Shown here one piece after another: positions 1 to 64,000 of a stretch of DNA of 64,000 nt (within the stretch, counting starts at the first letter, position 1; every line of letters starts with the position of its first letter). The stretch is from Sipunculus nudus. Lineage: Eukaryota; Annelida; Sipuncula; Golfingiida; Sipunculidae. The position numbers and the translations under genes were made by a program. The stretch lies in assembly GCA_026874595.1 (NCBI GenBank), contig CM049318.1:55815250-55879249 (forward strand), read 5' to 3'. A model generated the notes under the pieces. That model was given only the letters and a program-made list of their open reading frames with translations. It searched no databases and was not told the DNA's origin.

Positions 1-63
1 TAGGAAAATGACCATGTTCTCTCTGACGCTACCTGTGCCAGTTGTCTTTTAGCTGATTGTAAA

Positions 64-272
64 TCAATAGTCACTGCCATAGCGGTGGTGATTTCTCTGC
101 AAAGCCTCTTCGAGAACCGGCAGGAATTGCTCATCATCCCGGAGAAACAGAGCTGGTTGTAACGCTCCGTATCCATGACCGGAAGCAAATTCCTCTTCCT
201 CAGAAGCAGCATACAAAAGTCGCTTCATGACGCGTGTGGAACTGAGATAACGTCGCTCTTCATCTGTTACAT
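64..272 (-). CDS. Exon 9: C-terminal exon with stop
   Basis: After CACTTTTTCAG| (AG at 273-274) the frame is open for 69 residues to TGA at 64-66. Phase 1 in matches exon 8 and the equivalent module 1 and 2 introns. It encodes a charged helical segment (VMKRLLYAASEEEEF and onward), loosely like the module 1 and 2 extensions. The 3' UTR runs off the window start. Confidence 0.6.
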
Positions 273-3200
273 CTGAAAAAGTGTGTAAGGGTGTGAATAA
301 AGTAAATTAATGTAATATTTTTATGCCACTTGCTTCTTACATACTTGTGTGTTATTTACAAAGAGACAGACTTAACTAAGAGAATATTTTTCTATCTAGA
401 GGTTACCGGTTTGACTAGTGATCTTTTTGGCTTCCCACACACATCAATGAGGGCTACAGCATGATCATTTATTGGAATCGTTGCTTTCAATGGTTGCTAA
501 AAACTTACGAAATATTGGCCGCCAAGAATTCAGCATAATCAAAGTAGACATCCCGGTGGCGATGGCAGTGGCATAGGAATTGCCACGCTGATCCGGCAAT
601 CTATAATTGTTGGAGCTACAGGGATCTGTAGTTGAAGATGGACCAGCTAATCCTTCACCCTGGGCAAGAAAGTGCAAGAACCTACTTTTGGGTGTAAATT
701 GGCTCGTATTCCCCGTGCCATCGCACGATCCAATGGCAATGGTTTCGGAAGCTGGAAAGGCGAACCTGCCATCTTCACTCTCAGCGGCGGATATGATTGT
801 CATTTTATCTGTTAATTTTTTCACCTCTGCTCCTAAATCCGATGTTTTTTCAGGATATCCGAAAAAGCCTGCTGAAATATTAGCAATCTGAATAGATCCA
901 TTGTTTGACAAATATTGAATACCTTGTCTGAATGAATCCACAGTAATCCTACCAATATCTGTGGCTATTTTGATGTTGTAAACCTTGATTTTGTCACTTA
1001 ATCCTGTGTTAGTGAAGAATGACCAAAACAGCCCGATAACAATGCTTCCATGTCCACACGAGTCTTGGTCTGCCGGAGAATTCGGCACAAAGGTTATGTT
1101 CTCAACATCTCTCATGTCATGAAAATGAATATGCGTTGTATTGCATCCAGAATCAAGGAAAGCTACGTGAATTTTTTCGTTTACTCCCCCCGTGTGTTCG
1201 ATAATATAGTCAATGCTGTCTTTCATTCCTTCAATAAATGTTCCCTGGATTAATTCGGAAAGGTCTTTTGTTCTTTCCTGAAAAAAAAATCAGTGCACAT
1301 TCCTTAAGTGACTCTTAAATTCAGAAAAAATAAAGGGCTTTGTTTCATGAGAGTTTTCAACTTCGAGTCACTTTTATAGATCCAAGAGCAAGGGTTGGTT
1401 TCTGCCGGAAAAAGTTTTACCTTTCTACCCTGCCGAGGGCAGAAATAAGGCAGAAAACCATTCTGTCAGGCAGAAATGGCAGATTGAATTATCAAAAATT
1501 ATATTAAATTTTAACAAGAGATAGTAAACTTAATAAACCAAAGGCTGCCTTAAATACAAGCAGGTATTAATATATTAAGAAATGATAGTCATTTTATTCA
1601 ATACAGTCAATGATTATAATGCCAATTCACTTTCTGTAATAAGCAAGGTATGAAAGTTCGAGGCAGGTACAGAGGAGGCAGGATTATAAATTGCTTTAAT
1701 TTCCAGCTGAAAACAGCAAAAACCCAAATTTGCCCAAATTTATGACTAAGGGATTTATAATAACTGTAGTCTGTAGGAGGAACATTAACCTTACTGATAA
1801 ATGCATTATTTAAATAATATGGTAGTGTGTTAAGTATGTGAGGTACAAGTTATTTGTATTGTCAGTGTAGTCACAGGGATGTTCTTGACTCAAAATTTTC
1901 AGGTGCATGTGATCCATGATCTCCAGTTGACTTGGATTATGCAGTTTCAGTTCTAGAGCCTGTACTGTCCTGTAGGTTCCTGCTCAAGCAGGATACCATA
2001 TATGTATGTGTGGCACATGGGTTCTGAACTTTTTAGGCTCGAGTAATGTCATTATATCAGCCCTTTAGGTTTGCTGATATATATTATTTTGTTTACATAG
2101 TCATTCGTGTGTCACTGGTACCTGAAATGATGTAACAGAGCCTAGCTCCAGTAGCACTCTCCTAAGGTTGAGCATCTAAGGGGATAGGGTGGGCAAGCCT
2201 GAGTCCAGTGGATTTTATTGATGAGAGTGATGTGGAAAAATCATATGCTCTTTTATTCATGATATAATGCTGACTTTGATGCTGCTAACACAGCCTCTGA
2301 CCTTTGGCGCAGGAACCTTGCTTAAGTTTAGCTTATTCTGACTAAGTGATCAGTCAAGCCCCCCCCCCCACCTATAGTTTATATAAATTTGTCAGGCCTT
2401 TTTCAGGGAGTACCTTTACCCTCCAGTAATTATTAATATATTCTGTCACAAGTTTATATCTTGATCATTTTCATTACTGCTATATTACTGCTGTATTTTC
2501 TGGATCATATTTAAATTAGTTAGCAATTTTATCGTATTTTTTAGGGAATTTCTGCCCTTATGGCAGAAACAAGGGAGAAATTATTTCTGCCGCACGACAG
2601 TTGCTTTGCAGAAAACCACGGCAGAAATGACAATGACAGAAACTTGCCAACCCTGCCCAGAGCTAAATATATGTCCGGACTGTTGTCAGCAGATTCACTA
2701 AAAACGTTTATGTAAATCCTCACACTTTTTTTCTTAAACTTTTAGGATTTCATTTGATGCTGTTGAATCAATGCTCACCGTTCGATGTTGTTCATTAAAG
2801 GATGGTTCAGCTTCTACTTCCATGGGTTCATTTTCATGCTCTGTAGTCTGTAGGAGGAACATTAACCTTACTGATAAATGCATTATTTAAATAATATGGT
2901 AGTGTGTTAAGTATGTGTGGTACAAATTATTTGTATTGTCAAAGAAACGTAACGCATGACGTAAAAGAAACAAACCTCGCCATTTCTGGGCGCCTGCCTT
3001 CCCGATGCTTCTTTGCTCAGGGTGTGTTCCTTTGCGTCACCACATACTTTTGTCCTATTAAAATGTCACAGACACTCAGAGACAGATTGATTTTGACATT
3101 TAAAGATATGAAGAATTAATAAATTTTCCTATAGAAATATGTAAAGTATTACATTTTAACTCAACATATTATACACTCGAAAAAGAATGGAACGCAGCTT

Positions 3201-5940
3201 TTTGTCGCATATAATGTGGTATTTTATAGAGCAATCATGGTCAATAATGGTGCTAGAAGTCTAAATATTCTTAGAATACCTTTCTTACATGCTGTTTTTT
3301 TTAATGTCTAATTTTCTATTTGTTCTTCTTATCCTAAATTAAACTCAATATATACATATTTTGGGCAGCTTGTGGAACTGAGGAAGATTTAAATTGTGTG
3401 AAACCGATTCTTACCATTCAGGCCTTCAGCATTAAACATAAGCATATAATCAAAACTGTTGGAATTGAGAAGTCCCACACTGGGAACTGACGAGGGTTAG
3501 TCATAATCAACTGCAGCTGGATGGGTGGGAACCCGTAACAGTTACAGTAGAGACAGAAAAAGAGAGATTTCACTCTCAAAGGAAGGCTCAATTTGTGCTG
3601 CAAGTATTTCATATATGCTTGACATGTATGTGATGTATGTGTACCAGAGTGCCATTACTAATTTGGAATGATGATAACAAGCTAGGTGATTTGCAAATGG
3701 TCTGCATCTTCTCGAAGTTGCGATAATACACATTTAACCCAATTGTTATAGTATCTTAGGGGTTCTTTTCGGTCCGTAATGCATGACAATTATATACCTT
3801 GATTCCACTCCTCTTCGTACTTTTGCAGCAGGAAGATTAAACAACTTTACTGGTATGAAGAACCTAGAATTCCTCAAATCAATTGGGTTGACCTTTTTTA
3901 ACTTCTTAAGAATCAAGGGGTTCTCGGTGAAAAACTTGAGATCGCCTTCTTCAAACATTAGCCGAGTAAACACATCTCTCATTGCTGCTGTTTGCCCTTT
4001 CGTTGTTCCTGATTAAGTTTACATGTAAAGAGAATATTTCAGATAAGTGTAAATTCTTAGATATGCAATAGTTAATTTGATTGTTATCGTTTTTGCGCAT
4101 GTCTGAAGTCAGGTTGTAAATTATGTGTCATTTCGAATTAATATGCTTGTTTCATCAGATTGGCTGGTTTTTCAAAAAGGATTATCGCTTTTACGATTAC
4201 AGATTGGAATGTGAACTTTACAATATTACGAGTATACCTGTTAGTTTTCCTGTCAGCATTGCAGCACCGGCAAGTGCAGCTGCAAGACCAACCGATATCT
4301 CCTTGCCCTTTGCTGCTTGAAAGAGGTTAGAATCATCTATCCCGTACCTGTGGTTAGCAACAAAACACCCCTTCTCCGGAGCTGTGAATTCAGCTTTCGT
4401 TTCCCTGTCTAAACGTTGTCCTGACAGGTCATGACGGCCAATCCTGATTGGGTTCCCTGCGTCATTGTCATCCTTAATATATGAGCAGCAGAAAGCAGGG
4501 CACAGAACCACATATTTTTCGGCCAAAAGTTTCAAAGTTTCTCTCAGGTCTGCAGTTATATCATCTTGTGCTATGTCTATAGGCAAGCAAACAATGTCAA
4601 ATATTCCTGTATTTTCAACCAGGTAGTGACAATGTTGTTCAAGCAATATGAGGCTTATCCTTCCAGACGATGTGCTGACATTTTTACTGCCGAGGTGAAA
4701 AAAATCTGGCAGATGTTTGAACGCCTGACATATAGTGCTTGCAATCTTTGTCCCAAGTCCTTGTTTGTCGCACCAATGTGCGTCTTCTTCTTGCGACGGG
4801 CTTTCAAAAGAGGCATACTTAAAATATGGATGATCCTTTTGCACACCCGTGCTAAAAATCAGGATACTTATTCTATTCTCCGCATCTACTTGTGCAGGTA
4901 AAGTCCTTGCAAACTTCTCATAAAGGAAAGCAGAAGTGACTTCTGGTATCTCTAATTCTCTTGTCTGGAAGTGACATTTACTGATTAAACAGGTGAATTG
5001 AGGTAGTGAAATTTAATTTAAAAAAAATCACGCTTGTTACAATGTCTCATATAAATATTAGATCAACTGAAAGGACTTTGTGTTAGTATTACCATAAAAC
5101 TTTAGGTTCTTCTAATATTTTTACCTTCTGCGTTTTTTTGACACCTGAGTCGACTGCCCTGACAAAAGTGTTGTCTTTTGCTGTTGCAGTGCACTTTTCT
5201 TTGCTGGGTGAATCATAAAAAAAAAATTGCTCGATATGTGCGACAAACCTTGTGACAACGCCAAAACAAAGGAAAACGTTTACAAGCAAATGTCTTGAAT
5301 TATGACGTGAAACGCCACTTGTATTAAATACGTAAAGGGAGCATACATGGACGGCTCCATATCCAAACAAGAAGTAAAATCCAAGAAGTAAAATCCAGTC
5401 AGGATAATAAATAATGTTTCTTTCCTGATATTGGAAAATATGTTAATAGTGATGTTTTATAGTTTCGCCTCTTGATATAACAACAGATACCTGTCCTGGG
5501 TGTACACATTTTTTTACTTTTACATCCCAAAGTACAAGAAAGGAAATTGCATATATTTTTAACGTAACGTTTATAAATGAGTTTATCACGCGCTTTAGAG
5601 GTCCATTGATGACATTAAGGAGTTGATATTTGTTAAATATTCTAGAAAATACTTTATCGGGGCTACAAGTAAGTGTATTAGTAGGTCACTCACCCATTAT
5701 TGACGTCATGATTTATCTGGTTATGCACGGTGCGATTTTCCCATTGATCGTAAAGTTTCATTGGTAAAATCAGATTATTGTAATCCTTTATGTTCTCCTC
5801 GGCCAACTTCATGGACTTCATGATCAAAGGATTATCGGAGAGTAACTCGTGGTCCCCCTTTTTGAACAAAAGTCCTCGAAAAACCTGTTTTATATTTTCA
5901 GTACGACTTCCTGATTTTGTGGCTGGACCAAAACATAAAA

Positions 5941-5991
<51 letters not shown>

Positions 5992-7225
5992 TTATATCTT
6001 ATATATATATATATATATATATCTTTATATAAAGATATATTTCTTTAATTCGCTAAATCTGAATCATAGTCAAACATTATATATTGGGTTTACACTGAAA
6101 ACACTTTAAAATATTTCTGACAACTATTCTCTGTGTACAGAGGTAATCTCTCGTGAAAAGAGAAACAATAAGGTCAGGTGTTTTATCAAACAATAGATGA
6201 AATATATTTCCTGATATTTAAACACTTTTAAACACACTTATTCATATCGGCCTATTACCTGTATGTCTCTTACAAAGAAGCGCCACTCCAGCCACAGCGG
6301 TCGCTAGTCCCAGTGATATGTCCAAGCCTCTGCCGACCTTGAAGAGAGTAGGATCGTCAACTACATAGTGGTGATTGGCCACGAAAAATCCTGTCTCCAC
6401 AGTTGTAAAATCAGGTCGTGTGGTTTGGTCAAGACACCTTCCGGACATGTCATGGCTCCCAATTCTGACTGGACCTTCAAGTTGGCATCCTCCTTGTGGC
6501 AACTTGAACTGGGCATGGCAAAAAGTCACAAATTTTTCAGCCACGTTCTGAATAATCTCAGTGTTGAGTTTCTGAAGGAGGTCCTCCTGGATTGTGTCTG
6601 TTGGAAGGATAATAATGTCAATTTCCGTCTTGTTATGCTTTAGGTGATTAATTATATTCTGGAGAGCGAGTAAATCAACTTCGCCTGCTGGCGTCAAGAT
6701 GTTTTTGCTGTACAAGACAATTCTGTCTTGAGCATACTTGAACACCTGACAAATAGTGCTGGCAATTTGCGTTCCGCTGCCACGTGTATCATGCCAGTCT
6801 TTTTTTATGTCATCACCTGGCAGGCGTCCGAAGGACACATTCTTAAAATACGGATGGTTTCGCTCGACCCCTGAATTGAGGATAAGAATGTGTACCTTTC
6901 TGGCGAACAATATATGTGACCGGATGCCCTCTGCGAATCGCAGGTACTGAAAAGCTGGTGTAACATCAGGCAAACCAACCTGGCTTTCTGTTTGCAAGGG
7001 TGTATTTGATTTGATGGATAAAAGCGATTCTGCCTTGGCTTCAGATTGTGTCGGCTCAGTATGATTACTCTCTGATAGTTTTCCAGCCACATTTGTAGTG
7101 ATCAACGGAGCGTAGTCGGTAGGGTCTGATTGTCTCTTTGTTTTATGTCTATCGCTCATGGATGGATACGAGAGTTTCCTTTCAATAGCCTGAGATTTAT
7201 CAACCTCTTCAGCTATGCCCGACAT
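64..7225 (-). CDS. Nine-exon gene with three tandem subtilisin-like (S8) modules
   Basis: I join nine minus-strand exons (6259-7225, 5694-5910, 5125-5203, 4238-4964, 3798-4008, 3415-3479, 2779-2840, 509-1277, 64-272). Every junction has GT/AG ends and matching phase (1,2,0,1,2,1,0,1), giving 1102 codons including the stop. Three modules follow one plan: an S8-like core exon, then a C-terminal extension exon, with the core/extension intron always in phase 1 just after the core. Module 1 (about residues 105-395) and module 2 (about 425-755) lack the catalytic triad. Module 3 (777-1101) has Asp about 818 in LDSG, His about 852 in CGHGS and Ser about 1010 in RGNSYATA. Family knowledge: S8 enzymes are serine endopeptidases; catalytically dead copies often act as scaffolds or regulators. 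Substrate and location are unknown. No ATG precedes a signal peptide in the visible exons; an in-frame hydrophobic stretch upstream of the chosen ATG (7225) begins only at GTG. Alternative: two or three adjacent genes. Confidence 0.62.
509..1277 (-). CDS. Exon 8: S8 module 3 with intact catalytic triad
   Basis: Starts after a strong 3' splice site (T-run then CAG, AG at 1278-1279) and ends TTTC|GTAAGT at 509, phase 0 in and phase 1 out. It is open for 256 codons. Motifs in order: Asp in VAFLDSG, His in CGHGSIVIG, substrate-cleft-like IANISAGFFG, then PASETIAIGSCDGTG and Ser in RGNSYATAIATG. All three triad residues are present and spaced as in S8 enzymes. The usual oxyanion-hole segment AAGN reads AAES, so the expected Asn is not in place and activity is uncertain. 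Without splicing at 509 the frame continues 14 codons to a stop. Confidence 0.72.
1390..2655. mobile_element. hAT-like non-autonomous DNA element
   Basis: The right end reads TTGCCAACCCTG and the left end AAGGGTTGG with TTTCTGCC repeats, so the ends are imperfect inverted repeats carrying the CAGGGTTGGCA-type terminus seen in hAT elements. An 8-bp near-perfect target duplication flanks it (CCAAGAGC at 1382-1389, CCCAGAGC at 2656-2663), the length expected for hAT. No transposase frame is visible. It sits in the intron between exons 7 and 8 of the S8-like gene. Confidence 0.6.
1764..1863. repeat. 100-bp direct repeat, copy 1 (inside the hAT-like element)
   Basis: Nearly identical (about 2 mismatches) to 2841-2940. 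It begins CTGTAGTCTGTAGGAGGAAC. On the minus strand it ends in the same tandem acceptor-like CTACAGACTACAG. Confidence 0.85.
2779..2840 (-). CDS. Exon 7: acidic linker exon before module 3
   Basis: A 62-nt segment from CTACAG| (2841-2842) to ACG|GTGAGC (2779), phase 1 in and phase 0 out, encoding an acidic linker (EHENEPMEVEAEPSF). Its 3' splice site lies exactly at the edge of a roughly 100-bp sequence that also occurs at 1764-1863. Confidence 0.48.
2841..2940. repeat. 100-bp direct repeat, copy 2 (abuts exon 7)
   Basis: Same sequence as 1764-1863. The shared block starts exactly at the 3' splice site proposed for exon 7, so the repeat supplies that acceptor. Confidence 0.85.
3415..3479 (-). 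CDS. Exon 6: short linker exon
   Basis: A 65-nt open segment between TTCCCAG| (AG at 3480-3481) and GAATG|GTAAGA (3415). It enters in phase 2 and leaves in phase 1, fitting the exons on both sides. It encodes roughly SVGLLNSNSFDYMLMFNAEG. Support is from splice signals and phase alone. Confidence 0.45.
3798..4008 (-). CDS. Exon 5: C-terminal extension of module 2
   Basis: AATCAG| precedes the exon and TCAAG|GTATAT ends it; phase 1 in, phase 2 out, exactly as in the module 1 extension. It encodes a helical-looking stretch (RDVFTRLMFEEGD, then NPLILKKLKK). Reading through the donor would add about 18 codons before a stop, so a shorter separate protein is possible. Confidence 0.6.
4238..4964 (-). 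CDS. Exon 4: S8-like module 2 (pseudoprotease)
   Basis: Bounded by CACTTCCAG| at 4965 and ACAG|GTATAC at 4238, phase 0 in and phase 1 out. It aligns with module 1 over its length: both share a DHPYFK/NHPYFK motif after the Asp site, a GxGTxIASTICQ motif and an IRIGRHDLSG/VRIGSHDMSG motif. The Asp site reads FSTG (Ser), the His site GLGT (Leu) and the Ser region SVGLAAALAG, so the module should be catalytically dead. There are no internal stops across 242 codons. Confidence 0.68.
5125..5203 (-). CDS. Exon 3: linker between modules 1 and 2
   Basis: This 79-nt open segment is bounded by TTCACCCAG| and CAGAAG|GTAAAA. It enters in phase 2 and leaves in phase 0, matching both neighbours. It encodes a basic, polar linker (KEKCTATAKDNTF and onward) with no recognised domain. 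Phase agreement is the main support. Confidence 0.5.
5694..5910 (-). CDS. Exon 2: C-terminal extension of module 1
   Basis: A 3' splice site AATCAG lies at 5911-5916, the same hexamer as before the paralogous exon 3798-4008. The translation resembles that exon along its length (VFRGLLFKKGD versus VFTRLMFEEGD, then NPLI and a PMKL/PVKL motif). It ends at GG|GTGAGT (5694), phase 2. If the donor is not used, a TGA follows at once, which would end a separate module 1 protein. Confidence 0.6.
5949..6022. repeat. (TA)n microsatellite, interrupted
   Basis: About 70 bp of alternating T and A with one CTTTATATCTT interruption, in the intron between exons 1 and 2 of the S8-like gene. Confidence 0.95.
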
Positions 7226-7227
7226 CT
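6259..7227 (-). CDS. Exon 1: N-terminal linker and S8-like module 1 (pseudoprotease)
   Basis: The open frame runs back past the ATG at 7225, but no earlier ATG exists, and TTCAG sits directly before the ATG (AG at 7228-7229), so I place a 3' splice site there and a non-coding exon upstream. The first roughly 85 residues are polar, Ser/Thr/Lys-rich and probably disordered. The S8-like core follows: the Asp motif reads LNSGV (Asp to Asn), the His motif reads RGSGTQIAS (His to Ser), and the Ser region GLDISLGLATAVAG has no Ser in the aligned place. The exon ends ACAG|GTAATA at 6259, phase 1. Confidence 0.68.
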
Positions 7228-10200
7228 CTGAAGCATAATAACATAACGTTGTATATTTGGGAAACGTTAATTCTGTATAAGGATTTGTTTGGCACAGTAA
7301 GACGACTAAAAACCGAAGAATAATGTATATTTTTATTACTTTCACCACTTCACCTCTTCCTTTCCAATATATATGACAAATTTAAAACTCCTAAAAATCA
7401 TAAATTAAGGCATAATTGTAAAACTGATTTAAACTTTCTTGTAATAACAGACCTTATAATAAATTGGTCAGCTTTTTTGCAACGGATGTTCGAGTGGCTG
7501 TTAGAGCTAGGCGAAACCAATCAAAACTGCTCGCTCGCAACACCGATGAGTGGCCAGAGTTGCGCAGAGTTGCATTAGGGATGATAGAACGAGGGAGTGG
7601 GTTCTACAGCAAAGGAAAATGTTGGTGAATATTGATAAACGAACATTTTAGGTACCGTTGATAAACGGACTTGAAACGGTTCAGGACACGACACTTACAT
7701 TCCCTGGACATTTGAACTGACAAAACTTCCATGGGTTGGATATACACAATATTTCGAACCTGCCTCAGAGATTTTAAAACATTCCAGTTACTAACATGAC
7801 ATACAAACCCAGGGGCGCCATTACGGGGGTGGGGGGGGGATTCTAATTAACTCACCCCCTGATATTCAGAGAATAATACTTATATATTTGGGAATGGAAT
7901 ATATTAATAATTAGAATTATAGGCTTGAGTTCCATTTCTGAGTTTATTATTAAAAATAATATATCTAAAACTGGTTTAGAAGTAACATTTTTTAAACATT
8001 ATACTTAATTGTCATATATTTGAAATGTGTCACCTGTATGTACATCAAGGTATCTTCTGTCGGTTCTTCTTTTGATAGGCGCATATATCTAGGCTTAGGC
8101 CACACATGGTGTGTGCGCAGTCCATTATCTACGCTTTTATTGGCTACTCTGCGAATTGTGGTAAATAGGGCCCATTAGCCAACAACAGATTTTTTTTTCA
8201 GGATGACTCAGTTTTTTTCAAACTAGACAAGTAATCATTAAAGCTGATTGCAAACTGAACAAAGCCCTGACATGGTTCACAATTTGAGCCTCTCCCTCCC
8301 CTCTCTCTCTCCTTATGTGTGTGTGTGATACATAACGTTTTAGACCGTATGATTTAGAAGTATAAACAGAAAAAGGTTAAGACAGCAAAACAGTCTGTTT
8401 TCCCAGACACACCTAAAGTTTATAACCGAGTTTGTGTGACATAAACAGTTTTAAGGTGTTACTACAATAAATATAGAACATTCTGTCTGAACTACCATTC
8501 CTCAATTGGTTCTAATCAAGTATAGAATCAAATCACCTATGTAAAACTGACGAGTCAGGACTGGGGTCTTGTTTGCTCCAGAAAGGACATCCAATATGCT
8601 CATTGATCCTTACAGCTTGCAAAAGTGCATGTATCGACAAATCTAACTAAATTTAAATTGGCTTAACGAGATTGTAACCAACATTTATAGTAGAAAAGTG
8701 GATATCAAGTGTAATAATGGACATTATCCGCATTTTCCATGCATTCGAAAATACACCAGGGAATGCTATTGCACTTCAGATATAATGTGGTTGAAATGCA
8801 TACAACGAAATGCGTTTACAAGGGCATCCCCGCTGCGCAATGTTAAATGGAAAAAGCTATATATATACCGAACACTGACAGTCGATCACAAGCTTAGACC
8901 GAAAACTGAGCATGTGGATATAGGCCAAGTGCAAAGGAGCACCTGGGCAAGCAACTAGGTTGGATGTTGAATTAATCTCACTTAGATGTACCATAAAGAA
9001 CGGCTTTCTGTATCAAATGAACAATGACCAACCAGTATGCAAACATAAAAAAAAAAAAAACATTTCGAGAAGAGCTATAAGTGCAAAAGGAACTAGGATG
9101 CATAGATCTGGTAACAAGGACACTCATTGTGCCATTTATATCCTCCTGGTTAAAACAAGGGCATTCAGGGTTACTAGTCCACCAATATGGAACTGACACG
9201 TATCTTAAGAAATTTTCCAAAAAATGCTACAATTATAAGTAAACTCTTAAGCTGCATATATAGTGTACTACCACCTGAATGTTATATAACTGTCACAGCG
9301 ATAATGAAATATTGTTTTTATTTTTAGTTTATAGTATGCACTTGTACAGTAGAGCGTTACATATTGATATTACGTTAAGAATTTACATGTATTATTATTA
9401 TTACATTACTGTTGATCAGTATTTTCAGTATTAGTACTGGATCGTGAAAGAGCTAAAGATGTAATTATCAAACTTCAAGCACATATCATGCCGCTTGTTA
9501 TATTTCAAGATTTCCACAGTAGAACATTAGAGAGATCAGAGACTTTTTGCAGAAATACGAGACGAAACCTGTAACAAATCCATTCAGACAAATACAATAC
9601 AAATTTTAGATAGGCCGTTGCGGAATATGACAGAAGGTCTGAACGGCAGAGAGGATCTTCAAACAAAAGGGCCAAACCATCACTACCAACAAGAGTTAAA
9701 AGAGATTAGTAAATATAAAGGAGATAAGGTTAGAATTACACAGACTGACAGAACCGGATATTGAGATGACATTAGTTGTTAGGTATAGATTGTGGTGCTC
9801 ATATTAGCTAAACCTGGGAATGAAAGTATGTACAGATGATACAGAAACATTTCAGAGGTTAAAAATAAGGACAGTTCTATCTGTAGATCAATTTCAGTAA
9901 AAAGATAACCTCTCTCTGGCTTTCAAGTTCCCTTATTTATTCCATTGCCATTTGCATTTAGGATAACTTCAGGCCAAGGTTTCAGTTTGGAAGGATTAGA
10001 CATGATTTTGATCGAGAATGAAAAAGCTACCATTGACATCTGTTTCTAAAAAAGAGCTGGGGTAGTAGACGGATTGGATATTTTGAGGGAGCTAAACTAG
10101 AGGTAATCGAGAAGGATGAGGGTGTAATTTGTAAAATTGTAGACAAAAAATCAAGGATACTGTATAGCAAATTTTACTTAAGAATTATGTACTTTACGAA

Positions 10201-11730
10201 CTTGTGTCATGTGACCTGACCACATGAGAGTAATCACATGAGGGAACAAGATTGGATCAATATCCAGTTGATCTGCACCGAGGGAATGTATATATATAAC
10301 CCCTTTTCACGTTTACAAATGTTTGTAGTACATGCCTCTGGTAATGTTGATATATTTATATTATAATTCTTGTCAGGGCGACCGATAATGATAACAATAA
10401 TCAATCGCATTGATTCTTGTCAGATTCTTATCACATCTGTCCTCTGGATCGATTGATATGTTTGCACTATATATCACACCAGCACTTATATCCACCCATG
10501 TGTGTGATCACATATGGATGTACAAAGTAATCATGTAAAACATATGACATTTAAATCATCTGCCAGGTTGCATTTTTAAATAATGAGACAATTAATGGCA
10601 TAAATATGTATTATATTATAAAAAACCAAAATGGAGATGTCACTTTGTTGGAAAATGTAAAAAAGGGAACACAGTTTAAAAAAAAATGTTGATTATATCT
10701 TCCTTTAAATTTGGGTTGGGGTCCTAAATCTGAGTTTTTCCTTACCTCATTTCAAATCCTTATTTAATGCCTTATATTGAATGTGCTAAAGAGTGTGAAT
10801 TTGTACATCCTAAGTTTATCTGCGGAAACTGAACTGTTTGTATAAATTGTCAAGTTCCTGTCCATTTTTCCAAGTTTGCAGTTTTCTTTTTGTCATGATG
10901 TATACATCTCTATTTTAAAGTTATATCAATAAATTAGTCTTCATCAGATGAATAATTTATTTTAAACACACTGGTACATCATGTGATCAATTTTGCAATT
11001 ACTTATACATTATGAGTATGAAAATGTACGTTTAAATCTAATTTTACAATAGAAAAGATCAAGTTCAATGTTAACCTGTATGTAAGAGGTCTTGGGTTAG
11101 AGAGAGAGAGAGGGTCGTTATTTAACTGCTTCCTTTGACCTTACCATATACGGATATAAATGATTGTAGTGAATATACTTTTAAAAGACGAAACAAAAAT
11201 AAAATATACGATATGTTATAATCAAAGTATGATCCGTAGGGTATATTTTATATGCATTTGTTACAATGTGTACAGCGCATTATAAACTGAGGGTTCATCT
11301 TTCTGTAATGTTTAATGTGTTATTGTGTCATTTTATGATATATTTTCTAATTTGTCAAAGGAATAGACATATGAGCATGTAGTAGTCTTTTACTTAAAGC
11401 ACGCGCCCCCTTATATTGACACATCAAGTGGCACTAGTTTGTTTTTTTTGTATTTCATACGCTAGAGGAGTGACTCACAATGACTGCATGGAGTGCTTTT
11501 ACAGTTCTTATTTAGATTTTTCACATTGACCATATTGGCGTTATTTTTATATGACATGACTAAGACAGGCCAAGCTGGTATGAACAAAAAAAGATATGGA
11601 ACGTTGTTAACATCATCCTAAAGAAAGCTTAGAATGGCAATGATCTCCGGCACATTAATACTGATAAGCGGCCAAACACTATGCTGATGTTTGCCTTCAA
11701 CTGTCTAACAAATTTCCTTCGTCCATGTAA
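7228..11730. other. No gene seen; upstream flank of the S8-like gene
   Basis: Translations here are short and carry no recognisable motif. On the minus strand a consensus 5' splice site (GGGAAT|GTAAGT, exon edge 7699) could end a non-coding first exon. A CpG-containing stretch lies at 7480-7570. Short G, CT/GT and A runs occur near 7826, 8285-8330 and 9048. The segment 9400-10150 has short stretches reminiscent of decayed retroelement coding, too broken to call. Confidence 0.5.
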
Positions 11731-12243
11731 AGTTTTGAAATCCAATCACAGCCAAGTAACATTGAATTTAATCTCATAACTTCCTCTCTAATACAGCAGT
11801 TACTACGAAACCTGCCTCTCGAAAGTAAAATATATGCCAACGGCATATATTTCAAACTGGTTAGAAAAGCCTCATATATATTATGCGTCAGCTTAGCCAC
11901 TTTATTTGATCGGTGGACCAGGAAAGCTACAATCCCAACTGACTGGAAATCCGCAAGAATCACTCCAATACACAAAGGTAAAGAACCCAAAGAAGATATT
12001 TATAATTACGGGCCTATTTCTGTTTTTCCTCATTTAGCATGCATATTTGATAAGGTTCTACATGCTCAAATTTTATACCACTTAAATCGGCATGACATAA
12101 TAAATCATGATCGATCTTTTTCCTTGAATCAAAAACCTTCGACTCAAACAAGTTTACATGAATTTGTTGACAATTGGCTCCAATTAATCTATATATTAAT
12201 AAATAGCGTAGGGCGATATTATAATTTTCCATATCTCCTCTGA
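11731..12243 (+). pseudogene. LINE (non-LTR) reverse-transcriptase fragment
   Basis: A 170-codon stop-to-stop frame with no ATG start. It carries the N-terminal palm landmarks of LINE reverse transcriptase: an IPTDWKSARITPIHKG motif, then the YNYGPISVFPHLACIFDKV block (family consensus NYRPISLL...K), then a loop equivalent to the Q(F/S)GF...ST region (FSLNQKPSTQTSLHEFVD). The YxDD active-site segment and everything downstream are absent, so this is a truncated, dead copy. The clade cannot be fixed from the fragment. Confidence 0.82.
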
Positions 12244-13199
12244 TATCACCTTACAGATTACCGTGGTTTTCGCCATACATAATCTCCGGGTTTGTCCGAA
12301 CAGATTCCACCCAGTTGTATTTGCAATATTTGCGTATTGCTTGCATAATTGATAATTTTAATAATTGCTTCCCCGCAGGTGCTTCTTTTCTTTGTGTCTT
12401 CGGGACCGGTAACACAGTGATCATAGAGTTAGTGATGGCGGGACATTGTTTTACTCCCGGGGCCCTATCTGGGGTTTTCCTACATTTCGTGGTAACCGGC
12501 CCGAAATAAGCCCCATTGGCGATCCCTTCTCAAAAGGGGGATCTTCGGAAGAATTGTTTTGCAGGCCTTCCTGCGGATGTGGGGGGGGGGGGGGGAGTCG
12601 CACGAAGAGGGCTTCTTCCTGCCACTTCCATGACATATCCTAATATGCTTGCATGCACATTTTCCGGTCGCAGAAATTCGTTATGGTTATACAGTCGCAC
12701 GAAATCCAGGGCCTTGCATGGGATAGAGGTCCTTGACAAAAATTAAAAAACTCATGTTGGTCCACTATGTAACAGATATAAGGGAAATGTTAACCAAATT
12801 CACGTCGTGGTTGGCACAGTGTGATGTGTACACATGTGAAGTGCACCACCAAAGTGGTAAGCACCAAAGTGGCAAGCACATAATATTGACATATGTTTTG
12901 AAAATCGAGATTTTTTCTCATTACTGCAGTAACAAATGTAAAATTCCTGTAAAAATGTAAATTTAATACGATTGTACTGGTATTTGATTCTTTTACATGC
13001 ATGTGCCATCTCGTTTCAATAATATTGAAATATAATAGTTATAGTTTATATATTTATAGTTTTGTTATTAAAGACTTCGCCACCTAAGGGTAGTTTGTTA
13101 CACTAACGCCGGTTGTCTGGCCTCCGGGTTAACCTTAGTATTTACGGTCGTTACCGCTGTGTGTGTTTGCTTGGCATTATAAAAGCTTTACATTGTTGT
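12244..13199. other. No gene seen; G-tract and short tandem repeat
   Basis: Holds a roughly 14-bp G run near 12582 and a small GATCCC...GGGGATC hairpin near 12520. A 15-bp unit (CACCAAAGTGGTAAG) occurs twice around 12843-12873. Long translations over the G run are low-complexity. Confidence 0.5.
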
Positions 13200-14230
13200 T
13201 GTCTGTCGTGGTGGCAGCGGGATTTAGCCCACGTCATCGGCACACAGAAGACTCTTTATACCAACAGTCCCCCCTTGTAGCCCACAAGAGCTCGGATCAG
13301 TGAACATTCAACCTGAAAAAACAACCTGCCAAAAGCAAGTAATATCGCCCACCTCACGTCACTCGAGTTCCCGCTTTAAGTTAAAGCATGGCAACCCCAA
13401 GAGCGCCGAAGCAATGGCAATTGACTAAAATGAAAAAGTCAATACTTTTGAGAACTGGTAACAAAACCAAACCTACATACTGTCTTTAGATAAGAACTTT
13501 GCACCGTTCTAAGGAGATGTCACGTGGCAAAAGAAAACAGCATCTGACCAAAAAAGAGGTTTCAGTGATGACGGTAATGCACCTGCCGACATTAGACTAA
13601 CCGCAGCATAGAAAACAGCCCATTTAGAGCTTATGCTGGGACAAATTGCAAATTACTGCACTGTAATTTCACGAAACTCCACCATTAAAGGACCAACCTC
13701 TCTCAAAGGCATTTGGTACTTAATCAGACAACATAACGGGTTCCAGTCTACAGACTCTTATTTCCTTGATCTGGTCAAATGTAAGGTTATCACCTGACGA
13801 ACGCCCTGAGGACTAGTATCAACGTCTCATGGCATTCTTCGAGGAAAATCTCATGACAACTTATTGTTGCCTCACCCACCATGGAGCCAGTGTCTCCGAA
13901 GATAAGGATTTAACCCCAACACTGGAGAATACTGAAGCTGAATTATGGCAGCAACTCATCCGTGCTGGTTTGCCTCGCTTAGTTAGAACAGAAATATGCG
14001 TCTGAGCTCAGAAATAAGTCATTGGCATCTCTCGAACCCAATATATCTCAAGCATTGTCTTCCCTCCTAGACGGGTTACGCACTATTCAGGATACCAGAG
14101 TCATGGGCACGGCTACATCGAATGCCCACACACACAGATTCCTGCCAAACAACAGCTCACGCCCTGCATTCGTGAAGCGAAAGTCATGTGTACTGTGCAA
14201 AACTGCAAACCAACCTTTTACATCTCACGT
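13200..14230 (+). mobile_element. Decayed LTR-retrotransposon leader and gag
   Basis: TGGTGGCAGCGGGATTT near 13208 has the look of a tRNA primer-binding site just inside a 5' LTR. A gag-like region with several stops follows, from an ATG near 13388. Its last part (14022-14230) reads as an α-helical segment and then KSCVLCKTAN...H, half of a zinc-knuckle-like C-x2-C...H motif. No pol follows: the sequence passes straight into the 78-bp satellite. Superfamily is undecided between Ty3/gypsy and BEL. Confidence 0.5.
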
Positions 14231-16130
14231 GATACGGGTAACCCTAACCCTTCAGGCATGGAAAACTCCAGTAAGTGTTTCTCAATTTTAATATTAATAT
14301 TCGTATATCCATGATACGGGTAACCGTAAGCCTTCGGACATGAAATACTCCAATAATTGTTTGTCACTATTAATATGTGCTAAATCTGGGATACACGTTA
14401 CCCCAACCCTACCTACAGGAAATACTCCATTTAGTGTTTGTCACTGTTAAAATGCTCTATATCTGGTATACAGGTCACCCTAACCCTTTGGGCATGAAAT
14501 ACTCCAGTAAGTGTTTGTTACTTTGAATATTTGGTATATCTGGGATACAGGTTACCCTTCAGGTGTGAAAAACTCCAGTATGTATTTGTCACTATTAATA
14601 TGTGACCCTAACCCGATGGGCATGAAATTTGTCGTGTTCATCACTATTATATAAGGTATATCCAAAAACAGGTTACCCTAACCCTTCGGGCATGAAATAA
14701 TCCAGTAAGTGTTTGTCACTCTTAATATATGCTACATATGTGATACAGGTTACCCTAACCCTTCAGGCATGAATACTCCAGTAAGTGTTTGTCACTAATA
14801 TTAATATATGCTATAGTCAGGATATGGGTTACCTATCCATTCGGTCATAAAATATTCCAGTAAGTATTTGTCCCTTTTAATATTTGGTATATCTGGTATA
14901 CGGATTACCCTAACCCTTCGGGCATGAAATCCTCCCGTAAATTTTTGTCAGTATTAATGTTTGGTATATTGGAGGTACGGGTTACCCCCTGGGGCATGGA
15001 ATACTCCAGTAAGTGTTTGTCACTCTTAATATATACTATATCTGTGATACGGGTTACCCTAACCCTTCAGGAATGGAAAACTCCAGTAAGTGTTTCTCAC
15101 TATTAATATTAATATTCGTATATCCATGATACGGGTTACCGTAAGCCTTCGGACATGAAATACTCCAATAATTGTTTGTCTCTATTAATATGTGCTAAAT
15201 CTGGGATACGGGTTACCCTAACCCTACCTACAGGAAATAGTCAAGTTAGTGTTTGTCACTGTTAAAATCTGCTATATCTGGTATACAGGTTACCCTAACC
15301 CTTTGGGCATGAAATACTCCAGTAAGTGTTTGTAACTTTGAATATTTGGTATATCTGGGATACGGGTTACCCTTCAGGTGTGAAAAACTCCAGTATGTAT
15401 TTGTCACTATTAATATGTGCTATATCTGGTATACGAGTTACCCGAACCCTTCGGGCATGAAATAACCAGTAAGTGTTAGTCACTAATAAATATATCATAA
15501 ATGCATGATACGGGTTACCGTAAATCTTTGGACATGAAAACTCCAGATTTTGTTTGTCACTATATACATGTGCTAAATCTGGGATACGAGATACCCAAAC
15601 CCGATGGGCATGAAATCTGTCGTGTTTGTAACTATTAATATAAGGTATATCCAAAAAACTGGTTACCCTAACCCTTCGGGCATGAAAATCTCAAGTAAGT
15701 GTTAGTAACTATATAAACCTTTCAGTCATGAAATGCTCAAGTAAGCATTTGACACTAGTAATATGTATATATATATGGTATTTCCGTGATAGAGGTTACC
15801 CTATAAAATATGGTATTTCCTGGATAAGAATGACCCTAAGCCTTCGGACATGAAGTATAAATATTCATGTAAGTATTTGTCACTATTCAGTTAATATGTG
15901 CTATATCTGGGATACGAGATACCCTTACTGTAGGGGCATGAAAAACTATGGTAAGTCTTTGTCACTATTAATATTTGGTATATCAAAGATACAGGTTACC
16001 CTAACCCTTCAGGCATGAATCACTCCAGTAAGTGTTTTTCACTCTTAATATATGCTATATACGTGATACGGGTTACCCTAAACCTTCGGGCATGAAAACT
16101 CCAGTAAGTGTTTGTCACTATTAATACGTC
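14231..16130. repeat. Satellite 1: about 78-bp tandem unit
   Basis: Roughly two dozen diverged copies of a 76-82-bp unit. Each has GATACGGGTTACCCTAACCC, then TTCGGGCATGAAATACTCC, AGTAAGTGTTTGTCACT and an AT-rich spacer. A longer block of several units recurs with a period of about 815 bp (GATAC at 14231 and 15046 start the same series of variant units). Confidence 0.9.
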
Positions 16131-16169
16131 ACCGCCATAGCACAGAATGTCCCAAGCAAATTATAAGGA

Positions 16170-17900
16170 GATCGTATTCAGGGTGTGTCACAAGATTGTC
16201 ACTGTCACAAACATGTCGCAAACATGGCACAGACTTTCCCAAGCAAATTTACAAGCAAGTATAAAGGGTGTGGGTCACAAGATTGTCACTGTCACAAGAT
16301 TGTCACAAACATAGCATAGACTTTCCCAAGCAAATTTACAAGCAAGTATAAAGGGTGTGTGTCACAAGTTTGTCACTGTCACAAGATTGTCACAAACATG
16401 GCATAGACTTTCCCAAGCAAATTTACAAGCAAGTATAAACGGTGTGTGTCACAAGATTGTCACTGTCACAAGATTGTCACAAACATGGCATAGACTTTCC
16501 CAAGCAAATTTACCAGCAAGCATAAAGGGAGTGTGTGACAAGATTGTCACAAGATTGTCACAAACATGGCATAGACTTTCCCAAGCAAATTTACAAGCAA
16601 GTATAAGGGGTGTGTCGAAAAAGGTTGTCACTGTCACAAACATGTCGCAAACATGGCACAGACTTTCCCAAGCAAATTTACAAGCAAGTATAAAGTGTGT
16701 GTGTCACAAGATTGTCACTGTCACAAGATTGTCACAAACGTGGCATAGACTTTCCCAAGCAAATTTACAAGCAAGTATAAACGGTGTGTGTCACAAGATT
16801 GTCAGTGTCACAAGATTGTCACAAACATGGCATAGACTTTCCCAAGCAAATTTACCAGCAAGCATAAAGGGAGTGTGTCACAAGATTGTCACAAGATTGT
16901 CACAAACATAGCATAGACTTTCCCAAGCAAATTTACAAGCAAGTATAAACGGTGTGTGTCACAAGATTGTCAGTGTCACAAGATTGTCACAAACATGGCA
17001 TAGACTTTCCCAAGCAAATTTACCAGCAAGCATAAAGGGAATGTGTCACAAGATTGTCACAAGATTGTCACTGTCACAAGATTGTCACAAACATGGCACA
17101 GAATTTCCTAAGCAAATTTACAAGCAAGTATAAAGGGTGTGTGTCACAAGATAGTCACTGTCACAAGATTGTCACAAACATGGCACAGACTTTCCCAAGC
17201 AATATACAAGCAAGTATAAAGGGAGTGTGTCACAAGATTGTCACAAACATGGCATATACCTTCCCAAGCAAATTTACAAGCAAGTACAAACGGTGTGTGT
17301 CACAAGATTGTCAGTGTCACAAGATTGTCACAAACATGGCATAGACTTTCCCAAGCAAATTTACCAGCAAGCATAAAGGGAGTGTGTCACAAGATTGTCA
17401 CAAGATTGTCACAAACATGGCATAGACTTTCCCAAGCAAATTTATAAGCAGGTATAAAGGGTGTGTGTCACAAGATTATCACTGTCACAAGATTGTCACA
17501 AACATTGCATAGACTTTCCCAATCAAATTTACAAGCAAGTATAAAGGGTGTGTGTCACAAGATTGTCACTGTCACAAGATTGTCGCAAACATGGCACAGA
17601 CTTTCCCGAGCAAATTTACAAGCAAGTTAAAAAAAGGTTGTGTGTCACAAGATTGTCACTGTCACAAGATTGTCACAAACATGGCATTGACTTTCCCAAG
17701 CAAATTTACAAGCAAGCATAAAGGGAGTGTGTCACAAGATTTTCACAAGATTTACACAAGCATGGCATAGACTTTCCGAAGCAAATTTACAAGCAAGTAT
17801 AAGGGGTGTGTGTCAGAAGATTGTCACTGTCACAAGATTGTCACAGACATGGCACATACTGTCTCAAGTAAATTTATAAGCAAGTATAAAGGGTGTGTGT
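16170..17900. repeat. Satellite 2: 87-bp tandem unit
   Basis: About 20 copies of a unit built from GTCACAAGATTGTCACTGTC, CAAACATGGCATAGACTTTC and CCAAGCAAATTTACAAGCAA. The full unit is 87 bp; shorter variants lack one internal CACAAGATTGT segment. Full and short units alternate in places (period about 168 bp at 16776, 16944 and, doubled, 17285). Because 87 is a multiple of three, one frame stays open for 184 codons; this is a repeat artefact and not a gene. Confidence 0.92.
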
Positions 17901-18430
17901 CAGACTATGGCTAGCCGTTGTCCGGTGAACCATCCCTAACCCCTACCACCGCCCCTATATCTTTCGACAGGGAAAGGGGCCCTGTGTGAAGAGGGTTGGG
18001 GAAATGGAGGTAGTCCCGAGATCTCCGGGTTTTAGATAGTATAGATACATCCGCTTTTGGCATCTTCAAAATGTAGGATGTGCAAAACGGAGAAATATGA
18101 ATCATGGACGGGAGGGAGAGACATACAGACAGAGGGACAGACACTCCAAAACTAATCCCATCCATGGTAAGCATAAGAGCAAGCACTGACCCAAATATGT
18201 GTTAGTTTTCAGTGTCCCCTGAAGGTGTGATCATATGTCATTGTGGCTATTTTAATTTCATTCTCCCCTGAAGATGTCACTACATGTCATAGCACTTTTG
18301 ATGTGTTTTAGTTTTTATTACCCCTGAAGATGTCTCCACATGACATAATTTTTGTTGGGAAATTGGAACCAAAATATTTTTGTTTATTGTTTTGGAGCTG
18401 GTGACACTCCGAAACCAATCCTAAGGAAGG

Positions 18431-18500
<70 letters not shown>

Positions 18501-19080
18501 ATATGGTTACCCTGAGAGAGGGAGAAAGAAAAAAACACAATGAGAAATGGAGAGAGAGAGAAATGGGATAATGGTTTTCAAATAAGACTTATTATACACA
18601 TTATCTTTATTTTTTCTATAAACTTTTATGATTGTGGTTCAATTAACAAGTGAAGTAACAAGAAGCCGCACTAACAGGGCGTGTTTCCCCTGTAATAGAG
18701 GATGTATAGTTTCTCATTCCTGTTACTGCACATAGTTGCTGAACATAATTTAACATATGTTACAACTATATGTAAAGGAGGATATAATTTAATAACCAAG
18801 AAATATTTATGAAAGGAAAATATGAAACATTTGAAATAAACAAATCATGTTTTTGACTACTTTTGAATAAGGAGCCAAAGGAATTATAAAATGGTGTAAT
18901 GAACCATTCCGACAAACAAGCAACGCATATTTTAGTTCTGTACACAATAAACAGAAAATCATGGACTGTCATTTATGGCGTCTTAATTGTCGTATCAATA
19001 AGCAAATAGCCGGTGGGTCATACCGCTAAGCTGAAATTGACATACAGGTGATGCATGTATTAATTATTAATGTTATGATC
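17901..19080. other. No gene seen
   Basis: Unique-looking sequence after the satellite. A short unit CCCCTGAAGATGTC... recurs at about 18218, 18266 and 18320. A TA microsatellite follows, then AT-rich DNA. Confidence 0.5.
18431..18497. repeat. (TA)n microsatellite
   Basis: About 67 bp of alternating T and A, with one TACA interruption near its start. Confidence 0.97.
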
Positions 19081-20540
19081 ATGGGGAAAATATTGAAGGA
19101 ACCGTGACCTAATTTCATATTTCCAAGGATATTTGCCCAGGACCTCCCAGAATGTCATGTCAGAAAATTCTAGGCCTATTCGACAAACTGTGTGCCTGGT
19201 CTGTCTGGGTGCTCAAACTCATGTATTTGGCCATTATGTCGCAGAATATAGGTCACAATGACCTAAAATCAGTTTTCCGAGGAGATTTGCCTGGAACCTC
19301 CCTGGATGTTGCCTTAGCAGATTCTAGGAGAAACAGATACAAATTGTACCCATCTGACATTCAGGGTGCTGATAAGACACCATAACATATTTTCACAAGG
19401 AGATTTGCCTCGGACTTCCCTGGATGTACAGTTAGAAGTTTCTGGTTATAGCCAGCTGGGCTAAAAAAAGTTCAAAATATACTTCAGCACCGATGCCACA
19501 TAATGAACACAAAAATGACGTTGTAATGCTTGTGAGTCATATTTGAAGGAAAAAGATACTGTACTTCAAAAGTTACGGGGTTCACAAAAATCCTATACAT
19601 CAGTGTATTTGACCTTGAAGGGCAAGGTCAAGGTCACAATTTTTCAAACTCTTGCGACAATTTTTTAACTGACATTTGTCTTTTGGATGTTCAGAAGGAT
19701 ACATTTATCTACTTGAGAAACGTTTTTATAACCAAAATTGGAAATATTCAAGGTCAAGGCCACTCTCACAGTTCAGGTCCTGACCCAAATTCCAATCTTT
19801 TTACTCGATCATATCTATGCATATGCATAATATTAAATAAATGTGTCCATTGTTTACCTATATTGCTCACAGTTCTGTCAAGTGTAAATATTGGCTGTAT
19901 TAAAAAACAGGAAAACAGGAAAGTGATACTAGGTGACGCCAATAGCCTCACGTACAAGGCAAAGTTATCTAAGATCTTCGGCCATCTTTATTTATTGACC
20001 AATCTATGCATCCTTTCTTTAGATATTTAAGATTTTGAATGATTTTCACCAAATATTGAAATATTTAAGGTCAATGACACTCTCATAGTAAAGGTCATGA
20101 CCCGAATTTAAATGGATGTAATGCCATTACCCATAACTACGGCAAATCTGTATTTTGTGGCAATGGTTGGATATTAAAAGACGCTAAAACAAGAAAAAAG
20201 GAGAATAGATGGCGCCACCATTCTTACGTTCAAGACAACGCTGTCAAATATCTTTGATCAACCTGATTTTTTTACCAATCCATGCAATATTTCTTGAGAT
20301 ATTTATGATTCTGTGTTATTTTCACCCAAAATATACCTATCCAAGGTCAAGGTTTCTCTACTTATAGAGGTCATGACCCCATTTCAATAGACTTCGTCCT
20401 CTCACCCATAACTATGCACAAACAACGTTTGCTCAAGATTCGTGAAATATTTTTTTAAGTTTTAAGATTTATCTACGTCTGGGGCGGGACCGTGCTAAAA
20501 CCATATATACCCGCTTTCGTCTGGGATACAATTATTATTA
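19081..20540 (+). repeat. Bivalve-type dispersed repeat with AGGTCA blocks
   Basis: Contains diverged internal units with CAAGGTCAAGGTCA or CAAGGTCAAGGCCAC (about 19622, 19750, 20341), each followed by an AAGGTCATGACCC block and, further on, CACCCATAACTATGC. The first part carries the GGAGATTTGCCTGGAACCTCC segment twice (about 19280 and 19400). The same family recurs at 47640-48400 and 49370-49710. No coding motif. Confidence 0.75.
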
Positions 20541-21504
20541 TCACTCTATATGTATGAATTCTTTGTACTTTAAACAAAGCTTAATGATACAGGAATTTAT
20601 GACTTATGATATACTGAACAGCTGTGCTGTAGTCTCATCCACGTTTTACCTGTCCGTCCAAATCCGAGTTCAATTTTGTGCACTATAGATTCGAGTCCTT
20701 GAGGTACGTTTTACTAATACCATGGTACAATATAGCCAGGGAGTGGTACAACTGTTTAGTTCTCGCTTGCTTTAATATTCCTTTTGATCAATATAATTAG
20801 TTTTAAAATATATGTTTGCGAGCTTTTTTAAATCTTATTCAATACTATGTTTATAGGGCATTGCTCTTTTAAGCATTTCTGTATCATGAGTTCATAACCA
20901 GTGATTGTGGGATATCGCATGTTTTCCATCGCTCGGTCATTTTCCATCTCGCGAGCTGTAAGACGGACCAGTGTTGTTAGTTTAATCTGCTTGAATTTGT
21001 TTGTGCGGAGGCCCTTAAATTTAAACATTCAGTTGTGACACACGGATTGATCTGTTGGAGGTGAAGCATTCATTCATATACACATGTATACTGATTTGGC
21101 TTCAATGCGTGTTTACAAAAAGAAATAAGTGAGTTTGGGGATGGTCTCAAACACTAGTTCCTATTAAGGCATGAGACACGCAGGTGGCGGAATGTACTCA
21201 GTTGAACAAGTTTGGAGAAAATTGTACACTGGCTTATTCACACGTGCTAATAATATATAGAGCACAGACAGAGGGGTCTAATTTTGGAATGTCATTGAAG
21301 AAACATGATACATATTTATATTTATATTGAGGACACAAGTTTAATCTAAGATGTTATCGAAACCGTGAAATACATATTTATAGGCCGTCATTGTTAAAGT
21401 GTATGCTTCCATTGTGGTTAGATAAATGCAAAGGATCCGTTACATGAACAGAGGTTCATCATTTTGTTTTCCGATTACTTCGGGCAAGTGCAAACCACCC
21501 AGCT

Positions 21505-21508
<4 letters not shown>

Positions 21509-21541
<33 letters not shown>
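21509..21541. repeat. (GA)n microsatellite
   Basis: 33 bp of perfect GA dinucleotides. Confidence 0.97.
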
Positions 21542-21543
<2 letters not shown>

Positions 21544-22199
21544 AAAACGTTTAAGCCTTTAAGGGTTTTTTCCTAAAGATCTTTTGTTGCATTTAGCCTT
21601 TTTTGGAAGTCGTACACTTCTTATGGAAACACATTCCACGGAAGCCATAAAGATTATCACTTTTCAATATATTCTGATATATTTAATTTATTGTTATTAT
21701 TTCTAAATGATAAATTACTCGAATGGATTTTGCCCACACCACAGAATATAAGAGGAAGTGGGACCCGGGAGCCTAGGTTACCCGCCCGCATGAATCGAAG
21801 TGAAGTGTCGACCCTAACGTTTAATGCATCTGTTTCATTAACAAATAGTTGCATAATAACTTGAGAGTTGTATTAGATAAACATGGGTTAATATCATCGT
21901 GGAAGGGGTGAATGCTTCATTTTAGAAATAATCTGAACTCCAGCGTATGGGACTTATAGAATGACTGCGGCGAGTTTTCTATCTTAAAAATAGGGTCAGG
22001 GACACTCTGCAATCACCAGTCACTAGCAATTTTGTAGCTTTGCCTAGAAAAAATGGAGGCGAGGATCCATGAATTGAAAACAACTTGCAAGATGGATCTG
22101 ATATCACTTGTACGACCAGCAAGAGAAGGGCAGGAATTTCATGCTCTCTCAAACTTGCCAACTGCTTACCTGCAACTTTGAAAGCAATTTGCTAGTCAA

Positions 22200-22220
22200 G
22201 GGGGGGGGGGGGGGGGGGGG
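22200..22220. repeat. Poly-G tract
   Basis: 21 consecutive G residues. Long G runs also occur near 12582, 35371, 44429 and 52713. Confidence 0.95.
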
Positions 22221-23407
22221 TCAAACTAGCAGTTATTTGCAATCATAATTTTGCAACCCATGTAACCGTGCCACAAGGAGAGATTCCTTGGGTGTCAAAC
22301 TCACGATTGCTATAGTAAACTTGCTACTTTGAAAGCAGCTTTAGCAATTTAATACGCGGAGGTAATAAGGTGGCATTTTGTATTCTTACAAACCAATCAC
22401 TAAGATCAAATTACACAATGCTGCAGGAACAATTCTGCCATTTTCTGTAGATTATATTAATACCCCTAATTTTTTGTGCACTTGGTAAACATGCAGCATT
22501 AGACAAACCTATGCAGAAATTCAAATGGTAATGCACACACAGACATGAAAATATAAAAGTTATGAAACATATAGATTAAACGTCCCAAATAATTTATATA
22601 TATTTTCTTTCATAATTTAAAAAAGCTTTGTTTTCACTGGTTTTACAACGCTTTAAACAAACAGGTTAACAAATAATATTTACAGGACATATGCAAATGA
22701 ATTCCGGAAAAAAACTGACGTATAAGTGTTGAAAATGTTGATAAAGTCACAAAGTGCCGGGCGGCTTATCCAAACAAGTCAGCTTATCCTGGTAGATACA
22801 TGTCAAATACCTAGTATAAACCGGTACCTTGTCCAAGTGTTATTACACATTCTGGTATAACCCTAATATTTTGTCATAAATTGTTTACACCATGAACTTT
22901 TGAAATCCGTGCCCATTAAGGCATTGAGAGAGAAAGCGGCATATATACTGAGAGTGAGGGGACCTTTTCATTATCTCAGATACAGAAACTAAAACTGTTA
23001 AGATCGCTCAGAATAAAATTTAATGTTTCGTTTCGAAGGTTTTCTTCAGGGAGAAAAATCACTCAGTCTAGCAGAGTTTCCCTAAGATCAGAGCTATCAT
23101 GTAAGCATGCCAAGTAATTCCTGTTCTAATGAAACTGAATTAAACAAACACACTGCAATCTAATTCTGTATCATTATCTAAATTACATACAAAACTACAT
23201 TTGTTGAGAAGATGCAAAACTCTTTCAACCAAAAGTATGGTTAAGCTTTCAAAATAAACTTAATATATCACAAATGTACGTGTCAAGTAAAAAGAAATTT
23301 TAGTTGCTATGAGACCTATTAGTATTTGTCTAGTTCATCAGCATGCAGAGTGATAATATAGTGTTTACTTCGTATACATATGTATATAGGTTTACGATTT
23401 ATCATTG

Positions 23408-23690
23408 CTAGGTCTGTTTAAAAATACCTGAATCTGTCGAGGCAGCTGCTGTTCTTCTGTCGATGGTGCAGAGGGGACGCAATGTAGCGAACCTAGCTTC
23501 TGGTAAAGTGTTCTTCGAACTGGTCACGTCCACTGCATAGACCGAGTTGATAACGTAAAATATATTAAACAAATCTAAGTCCGCGTGACGATTAATCAAT
23601 AATTGGGAATCAATTTGGTCGTCAGTATGTGCGTGGCACCTTTTCATAGGCCAAAAAGTACTCCAATCAATGGTCACTGAAACCTGCCTA
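23408..23690 (-). CDS. Uncharacterised exon-like open frame
   Basis: An 89-residue frame. On the minus strand, GGTTTCAG lies just before its start and GATTCAG|GTATTT just before its end, so it could be an internal or first exon (phase 1 out) of an unknown minus-strand gene. The translation is mixed and not low-complexity (for example AVDVTSSKNTLPEAR and RRTAAASTDSG). No motif is recognised, no neighbouring exon was found, and it may be chance. Confidence 0.22.
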
Positions 23691-24670
23691 GGCCACTTCT
23701 ACATTGGTTGGTGAAACCGAATAAAGCACTGTTTATAATGGCCGGTGCCATAAACGTTTATCTGATGAGCCCATGGAAGGATATGCGCAGTCAAATTTAT
23801 GACAAAAAAAAAAAAAAAAAAAAAAACTCGGTATGGTCACCAGGAATTTTGTGAGGTTATTATTCCCTACAGGAGGATATGCGCAGTCAAATTTCAATCC
23901 CATCATAGGTTCAGTATGACCGCAAGGCAGTGAACCTTAATTTCCTTTTGCAAGCATAATCTTAAAAACCATTTGAATCATTGCTCTGAAATTGTATATG
24001 CTTGTTTAATTGGGCTCCACTGAACCATGTGCCTTCTGTGGTGGCAAGGCAGCCATCTTGGAACCTGGGCATAGCTGGGTTTTAAACCAATCCCATCACG
24101 TCATCTCTGGGGTTTTTATTTTTGGCTTGCTTCATGGCTATTCTGTAGTGTTCTATGGACAGATAAACATTTCTTTCTTGCAAAGGTAAACACAGTTGTC
24201 AATCGAGTTCTTAAAATTATGTTTATCAGTTGTGAAAGTCAGACCTTTATTGTCATGCTAATAAGGTGAGCGCCAATATCCATCGTCACTTGTTTGTACA
24301 ATTCATTAAAACCAATGGGATACATTTTCAATTGTAATGCTGTTGGCAGTTCTACGCCAGTAAATAATGAACACGCCTTTACACAGCACATAGAGCACTA
24401 CAGGTATTACAGAAATACATATCAAGTCACACCCAACACTTAAATGTCCAAAAAGATATCCTTTTACCACGCTCCTACGCTTTGAACACAGCGCGTGGTC
24501 TCCCGGTTAATGTACCGAACAGTTGAGCATATAGCGTAATTGCTCCTTTCCGCGATTATATAGTTTGTGTACTTACCTACTCTGTAAACATCCCAAAGAT
24601 AAACAATTCGAGCTTGGCATTTGTGGGAAAGCACTACCTAGGGCAAAAACCAATACTTTGACGAATATGA

Positions 24671-24674
<4 letters not shown>

Positions 24675-24745
<71 letters not shown>
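24675..24745. repeat. (TA)n(GA)n compound microsatellite
   Basis: About 35 bp of TA followed by about 35 bp of interrupted GA. Confidence 0.95.
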
Positions 24746-24748
<3 letters not shown>

Positions 24749-25014
24749 GGACAGAGAGGAGGAGAGATATAATAACCTGTGTAATAAGATCATCGTTTGG
24801 ACTATCCAAAGTGGTTTTAATTCACTGGCGCTCTTATTAAACAGTCCAGTAATTTAACCAAAGTGAATGCATTTAGTTCGTTCATGAGTGGTCCTACAGA
24901 TATGTTCAAATGTATATTTGTCAGTACAAGAGGGCCAATATTATTACTGTTGGGGCTGACAAGAATTAATAGGATTATTGACGTCTCTGATAAAAACTGC
25001 CTTAAAAATAGGAG

Positions 25015-25018
<4 letters not shown>

Positions 25019-25068
<50 letters not shown>
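25019..25068. repeat. (TA)n microsatellite
   Basis: About 50 bp of TA dinucleotides. Confidence 0.97.
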
Positions 25069-25070
<2 letters not shown>

Positions 25071-25369
25071 TAAATCATATATAATGGAATAAATTCGAAT
25101 TCGGCCCTTTGAAAAATTTCCTGGGACTATAACATGTATACTCTGAAACGGGACAGGCACAGAATGTCCCCAGGCCTCCCCGGCAACATGTCGAGCATGT
25201 GTCTGTTATGTACAATTAATTTTATTCATGTATACATTTTAGATTTCGTCATATTTTCAGGAACGTACAGTTTTTATAACGGTATGGTGTCACTGACATG
25301 CAGGTGAGAGTCGTATTTGTTTGAGGGTTTTTATCCACAACCACAGAAAATATAACCCTCCATATAGGC

Positions 25370-25413
<44 letters not shown>

Positions 25414-25576
25414 TGTTACAGGTGTCTGTTTTATTGTGCACAGGAGTGTTACATGTGTCTGTTGACATTTTGATTCGTGTAGCGCAGGCACAGTTCGTTG
25501 CTAGGGAACCTGGCTTGTTGGGCGCTGGCTCGCGTGTAGGATCTGAAGCGTAGAGACACAACGTTCTTTGTTCTAG
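25414..25576 (+). repeat. 5' LTR, 3'-truncated
   Basis: Starts TGTTACAGGTGTCTG and matches 30090-30253 closely through TTCTTTGTTCTAG. It then stops abruptly and runs into mid-gag sequence, so the LTR tail and primer-binding site are deleted. Confidence 0.85.
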
Positions 25577-25584
25577 AGGGACTA

Positions 25585-26185
25585 TTGGACTATGAAATTT
25601 ATACAGAGCTTTCAGTAGAAGCCGCTGCTGACTATTACCAGGTCAAGCGGTTAATCCTTAAAGGTTTTGAGTTAGTTCCGGAGGCTTACCGCCAAAAATT
25701 CAGAAATTGGGAAAAGTGTAAAGAACAGACCTATGTAGAATTTGCTAGAACGAAACAGCAGTTGTTTGATCGCTGGTGTAGTTCTAAAAATGCAATGAAA
25801 GATTATGACAATTCGCGCCGGTTGATTTTGCTTGTAAGCGCTGCATTAACGCAGATGTTAAAACTTTTCTCGATGAGAAAAGTCCTGAAACACTTGACAT
25901 TGCTGCTCAATTAGCTTATGATTATTCATTAACACACAAAATGTCCTCATCTAGCAAATCAAACCAGTCATTCACAAACAAGAATGTAAATCAGTATGTC
26001 AAAAGAATTTTAAAGTGCAGTCACCCAGTACTAGTAGTCTAGATAGTTCAGCAAAGTCCATTGCTACCCCCAGTCCACGTCCACTGTGTCTGAATCCAAC
26101 CAAGGCCAGTCATTTTCAAAGAAAATCTGTAATTACTGCCAAAAGGAAGGTCATCTAATATCTGACTGCTGGAAACCTTCTGGTT
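25585..26185 (+). pseudogene. gag fragment with zinc knuckle
   Basis: The open part (109 codons) matches the middle of gypsy-type Gag, with an ELVPEAYRQKFRNW motif and YVEFARTKQQLFDRW. Later frames are broken, but a CCHC zinc knuckle is readable near 26129 (CNYCQKEGHLISDC). Family Gag packages the element RNA; here the N-terminal part is gone and the frame is interrupted. Confidence 0.75.
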
Positions 26186-27230
26186 TTGTTTCAAAATCTA
26201 TGCATAGCATAGTACAAAGCCAGGCTCTTTTCATGTAAATGAGGGGTACAACTCCTTTATTGACTTTAAAAAAAGAGTTTGCTGCTACGGAGGCAAACGT
26301 GCCGTCTGAATCCAAAGAAGAATCCGTAGCTTGCGGGGTAAAAACCTCATTTGATTCCTGCAAGGAATTTAATAAGGCTAGGTCCTTTCAAGTCTCCTGC
26401 GAGGAATATCCTCTAAATAAGGCTGAGTCCTTTTTTGGCTCTTGCGAGAGTATTTCAAATGAGGCCAGGTCCTCATATGACAAACAGAAGTTTGTTTCTG
26501 CTGAGGAAAATTGCTCTGTTGACTCTCATGAGGAGTTTGATTGTAAAAAGGATACAGACTCTGAAAAAATGACTCTGAAAAAGAGTTTACAACTGACACT
26601 GTCAGTTTCAGTTCTTTGTTTGAGGAAACTGAGATAGTAGATTCCTCTCCTGACTCCGAAATGGAGTTATTTGAGCCATTTATACATGATTGTTTTGTGT
26701 CACTTTCAAGTGATGTTTCAGATTCTACCCCTATTAAAATTATGAAGGACCTGGTTCAGGCAAAACATGTTAGCAAACACTTTGCCATTTTCTAATAGGT
26801 CTTTTACTGGTGCACTTGTGTTGTTAATGGTGTGTTTTCAGACAAGCACACTTCAGTTCCGCTTCACAGTATACATTTAAAGTCAAATTAAATTTCTGGG
26901 AATATTACTGTGGGCATAAGAACTACTTTACCTTTTAAGGGAATTCAGTTGCTGCTAGGCAATGATGTTGCAGGTGACAAAGTACAGCTTGTACCAATAG
27001 TGACAGAAAAGCCGTCACTTGATCAGGACACTGATCCTGAAAGTCAGGAAATTCCTGGTTTGTATCCTCCATGTGCTGTAACTAGATTTATGCCCAAGAA
27101 AAACACATGAGGATAATGGTCCAGATAATAACACTCTGGGAGTCACTAGTGACTCGTCTAACGATTCGCCCGTACAGGATGCATTATTTTCAAGGTCAGA
27201 ACTTATCGCAGAACAGCATAAGGACCCTGA
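26186..27230 (+). pseudogene. gag-pol spacer and protease remnant
   Basis: 26239-26637 is an open acidic, Cys/Ser-rich repetitive stretch (SC-E-F-A-S-like motif recurring) of unknown role. 26785-27110 matches the C-terminal part of the element's aspartic protease, with LPFSNRSFTGAL, then LPFKGIQLLLGNDVAG. The Asp-Thr-Gly active site expected upstream is not readable, so the protease is inactive. Confidence 0.55.
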
Positions 27231-28450
27231 TATTTCATGTTTGTTTCCCAGGGCAGTTTCTAAGGATGAACTGTCAAAGAACCCAGTTTGTTTCTATGTT
27301 AAAAATGGAGTGCTTATGCGTAAATGGCGACCACCTGATGTATGCGCTGATGATAAGTGGGCCATCAAACATCAAATAGTAGTCCCCAAAAGCTACCGCA
27401 ATGAAATTTTAAGCATGGCACATGAGGCTCCTTTGTCTGGCCATTTAGGTATAAATAAAACTTATCAGAAAGTTAGTAGACACTTTTATTGGCCGAACCT
27501 CATCACAGATGTTGTACAATATTGTAAATCAGGCCATACATGCCAGATGGTAGGCAAGCCCAATCAGAATCCTCCTAAAGCCCCACTTAGGCCTATACGT
27601 GCTTTCCACCAACCATTAAGTAGGTTTATTGTTGATTGTGTTGGACCACTGCCCAAAACAAAATCTGGTCATGAATACTTGCTGACAATTATGTGCGCAT
27701 CTACCAGGTTCCCTGAGGCAAAACCATCGCGCAAAATTATTGCCAAAGGTGTTGTCAAGGCTCTGACTAAGTTTTTTACAATTTTTGGATTACCAAAATC
27801 CGTCCAGTTTGACCAAGGGTATAATTTTATGTCTGGCTTATTCCAGCAAGTTATGCTTGAGCTTGGTATAAAACAGTACAGCTCTTCGCCATACCATCCT
27901 GAAAGTCAGGGCGCCCTCGAGCGTTTTCACCAGACATTAAAAAAAAACACAATTAGGACTTATTGTTATGACACACAGAAAGACTGGGATGCAGGAATCC
28001 ACCTATTGCTGTTTGCTGTCAGAGAATCATTTCAAGAGTTTCAGTCCCTTTGAACTAGTTTTCGAACATTCAGTTCGAGGTCCATTAAAACTGCTTAAAG
28101 GAAAACTCTTATGTGAAAATCCTGATTCTCTTAGTTTATTTCAGTATATATCAGCCTTTCGCACTAAATACACAATGCTTGTGAGATTGCAAAGTCTATT
28201 CTAAAATCTGCACAAAATAAAATGAAAAGAAAGTATGGCAAGCACACTGTTAGTAGGACGTTTGAGCCTGGTGAAAAGGTCCTTGCCTTACTACCCATCC
28301 CTGGCAGACCTCTGCAAGCTAGGTATTTTGGCCCTTACATTGTTGACAAGAAAGTCAGTGATTTAAATCACATACTGTTAACACCAGATAGGCGTAAGAA
28401 AAAAAAACTGTGCCATGTTAACATGTTGAAACCATATTATGACAGAAATA
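27230..28450 (+). pseudogene. Integrase and GPY/F-type module, frameshifted
   Basis: 27241-28053 encodes the HHCC zinc region (PLSGHLG...HFYWPNL...CKSGHTC, where the usual second Cys reads Gly) and the catalytic core: Asp in IVDCVGPLP, Asp in VQFDQGYNFM, Glu in SPYHPESQGALERF. The DDE set is intact. At about 28045 the frame shifts: FSPFELVF continues in another frame (to a stop at 28204). The C-terminal chromatin-facing module (RYFGPYIV) is at 28222-28593. Confidence 0.85.
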
Positions 28451-28689
28451 GCACATCAGAGAATGTACATAATGTGACTGTTGTTAATTGTGTAAAAAAT
28501 GACCCTGGCCCAGTTAAAGTAGATACTGATTGTAAGTGTGATTTAGACATTCAGTGTGGAACAGTACCACCTAAAAAAATCAGACGTGCTTAACAACATT
28601 GATGCCAAACTGTCACACCTTACCGCAAACAACAACAAGACCTCAAGAACCTGCTGCAGAATTATGAACATTTGTTTAGTGCCATTCCA

Positions 28690-29955
28690 AAGTGAACTAA
28701 CATATTGTGCCATGACGTCGATGTTGGCGAGGCAAGCGCAGTCAAGCAGCATCCTTATAGACTGAATCCAGAAAAACAAAAGTATCTGCAAGATGAGGTT
28801 CAATATTTGCTGGACAATGATTTTATTGAAACTAGTAACAGTAACTGGAGTTCACCATGTATTCTTGTGCCAAAACCTGATGAAAGTTACGGTATGTGCA
28901 CAGATTATCGAAAACTGAACTCTGTAATCAAGACCGACACATTCCCGATTCAGAGGATCGCTGATTGTATTGATAGAGCCGGTCGCCCCAGATATGTCTC
29001 CAAGTTTGACTTGCTAAAAGGATTCTGGCAAGTTCCTCTGACAGAACGAGCAAAAGAAGTGTCCGCATTTGTGACGCCGCAAGGACTGTACCATGAAGAT
29101 CTCGCCAGCCACGTTCCTCATCCATATGGTTGGCAAGGACATTCAGGGCTGCGACGCATATATTGATGATCTTATCGTGTACAGCGACACCTGGGAGAAA
29201 TATTTGCAAATTCTTCGCGACCTTTTCGAAAGACTCAGCGTAGCACGTCTGACCATCAACTTAGTGAAATCTGAGTTTTTTTTCATGCACAAGTAACATT
29301 TTTGAGTCATATTGTAGGATAGGGTCAAGTTAAACCCGTTGATGCTAAAATAAGTGCTATCACTGCATTTTCTTGACCAGAAAACAAAAAGCAAATAATG
29401 CGTTTTCTTGGTATGGTTGGATACTACAGAAAGTTCTGTCCAAATTTTTCTACCGTGGCTGAACCTTTAACTAATTTGTTAAAGAAAAAACAAAATTTTG
29501 TATGGAACGTTCAGTGTGAAAATGCATTTCAGAATTTGAAGGCAATTCTAAAAAACTCACCAGTTTTAGCAGCTTCGGACTTTTCTGTACCCTTTCAGTC
29601 AGCTGTGGATGCTGCTGCTGATGCTGTGTTGTTACAGGAAGGCAATGATGGCATAGATCATCCAATTTGTTATTTTTTAGGAAAGTTTAATGCAAACCAG
29701 ATAAACTACTCCACTATTGAAAAAGAATGTTTGGCTTTAATTTTAGCATCGCAAGATTTTGAAGTTTATGTTACTTCATCAGTCAAGCCTATCATTGTCT
29801 TCAGTGATCACAATACCCTCACGCTCATGAACAAGTAAAAGTGAAAAAATCAAAGATTGTTGAGATGGAGTTAGTTTTAACAGGATCACCATCTTGAAAT
29901 TAGACACATTAAAGGGAAAGACAATGGACTTGCTGATTGCTTATCGAGATGTTTA
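28690..29955 (+). pseudogene. Reverse transcriptase and RNase H, broken
   Basis: 28705-29090 holds the N-terminal part: SPCILVPKPD, CTDYRKLN and the catalytic-Asp motif SKFDLLKGFWQVPL. After TPQGLY about 25 bp are missing, including the usual MPFG block, and the frame changes. The catalytic YIDD box is intact at about 29159. A further frame change near 29290-29400 precedes the C-terminal part (FLGMVGYYRKF) and RNase H, with Asp in SAVDAAADA, Glu in TIEKECLAL and Asp in FSDHNTLT. The end motif GKDNGLADCLSR is at about 29915. Confidence 0.85.
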
Positions 29956-30071
29956 TGAAATGTTGTAAATGAGATGTTTATGTAATGTTGTAAATAAGAT
30001 GTTTTTGAAGTATTGTAAAAATTTAGTGATTGTGATCGCAAACAGAAAGTTTTTACAGAAAACTTCCTTTT

Positions 30072-30600
30072 TTCTTACAGGAGGGGGAGTGTTACAGGTG
30101 TCAGTTTTATTGTACGAAGGATTGTTACATGTGTCTGTTGACATTCTGATTCGTGTAGCGCAGGCATAGTTTGTTGCCATGGGAAACTCGCTTGATGGGC
30201 GCTGGCTCGCGTGTGGGGTCTGAAGCGTAATGACACAGCGTTCTTTGTTCTAGATGTTGTGGGTCTGATCGCATGTGTATTGTTCTTTGGGAATTTTCCA
30301 TTTCTAGAATTTTCGGATGAGAAGCTATAAATTAGGGGCCGTGTGGACAAACGGAGCAGCAAATTAAGTGTGATTTGTCGCCATGCATGATAAAGGCCTA
30401 TATATGCTGGGGCGGTCACAAGCAGACTGCATTTGTGCCTGACTGAACTCCACAAGTAGATTTACCCGCGGGCGTTTCCGCGTGCGTAGAAAAGGGACAC
30501 ATGATTTGCACTTGTACGATTTTTTTTCCAGCGCGCGAAAACTCGATTGGTGATCTCGACATTCTCGGTAATGTGATAGGCATCGATGTACTGGGCACAC
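30072..30600 (+). repeat. Polypurine tract and 3' LTR
   Basis: AGGAGGGGGAG at 30079-30089 is a polypurine tract directly before TGTTACAGGTGTC (30090). The first 164 bp match the 5' LTR. The rest, absent on the 5' side, should be the remaining LTR. The TATAAATTAGGGG at about 30325 could be its promoter. The right border is inferred, not seen. Confidence 0.65.
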
Positions 30601-30602
30601 AT

Positions 30603-31450
30603 GTTGTTATTAAACATAGTATGGATCTTTGTCGTGCGTTTGCTGACGTAAGATTGGCTTCACACCTGGATCAGTGTTTGACCCTTACACAAGTTAACCA
30701 TTTAACATTCAATGAAACTCAACCGACACTCAACAAAACTCTTTGACTACCGTATTTTCTTGATCAGACGCCCGGGCGGGCTTTAACCCGGCGTCTGTTC
30801 AAGGCGTTTATTAAAAATACATTATCAGGCCCAGCAGCAAAAGTAAAAACCAACACACAACAATTACCCGGTCACTAGTACTTGGGGAAGCAACTGAGAA
30901 CATCGCCAGTAAATGGTTGATTTTTCTCGGACGCGTGGTTTTGGTGACATTGAGGACGCACTACAAAACAAGGGGCGCGATTTGGCGTGACACTGACAGC
31001 GGTGATAGCACGTCTTAGTGCAGCTTTATTACCTTGACTTTGGTTTTTGCGTTACGTGTGCTCAGATCTGTGATCGGCTGTAATCATTGTGGACGAATCG
31101 GGAATATTTATTGCCCGGTTTTGAGAAAATAAGCGAAAATATAGAGGCATTATACATTTTAAACACAAACAATTAGATATTCATACAACATTCTCCTCCG
31201 GTTATTATGGCCCTTACATGTATACATTATAGTTACAGGAAAAGACATGGTAGTAAACATGGAAACTTCTCTGGTTCCCAACGTCTGAACAAGACCCTGC
31301 GTCAATTAAAGCTGGCGTTTATTTTTCACAGACATTGTTTTGACCCTGGCTACTAAATAAGGCATGCAACCATTTAAGGCCCGGCGTCTGATCAAGGAAA
31401 TACGGTATATACAACGGGGGTTAAGTTGACAAAGTATCCTTTTTAAATAT
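30603..31450 (+). repeat. Dispersed repeat R1, copy 1, split by a MITE
   Basis: 30603-30747 and 31408-31450 match the uninterrupted copies at 31756-32010 and 34791-35035. The shared core is TTTGCTGACGTAAGATT(A/G)GCTTCAC, then a CACCTGG...TGACCC block and TTGACAAA(A/G)TATCC on the right. The two halves are separated by the 656-bp element at 30750-31405. Confidence 0.75.
30750..31405. mobile_element. TA-flanked MITE, 656 bp
   Basis: Terminal inverted repeats begin CCGTATTTTCTTGATCAGAC on the left and CCGTATTTCCTTGATCAGAC on the right strand, extending into CGCCGGGC. TA dinucleotides flank both ends (30748-30749 and 31406-31407), as for Tc1/mariner-type insertions. No transposase frame. The uninterrupted R1 copies serve as empty sites. 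Confidence 0.8.
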
Positions 31451-31505
31451 AATATAATTACATATAATTATATCAGAAACTGCACCTTTTTTTAACAGGT
31501 TTCAT

Positions 31506-31529
31506 TCACACACACACACACACACACAT
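31506..31529. repeat. (CA)n microsatellite
   Basis: About 24 bp of CA dinucleotides. Confidence 0.95.
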
Positions 31530-31755
31530 ACCACCAATGGTCATATTAGACAGGTGGTCTTTCAAAAGTTATATTTAATATATATTACCAAATTGGATAT
31601 ATTAACTAAAATAACATTTATTAAGGAAAAACTTTAAACGGGGCCTAATCACCTTTAGAGCATGTTGAATTAATACGGAAAATAGCTTCTTCCCTTTGAA
31701 ATAAATTGGTTTATGCCAAAATATTGCACTTAAACAGTTGGCCTACTCCTGGCAC

Positions 31756-32010
31756 GTGTTGTTATAAATATGGTATTGACAAAGATCCTTGCCATTAGTT
31801 TTGCTGACGTAAGATTAGCTTCACTTATCAATAATTATCAATAACACACCTGGTTAACTGTCTGACCCAGATAAAAGTCAATTAACATTCAAAGACAGTC
31901 ATTGAACCGACTATCAACAAGCTCTTGGAGTATTACATCTTGTCAACGGGGAGTTATTTTTACAAAATAGCCTTTGATGGTTGTTTCAACTTAGATGTTG
32001 CACCTTTTGG
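31756..32010 (+). repeat. Dispersed repeat R1, copy 2
   Basis: Shares TTTTGCTGACGTAAGATTAG, CACCTGGTTAACTGTCTGACC and GCCTTTGATGGTTGTTTCA with the copy at 34791-35035. Confidence 0.8.
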
Positions 32011-32295
32011 TTTTACCAGCAGGGACAGCAACGGTGCTTTTTAGATCATTAATATTACATTAAAACTGTTACATTACTCCCCATCGCGGAATTCATGTTT
32101 AACTCATGAAGCTCACAATTTTATACACACAACACACACACACATGTACAATTCATGGTTATTGGTATAACCGTGATAGTCAAAGTCGAAATGTTGGTAA
32201 AGAGCAAGAATGACGCCTTGTCGAAAGATGAAATTATTACCATAATTATGACATAATAAAATCTATCTAAAAGGTGTCATTCGAATAAATATAAT

Positions 32296-32357
<62 letters not shown>

Positions 32358-33339
32358 CAGGTGGTCTTACTGAACTACGCTCTCGTTGGTTTGATAACAC
32401 CGTTTCTTGTTGATTCTTGACTTTATGAACGGCTGTTATATGGTCTATAGAGCCCGTGTTGCATGTTAAAAATTTGGGCTGAATGCACAATGCGCTCTCA
32501 GTTGTTTGATTACAGTTCCTTGCTCCGTGCGCACCCTGGTGTTCCTACCCAAAGAACCATGCCATAGAAAGTAGCGGTTACACGAATGGATGTCTGAGAC
32601 GAATGCCGGGTACAAGTACTAAATGTGGAGCGTTGCTCACAATGTCTAAATCCATCTCCGTGGTGTCAGGCTAGGTGCGGTATTGCGTAAAAGATGGCCG
32701 TCTTCTAGTCACCGTTGCGGAACACGATCGTCTTCATGCGGTCAGAAATTCAACAAACTTGCAGGTGAATTACCAATATGCCGAGTTAAAATGGAATTTT
32801 TTTCGCAGATGCTACCGGTAGGTGTTGTTAGAAAGTGCATAAAAACTCTTGTAGGTCCAGGGGCGGCGTATAATATTTGCATCCTCATAGAGCCTTCTAG
32901 TACTGCCCTCCAAACAAGATGTAAAGGCACCTTGAATTTGGTTGGAGACTATTGCAAGAGGGCAGACCTGGCGCTAGGAGGTTAATACAACTTTCCTGAC
33001 GGTACTGCTGAAGTCACACATAAAATCACAGGTTACTGACAGTTTTTATCCAGTACATAAGGCATAGATTCGTCAATCGAGGAGTCGCAATGAGTGTCAG
33101 AACCTTTTGCTCCGCAAGTCTCAGTACCGAAGGACCCTTTTAAAAGAAAGCCAGTACTTTATAAACAATCACCTCGCCCGTTTCAAAATTGTCTGACAGG
33201 CCAACTACTGCATAAATGGAATATGTCACTTGCACGGGTATTGGTCTGTTTGATACTAATGCCATATCGGCCCTCTGACATCACGATCAGATTACTGGCC
33301 TGCCTGAATCCCTTTACATCTAGGTCTGAGGAACGCATT
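32011..33339. other. No gene seen
   Basis: Contains the TA microsatellite at 32300-32355. A 100-codon frame at 32683-32985 is open but has no recognised motif, and no convincing splice pair was found. Confidence 0.45.
32300..32355. repeat. (TA)n microsatellite
   Basis: About 56 bp of TA dinucleotides. Confidence 0.97.
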
Positions 33340-33780
33340 TATAAGGCCACATAAGGATGCAGATATATATATTCGTCATTTCTGACAACGCCTCATTGCC
33401 TATAGATACACTGTCATTTGGCATAAACCAGACTTATCGTTTGCATTTTAGTGTACTTTTAACAACACCAAACATGAACGAGAAAAGTTTTGTTCAACTA
33501 AGCAAATTGGTGAATCCCTCCTCATGTTTGTTTAATTTCTGACCGCATGAATACAAACATGGCTCGCATGGGTAACTGGGTGCAGCCAACCTGTATGCAT
33601 TACAGTAAATGACACACTACCATACAGAGGGTGTTATTTTTTGGTTGCGAGTTCACATTTATGCATCCATCGTAGCTGTTTACAACTATATGAATGCAAC
33701 ATGATGGAAGACCACTGCGATGCATTCCTCGATACTGCTTATATCACGACTCGAGTAGGCTTACCAGCCAAATCATCATT
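33340..33780 (+). repeat. Duplicated 0.45-kb segment, copy 1
   Basis: Collinear with 54092-54560 in the same orientation. Shared blocks include CAACACCAAACATGAACGAG (versus AATACCAAACATGAGCGAG), ACATGGCTCGCA and GACCACTGCGATGCATTCCT. Divergence is substantial, with several indels. No coding potential. Confidence 0.85.
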
Positions 33781-34790
33781 GCAGCTGGTAGAGATATTAT
33801 AGAGAAACTTTAGCATAACAGTGTGGAGACGTCCTTCCAACAGACTGATATGGACACATTCTTTTCTGCTTGACAGTCCAAGAAATGAACTGTGGAAATA
33901 AGCTGCACTTAGACCTATTCACTAAAGGAAAATGTTTAACAGTATGTCAGATCAATGTTATAATACCCTTTAGGCCAGTCTTCTCAGGAATCCGTTTCGC
34001 ACAACTGGAAAATTCAGATTCATAACAATAAAGACACAATTTTGAAAATAGGATTCACTTTGGATCTCCAAGGATTTTTTAGTTGTTGATACTTTTGTCG
34101 GAAACTAGGTTTTCGATTGCAACTGTTGAATGATTAGAGGGAAACACGCGGCTGACTTCTTAGGCTATGAGAATACTTCACTGCGGATAATAACTTACGA
34201 AAAGATCAATGGAGAAGTATTACTTCTGGTAGTACATGATACCATTTCATCATGAAAGACTTGCTGTTCAAACTTGAACAAACATACTGCATGAAGGCAT
34301 TTTATGAGTATATTTAGCACGACATTCCAAGTTCCTTCTCGTTCGTGAAAGATCTGGAAACAGACTCGGAGGCTAGGTTCGTTCACGAGTGCAAGGGAGG
34401 TTAATATTCCTCCATTATCCCATCAAATGGTTAGAAAGGGCACTCATTCAATCAGATTTTTTTAATACAGATGAAGGTCCAAATAAACGGTGCAGGTTGA
34501 TTATAGGTTGGAAATATCGGACCACAGACCATTTGTGTGTGTGTGTGAAGGGGGAAGTGACTAACCCCTTTGGTCCATCCCAAAACATAAGGGGTAAAAA
34601 TATGCACTATCTAAAAACAATCCTAGATTTCAGCAGATTTGTTCTTGCAGATTAAGACCCTTTAAGACACTTCCTAGGGCAAAAACATATATACTCCATA
34701 AAGGTAAAGGCTCAAAATGTTGGCCTTTGGCCATTATTCTGTGAAATGTGATAGGGCAATAGATAAACATTGATGCCCTGCAAGGGCATA
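33781..34790. other. No gene seen
   Basis: No open frame with recognisable content. Short GT run near 34534. Confidence 0.5.
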
Positions 34791-35035
34791 TCTGTTGTTA
34801 TATAAACATCATAATGATGAAGACCTTTGCCATTGGTTTTGCTGACGTAAGATTAGCTTCACGTATCAATAATTACAAATATACACCTGGTTCGGTTTGA
34901 CCCTGATAACGATCATTTAAAGTTCAATGACAGTAACTGAACCCACTTTCAAAATGGACTTTATTTTTTCATCTGTTATATTGACAAAATATCCTTTGAT
35001 GGTTGTTTCAGCTTGGATACGAGCTTCGTGATGAC
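34791..35035 (+). repeat. Dispersed repeat R1, copy 3
   Basis: Uninterrupted copy. Shows the sequence that flanks the MITE in copy 1 joined as one stretch (TTCAAAATGGACTTT through TTGACAAAATATCCTTTGA). Confidence 0.8.
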
Positions 35036-36010
35036 ATTTGACAGCTGTTAAGGAATTTCTAAAGAACCAGACCAGGCCTGCCAAAGGTAAATGAGCGAAA
35101 AAAGTGCTCTGGTAAAAAAAAGTAGCTTGCTTTGATTTGGAGTTAAAAAAGAGCAGAAGGAGCGTCAATTTCCCATTTTTTAAACACAACTTGAAATAAA
35201 GATGTGCTTCGTATACTAAATGTGTGTATATATCGCTTCAGAAGACAGAAACATGCATTGCACATCCCCCTGCATGAAGATAGGGGCATTGTGACACTTG
35301 TTGGACATTCGTACACACAACAAGAACACCGCGGACGTGCATAATACGCCCGTCTTATCACAAGCGGAATATGGGGGGGGGGGGGGGGGGGTTCTCTGGA
35401 CCCCCCTTTTTCATCCGAAACAACTCTTTTTTAAGGGTTTCAGACAAAATTTTGTGGTCTGGCCCCCTCCCCCGCCCCCTTTCCAGACCTGGAGACCTTT
35501 TTTAGTTTTTCATGAGTCCCAGGTTGGAACCCCTCCCCATTTTCCGAAATCCTAGATCCGCCCCTGCTTGTAACCTCTCTGTCCTTATTAAGTATGCATG
35601 AAATCTGCTGAGGATTTGAGGTGAGAAACAGTTGGTAAATATATACGAGTTTCATGATAATCCAGAGGATTATCTTTGTCACGACGGTGCTTCCTCAGTG
35701 CAATGACCTCTGACCGCATTAAATATGCGTGGATTTTGAAGGAAAACTAACTTAGGCGAGATATTTTGATTAACATTTCTGACGAGTTTTATGAAAATCC
35801 TTCATGTTCTTCGTAAGTTATTGCGGTGACACCACAAAGTAGCCTAGTGACCCATTAAATATGCATGGATACTGCCCATAATCGAACTCGGATAATCTGT
35901 TGGTAAGCAGTTATGGCGAGTTTGGTGAAAACCCTTCAAAGCCCCGGTGGGTTATCGCGGCGACACCAATAGTTAACGGACAGACTGATGGTGGGTAAAC
36001 CATAATACTC
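35036..36010. repeat. G-rich repeat remnant and 120-bp bivalve-type tandem units
   Basis: 35371-35570 is a low-complexity segment starting with a G run and ending GGAAATCCTAGATCCGCCCC-like sequence (reads CCGAAATCCTAGATCCGCCC). 35570-36010 holds about three diverged units, each with a CATTAAATATGC(A/G)TGGAT block, a GGCGAG(T/A) block, a GAAAA(T/C)CCTT block and GTTAT(T/C)GCGG(T/C)GACACCA. Confidence 0.7.
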
Positions 36011-39000
36011 CCGTTATATGATGGGCGTATATAAATTGCGACTTGTCCCATTCTTGTATTAACTGGACTGTAATAGCGAGGCAGAAATAGTATATATCGA
36101 CTTTTTTTCACTGGAAAAAGACTAAATATAGAGCTGCCAAAAAAAAGAGTGAGAAAAGAGTAATTAGCGTCCTCAAAAACTCTGGTGGCAAGCCTGCATA
36201 CATTTTTTTTTTCAAATGTTGCACGCGGACACAGTTAAATGTGTAAATCGGCTACAATTTCAAAAGATAGAATATACATGTATATTATATGATACTCCAC
36301 AGCTATAACTCGCAAAGCAGCAATCTGTCAGTCTCAGCATTATTAAAGCCTAAATGAAAAAGAAAACACAATATGATACTGAAAATGTTTTCCCAAGATA
36401 AACATGTACTGCAAATTTCACGTTTATCGATAAATTAATATCCCGCGTGTGTCAAATCATTTCTTTGTCCTGTAGCTCGTGGAACATAGGTCGCCGTGAC
36501 CTATTCCCGGATGCTCATGGAGATCCCCGCCTCCATTAGTTTCTAGGCAAATGATTGGCAGATAACGTTTAGTGAGAGGAGTTAATAACAGGCATAGGCG
36601 ATTGTGTCATTATTTTGAATGTTGATATGGATGGGAATGATGAATATGATTTCGTTTATTATGAGTTATATTGTGACAGCACTAATAGCTGTACGGCCAA
36701 AATGCTGAGAAAGAAGCATATATCCAAGTGCTAAAAACACACACACACGCACACACAAAATGCAATCACAGTGGCCACAGAATGATTTTGTGTTACAGCT
36801 CACTTGGTTCCAAATATACAAATTTCGTGAGAATCCGTCGTTTGATGAGTAAAAGTCTTAACAGACGGGCGACTGGAGTGGTCCATGCTACAGATGCTGA
36901 AAGATTCGATAAAAGAAACAGACTAACATCATTGTGATAAACAACGTCTCTGCCCGGAGATGGGAAACATTTTAGGCATTATTTTACCTCTACATAACAA
37001 AAGTCGGTCCCTTCATCTTGAAATAATGAAGAAACTCTCTGCTTTATTGCATTATAGTTCACTCTACAAAACAACAAGTCCTTAATAAAAAGCAGATTTA
37101 TATAGGTGTAAAACTATCACTCTAAGAATATAATATTCTTAACAAACATACCGTGGTCTGTGCCACATATAGCAGCGTACGACATGTAGTTTTACTTAAC
37201 AGATCTTCAATATGCTAATGCCCACACTACAGCATAAGTACCATAATGAAAATGCTTATATTCATGTGCTTGTATCTTAACCATCTTGTTTCTATTTTCA
37301 AATATAGAGCTGATAAGATGTATATAAGGGCATGTAAATCGCTTCTTTTTCACTCTGCTTTTCCTTATATACAAAAATCCACATAAAAAACCGGCTGGCC
37401 ATCACGGAAATGTTCACAACATTTCTTTGAGTCAGTAACAGCACTCGGCCAAGCACAAGCCTTGTAGCTATGTGCATGTAATTAATTCATTTCTAGTTAA
37501 ATAACAAAAACAAAGCAAGCGAATTCATGTACACTAGGTTTAAAATGCTACAGCACAAAATATTCTAGTTACATATCTGACAAAGAAACTAAGAATACGT
37601 AATTGAAAAAAATAATAAATAGGAATTATAGGTAAACATCCACACTAAAGCTCTTCAACTCTGGTACATATGGTATAAGTGTAAATAGTGCTCATACAGT
37701 GTTTTACAATGTAACTCGAGTCCTATAAGTAACCTGGGTTTAAATTTGCTACATTGTTCATCTGTTGACCTTATTTTGGTTACTTTCATAAATTAAAATC
37801 TACACATTCAACCAAATTCCTGTCATAGAATGATCTTTTTAAAGCACAAGTGATGCACGCCACACAGATAAAAGGGACTATTTTACAATAATGAAATGTA
37901 AGCTGCAAGACTGCAAGAACCAGGTATAGTTTATACAAGACCGATGAAATTACCGTAAATAAGCCGTTAAAATGTTTCAATAAAAGCGGCTTTACATTAT
38001 AAATAAAGAACACCAGGGGTTCACGGAAAGGTTTACTAGCCTGTTGTAAAACTGCATCCACATCTACGATGGTAAATATGGACGTTTCAGCTGCCTTAGT
38101 TAATTATAATTGGGTAATTAGAAATATTCTCCTTATTAATAATGGCAATACCCCTTCTGCATCTAAACACATATTGTGTAGAACTGCCAAACCTCCAGTA
38201 ATTGTTTTTAACTACATAATGTACAGACGTAAAGTTATGAGAGCAGAACTTCTGTGCTGGCTTGCAGACAAACGACCTGTTCTCTGAACTGGTACATTAC
38301 TGATACTTGCATATCAGTGCGACACAAGGGGCTTTTGGATATCTCATTTGTATATTAGCATATGACGACCAGGTCGTGCCTCAGCATATTTTCAATACTG
38401 ACTTTTTCAAAAAAGTGCAATCTGTTCCTTGGAAAAGAACACACAAATCTGACCAGAATTATTAACCTTTTTTCCACTGGAGCGAAGAAATATGGTTTAT
38501 CTGCAAGACAGACTCGGACGATGTGCTCAAGTATATCTCATTGTTACATTGTACCTATGCTCAGGTAGTTCTGCAGGTTACGCGTGACTGGTTGATAACG
38601 CTCGCGCTGTCAGAAAAAAAGCTTTGGTGGCCCTTAGGGCCCTGCCAACAAATAGCGAAGCAGAAGCTAAAGGCGAGGACTGCGACTCCTGCGGACATTA
38701 GACTGACATTCTGAGAGGAAACTCCTTAAGTGATGGCGTCAAGGTAAAAAACCTCAGGTTCAGTGCAGCGGTGGTGGGGGGCACTACTGTACAGATTGTC
38801 TAGACTTTCCCAGTCGGTAATCTGCGACGGTCCAACAACCCTACATTAGTTATATAACTGAGCGGCAGGTAGCAGTAAATATTCTAAGTGTAGCAATTCA
38901 GCCATATTAACACAGTTGGTCAACTAACGACTCTAATATGCATTACCGAAAGCCCAGTCTACATCTTGTGTAAATTCAAGAGAGACAATTTCATGATGTA

Positions 39001-39248
39001 TGTCCTTCATATATTCCCGTTAATTAGGACCGATTAAAGTAGTCACATTTATGTTGGTAAAACCAGAAAGCAATCATATAACATAAATTGCAAACCACAT
39101 ACAGTTAATATAACTAAACTCTTTCCAGCTTGTACACCAGATGGCACTGAGAAACAAATGCAGGACAATTGTAAACAACAGCTGCCATATTTTTAGTTTC
39201 CTATTCAGAGCTTTTTCATGAATCGATAATATCTCGATTGTGTGCACA
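36011..39248. other. No coding seen; probable 3' flank or UTR of the PRDM gene
   Basis: Lies downstream of the PRDM stop on the minus strand. A minus-strand AATAAA at 37043-37048 is a candidate poly(A) signal, which would give a 2.2-kb 3' UTR; a second is near 36655. Frames at 37786-38061 and 38362-38568 have no recognisable content. Confidence 0.4.
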
Positions 39249-41986
39249 TCAACCCATCTCTCCTTCATCCTTGTCATTTTCCCTCAAGGGAAACAACCTC
39301 TTTATCTCAGGCATACTTTCCATTGTGTATCCATGTTTCTTTTTGTAATGGCTTTGAAGACTTTGTTTGGTTGTAAATCCGCAAGAACATTCCGTACATT
39401 TAAATGGTTTCCTCCCAGAATGTGTTAACATATGCACATCTAAATTTGTCTTATCAACAAAAGGTTTACCACAGCGGTCACAGGTAAACGAGTATGTTTT
39501 AGTGTGATAATTCAAATGCCTCCTTAATGCCGGTCCTGAACGGAAAACTTTGGGGCATTCAGGGCAATGAAACTTTGGACGGTCGTGAACTTTTCTCTTG
39601 TGGGCATTTACCCTAATTTTGGTTGGAAAGGGTTTCCCACACTGATCACAAAGATAGGTATCCAGGCATAGAGCCGCATGCTGAGCTCTTCTGTGTTGTC
39701 CAAGTGAAATGATAGTGGTCACCTTTTTCCCACATATATCACATTTGTAAACTTTACAACCAAATTCCTGTCGGTGTTCCCGTGCTTGTTTCCTGGTACA
39801 TATAAGTAATCCGCAGGTAGCACAATTTACAGTTTTGAAGCGGAAATTCTTGGTATGAAACACCAGAAGATGCCTACACAAATCTAACCTGCAATTGTAC
39901 TCGATTTTACATCGATCACAAGAAAGATGCAGGAGTGATTCATCATGGCTGACCTGAAAGGCCCTTTCATTGTGTCTGAAGATCTTGCTGTAGGGCATGA
40001 TAGTCAGTTCTTGGTCTGGTGCTATATCATTACATGCAACCAAATAAATGGTATCTTCTTTATAAACCTGAAACATATTGCCATTTGTATTACTACCTCT
40101 GACAAAGTGAAACCAGTTACTTCGTGTGAGATCGCTGGTGTCTACAACTGTGGCTGTCCTGCTCTCCAAATCAAAATAAGGCCAATAGTACTCCTCATTG
40201 CAGGCTGTACAATCAAGCTCCTCATATGGTAAAGTACATCCTACAACTGGCCCAAACTGAGTGCCTTTACGGATGAGTTTGTTTGTAACAACCAAGGTTT
40301 TTAAATTTCCATCTACATCTGATGACACATATTTAAGACCCTTTGGCAGATCAGGAAGGCTCTCTTCCTCAGAATGTCTTTTCAGTGGAGGGTCTGGATT
40401 GGCAATTACATGAGGTGGATTGCAAATGAAACATAAATTTTCATGCATTGGTTGTTCATGAACATAATAACATTTCGAACACCTTCCCCTTTCTGCTTTC
40501 ACTCTTTTCACTTTTTTTAGTTCAAAGTCTTCATCACTTTCACCAGATGAATAAGAAATAATGCTGGAGTCAGAATTTCCATATGGATTGTAGTCACGAT
40601 CTCCATGCCTTGCCTGCTTTGTCCTGATTTTAGCTGCATCAGTTGTTGTAACATCTTCCCCAAAAATAGTTTTAGATTTCTTACGGACACGTTTAGTAGC
40701 TACTCTGGCTGCCCTTCTTTGTGGTAAGCCCCCAGGTCTTTCTTTCAATAACACCTCTTCCTCCTCATCTGTGCTATCAGAGAAATCTGGCTCATATGGT
40801 GGGGAGTCAGACACCTGGTCTTCACTGACCAAATCGTGAATTTCCTTTTCCTCTGCTGCCATATAGTCATACATAAGGTTTTGCTTATCTTGTTGCATAA
40901 CCACTGTTTCTCCAACTTCACTTGCAGTATCAGTTGAAGAGATCACTTTCTCTTCATAACTCTCAACTTTGACATATGCACGTATATCAGCAAGATCTGT
41001 TTGTTCATTTTCTTCAGATAATTCTTGTGCTGCTTTCTTGTGATATCTAATGTATTCCTCATCCTGTGGCATAAAACCTATTTCTCCAACTTCACTTGCA
41101 GTATCAGTTTCAGTATCAGAGATCACATTCGCTTCGGTCCCAATAACTGGTCCCGATCCACTAATATCCTTCCTATTTGAAGTGATGCTGCTTGACACAC
41201 GACCAAAGTTACTTTCTAATCTTTCAAGAGAATCCATACCTTTCCCATGGCTTTTTTTACTGTTTCCAGAGGGAAGTTCCCCTTCTGTGGCAGTTCTCAT
41301 CTGGATAATAAAATGGTCATTTGAATGATAGCCAGTAATATTACTTCCCAGTGGTGGACTGAGTGGTAAGGATGTATCATATTTTCTCGATCTCTTATCA
41401 TATGTAGAAGTAACATTTGACGAAGTATAGTTGTGAACTGACGTGACTTTCTCACTTGCTAGCATTGGGTTAAATGGTCTGGGAATAATGGCTGGTTCAG
41501 GCACACATTGTGTTCTGTTTAAATTTGAATTATTTAGCTGTATGTCATCTTGATGACTCTCATCAAATGCAGTTGTAGATACTGCAAATGTCCTGATTAC
41601 ATGATTTTCACAGTCATACTGTACATCTGTTTGAGATTCTTGTATAAACAGTTGAAGACTAAATGCATAAAACACCTGAATGCCACACTTGCTTGTATGT
41701 AAGAGTTTCATAAATTTCAAACACCTGTGTATCGGAAGTGTCATATCACAGATATACACAGCAGTGATTGTTTTACAGTCAAAACAGTCCTTGCCATTGT
41801 TACTGCCAGGTAAAAGAGAACTCATGAGGTGCAATGAGACATTCTGTGCCAATGACTGATGAAGATGGAACTTTATATTTGTGAGACGAGAATACTTCTT
41901 TTCCTGTTGCACAGAAACGGGTTTAAACAGCTGGGCGGGGTAGAGAGCATCAGGCACCAGGTCCATCCCCAAAGCTGTCATGGCCC
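39249..41986 (-). CDS. PRDM gene, large exon (PR domain and zinc fingers)
   Basis: The acceptor CTCTTTCAG| has AG at 41987-41988. The exon is open for 912 codons to the stop at 39249. The PR domain includes KGTQFGPVVG, the SNWFHFVRGS block and the ELTIMPYSK end. Zinc fingers: finger 1 (CDRC...H), finger 2 with CATC...H...C (C2HC variant), then five C2H2 fingers with CDIC, CDQC, CPEC, CDRC and CTEC. Only one fingertip-to-fingertip linker, HSGRKPFKC, resembles the canonical TGEKP type; the others are diverged. Confidence 0.93.
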
Positions 41987-44900
41987 CTGAAAGAGCAAAG
42001 ATGTACAAGTAGATCTTCAACAATTTACATTTGACAAGAATAAAAAATTCCACAAGTACATCTGGGAAACCACAAGCCTGCATCTGTTTGAGTGTTTCAG
42101 AAAATGAAGACTATATAGTAAATACTGTGCTATTAAATATCAGTGGTAAATACAGAAATAAGAGGGACATGATAAATACTGTTCTGGTATAAAGAATAGT
42201 GGTAAATACAGGTATAAGAAAGATAAGGTAAATACTCTACCATTACATCCAATTGTAAATATAGGAAGATGATATAGTTAATACTGTACCAGTCAATATC
42301 AGTGAAACTTACACTGAGTGACAACTTCCCAAATTTGCAGATAAGTGGATAATACCAACAACAGTATTATAAACCAGTAATAGTGGTGTTCACAAAAATA
42401 CCATTATGATCATGTACAAGGTAAGAATAATTAAAGAAAGGACACCACTAAGCAAAACATCCCCTCATAACAGGTGCATAATGAGATAGGATGTATTAAA
42501 CTATACATCTGGGCAGTTTGAAAATCAGTAAGACAGCAGTGTGACATTGGTCTTGGACCTTAAAATCAATAGTAATCTTCTTCCTCCATTGAAAGGTGAC
42601 CCAAATGTGAAAGATGGTAGATTTTGGGAGAAAACTTCGATTAAAAATACATCCACAAATTTTAAAAGAAATTGGTTCTGTGAACTTCTGACCTCAAAAT
42701 CAATAGGGTTCTCCTCTTATAGATAAGTGAGTTATATGACGTGTTGAAAGGTTCTGCTTAAGATACATCCACAAACATTTAAAGAAATAAGTCTGGTGAT
42801 CCTGAACCTCTGACCTAAACATCAATAGGGCTCTTCCCGTTGGTTGTTGGAAGTTTTTTGGAAGATGGAGGGTTTATATCCTATTGTGTGGAAGTTGCAA
42901 GGGGAAAATAAAAGACAAACTGCACCAATATTAAATCAGACATTTTCATTTAATCTATTAAGGCCTAACAAGGGACCTATGGGTCACTGTGCTCACCTGA
43001 AGTTGACCTCGAATGTAAAACTCTAATATCAAATGGAGATAAAATGTGAGAAGAAGAGGTAATATAGGCCATGGTGGGTTTTATGATTGGTTTGTATTGA
43101 TGAGCAAGAAAGTGTTGCTAATAACCTGACCATGTGTTTCCTAATGTTGAAATTGAAGCATGTGAGCAGTTTGTGAACAAATGATCTGTACTATTACCAT
43201 TATCATTAGTTGGCTTTTTGATTAACTGTTTACAGTTCAGTAGTTAACACATTTGTTCAACGGAATCGATTTTTTTTATATATTTTATTAAAATACATGT
43301 ATTTTTTTTATTTTATGAAATGTATACAGCTGATATATAACTAATGTCCACAGTACACAGATGAAAGGACTTGGTGGTGGTTGGGAGGGGGGGTGGTGTG
43401 GAATGATGCGAGTTACAACATATTTGTATTATTATAGTGTATATACACAGGATTTTCACTTAATTCAACAATGCTTACAGGATAAAAAAGTTCATTCACA
43501 ATTACTTAATTTTTTAAACAAGGGACCCATGGGTCACTGTGCTAAGCTGAAGTTGACCTTTAAGGTAAAAATCTAAAATAATACCAAGTGGAGATAAAGT
43601 GCAAGAGGAAGAGGTAATATATACCATGGTTGGTTTTTATGATTGGTTTGTATTAATGAGCAATGCATTAATGGCTTTTTGATTAACTGTTGACATTTCA
43701 GTAGTTTACACATTTGTTCAATTGAATCTATTTTTTGTATAATATATATTATTAAATATATATGTATTTTTTTTTATTTTGTGAAACGTATGGAGTTGAA
43801 ATATAACTAATAAACAACATACATACATGGCAAACAAAGCCTGATCTAAAATTCTGCTGAGGCAGGAAAATAATGAACAAATGATTGTATTAGATCCTCA
43901 TTTTTTTATCACATCAATTTTTTTTTTATTATAAGTTTATATTATTATACATTTCCAATATAACATATATAACTGAAATAAATGTTGATTCATAATTCTC
44001 AATTGTATTATCATAAATCTCAATCTTTTCAGATAACACCACAACATGCATACAAATGTTCATTTATTTTTTAACACAAAAATATATCTTTAAAATCTGC
44101 AAAACAATAAATATCTAAAAATAATTCTTGATTTAGATTTCACAATTTTAAATTGTCTTTATTTATCCCTAATGTGCTACATATTTGATAAATTTTAGCA
44201 TACTGATGGGTTTAACTGTATTTGTTAAAATCATTTAAAAGAAAATTAATTTCTTTAAAAATGCTACATTATTACAACATGGCATCTTCTGGATTACACC
44301 TTGAATTACTTTTTCAAAGAAAGTTTTTGTATATTAGAGTGAAACAGCATTACAATTAAGGAGATATAGTGAAAACAATAACAATTACTGCATAACACTT
44401 GGTGCATAACACTTGGTGGGTTGGGTTGGGGGGGGGGGGGGATGGTGGTGGTGATATGAGAATAACTGTATACCTGTCACACCAGGGGATCTCCCCCAGT
44501 GACTTTGACAAATCAGAAACCCTGGCATAGCTGACTTCCAGTGGCCAGAAGTAGGCTGCCTGCATCTTGACTAAGCAAATGACTGCAATAGAGCCTCAAG
44601 AAAAAAATCAATAACTAGCCTAATTTTCAAGCTTTTATTTTGAAATTTCATATTTAAAATTAAATACTTACATTTACATGCTGTGAAAATTAAATCAATA
44701 GTCACAAAGGAAATAAATGTGCCATGGTCAAAGTTGGGCAAAATTTAAGGTACTGATTTTATTTTTACGCTAGTAACTTAAATTTTTTTTTTATAAAATT
44801 CATAACTAGTTTTGGGGATACAATTGAATCTTATTTAAACAAAGTTATATCCTTGGGGGAAAAAGTCTCTAGTTTCAAAATTTTTCATGTTAGGCGAGTA

Positions 44901-46741
44901 AATATTTTTCCTGATTTCTAACAAAGTCCATTTTGTTCGGGCCCATAACTTTAAGAAATTACACTTAACAGACTTAATTTCTGGCATGTATATAGGAAAT
45001 ATATAGGAGATTACTTCTCGTAAATATTAAGAAAAACAGATAAGTGGTTTTGATATTAGGCAGTCCTGAAGAGTGATAATAGGTTTTTAATGGAAATTTG
45101 AGGTTTTTCCTATATATCTCGAAGGAATGAAGTCATATTGACCCTATTTTCGGTATAGTAGGACATGTAACTGTATGCCAAATTTCGGATTTGTGGGTCT
45201 TACGGTTTCAAAACATGCCAGTCTAACAGACAGACAGACGGATGACGGACAATGGACCACTACTATAGCTCAGATAACTTATAGTCAGCTGAGTTAACAA
45301 GAAACATATTGAAAAATTTAGTTAAAAGAAAAGACCTAAACAAGTAAATCATAAAGCCTGGGATGCTCCACTGACTAACACAACAGTATGGCATAACATC
45401 CATAAATGCTTGTCACATTTATTTAAAGAAATTCTTGCCAATTTTGCCTAGGCTTCAAGGGGGACAGGAATTTTTTTTCTCCAATTAGCACAGTACTTGA
45501 TAGGTGATGACCAAAATAGGAAATTGCTGAGATAAAATGGCAGATGTTTGAAAATCTGACAAAATAACCCCTAGGTCATGACATTCTGACTCACATGACA
45601 TTACTGACTGACATTCAAGACTGCCTTTCACAATATTTTAAAGCTTGTTGTTCACCTACATTTCCTATAGAATTTAATTGATTTCAGGCTCTGCATATGT
45701 CTGAATGAACACTAGGTTATTCCTTTTCAGAAAAGTTCTCCTAAGGCCTCTGTGATGGACCTATGACCTTGTTCATCTACATACTGTTAGTTAACACAGA
45801 AATGCTGACAGAAAAACCATGTAACCTAAGGTGGTTGGTTGCACATGTGGAAGTTGAAAGGTTGAAAGTTGCAAAACACCCTTGGAAAAACGGTTTTTCA
45901 TCTGACTTGCTGCCTTACGTTCTTACTGAATGTGTTTGGATTATTTTGGAGGGTGCCTCACATGCTATGAACATACGGTTATAAACAAAATGAACAACCC
46001 AATCAGCATTTTCTGACCTATTTTTATAAAAGATTTAGAGGATTATCTGTAGTTAACTGATGCCAGACATCAAAATAGGCCCCTTTAAGAAAATAGCCAT
46101 AAGCTAAGATCTGATAAAATATGGTTCTGGAAGCAACACTGGTGTCTTACAATACCTAAATATTTGAGCAAAATACATAGCAATTACCAAGAGAATCAGT
46201 GGGAGAATTATTAAGAAAACTGTGTTTTTGCATGAATGCTATTCATTATATAGAAGAATTAGTAGGTGGCATGACCAGTCCAGTTGAATCTTTAGAGATA
46301 TCCAAGATCAACATGAATAGAAAATCATCATAATTTTGCATAAATTACTGAGAACCTTTATGAAATTTTACTCGAAATGGACAAATTGTAGTACAATTTG
46401 ACATTTATTCATCACACTTTTTTAATGAACTGGTTTGCTTGATTATGTTCAAAATTTTTAATAATGACCTCAAAATAGGTCTAACATAAGTATTTTATTT
46501 CTATTTTATTATCCAAACTTTGAAAGTATGAAATATGATATTTGCATGGCTAAAATGGTCATATGGCTCACCACTGTAGGTCTCAAAATGAGCCTTAACT
46601 TGTGTAAAATTATTATCTGGTAAATACCACAGAATTAGTTCATTAAATACCTGGTGAGCCAGCAGTCTGGGAAGTGCCTTCCCTCCCCATGTTCACCCAG
46701 AAGAACTTGCCTCCCTTCACCAATACAGGCTTGATTGCCAT
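39249..46741 (-). CDS. PRDM-family PR/SET-domain zinc-finger protein
   Basis: Two coding exons (46651-46741 and 39249-41986) join in phase 1 to give 942 residues. Order: a globular-looking N-terminus (about 30-160); a long acidic, Ser/Thr-rich, probably disordered region (about 170-530) with an internal duplication around TDTASEVGE and a basic patch near 455; a pre-PR zinc knuckle at about 532-553 (CSKCYYVHEQPMHENLCFIC); a PR/SET domain at about 573-703; then seven zinc fingers at about 718-916. Family knowledge: PRDM proteins are nuclear DNA-binding transcriptional regulators, some with histone methyltransferase activity. A zinc knuckle before the PR domain recalls the PRDM4/10/15 types, but I cannot assign an orthologue. 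The 5' UTR and promoter lie upstream of 46748 and are not located. Confidence 0.85.
41987..46650 (-). other. Intron of the PRDM gene, filled with bivalve-type repeats
   Basis: 42540-42845 holds tandem units with a TGACCT(C/A)AAA(A/C)TCAATAGGG motif, period about 130 bp. 45225-45300 ends in GACAGACAGACGGATGACGG followed by a CAGCTGAGTTAAC-like tail, a pattern familiar from bivalve repeats. Poly-G at 44429-44440. No coding exon recognised inside. Confidence 0.6.
42962..43640. repeat. Tandem duplication, period about 540 bp
   Basis: 42962-43110 and 43503-43650 align closely: AACAAGGGACC(T/C)ATGGGTCAC, then CTGAAGTTGACCT, GTGGAGATAAA(A/G)TG and TTTATGATTGGTTTGTATT. Both are followed by a GGCTTTTTGATTAACTGTT segment. 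This is a direct duplication within the PRDM intron. Confidence 0.8.
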
Positions 46742-46748
46742 TGTGATC
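46651..46748 (-). CDS. PRDM gene, first coding exon (30 codons)
   Basis: Preceded by TTGCTTGACAG| (AG at 46749-46750) and ended by TCACCAG|GTATTT. ATG at 46739-46741 opens a frame MAIKPVLVKGGKFFWVNMG that reaches the donor after 30 codons plus one base. That base and the first two bases of the large exon make a Gly codon and the frame continues into it. The large exon could also start at its own ATG (41979-41981), five bases after its splice site, so this N-terminus is likely but not certain. Confidence 0.68.
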
Positions 46749-46756
46749 CTGTCAAG

Positions 46757-47639
46757 CAAATGAAAACATGGTATTGTATGGTATTCTTAGAAAAGGTATC
46801 TGTTCTATAGAACACAAACATGTCCTGACTATAGTTTGACAGGTCCTCCCTGTCTACTCTCAGATATTGACAACCCAAAACTGGTGACCTATCTCACCAA
46901 CTGTCAATTTTGATTGCAATCTTAGTTGATATATGAAATAATGAAAATATTCTGAATCTTAGACCTCATTTCTAACATGTATTCAATCTGAATTAAACCA
47001 AAATCTGAAAATATTAAAAAGTCCTGCCTTAATTCTCTGGGTAATGATTTCAGGCAATTACAGTATAAAAAGAAGAAACAATCTATTTATAACAAGGGCC
47101 ACAAGACCCAACATTCACCTCAGCCCTTTGAACAATTCCCATATGTCAATACTGAAAAAGCAAGAATTTTCTTTTTCATAATGGCAGCTTCTTGAAATTA
47201 AGGACCTATGTCAGTTGCAAAACCTGCACATGGTAAATTCTTGTAGAATATAGGGACTCCAAGCATATTTTTTGCTTAATTTTAAACAGTTTGCAAATTT
47301 GTTTGATAATAACAGTTAGATAACAAGGTATTTCTTTGCCATTGAATCCCGTACAATTAATCCCCACCCCCTATAAGAATAGCCCCCCCCCAATCTTCAG
47401 CAGCATATACTGACATTTGGCAAGTGTCTTTGGTTTCTTCCATCTATCAAAATGAGAAACAATATTTTTCTCCAAATATGGGGAATTTCAGACCAATACC
47501 TTGAACCACTCCGGAGATATGAGCAATTTTCACCGAAAACAAACGTACCGATGGATGCCACACAATTATGATTGCAGACAGCGCCACCAGTCTTGAAAAC
47601 AAGACAGAGGTATCCAAGATCATGGACATGCACATTTTT
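46757..47639. other. No coding seen; upstream of the first PRDM coding exon
   Basis: AT-rich, probably intron. A segment beginning AACAAGGGCCACAAGACCC (about 47093) matches the start of a common bivalve repeat. C8 run near 47384. Confidence 0.45.
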
Positions 47640-48400
47640 AGCCAAATCTGTCCATTAGTTTTAGACTTATAATGCCCACAGTACTGTCAAGTGGCAATGA
47701 TAGGGTATGAAAAGGCGTGAAAAAACAAGAAAAGGAAAGAAGGTGGTGCCACCTGTTTTCCGCAGAACGCAAAGCTATCCAAGATCTTTAGTCAATACGA
47801 TTTTTGGACCAATCCATGCATCCCTTATTAAAAAATTTATGATTTTGTGTGGTTTTCACCATATATGGCAATTTTCAAGGTCAAGGCCACTCTCATTAGA
47901 AAGGTCATGACCCCAATTTAAATATACATCATCCCATAACCCATGTCTATGAATATGCATAATATGAAAGAAATCTTTCCATTAGTTTTTGACTTATAAT
48001 GCTCACAGTAGTGTTAAGTGGCAATGATGTGGGTATAAAAAGGCACAAAACAAGAAAAGGATAACAGGTGGTGCCACCAGTTTTGGTACATGACAATACT
48101 ATCGAAGATCTTTGGTCAAGATTTTTGGATCATTCCATTCAAGATTTCTTCAGATTTTTAAGAATTTGTGTGATTTTCCCCCATAATGAACCTATTCAAG
48201 GTCAAGGTCATTCTCCTAGTAAAGGTCATGACCCCATTTTAAATAGGCTTTGTCCACTCACCCATATCTATGCATATGTCAAGTTTGGTAAAGATCTGTA
48301 AATTATTTTTCGAGTTATCACATCCAAACAAAAACTCTGTGGTGGTGACACAACAGTGCTTTAACCATAGTTTCCCTGACTTTGTCTTGGGATACAACTA
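47640..48400 (+). repeat. Bivalve-type dispersed repeat, two tandem units
   Basis: Two diverged units of about 320 bp: CATTAGTTTT(A/T)GACTTATAA at about 47653 and 47981, GGTGGTGCCACC at about 47741 and 48068, TTCAAGGTCAAGG at about 47876 and 48196, and AAAGGTCATGACCCC after each. Same family and orientation as 19640-20540. Confidence 0.8.
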
Positions 48401-49290
48401 GGGACCCATGGGTCTCGAGGCTCAGCTGAAATAGTCTATAAGGATATTTTTAAAGAAATTTTGTCAGAATGACAGTCTTGTGACCTCTAATTTTGACCTC
48501 TGGACCCTGAAAATCAAAATGAATTTACTTAAGAGGTTGGTCATTAATTAATCAAGTTTGAAGCCAATCTGTCTATCCAAAGAGGAATTAACATCCAAAA
48601 ACTAATTTGTGAATGGATGGGCCCAGTAAACTTGACTCTATGACCCCAAAATTGAATAGAGTCTTCCCCTATCGGCAGGTCAGCAATATCTTGAAGATAG
48701 AAGATTTGTGATGAAAAGTTTGGCTTGAAATGATTATGCATACACATTCTCCTTATAGAAATGGGTCCTGTGACCTTAACCTTTGATGGTTGGACCCAAA
48801 AATCTACACAGTTCTTACTATAGTGGTGAGCTATATATAAGTTAAGTTTGAAACCAATATGTCAAACTAAATGTGAGTTATCATCTGAAAACTAATTTGT
48901 GAACAGAAGGCCCATGTGACCTTGACCTTTGACCTTGTGACCCCAAATCATTTATGCTCTCTCCATACTTGCAAATCAGCTAAATGTGTAAGATGGAAAG
49001 TTTGAGATGAAAAGCTTGGCTTCAAATGCAGCCATAATCTGTTTAAATAATTGAGTCCTGTGACCTTGACCTTTGACCTTGTGACCTAAAAATCATACAG
49101 GTTCTTGCTTTGGTGGTGGGCCATATGTAAATCAAGTTTGTCAATCCCACCTGGAGTTATCATCTGGAAACAAATTTGTGTTGACGGACAGACGGACAGA
49201 TGGACAGACAGGGTGATTACTATAGGGCATCTACTTGTGATCAATAAACACACAAGGTTTTGGGACACTTTATGTAATCACAGCTGAGAA
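48401..49290 (+). repeat. Bivalve-type repeat with TGACCTTGACCTTTGACCTTG blocks
   Basis: Starts GGGACCCATGGGTCTCGAGG. About four units of roughly 130-150 bp carry TGACCTTGACCTTTGACC (about 48918 and 49062 clearest), an ACCCCAAA/CCTAAAAATCA block and an AAGATGGAAAGTTTG block. It ends in GACGGACAGACGGACAGATG (about 49183), a tail seen in bivalve repeats. Confidence 0.8.
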
Positions 49291-49369
49291 ACTGACATGA
49301 TTGTTGTCATTTTATAGTAAAAAAAATAGAAAAAATATTCATTAAAATAGAAAAAAATAAAGGTTGCTC

Positions 49370-49710
49370 CAACACTCTTTGGGAACTGACAAAACTAGTC
49401 TTGGCCATTGTTTAAGGCAAGATTCATGACAATCCATGCATTAATTATCAAGATATTGGAGGTTTTGTATCATTTTAATTTTTTAACATTCTTTGGGGTA
49501 CTTTCAAGCCCTATAGCTTCGGGGATATAGGTCACAGTGATTTAATTATGAGTTTCCAAGGTATTTTTTATTTACCTCCCTGGATTTTCAATTAGAAGAT
49601 TCTAAGACAAGCAGTTACGATTTGTGCCCTGCTAACAGATGACCGGACGGACGGACAGACAAACCCCATTCCTATACCTCAGCTGATTTACAACCAGCTG
49701 AGCTAAAAAC
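49370..49710 (+). repeat. Bivalve-type repeat ending in a GGACGGACGG tail
   Basis: Contains TATAGGTCACAGTGATTTAA, CCTCCCTGGATTTTCAATTA and GACCGGACGGACGGACAGAC, followed by CAGCTGATTTACAACCAGCT. Related to 19080-19470. Confidence 0.75.
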
Positions 49711-51264
49711 ACAGCAATACTTAATAAACTATTTTATGTCTACCATATAACTGAAGTAAAAGGCACTCAATTTCCAGAAAATATAATTGTGTTGTATTAC
49801 AATGCCACTGAACTCAGTACTGTGGATGACTTTTAGTTCAAGAGGGTTTCACTTTCGCAATATACACGAATGAGAATAATTGAATAGGAAACACTCAGGA
49901 ATAAGATGCCCATTAATTGATATGAACAAGAGGGTATGATGCACACACAAAACAGATTAGTCAGGACACCTCTTAAAACATGGTTCGTTAATGTTAATCA
50001 ACAACCGAACCTGTGCACTGTATTTGAATGGGTCCATGCAAACACCCATTAATTACTGTCAAAACAAGAGGTCATCACCAGGGATATATCAATTGTGACA
50101 CTGGCAATAATAAAACTGAGTGTAACAGAAACTGTTGGGTGCCTGTCCTAGTGAGCCAGTGCAATTGCTTCAAGCCAGCAGTGTGCATGTGTTACATCAT
50201 CACAACTAACCTCCTGGCCCACCCACCTGAAATGTAATACATTCACCTCGCAGTCACAGGCTTAAACAATCATGTGTGTAACCAGTGGTCTGGTAACTAG
50301 GCCAGGCAACCAACACACAGGGTCACAAGTGTTTAGGCTGTGTAGACCATAGTGTGCGCACTGCATACTAGATATAAAATGAAGGCAGTGGCCTGTGGCT
50401 CTGTTTTAACTACACAGCCACAACTTCTGATACAGATTTAGCTTTGTCCCCAAATCAAAAAAGAGGGGAATTCATCCCCAACAGAGATGTTGACTGCCAT
50501 GGTGCCGACAAGCCACTATTGACTATCCTTGCAGTGATTTCAATCCTTTATATATGTAAAGCCCTAAAAGGCCACCACATGGTATTTTATTACATTTATT
50601 AATCCCTGACTTATGCGGAAAATTGCAAGACCAACATATATTTAATATCTACTCACTAACAGGAACTCAACAACTCACTGATAGTGGTACAAACTTATGA
50701 AATCATTGGTGATACTGATAGCCAAACCATGAAGCTAATCAATACTAACAATAACATCAATGAATCGTCAAAGGGGTTCAAAGGGGTCTAATGCAAAACA
50801 AACACACAAACAACAGTGTACTCACTGCAGTAATCATGTGACCTGGTCAGTCAATAAAATGCAAATACCTGCTTATGAAATACATGTAGTGTAGCTTTAT
50901 GTATTCCAGTGAATAAGAATTGTTTTTATCATACTATTTGAATTATATTACATGCAATGTGAAGCTGCAATTTGGTATTCATGTTCCAAGTTAATTCCAA
51001 CCCAGTTACCTGTTTTTTTTTAATTCAGCAAAATTTTACTAACTATTACTACTAGGTCTTTAATGTCACAAGCTAGGCAGTGGACACTTAGTGATATCAG
51101 TTAAAGCATTGTCGGCTATGCAATGGCTGGAGTGTGGACTGTCTAGCCAGCAGACATTGTCAAGCCTCATGGGGGCTGCCTAGACACTTCCACTAGATAC
51201 ATGTGAACTGAACATCATTGGCTGAAACAATCAGCCTGGCTCATCATCCTCTACCAGTTCATGC
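49711..51264. other. No gene seen
   Basis: No open frame with recognisable content and no clear repeat structure. Probably PRDM upstream flank or first intron. Confidence 0.4.
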
Positions 51265-51272
51265 AGTCCCGT

Positions 51273-51399
51273 CCGCTAGATAAATGTAGGCAGCGACCTG
51301 TACGTGGCCGAGTTTACAACAGAGCCACAACTGGGTCTAGTTTAGTCCGCCACGTACGGACTCCATTTATCTGTGATATGGAGTCCGACCGTCTAGCGG
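51273..51399. repeat. Nested inverted repeats (possible cruciform)
   Basis: Three inverted pairs nest around one loop: CCGCTAGA 51273 / TCTAGCGG 51392, AGATAAATG 51278 / CATTTATCT 51364, GTACGTGG 51300 / CCACGTAC 51350. A fourth, perfect 10-bp hairpin (CGGACTCCAT 51357 / ATGGAGTCCG 51378) competes with them. The stretch is CpG-richer than its surroundings and also lies in an open frame (51261-51488) without recognised motifs. Confidence 0.7.
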
Positions 51400-51701
51400 T
51401 GAGAGTTCACCCTGCCGTACATGGAGGGACCTGTAACATGAATTATCACTGCTTGTTGTGCGATAGAGAAAAAATCTTGTATTTATAAATAGAAATAAAC
51501 TTTTTATGTATCAAATTAAATCGATATATCACCTTTATGTGCGCCGGTAAATGTTATTTATCATTTGAACTGCCAGGGATCAGTTGTTGCATGCCAACTG
51601 GACACCGCCGGGAAAGGAATCCCATGCAGATTAGGTGGGCAATCTATGCAAAAGATGAATTCAGGGGGGCTTTTCCCAGGAATGCCAGTGCCGTGCACTA
51701 G

Positions 51702-51980
51702 GATAGACCATATTTTCATAAGCATCCTTCCCATCATACATCGCGTGTTGTCAATGATGCTAATTTCCTATTGGTTGTTCAAACCGGAAAGCGCCATCAG
51801 CCAGACGGAGACAAAGCAATATCTGACTTCATCCAGAGTAAGTGCCCATACTTTATTAATGCTGATCATCCAGCAAAAGTTTTGGTCCCAACGGAGTCTT
51901 ACTATTTAGCATCTGTAACAATTATAATATGTGGGGTTTCTTTGGTGTCCTCACGCTTCACAAGATATATACGTGTCTGA
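51702..51980 (+). CDS. Uncharacterised open frame of 92 codons
   Basis: Open from a stop at 51699 to a stop at 51978. The translation is mixed and soluble-looking (for example LLVVQTGKRHQPDGDKAI, then NADHPAKVLVPTESYY). A 5' splice consensus ATCCAGA|GTAAGT lies inside it at 51836. No motif recognised; it may be an exon or a decayed transposon frame. Confidence 0.2.
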   Translation, partial: DRPYFHKHPSHHTSRVVNDANFLLVVQTGKRHQPDGDKAISDFIQSKCPYFINADHPAKVLVPTESYYLASVTIIICGVSLVSSRFTRYIRV

Positions 51981-53280
51981 GGGTCTGTACGGATCCGTAC
52001 AAACTTAAGATAGTATAGACTCTCCCCGCCAGAGGCTGCAGCACTTGTATTGTTTACTATATATATGTCAGCACTGCAAGACTGCAGCAAGGTCTAGTTG
52101 AGCCCAGCTGTATACTCAAATTTGATATTCGGTTTCATTTATATCTTTATTCCATAAAGTCCTTATTTTTGTGTATATATAAGCTTCCTATATAATACAG
52201 ACAAAAAACACTGTATTAAGATTTAGGTACATTCCTCGAGGATAGCAGTGGATAAAAAAACCTGAAGGCGAAGCAGCACTGTTACGTCACAAAAGATAAA
52301 AAAAAAATGGATGGGTGCCCCTCGGTGCAGCAGATCAAACCTTTCTACCACGGACTAAAGAATCTGTTTTGTGACACTCAGTTTATCATCAAATTAATAT
52401 GAATATGACTCACGTTCACATGAGTACGTAACAGTTCAGAAATGTATACACTCTTTGCCCAGTGCTCACTGTTTATCCAGTTTCTCGCTTTCATCCTCAC
52501 ATGGTGTAAAATCTGAACGTCGAAAGTCAGATGTCAAATCGGATGTCAGTTTGATGCCAGGCCTGGGTGTGCCAACCTAGGGAGACCTAGGTGGTTTGAA
52601 TCCCAGAAAACTCATGAGAAAACCTTATTTATAAGGTCCTCAGGTTCACAAGGTGGAGGTATGTGGAATCGTGGTAGTCTAGGCCATCCAAAAAGAATAA
52701 AAGGTTGCAGCGGGGGGGGGGGGGGGAGGAGTACACTACATCGCTTGACCCTTGTTGGCATTAGTGGTAGGAATCGGTGGTAAAATCATATTCCGTGACC
52801 GGGGGATAAAAAAAAGACATATGATTGATTATTAATCGATTTTATTACTTACTACATGTACATATATATTACCGTGAAATATATATACCTAAAATATTGA
52901 CCAAGTAAATTAAGTTTAGCATGTACACAACTCTGAAAGGGCAAGGTAATAACCGGGCTAGAGTCACGGCCAGGTCTTCCTTTGCATAAGGTTAGGTAAA
53001 AATGCTTTCGCTGTTTTGTGTCCCATCTTTCTTATATATTTGACATCTAGAATGATAATATATTATATTATATTATGATTTCTTCAAGTTGGATGTGAAT
53101 TTTCCATTCCGCCAACAGTTGTAAAACAATCCCGCGAAGTCGCTGACGGTTACACAAATGCCAGCCTTGGCCGGCGTCATGCAGGAAAACTACGTTAATT
53201 GTAACCGGAAATATTTATTCTTCATCCGAGACGCTTCCCGAAACGTTTACTCCGTTTACCTTAAAGGGACCCAATCACCT
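51981..53280. other. No gene seen
   Basis: 52561-52690 resembles a small repeat with a tRNA B-box-like GGTTTGAATCCC (52588), but no A box was found at the right distance. G run at 52713-52727. The CpG-bearing stretch 53110-53260 could be a promoter for the PRDM gene, without direct evidence. Confidence 0.4.
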
Positions 53281-54091
53281 ATCTGACCTTTATGAACTAA
53301 AGGTAATCCCTTTGAGCTTTTATAAAAATAGGCCAGAAAACATTTATTTCACCGCAACTGTGCAGCTTGTTTTGTTAACATCAACGTGTTTATAATATGG
53401 GGGGGGGGGCAAAAATAAAACAAAGTCAACAAGGACATCTGGCAACAAGTCAGATAAACCAGAGCTTTGCAAATGGCGTTTTGTCACAAGTGACCTTAAT
53501 TTCTACCTTCACATATATGCAACCCACCATCTTAGGTTACATGTTTTTCTCGTTTGTCAACATCACTGTGTTTACAAACATTTTGTTGAATAAAAAGTTC
53601 ATACATCCTTCACGAAGGCGTTATAAAATCATTTCACAAGCAAAATTAACCTCTGGTCATTAATATAAACACAGAGGAGGCCAGAAATCACATAGTTTAC
53701 TTTTTCAAAAGGTATAGGTGAATGGGCAGCATAAAATTTGTAAATTAATTGCGCATGAAACACTAAGTCAAGTTTTGAACCCATGATACACCGCTCAGAG
53801 CTTTTGAAAGCAACTTTGTCCCACAGTCTCAGGCTTTGTGGTGAAACCCTGAACACCCTACTAAACAAAGCAACAGTTAAACCCAAAAAAGGTATGGTTC
53901 TCAGGCACTCTTTTCAGAAACCAGTGCGGGCGAGCAATATTTTATTTTTACCCTTTTTATATATTTCGATAAAAATTTCATATGATCAGGGGAGAACATG
54001 AAAATAACAGAATTTATTTGCTAAACAGGTAAAAGCACTGCATAGCAAAGGAAAATCTCATCAAAATTGTTTTATGATATCATCTTCATTA
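53281..54091. repeat. Dispersed repeat, related in part to 61.77-62.04 kb
   Basis: 53875-54035, read on the minus strand, aligns with 61895-62040: TTTACCTGTTTAGCAAA, AATTCTGTTATT, CCCTGATCATATGA and AGTGCCT(G/C)AGAAC are shared. A direct copy of GTATGGTTCTCAGGCACT is at 53892 and 61773. No coding content. Confidence 0.65.
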
Positions 54092-54560
54092 TAAGGCCTG
54101 ATAAAGATGCAAATATTTTCGTCGTTTCTGACAGCGCTTCAATGCCTATAGGTACACTGTCAATCAACATAAACCAGGTCAATCGTTAACATTTTTTATG
54201 TACTTTATAATAATACCAAACATGAGCGAGAAAAGTTCCGTTTTAACCCATCACATTTGTAAACCCCTCGGCATGTTTGTTGAATTTATGACCGCATAAA
54301 CACAAGCATGGCTCGCACGAGTTACAGGACGCAGGCAGCTTGCATGCGATACAGGAAATGACCAGTGTCCTTGGAGACGGTGTTTCAGTTTGGGTTGTGA
54401 GCTCACATGTATACTATTGAGTTAATTAATCATTCTTAGCATAATATTGAGAGTATGGACCGTTTACCACAATATGAATGCAACCTGAAGCAAGACCACT
54501 GCGATACATTCCTCGATATTACTTATACCACGACTCAAGTAGGCTAACCAGCCAAATTAT
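54092..54560 (+). repeat. Duplicated 0.45-kb segment, copy 2
   Basis: Direct-orientation counterpart of 33340-33780. It carries an extra roughly 60-bp AT-rich insert near 54412-54470 relative to the other copy, and ends GACCACTGCGATACATTCCT then CAGCCAAATTATC. Confidence 0.85.
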
Positions 54561-55785
54561 CTGATTGCCTACCGAGTCGGATTGTAACGGCTACTAAGAA
54601 CCATACCTTTTATAATTTTTTTTTGCCTAGGGCGAAGAGATGTAGGACGACTGCAGTGTATAAAATCTGGGCAAAGCGTGTAGTGGACACCAGCATGTGT
54701 TTTAGTATTAGAAATAGTTGTGTGATGATATGTTTGTACATTATTTAATTTTATATTTAATGGAGTTATTTTAGCTTACGATAGACTTACGATATAAATT
54801 AATCTCATGGGCATAATATATTTAAGGTATAGAAAATTAAACATTTGAGTTCTCCTTCCACGAACCCTTTCATAAATTTGTTGCATGAAGGCCCAATTAT
54901 TCTTAGAAGGCTACATAGTAAAGCCATTTCTCCCGGCTTAATCCAGTACTGTACCCTGCAAAGATTTTGTTATTTAACTCTTCTGTTATAATTTAAGAAA
55001 ATAATAAAATATGAATTAAGATTAGGCCTATGTAAGGGTATAAATGTACTATATCATGAAAGGGTCTTCGAATTTCATATAAAATAATCGTTTTATACAA
55101 TTTTAAACTATTTATCGTATGTTATATGAATGCTACAGAAAGAAAATTGTCCATTCAAAGAGATCACTCAAACATGATTACAGCTGGTCATCCTACGTTC
55201 GATATCCAACTTTCGGGTTTAAGGTCCTCCCTTTGTACTTCCATTATCTGATTTCCGACATTCAAGTTTTAGTCCATACCTATAAGTGTAATAGAAAATA
55301 AAGGTTTTTCAAGTTTGATAAGGTTTATTGTTATGTGTAACCTTTGATTTTGATCTTTTAAATTAAATTTGAATAGCCTTTTGCTGCTCAGAAATTTATT
55401 AAACTGAATAAAGGTGTTCATTAAATTACATTCTATGTGATATGTTAATGAACAAAAATAAATAATGGATATTTTGGATGTTATTAAATGAAAAAATGAT
55501 AATGCATTTGTTGACGATTACACCATGTACGCATGCGCACTGTGCCTGGCAATAGGAACTGTTTACAAACGGCGATGGCAACTCACAGTTAAATGGTTAA
55601 ATGATATGGAATCGGTTGGGGATAACTGACTCATTAATAAGGTAAAAATGAAACAAAAATCAATGCCCTTATCACATTTATTATAGAGTGCGGGTGATAC
55701 GCTTGCCATTAGACCAGTTCTTTCCATGATCCCTCAGTTTTAGGTTTTAAAAAATATATATTAATTTAAATATTTTAATTATACT
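54561..55785. other. No gene seen
   Basis: AT-rich and non-coding. A 60-codon frame at 55119-55301 has no recognisable content. Confidence 0.45.
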
Positions 55786-58700
55786 TTTATAGTCCCCTGT
55801 CCACCTGATTTTTGGTGATTACCAAAGAAAAGGGTTGAAGCTTGTTAGGGGGCAGGGTTATATACCCCCGACCCTGCTCAGGAGTTGCTAGAATGCTAAT
55901 CCCTGATTGGTCAATGAAAAAGAAGGAGGAGGGAAGGTATAATTCGCTGATCAGCGCGCTGATCTGCGATCTGCAGTATAAAACACTGATCAGCGCGCTG
56001 ATCAGTTACCTTTCACTTAAAGTATTAATTTCAGGCAAATTATCCTCCATATAGCAACCTCCGACTATTTTATGATTAAATATGATTAAAAACACCTTTT
56101 CTATCAGCATTACGTATTTTCAAATATATAAATATTTTTTATTGTTTTTATTGTGTATTATTTTTTATTATTCTATATGAACCACTACAAATGTACCTGC
56201 TAGTGACTATTTCGCTGATCAGCTGCAATCGCATGAGGCTAATAAGGTGCTCATCGGCAATGATTTACGTATGCCTTGACTATAAGATACCTGTCTAGCT
56301 GATATCAGAGAATTTCTATGATGGTAACATAGAGGACCATCAGTTGTTTTACATATATCCTGTGAAAATTGAAAAGCTATACACTATATTTCTTTTCCAA
56401 TGAGCCAGTGCATTTATTTATTTATTTTTTTTAAATGGATTTTTTTATTTAAATTGGATTAAAAAACTTAAAATAAAAATTATGGCCATACTTAACAGAA
56501 TGTAAATTATATTTAGACTGCTTTTAGACCAACGATAGTGATCAAGCACACTTTTGAACATTGTATATTATTATATTCGACAGAATAATCCACTAAAGAA
56601 AGTTTTTTTTTATCTTATTATAAATTTATTTGCTTTATAGTGATGGACAGTTTATTGAAGCCCATATGATGATATGTATGCACTCATTGTGTATTTCTGC
56701 ACAGTTGCATTTACCTAGAAACTTATCCATTTTAAATTCTTACTTATCGCTGGGAAATCCATTTGTAAACTAAATTACATATATGCTTTCAACTTATGTA
56801 ATTGAAAGTACGGGAATTCATAACAAAGAAAAATTCCACTTTTTGTAAAAGTATTTGATAGGTGGACACCCTTGAATACTTTATATATCCCCTATTGAAT
56901 ATTCTCCTTCAAAAGAGTTTATAAATGCCGTTATTTAAGTTATTTTTATTTATTATGAAAATGTTGGTTATTTATTGGTTTAGCATTTTACAAATGAAAA
57001 TAAAAATAATGTTGTTAAATCAGACTTCAAGAAAGTGTAACATTCTTTTAAATTGAATTGAAAATATTTGTAAAAAAGAAGAAAAAAAATAGAAAAAAAC
57101 TATTTTTTTTATAAAAGTTGATTTAAATCAGTTATTTTTTTAAATCAAGTGATTTAAATCGCGAAATAGTTGGCCATTTAAATCGAGGTGATTTAAATAA
57201 AAATAACCCTGTTATCTATTTAACTTTTAACAGTGGTGAATGTCGATGAACGGTGTTAAAATAAAAAGGTGACAGGATGGATGTAACATCTAAATTCTAC
57301 AAACTGGCATTGTAATTTAAAATTTCATCGTTTTAATGAACTCAATGTGTTATGTATTTCTAAATATTAAACTTTCAAAATATTTATTATAAAAGAAGTC
57401 TGCATGATTTATGTAATAATTTTGTTAATGCTTACATTTATTTTAAATCAACACCGAACTCCTTCTTGAACACAATTATATATTGAAAATATGCATAATT
57501 TATAAAAAAAATGACTTAGACACTTAGAAAATGCTTTTATCACCAATATTTTTATTGACCAAGATAGATTGCTATATTTTCCCTCTATTCATTGCATTAT
57601 ACTTTCTGTGCATGGGTTGCATTTGTATTTTTTTTCAGGATATTAACGGAACACATTAAAATTAAAAATACGCAATTTACAGGGTTAAAATATATAGTTA
57701 TAATAAAATACATCGCAAGCTTAATATTTCATAAATAAAAATTCAAAACACTGCTTAAACTCTGTAACGGTGATAAATTGATAATATACTTAGGGCTTTA
57801 AATTAGCCAAAACTATAATTTTTCATTAAACAACCTGCTCTGCTGAAAGTAATTTTATATAGTTTACATTTTTATTGCCATGTTAGACTCTATAAAAATA
57901 TTAAGATGTTATTTTTCAGATGCTGTATATACCTGCTGAAATGGCAAATGTTTTTCGTAGAAAGACCCTTTCATTTAATTGTTAATTTTATTACGGATTC
58001 TTTTAGGAAATGGACTAAATATGCCTTCTTCTAAAAGGTTAAGTAAATGCCCACTCATTTTTGTCTGATCAACATACATGTTGTTCTACCAGTTCCTATA
58101 GGCCTACTTTCAAATTTATTAAAACAATATTCAACAATATTAGTGATTACAAAAAAATCCACAGTCGACAATATTTTGCTATGGATTCATAAGTTGCATT
58201 TCATTTAAATATATGTGCAAGATATTTTAAATTAATTCAAAATTTTAAATACATTCAAACTAAGTATATGTCTCAGCTATTTCTATCATCTTGCTGAGTA
58301 ACACCTACTAACAAATTACTGCAACGCCCCCTACTGTCAGCTAATATCTCCGAGTTGTCGATGGGGACCGGATATTTGCAAACTTTATGTGGTAGGATAT
58401 GTATTTGCCATCATTTGGTGTTCAGGAAATAAGTAAAACAACTGAGAGCCCTCTAAGTTACCATTATAGAGAATCAGTGATGACAGGTATCGATCATAAT
58501 CAAGAAATACGTTAATCATAGCCGATGAGCACCTTAACGGCGTCAAGGGATTGTGCAGTTCGCTGATCAGCGAAATATTTGTTGGTAGAAAGCTTTTCAT
58601 GTATAATAAGTAACACGTTAAAAACATTGTATGTTTGTAAATACGTAAAACTTATAGAACATGTGTCTTTAAATCACAATTGATCACATAATAATATCAC

Positions 58701-59198
58701 ACCGGTTAACCAAAACAACAAACAGTCGTGTCTATACACAAGGTAATGAGCTTGCATAAAACCCTTTACTGTGACAGGTAATGGAATTTTTTTTGTACCT
58801 TAATTACCTACTCACGATATAAATACTATTTACTTTACAGCCTTGTTGACATGTCTCAAATATATACTTGGTTGATGTCGTCCCTAATAAGCGGCCAATG
58901 TTTATCCTCCTTGGATATGGATATAAAGTAATGTGATGTAACAGTGAAGCGTGTGCACGCGGAAAATACAAGTCTCGCTGTAAACAGGGGTCGACAGCTA
59001 AAGAATAGACTAGTTACTCATAAAATGGTTTTAAATTGTTTACAAGAAAATTACATAAGGTAGGCTATTATTTCCATAATAGTTAATTACGCTTTTTCCT
59101 CTTTCTTCCCCAAGGTCAAACAGTTTTGGCGTTCTTTGGTTCACAAATAAATAATCACGAAAAAACAGGTGGACAGGGGGACTGGAACGGACTATAAA
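55786..59198. mobile_element. 3.4-kb inverted-repeat (foldback-like) DNA element
   Basis: Ends are inverted: TTTATAGTCC...CCTGTCCACCTG on the left; the right end reads the same on the other strand with about 10 extra bases between the two blocks. Inside, a second pair of arms (56183-56346 and 58438-58588) is inverted over about 150 bp and contains TTCGCTGATCAGC, AAGGTGCTCATCGGC and ATGGTAAC. The 2.1-kb centre is AT-rich with no recognisable frame. Palindromes built on CTGATCAGCG cluster in the left arm. No target duplication could be fixed, so the superfamily is open. Confidence 0.6.
55943..56006. repeat. Clustered CTGATCAGCG palindromes
   Basis: TTCGCTGATCAGCGCGCTGA begins at 55943, and a perfect 22-bp palindrome with half-site ACTGATCAGCG lies at 55985-56006. 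Related motifs occur at 56211 and 58559 (the latter a perfect 16-bp palindrome TTCGCTGATCAGCGAA). Confidence 0.9.
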
Positions 59199-59961
59199 CA
59201 ATTTAAATTTTGATGATAATATTTATTTTATTATGTGATATACTTATTTAATATCAAATATCTGTTTTTCATTGTCAATAATTATATATACTGAATACAT
59301 GTAATAAATTACTGGGGGATCAATGATCACAGCTAGATACCTTATTCACAACACAACAGGTCATAAAGTAAATATTGATTAATATCAATTACTGTGACCA
59401 ATGATGTATAGATTTATTATATAGGGCTCTTAATAATAGAGGGCTAAAAGTAACAAGAAGTGAACCCACATGTTTATGCAGAAAAATGTGGATCAATGTG
59501 AAGTAGACCCTCAACTAGTGAACCAACATCGGATTTTTATTTTTATAAATTTACATATTTCTGCCTGTAAACCCACATTTGTTTTATGAAAAGTGAACAA
59601 AGTTTTGGTGTTTTTGTCGATGACATGACAAAATAAATTGTTTGGAAAAAATAAGTGAAGAATGACTCTTTCTTTTTTACTGCATATATCTAAATTGTAA
59701 TTATTGTTATATATATATTTATTATTTATATTGGTATATAGTACAAGCCTGTTAAGCATTAAACAAACATTTTTTTGTGAGAAAATGTGTCACTGTACAT
59801 TTCATGTCTTAGCTGATCTATGTATATGGTGAACCAAAATTTGGTATATTTGACATTATGTTTCAATGAAGTCACATACACATACCATGTCAAGAAATGA
59901 CACTTATTTGGTACAACTGTAGAAAGCCTCATGCACCTCATTCATTGTCTTCTACCCCCAG
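59199..59961. other. No gene seen
   Basis: AT-rich. No recognisable frame on either strand before the exon-like segment at 59962. Confidence 0.45.
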
Positions 59962-60082
59962 GTACAAACATCTGTCCCACAAATATGGTGTATTTCAAGG
60001 GTTAGGGTTAAAAAATAAACCAGCGATCAGCCCTGTCTGTGCGAAGTGTGAGATGGAGTACGCTATAGTGGCAGGCAGTTAA
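59962..60082 (+). CDS. Possible terminal exon of an unidentified gene
   Basis: A strong 3' splice site (GTCTTCTACCCCCAG|, AG at 59960-59961) opens a 40-codon frame in phase 1 that ends in TAA at 60080-60082. The translation has a C-x2-C pair near its end (VCAKCEMEYAIVAGS). No upstream exon was found in this AT-rich region and the family is not recognised. The element ending at 59198 lies between it and any upstream gene in this window. Confidence 0.3.
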
Positions 60083-61272
60083 CAAATGGCTGAGGGTTAA
60101 TCTTTTTTTTAAGATTTAGCAGTGTCCGGGCACTCCCTTATTTGACCTATGTAACTTATAAAAATGACTAAAATATTGATATATTATTTATAGTAAGGTA
60201 TAATAGAAGTCTATAAGGCATTGCAGCCACATTTTTTTAAAACAAAAATGTGGGCCAGTTGCTGTTTTAGCACCCTAATGGTCAGCCTTGTATACCTAAT
60301 GCACCCATACCATTACAAATATTGGGTATTGATTATCTTACCTCTCTATTCTCTTTTACTAAAAACTTTTAATGTTTGCAAAAAAAATATTAAAACTCCC
60401 CCAAGAGTTGATCCCTATATGATGAATCAGTACCAGTGAACTTGAATAAATATGGGATATTGCCATAGCAGTCTCTTGTGTAAAAGGAGGAGAAAAATCA
60501 CTGGCTGGTGCAGCCGGAAGCCGGGCCAGTTTAAGCAGGCAAGCGTGATTCAGCCAGATGGTCATTAGCACTGTCTTATCTGACCATCCCCACTTTATCA
60601 GCTTATATACGTTATAACTGTGTTTTTTTAAATGTGATCATTAAACAAATACGAGGCTGCAATTAATTGTTGGTACGCTCACTGCTGCAAGGAAGATTAT
60701 ATGAAACCTGTAAAACCTGACGTTTATCCATAAATGAGAGTCCATGTGTAGCTTTGCCCTGAATATTTAAAAGCGAGTCCTTTGTTACAAGATAAAGTTC
60801 TAATGCAATATATCATTTCTAAGCTTCTTCATGTTCATGCTACCATTTTATTTTCGACTAAACAACAGACAATGAATACAAGACCATATTAAATTTCAGG
60901 ATAATTTGTAATGAAAAGCGCTATATGCTAAGTGCACATGCAGCTTTATTGAAGGAATGGGCTGGACAGACTGTCTGCCTAGTTGTTTGCCTGCAATTTT
61001 TCAGGCAGGCATATTCTACCTCCATACACAAGAGTATCGGCATTAGGGAAATCCTGTATTTGTAATCTATCACTCAGTCAATTTTAGTTATATTTCACTT
61101 GTGCCATTTTGACCTGTACATTTACAAAAAATTATTATAAGCCTTATTATAGTTTAAATTTTATCACAATAGCAGATGTATAATATTCATTAACTTACAG
61201 GCCTTTTGTCATCTGGAGTTTATGAACAAACACAAGCAAAGTGCTCACACATATACATGTGTTTATTTACAG
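60083..61272. other. No gene seen; upstream flank or 5' intron of the ZSWIM2-like gene
   Basis: A GC-richer stretch at 60505-60590 (GCCGGAAGCCGGGCCAG) looks repeat-derived. CAGGCAGGCA and its complement pair as a small hairpin near 60980-61015. No promoter motif is convincing. Confidence 0.4.
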
Positions 61273-61467
61273 ATCAGACCTGTATTCTTAGCTGATGGAC
61301 TAGTAAAGAGTGCGGCAATGCCAAGAAATGTTGCATATCGCCGAACCTGCAGTGACGCAGTCAGCTGGCGACAGGACCAGAGCCAAGAAGCGACCATCTA
61401 TATCCTGCGTAATATGGGTCCTACAGGTTTCTTGCTAAAAGAAGAAGGTGAACAAAAATATCTAAAG
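61273..61467 (+). CDS. ZSWIM2: ZSWIM2-like exon with start codon
   Basis: A 3' splice site GTTTATTTACAG| (AG at 61271-61272) suggests a 5' UTR exon further left. The ATG at 61318 is chosen because the 50 residues after it align with the ZSWIM2 N-terminus from its first Met (MPRNVAYRR). The frame is also open before it. The exon ends CTAAAG|GTAAAA, phase 0. Confidence 0.82.
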
Positions 61468-63616
61468 GTAAAATTAAGTCACTAACACAGTATACAGATA
61501 GTCAAGTCCACAGGATTCTGCCAATTCCTGCTACCAAAATTAGGCGCCTACTACCTGTGTATGATAACATAATGATATATATTATAACCTTGGGTAGTTA
61601 CAATACATTTAATGATAATACAATATGTGTTGTGATATATGTGCCACATGATAAAGTACATATTCAGATTCAAAAGATGTGTGTTACATAATAGTTGAAT
61701 TCCAAATACATTTTCATTTCCAAACCAGATATCTGTTTCAGGAACAAATGATAAGGCCAAAATAAAAAAAAAAGTATGGTTCTCAGGCACTGCCTGCATT
61801 AATTTAGACCCCTGGCATGAAGAATTTTGATTTTGATTTTCATCTTTAAAGAAGGTAAAATAATACAATTTTGATAAGATTTCCTTTGTTATGTTGCTGT
61901 TTTACCTGTTTAGCAAAAAAAAATTCTGTTATTATCATACTTTTCCCTGATCATATGACACTTTTATTGAAACATAAAAAAAATCGACCCCTTGCACCTA
62001 TTTTTCTGAAAAAAAGTGCCTCAGAACAATCCCTTTTTTTACTTAAACCCATAACTTTTGAAGTATTTCAAAAATTCCCTCATTTGGCTAGATTTTCTGA
62101 GTTTAAACACATTGCATATTTATTTTCAGATCTGAAGATCAATATATCATAGACTTAAAGTTAAAGCCCCTAGAGCTAAAGTAACTGATGAAAATTAGGT
62201 AGAGATGCAACAAAAGCTTGGCAATTAGATGCAGTTAATTCCTAGCAAGATCCAAAGGTAAACAATTAATCCATCTTTGAACAGACAGTTGAGATTTTTT
62301 TAAATTTTCAGGTGTACCTGGGTGACCCTCACACCTGTACATGTTGTAAAATGTTTCAGGTGTACCTGGTGACCCTTACACACATACATATTGTTAAATG
62401 TTTCAGATGTACCTGGGTGACCCTCACACATGTACATATTGTTAAATGTTTCAGGTATACCTGGGTGACCCTCACACCTGTACATGTTGTAAAATTTTTC
62501 AGGTGTACCTGGTGACCCTTACACACATACATATTGTTAAATGTTTCAGATGTACTTGGGTGACCCTCACACATGTACATATTGTTAAATGTTTCAGGTG
62601 TACCTGGGTGACCCTCACACTTGTACATGTTGTTAAATGTTTCAGGTGTACCTGGGTGACCCTCACACATGTACATGTTGTTTAATGTTTCAGGTGTACC
62701 TGGGTGACCCTCCCACATGTTCATGTTGTTAAATTTTCAGGTGTACCTGGGTGACCCTCACACCTGTACATGTTGTAAAATGTTTCAGGTGCACCTGGTG
62801 ACCCTTACAAACATACATATTGTTAAATGTTTCAGATGTACTTGGATGACCCTCACACATGTACATATTGTTAAATGTTTCAGGTGTAACTGGGTGACCC
62901 TCACACTTGTACATGTTGTTAAATGTTTCAGGTGTACCTGGGTGACCCTCACACATGTTCATGTTGTTTAATGTTTCAGGTGTACCTGGTGACCCTCCCA
63001 CATGTTCATGTTGTTAAATGTTTCAGGTGTACCTGGGTGACCCTCACACATGTTCATGTTGTTAAATGTTTCAGGTGTACCTGGGTGACCCTCACACTTG
63101 TACATGTTGTTAAATGTTTCAGGTGTACCTGGGTGACCCTCACACTTGTACATGTTGTTTAATGTTTCAGGTGTACCTGAGTGACCCTCACACGTTCATG
63201 TTGTTAAATGTTTCAGGTGTACCTGGGTGACCCTCACACATGTTCATGTTGTTAAATGTTTCAGGTGTACCTGGGTGACCCTCACACATGTTGTTAAATG
63301 TTTCAGGTGTACCTGGGTGACCCTCACACATGTACATGTTGTTTAATGTTTCAGGTGTACCTGGGTGACCCTCACACATGTTCATGTTGTTAAATGTTTC
63401 AGGTGTACCTGGGTGACCCTCACACATGTACATGTTGTTTAATGTTTCAGGTGTACCTGGGTGACCCTCACACATGTACATGTTGTTTAATGTTTCAGGT
63501 GTACCTGGGTGACCCTCACACTTGTACATGTTCCGTGTACAGAAAGGAGAAGGACCTCTGTAAACACATCTGCTGGGTCATACTGAAAAAGTTCCGGGTG
63601 CCCCGGACAAATCCAG
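61318..63616 (+). CDS. ZSWIM2: ZSWIM2-like E3 ubiquitin ligase, first two coding exons (3' partial)
   Basis: Exons 61318-61467 and 63499-63616 join in phase 0 and encode 89 residues plus one base. They match the N-terminus of ZSWIM2 as I know it: a W-x-QDQ motif, then IYILRNMGPTGFLLKEE, then VYLGDPHTCTC...LCKHICWVILKKFRVPR, the SWIM zinc motif C-x-C-x9-C-x-H. Family knowledge: ZSWIM2 (MEX) is a self-ubiquitinating E3 ligase of about 600 residues with SWIM, two RING-type and ZZ-type zinc modules, testis-enriched in mammals. The RING and ZZ exons must lie beyond 64000. The intron in between ends in a remarkable array of exon-start copies. Confidence 0.85.
61468..62311 (+). other. Intron of the ZSWIM2-like gene, first part
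   Basis: Contains sequence related to the repeat at 53.88-54.04 kb, once in direct (61767-61800) and once in inverted (61895-62040) orientation. The rest is AT-rich. Confidence 0.7.
62312..63498 (+). repeat. Tandem array of 25 copies of a 3' splice site plus exon start
   Basis: The unit is 48 bp (some 42-47): GTGTACCTGGGTGACCCTCA, CACATGTACATG, then TTGTTAAATGTTTCAG. It equals the last about 18 bp of the intron plus the first about 30 bp of the SWIM exon. I count starts at 62312, 62360, 62407, 62455, 62503, 62550, 62598, 62646, 62694, 62741, 62789, 62836, 62884, 62932, 62980, 63027, 63075, 63123, 63171, 63217, 63265, 63307, 63355, 63403 and 63451; the next copy, at 63499, is the real exon. 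Most copies keep TTTCAG| and an in-frame VYLGDPHTC. Most also have TAA right after, so they cannot act as full exons. Confidence 0.95.
63499..63616 (+). CDS. ZSWIM2: ZSWIM2-like SWIM-domain exon
   Basis: Begins after TTTCAG| and ends AATCCAG|GTCAGC, 118 nt, phase 0 in and phase 1 out. It contains the whole SWIM zinc motif: Cys-x-Cys in HTCTC, then CKH in DLCKHICW. This is the only copy of the repeated exon start that continues into the rest of the exon. Confidence 0.88.
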
Positions 63617-64000
63617 GTCAGCTTAAATATGTTTAATATCATTTTTTTACATCAAATTGACTTTATTTTTTATTTATATAATATATATAAATTTATCTTT
63701 CATATTTGCATAATTAATTTTATTTACTGATTTTAAAAACTAAACAAATGCACTTCAGATTTATTTTGATTATATGTAACTTGTTTTTGTGCCGTTAATT
63801 AATAATTTACTCATTTAATTGATTTAGATACCAGTGGCCCTGCAATGCATCTTGTTTACATCTCAATATTTGATTATCAATTTTATTTACCTGCTAGTAA
63901 GACAAACTGAGGATCACGATTTGTAGATATACAGAATTAATTACATCCCCCCAGCAGTGTAAAATATTCAATAATAAAATAAAAATTAATCATGATTTAG
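63617..64000 (+). other. Intron of the ZSWIM2-like gene (runs off the window)
   Basis: AT-rich, no open frame of note. The next exon is not reached before 64000. Confidence 0.7.

What the first reader, a model, noticed from the sequence alone, without database searches (positions are those of the whole stretch)
62312..63616. An exon start and its splice acceptor have become a 26-copy minisatellite in front of the real exon
The 48-bp unit spans the 3' splice site and first codons of the ZSWIM2-like SWIM exon. About 25 copies, most with an intact TTTCAG| and VYLGDPHTC coding, precede the true exon in the same intron. The gene thus carries a row of near-identical decoy acceptors, each with half a zinc-binding motif. 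How the spliceosome picks the right one, and whether the array affects expression, is an open question. I know of no described case in this gene.
Basis: partly seen in the sequence, partly recalled or inferred. Interest (0 to 1): 0.85.

Follow-up and report, generated by a model that had tools for sequence, protein, structure and literature searches.

The report
Minisatellite made of repeated splice acceptors
In an animal gene, the junction where one coding segment begins has been copied 25 extra times in a row in front of the real one, a natural test of how cells choose the right splice site; the kind of structure is already known from lancelets under the name mirage.

Summary
Between 62312 and 63498 lie 25 head-to-tail units (18 of 48 bp, the rest 42-47), each joining the first ~34 bases of a SWIM zinc-finger exon (63499-63616) to ~14 bases of intron end. 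All 26 acceptors (25 decoys, 1 true) keep TTTCAG. Only the last copy continues into the unique half of the SWIM motif. By translation 23 of 25 decoys lead to a stop; sites 24 and 25 add 32 or 16 residues in frame. Decoys 23 and 25 equal the true site from -28 to +23, and predicted RNA accessibility does not single out the true site. Best explanation: a duplication across the 3' splice site was amplified; the array stays intronic because the last acceptor defines a short exon with its donor, and decoy use mostly makes NMD targets. That part is inferred; no RNA data were available. [quoted passage not shown] By structure this is a further, long member. Polymorphism, species and splicing were not testable.

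The parts
61318..61467 (+). coding part of the preceding exon (MPRN...QKYLK, 50 codons, ends in phase 0), followed by donor AAG|GTAAAA; a likely acceptor TTTATTTACAG ends at 61272
   Evidence: start codon and acceptor are inferred, not shown by RNA
61468..63498 (+). intron that holds the array (2031 nt)
   Evidence: inferred from donor, acceptor and the SWIM match of the joined exons
62300..62311 (+). TTAAATTTTCAG, probable original acceptor of the exon, with a T-rich tract before it; identical to the last 12 nt of unit 9 (62729-62740)
62312..63498 (+). 25 tandem units (42-48 bp), each exon start plus intron end, each ending in TTTCAG
63403..63498 (+). units 24 and 25: the only decoys whose use leaves the reading frame open (32 and 16 extra residues)
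63499..63616 (+). true SWIM exon (VYLGDPHTCTCSVYRKEKDLCKHICWVILKKFRVPRTNP), followed by donor CAG|GTCAGC

Best explanation
This is a mirage-type minisatellite. A short tandem duplication that joined about 34 bases of the start of the SWIM exon to about 14 bases of the end of its intron put a second 3' splice site in front of the exon, and unequal exchange or slippage raised it to 25 extra copies, partly in blocks of 3 and 6 units. The array is spliced out as intron. Each unit is close to a self-contained acceptor: the copied exon bases of one unit (CTCAC, in the Pro-His codons) can serve as branch site for the next AG, 28 nt downstream, with no other AG between. The last acceptor is chosen mainly because it is the one that defines a short exon (118 nt) with the donor at 63617. 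Slips to sites 24 or 25 would give slightly longer proteins; slips to sites 1-23 give stop-containing mRNA that NMD should remove. The array is tolerated rather than useful. Shown: the array, its boundaries, reading frames and local signals. Inferred: origin by duplication, branch sites, exon definition, NMD, neutrality.
For: Array and acceptors. The 12 bases TTAAATTTTCAG before unit 1 recur exactly at the end of unit 9, which places the intron end of the duplication. Block turnover: units 4-9 vs 10-15 agree at 278 of 287 columns and units 1-3 vs 4-6 at 140 of 143; in units 1-12 identity is highest at lags 3, 6 and 9 (0.917, 0.937, 0.972; few pairs at lag 9); 17 distinct sequences in 25 units; mean pairwise identity 0.889 in units 1-12 and 0.936 in 13-25. 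Branch and AG: for acceptors 2-26, CTCAC or CTTAC lies 22-28 nt upstream in 23 of 25 and the AG-free zone is 47-48 nt in 23 of 25. Frames: 23 of 25 decoys reach a stop 223-1171 nt before the exon end; sites 24 and 25 are open. Donors by a simple matrix: 7.32 bits for 63617, 7.04 for 61468, 4.44 for CAG|GTGTAC in the array. The joined exons match SWIM with 30.3 bits against a cut-off of 19.6. Lancelet mirages are reported not to disturb regular splicing (passages of PMC3087553, and PMC3902484).
Against: No RNA evidence. Exon length does not cleanly separate site 26 (118 nt) from sites 25 and 24 (166 and 214 nt). Nearby signals cannot tell the true site from decoys 23 and 25, identical from -28 to +23. 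Predicted accessibility of TTTCAG does not favour site 26 (0.033, against 0.151 at site 1). Site 1 has the best pyrimidine tract (11 of 15 against 8-10 of 15), and a first-AG choice would take it. The donor at 63617 has C at +3, which is uncommon (recalled), and it is not the best in the region: an intronic GT at 62258 scores 7.38. The branch-site match counts as one event because the units are copies, and a YTNAY in 31 nt is common (0.35-0.4 under equal bases, hand estimate). TTTCAG being invariant has p about 0.03, post hoc. The donor matrix used recalled human-like frequencies.
Confidence: 0.72

Rival explanations
1. Ladder of ratchet points: because most decoys read CAG|GT, splicing to one recreates a 5' splice site (AAG|GTGTAC), which can be spliced again to a later copy. 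Every path that ends at site 26 gives the same mRNA, so the array corrects its own mistakes.
For: GT follows the acceptor in 22 of 25 decoys (23 of 26 with the true site); the regenerated site is AAG|GTGTAC; a juxtaposed acceptor and donor is the layout of Drosophila ratchet points (passages of PMC8605326).
Against: The regenerated donor is weak: CAG|GTGTAC scores 4.44 bits against 7.04 for the real donor, whereas most Drosophila ratchet points are said to have strong regenerated donors. GTGTAC is simply what the Val-Tyr codons give. Sites 3, 6 and 12 have lost the GT.
Confidence: 0.08
2. Alternative acceptor use has a function: sites 24-26 give SWIM domains with 32, 16 or 0 extra residues, and the other sites lower expression through NMD, so copy number tunes dose.
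For: Units 24 and 25 are open in frame and the other 23 decoys lead to a stop; near-identical local signals make slips plausible.
Against: 9 of 25 units (TTTAATG in 6, AAAAT in 3) lack the usual stop, so two such units in a row at the end has a hand-computed chance of about 0.12. No conservation or RNA data.
Confidence: 0.12
3. Assembly artefact: the true array has one or a few copies, or a very different number.
For: Lancelet mirage arrays differ between assemblies (passages of PMC3902484) and one was assembled aberrantly (passages of PMC3087553).
Against: 17 distinct unit sequences with ordered blocks of 3 and 6 are not a simple repetition of one read.
Confidence: 0.07
4. The gene copy is dead and the array grew after loss of constraint.
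For: Choice of the first AG (site 1) would give a stop.
Against: Both exons keep open frames, matching phase, donors and an intact SWIM motif. The rest of the gene lies beyond the window.
Confidence: 0.06

Closest known systems
Mirage minisatellites of amphioxus (Adh3, globins BflGb6 and BflGb9, troponin C, PGBD5)
   Same: Minisatellite-like tandem copies of an intron-exon boundary, with AG/GT signals in many copies; BflGb6 duplicates the 3' end of an intron plus the 5' part of the next exon, as here (passages of PMC3087553; PMC3902484).
   Different: Here 25 extra copies, mostly 48 bp, against 6 and 3 repeat units of 150-160 bp in the two BflGb6 haplotypes; Adh3 units are 10-72 bp. The Adh paper itself is not held, so its copy number is unknown to me. 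The gene differs; the organism here is unidentified, so whether the group differs is open.
[quoted passage not shown]
   Same: Duplication across an intron-exon boundary, with most splicing signals inherited from the parent intron (abstract of PMC4974935).
   Different: There a duplication made a new intron; here many copies extend an old intron and no new intron is shown.
Recursive-splicing ratchet points (Drosophila)
   Same: Acceptor directly followed by a GT donor (passages of PMC8605326).
   Different: Weak donor, a 2-kb intron, 23 such sites in a row; no evidence of use.

Membership tests
mirage minisatellite | tandem repeat unit spans an exon-intron boundary | tested here: met
   units hold the exon-start bases plus intron end with TTTCAG
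mirage minisatellite | array lies next to the authentic exon of the same gene | tested here: met
   last unit abuts 63499; the joined exons match Pfam SWIM
mirage minisatellite | concerted turnover inside the array | tested here: met
   3- and 6-unit blocks, more uniform 3' half
mirage minisatellite | length polymorphism between haplotypes or tissues | not testable with these tools
   one sequence only; own-genome search did not complete
mirage minisatellite | regular splicing undisturbed | not testable with these tools
   no RNA data
ratchet point (recursive splicing) | AG|GT juxtaposition | tested here: met
   23 of 26 sites
ratchet point (recursive splicing) | strong regenerated donor (usual, not obligatory) | tested here: not met
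   CAG|GTGTAC 4.44 against 7.04 bits for the true donor, simple recalled matrix
SWIM zinc finger protein (ZSWIM2-like) | CxCxnCxH SWIM motif | tested here: met
   PF04434, E 2.8e-07, 30.3 bits, cut-off 19.6; PDB 9p40 MEKK1 SWIM-RING, E 9.3e-05
SWIM zinc finger protein (ZSWIM2-like) | RING and ZZ domains downstream (recalled) | not testable with these tools
   beyond the window end

The most novel reading that the evidence does not exclude
The array is a self-correcting ladder of 22 ratchet-type decoy sites: a mis-splice to any GT-bearing decoy recreates a 5' splice site that is spliced on to the true exon, so a growing minisatellite of decoys stays harmless. That would explain why splice-boundary minisatellites are tolerated at exons that begin with GT.
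Probability: 0.08. Interest if true: 0.8.

Novelty: new member of a known kind. Interest (0 to 1): 0.5.

Why it matters
It is a natural experiment on acceptor choice: 26 acceptors in series, two decoys identical to the true one from -28 to +23, with sequence differences and frames that report which one was used. It adds a long example to the mirages and, if the host is not a lancelet, would carry them to another animal group. It also bears on intron growth by tandem duplication.

Tried and rejected
RNA structure as the selector: rejected. With a 100-nt window all 26 acceptors are below the region's mean accessibility (0.154), with 200 nt 24 of 26 are (mean 0.121; sites 1 and 10 are above), and site 26 is not favoured. 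The last two units plus exon fold only mildly better than shuffles as RNA (z -1.82, 11 of 200 shuffles as good), two units as DNA less so (z -0.98, 29 of 200). Rfam: 0 families in 61000-64000 at gathering score. Selection on TTTCAG: weak (p about 0.03, post hoc). Relatives: an exact 19-base pattern in viral contigs, 0 hits; the 89-residue two-exon protein in viral and prokaryote contigs, no confirmed relative (4 and 32 pattern matches, 0 confirmed); these collections are not of animals. Two other arrays (14231-16126, 16183-17902) were read by eye; I recognised no exon boundary in them. The bacterial promoter scan has no bearing here. Chicken MUC2 (PMC3549977, passages) proved irrelevant. A frame table was off by one base at the start codon and is replaced; I also do not use the query q1, which came from that misread frame.

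Full report
What is there. The window holds part of an animal gene on the + strand. An exon ending at 61467 (AAG|GTAAAA) reads MPRNVAYRRTCSDAVSWRQDQSQEATIYILRNMGPTGFLLKEEGEQKYLK from an ATG at 61318, and an exon at 63499-63616 reads VYLGDPHTCTCSVYRKEKDLCKHICWVILKKFRVPRTNP. Joined in phase 0 they match the Pfam SWIM zinc finger (PF04434, E 2.8e-07, 30.3 bits, cut-off 19.6) and, in the PDB, the MEKK1 SWIM and RING domains (9p40, E 9.3e-05). ZSWIM2 is a name from recall; no call names it for this gene. The rest of the gene lies beyond 64000. The organism is not identified: the window is AT-rich (37% GC) and holds a PRDM-like zinc finger gene, a subtilase-like open frame and retroelement pieces (which was given 8 of the open frames).

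The array. TRF finds 26.0 copies of a 48-bp unit at 62300-63532 with 90% matches. Cutting at TTTCAG gives 26 acceptors and 25 units: 18 of 48 bp, 5 of 47, one of 46, one of 42. A 29-base core occurs 22 times with up to 3 mismatches, all in the array, and 0 times in 100 shuffles. The unit was not found elsewhere in the window. VYLGDPHTC is intact in 15 of 25 decoys and in the true exon; the full SWIM exon occurs once in the window, and only it carries the CxH half of the motif.

How it arose (inferred). The sequence before unit 1 ends TTAAATTTTCAG, and the same 12 bases end unit 9. The first 34 bases of the true exon are those of the units; in units 7, 17 and 18 all 34 agree. So the unit is about 34 bases of exon start plus about 14 of intron end, and the acceptor at 62311, with the more T-rich tract, is probably the original one. 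The exon now lies 1187 bp from it. Units 1-3, 4-6 and 10-12 form one three-unit type (140, 138 and 139 of 143 in pairs) and units 4-9 and 10-15 look like a six-unit duplication (278 of 287). The 3' half is more uniform (0.936 against 0.889). These are ordinary signs of minisatellite turnover and speak against a simple assembly error, without excluding a wrong count.

What each acceptor would do. With the donor at 63617 the exon would be 118 nt from site 26, 166 from site 25, 214 from site 24, up to 1305 from site 1. Sites 24 and 25 stay open with 32 and 16 extra residues; sites 1-23 (23 of 25 decoys) meet a stop 223-1171 nt before the exon end, far enough for NMD by the usual 50-nt rule, which is recalled.

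What could tell the true site from the decoys. Decoys 9, 15, 19, 23 and 25 equal the true site from -20 to +9, and 23 and 25 from -28 to +23; none of 25 does from -30 to +34. Upstream of acceptors 2-26, CTCAC or CTTAC lies at 22-28 nt in 23 of 25, the other two (sites 10 and 16) having only TTCAT at 17-18; the AG-free zone is 47-48 nt in 23 of 25, the other two (sites 20 and 22) 35 and 42. So the exon half of one unit can supply the branch site of the next. This is one event copied many times and not strong statistical evidence. Site 1 has the most pyrimidines (11 of 15) but only 18 AG-free bases. Predicted accessibility of TTTCAG is highest at site 1 (0.151) and 0.033 at site 26 with a 100-nt window; 0.153 and 0.034 with 200 nt. 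The remaining difference is the downstream context: the unique exon body and the donor CAG|GTCAGC, which ranks 2 of 214 GTs in the region (7.32 bits), though with an uncommon C at +3 (recalled). Hence exon definition is my preferred selector. It predicts some leakage to sites 25 and 24.

The ratchet idea. Because the exon starts with GT, 22 of 25 decoys read AG|GT, as ratchet points do, and a splice to such a decoy leaves for example AAG|GTGTAC. All paths ending at site 26 give one mRNA. The donor is weak by a simple matrix (4.44 bits), and most Drosophila ratchet points are said to have strong regenerated donors (PMC8605326, passages), so I give it 0.08.

What is known. [quoted passage not shown] Passages of PMC3902484 add PGBD5 and cite troponin C. 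The abstract of PMC4974935 describes a duplication across an intron-exon boundary that made a new intron. In the searches I made I saw no such array in ZSWIM2 or in a bivalve; the bivalve search returned 0 papers, several others listed only part of their hits (20 of 38, 12 of 33, 15 of 1,408), and subscription papers are mostly missing from the library, the Adh paper included. By structure this is a mirage; length polymorphism and undisturbed splicing, two further reported features, could not be tested.

Limits. No RNA, no reads, no relatives and no own-genome search. Splice-site scores come from a simple matrix with recalled frequencies, not from MaxEntScan.

Noticed in passing
14231-16126: Irregular 77-bp tandem array whose unit contains CCCTAACCCT and a GTAAGTG donor-like word; I recognised no exon beside it.
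   Followed up: partly
16183-17902: Tandem array (87-, 168- and 255-bp periods) built of TGTCACAAGATTGTCAC words.
   Followed up: no
468-1289, 4221-5012, 6245-7381 (minus strand): Three open frames: the first matches subtilase (PF00082, E 3.3e-11); the second has no Pfam match at 0.01; the third was not scanned but shares 100 of 249 residues with the second. Possibly a local gene family.
   Followed up: partly
27082-29163 (plus strand): Retroelement pieces in separate open frames, integrase (PF17921, PF00665) lying upstream of reverse transcriptase (PF00078).
   Followed up: no
39252-42110 (minus strand): 953-codon open frame with a PR/SET domain and C2H2 zinc fingers, PRDM-like.
   Followed up: partly
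62359-63577 (minus strand): Long antisense open frames across the array (126, 94 and 129 codons), probably a by-product of the 48-bp period.
   Followed up: no
62258: The highest-scoring donor-like GT of 61400-63800 (AAGGTAAAC, 7.38 bits, 1 of 214) lies about 53 nt before the end of the first array acceptor.
   Followed up: no
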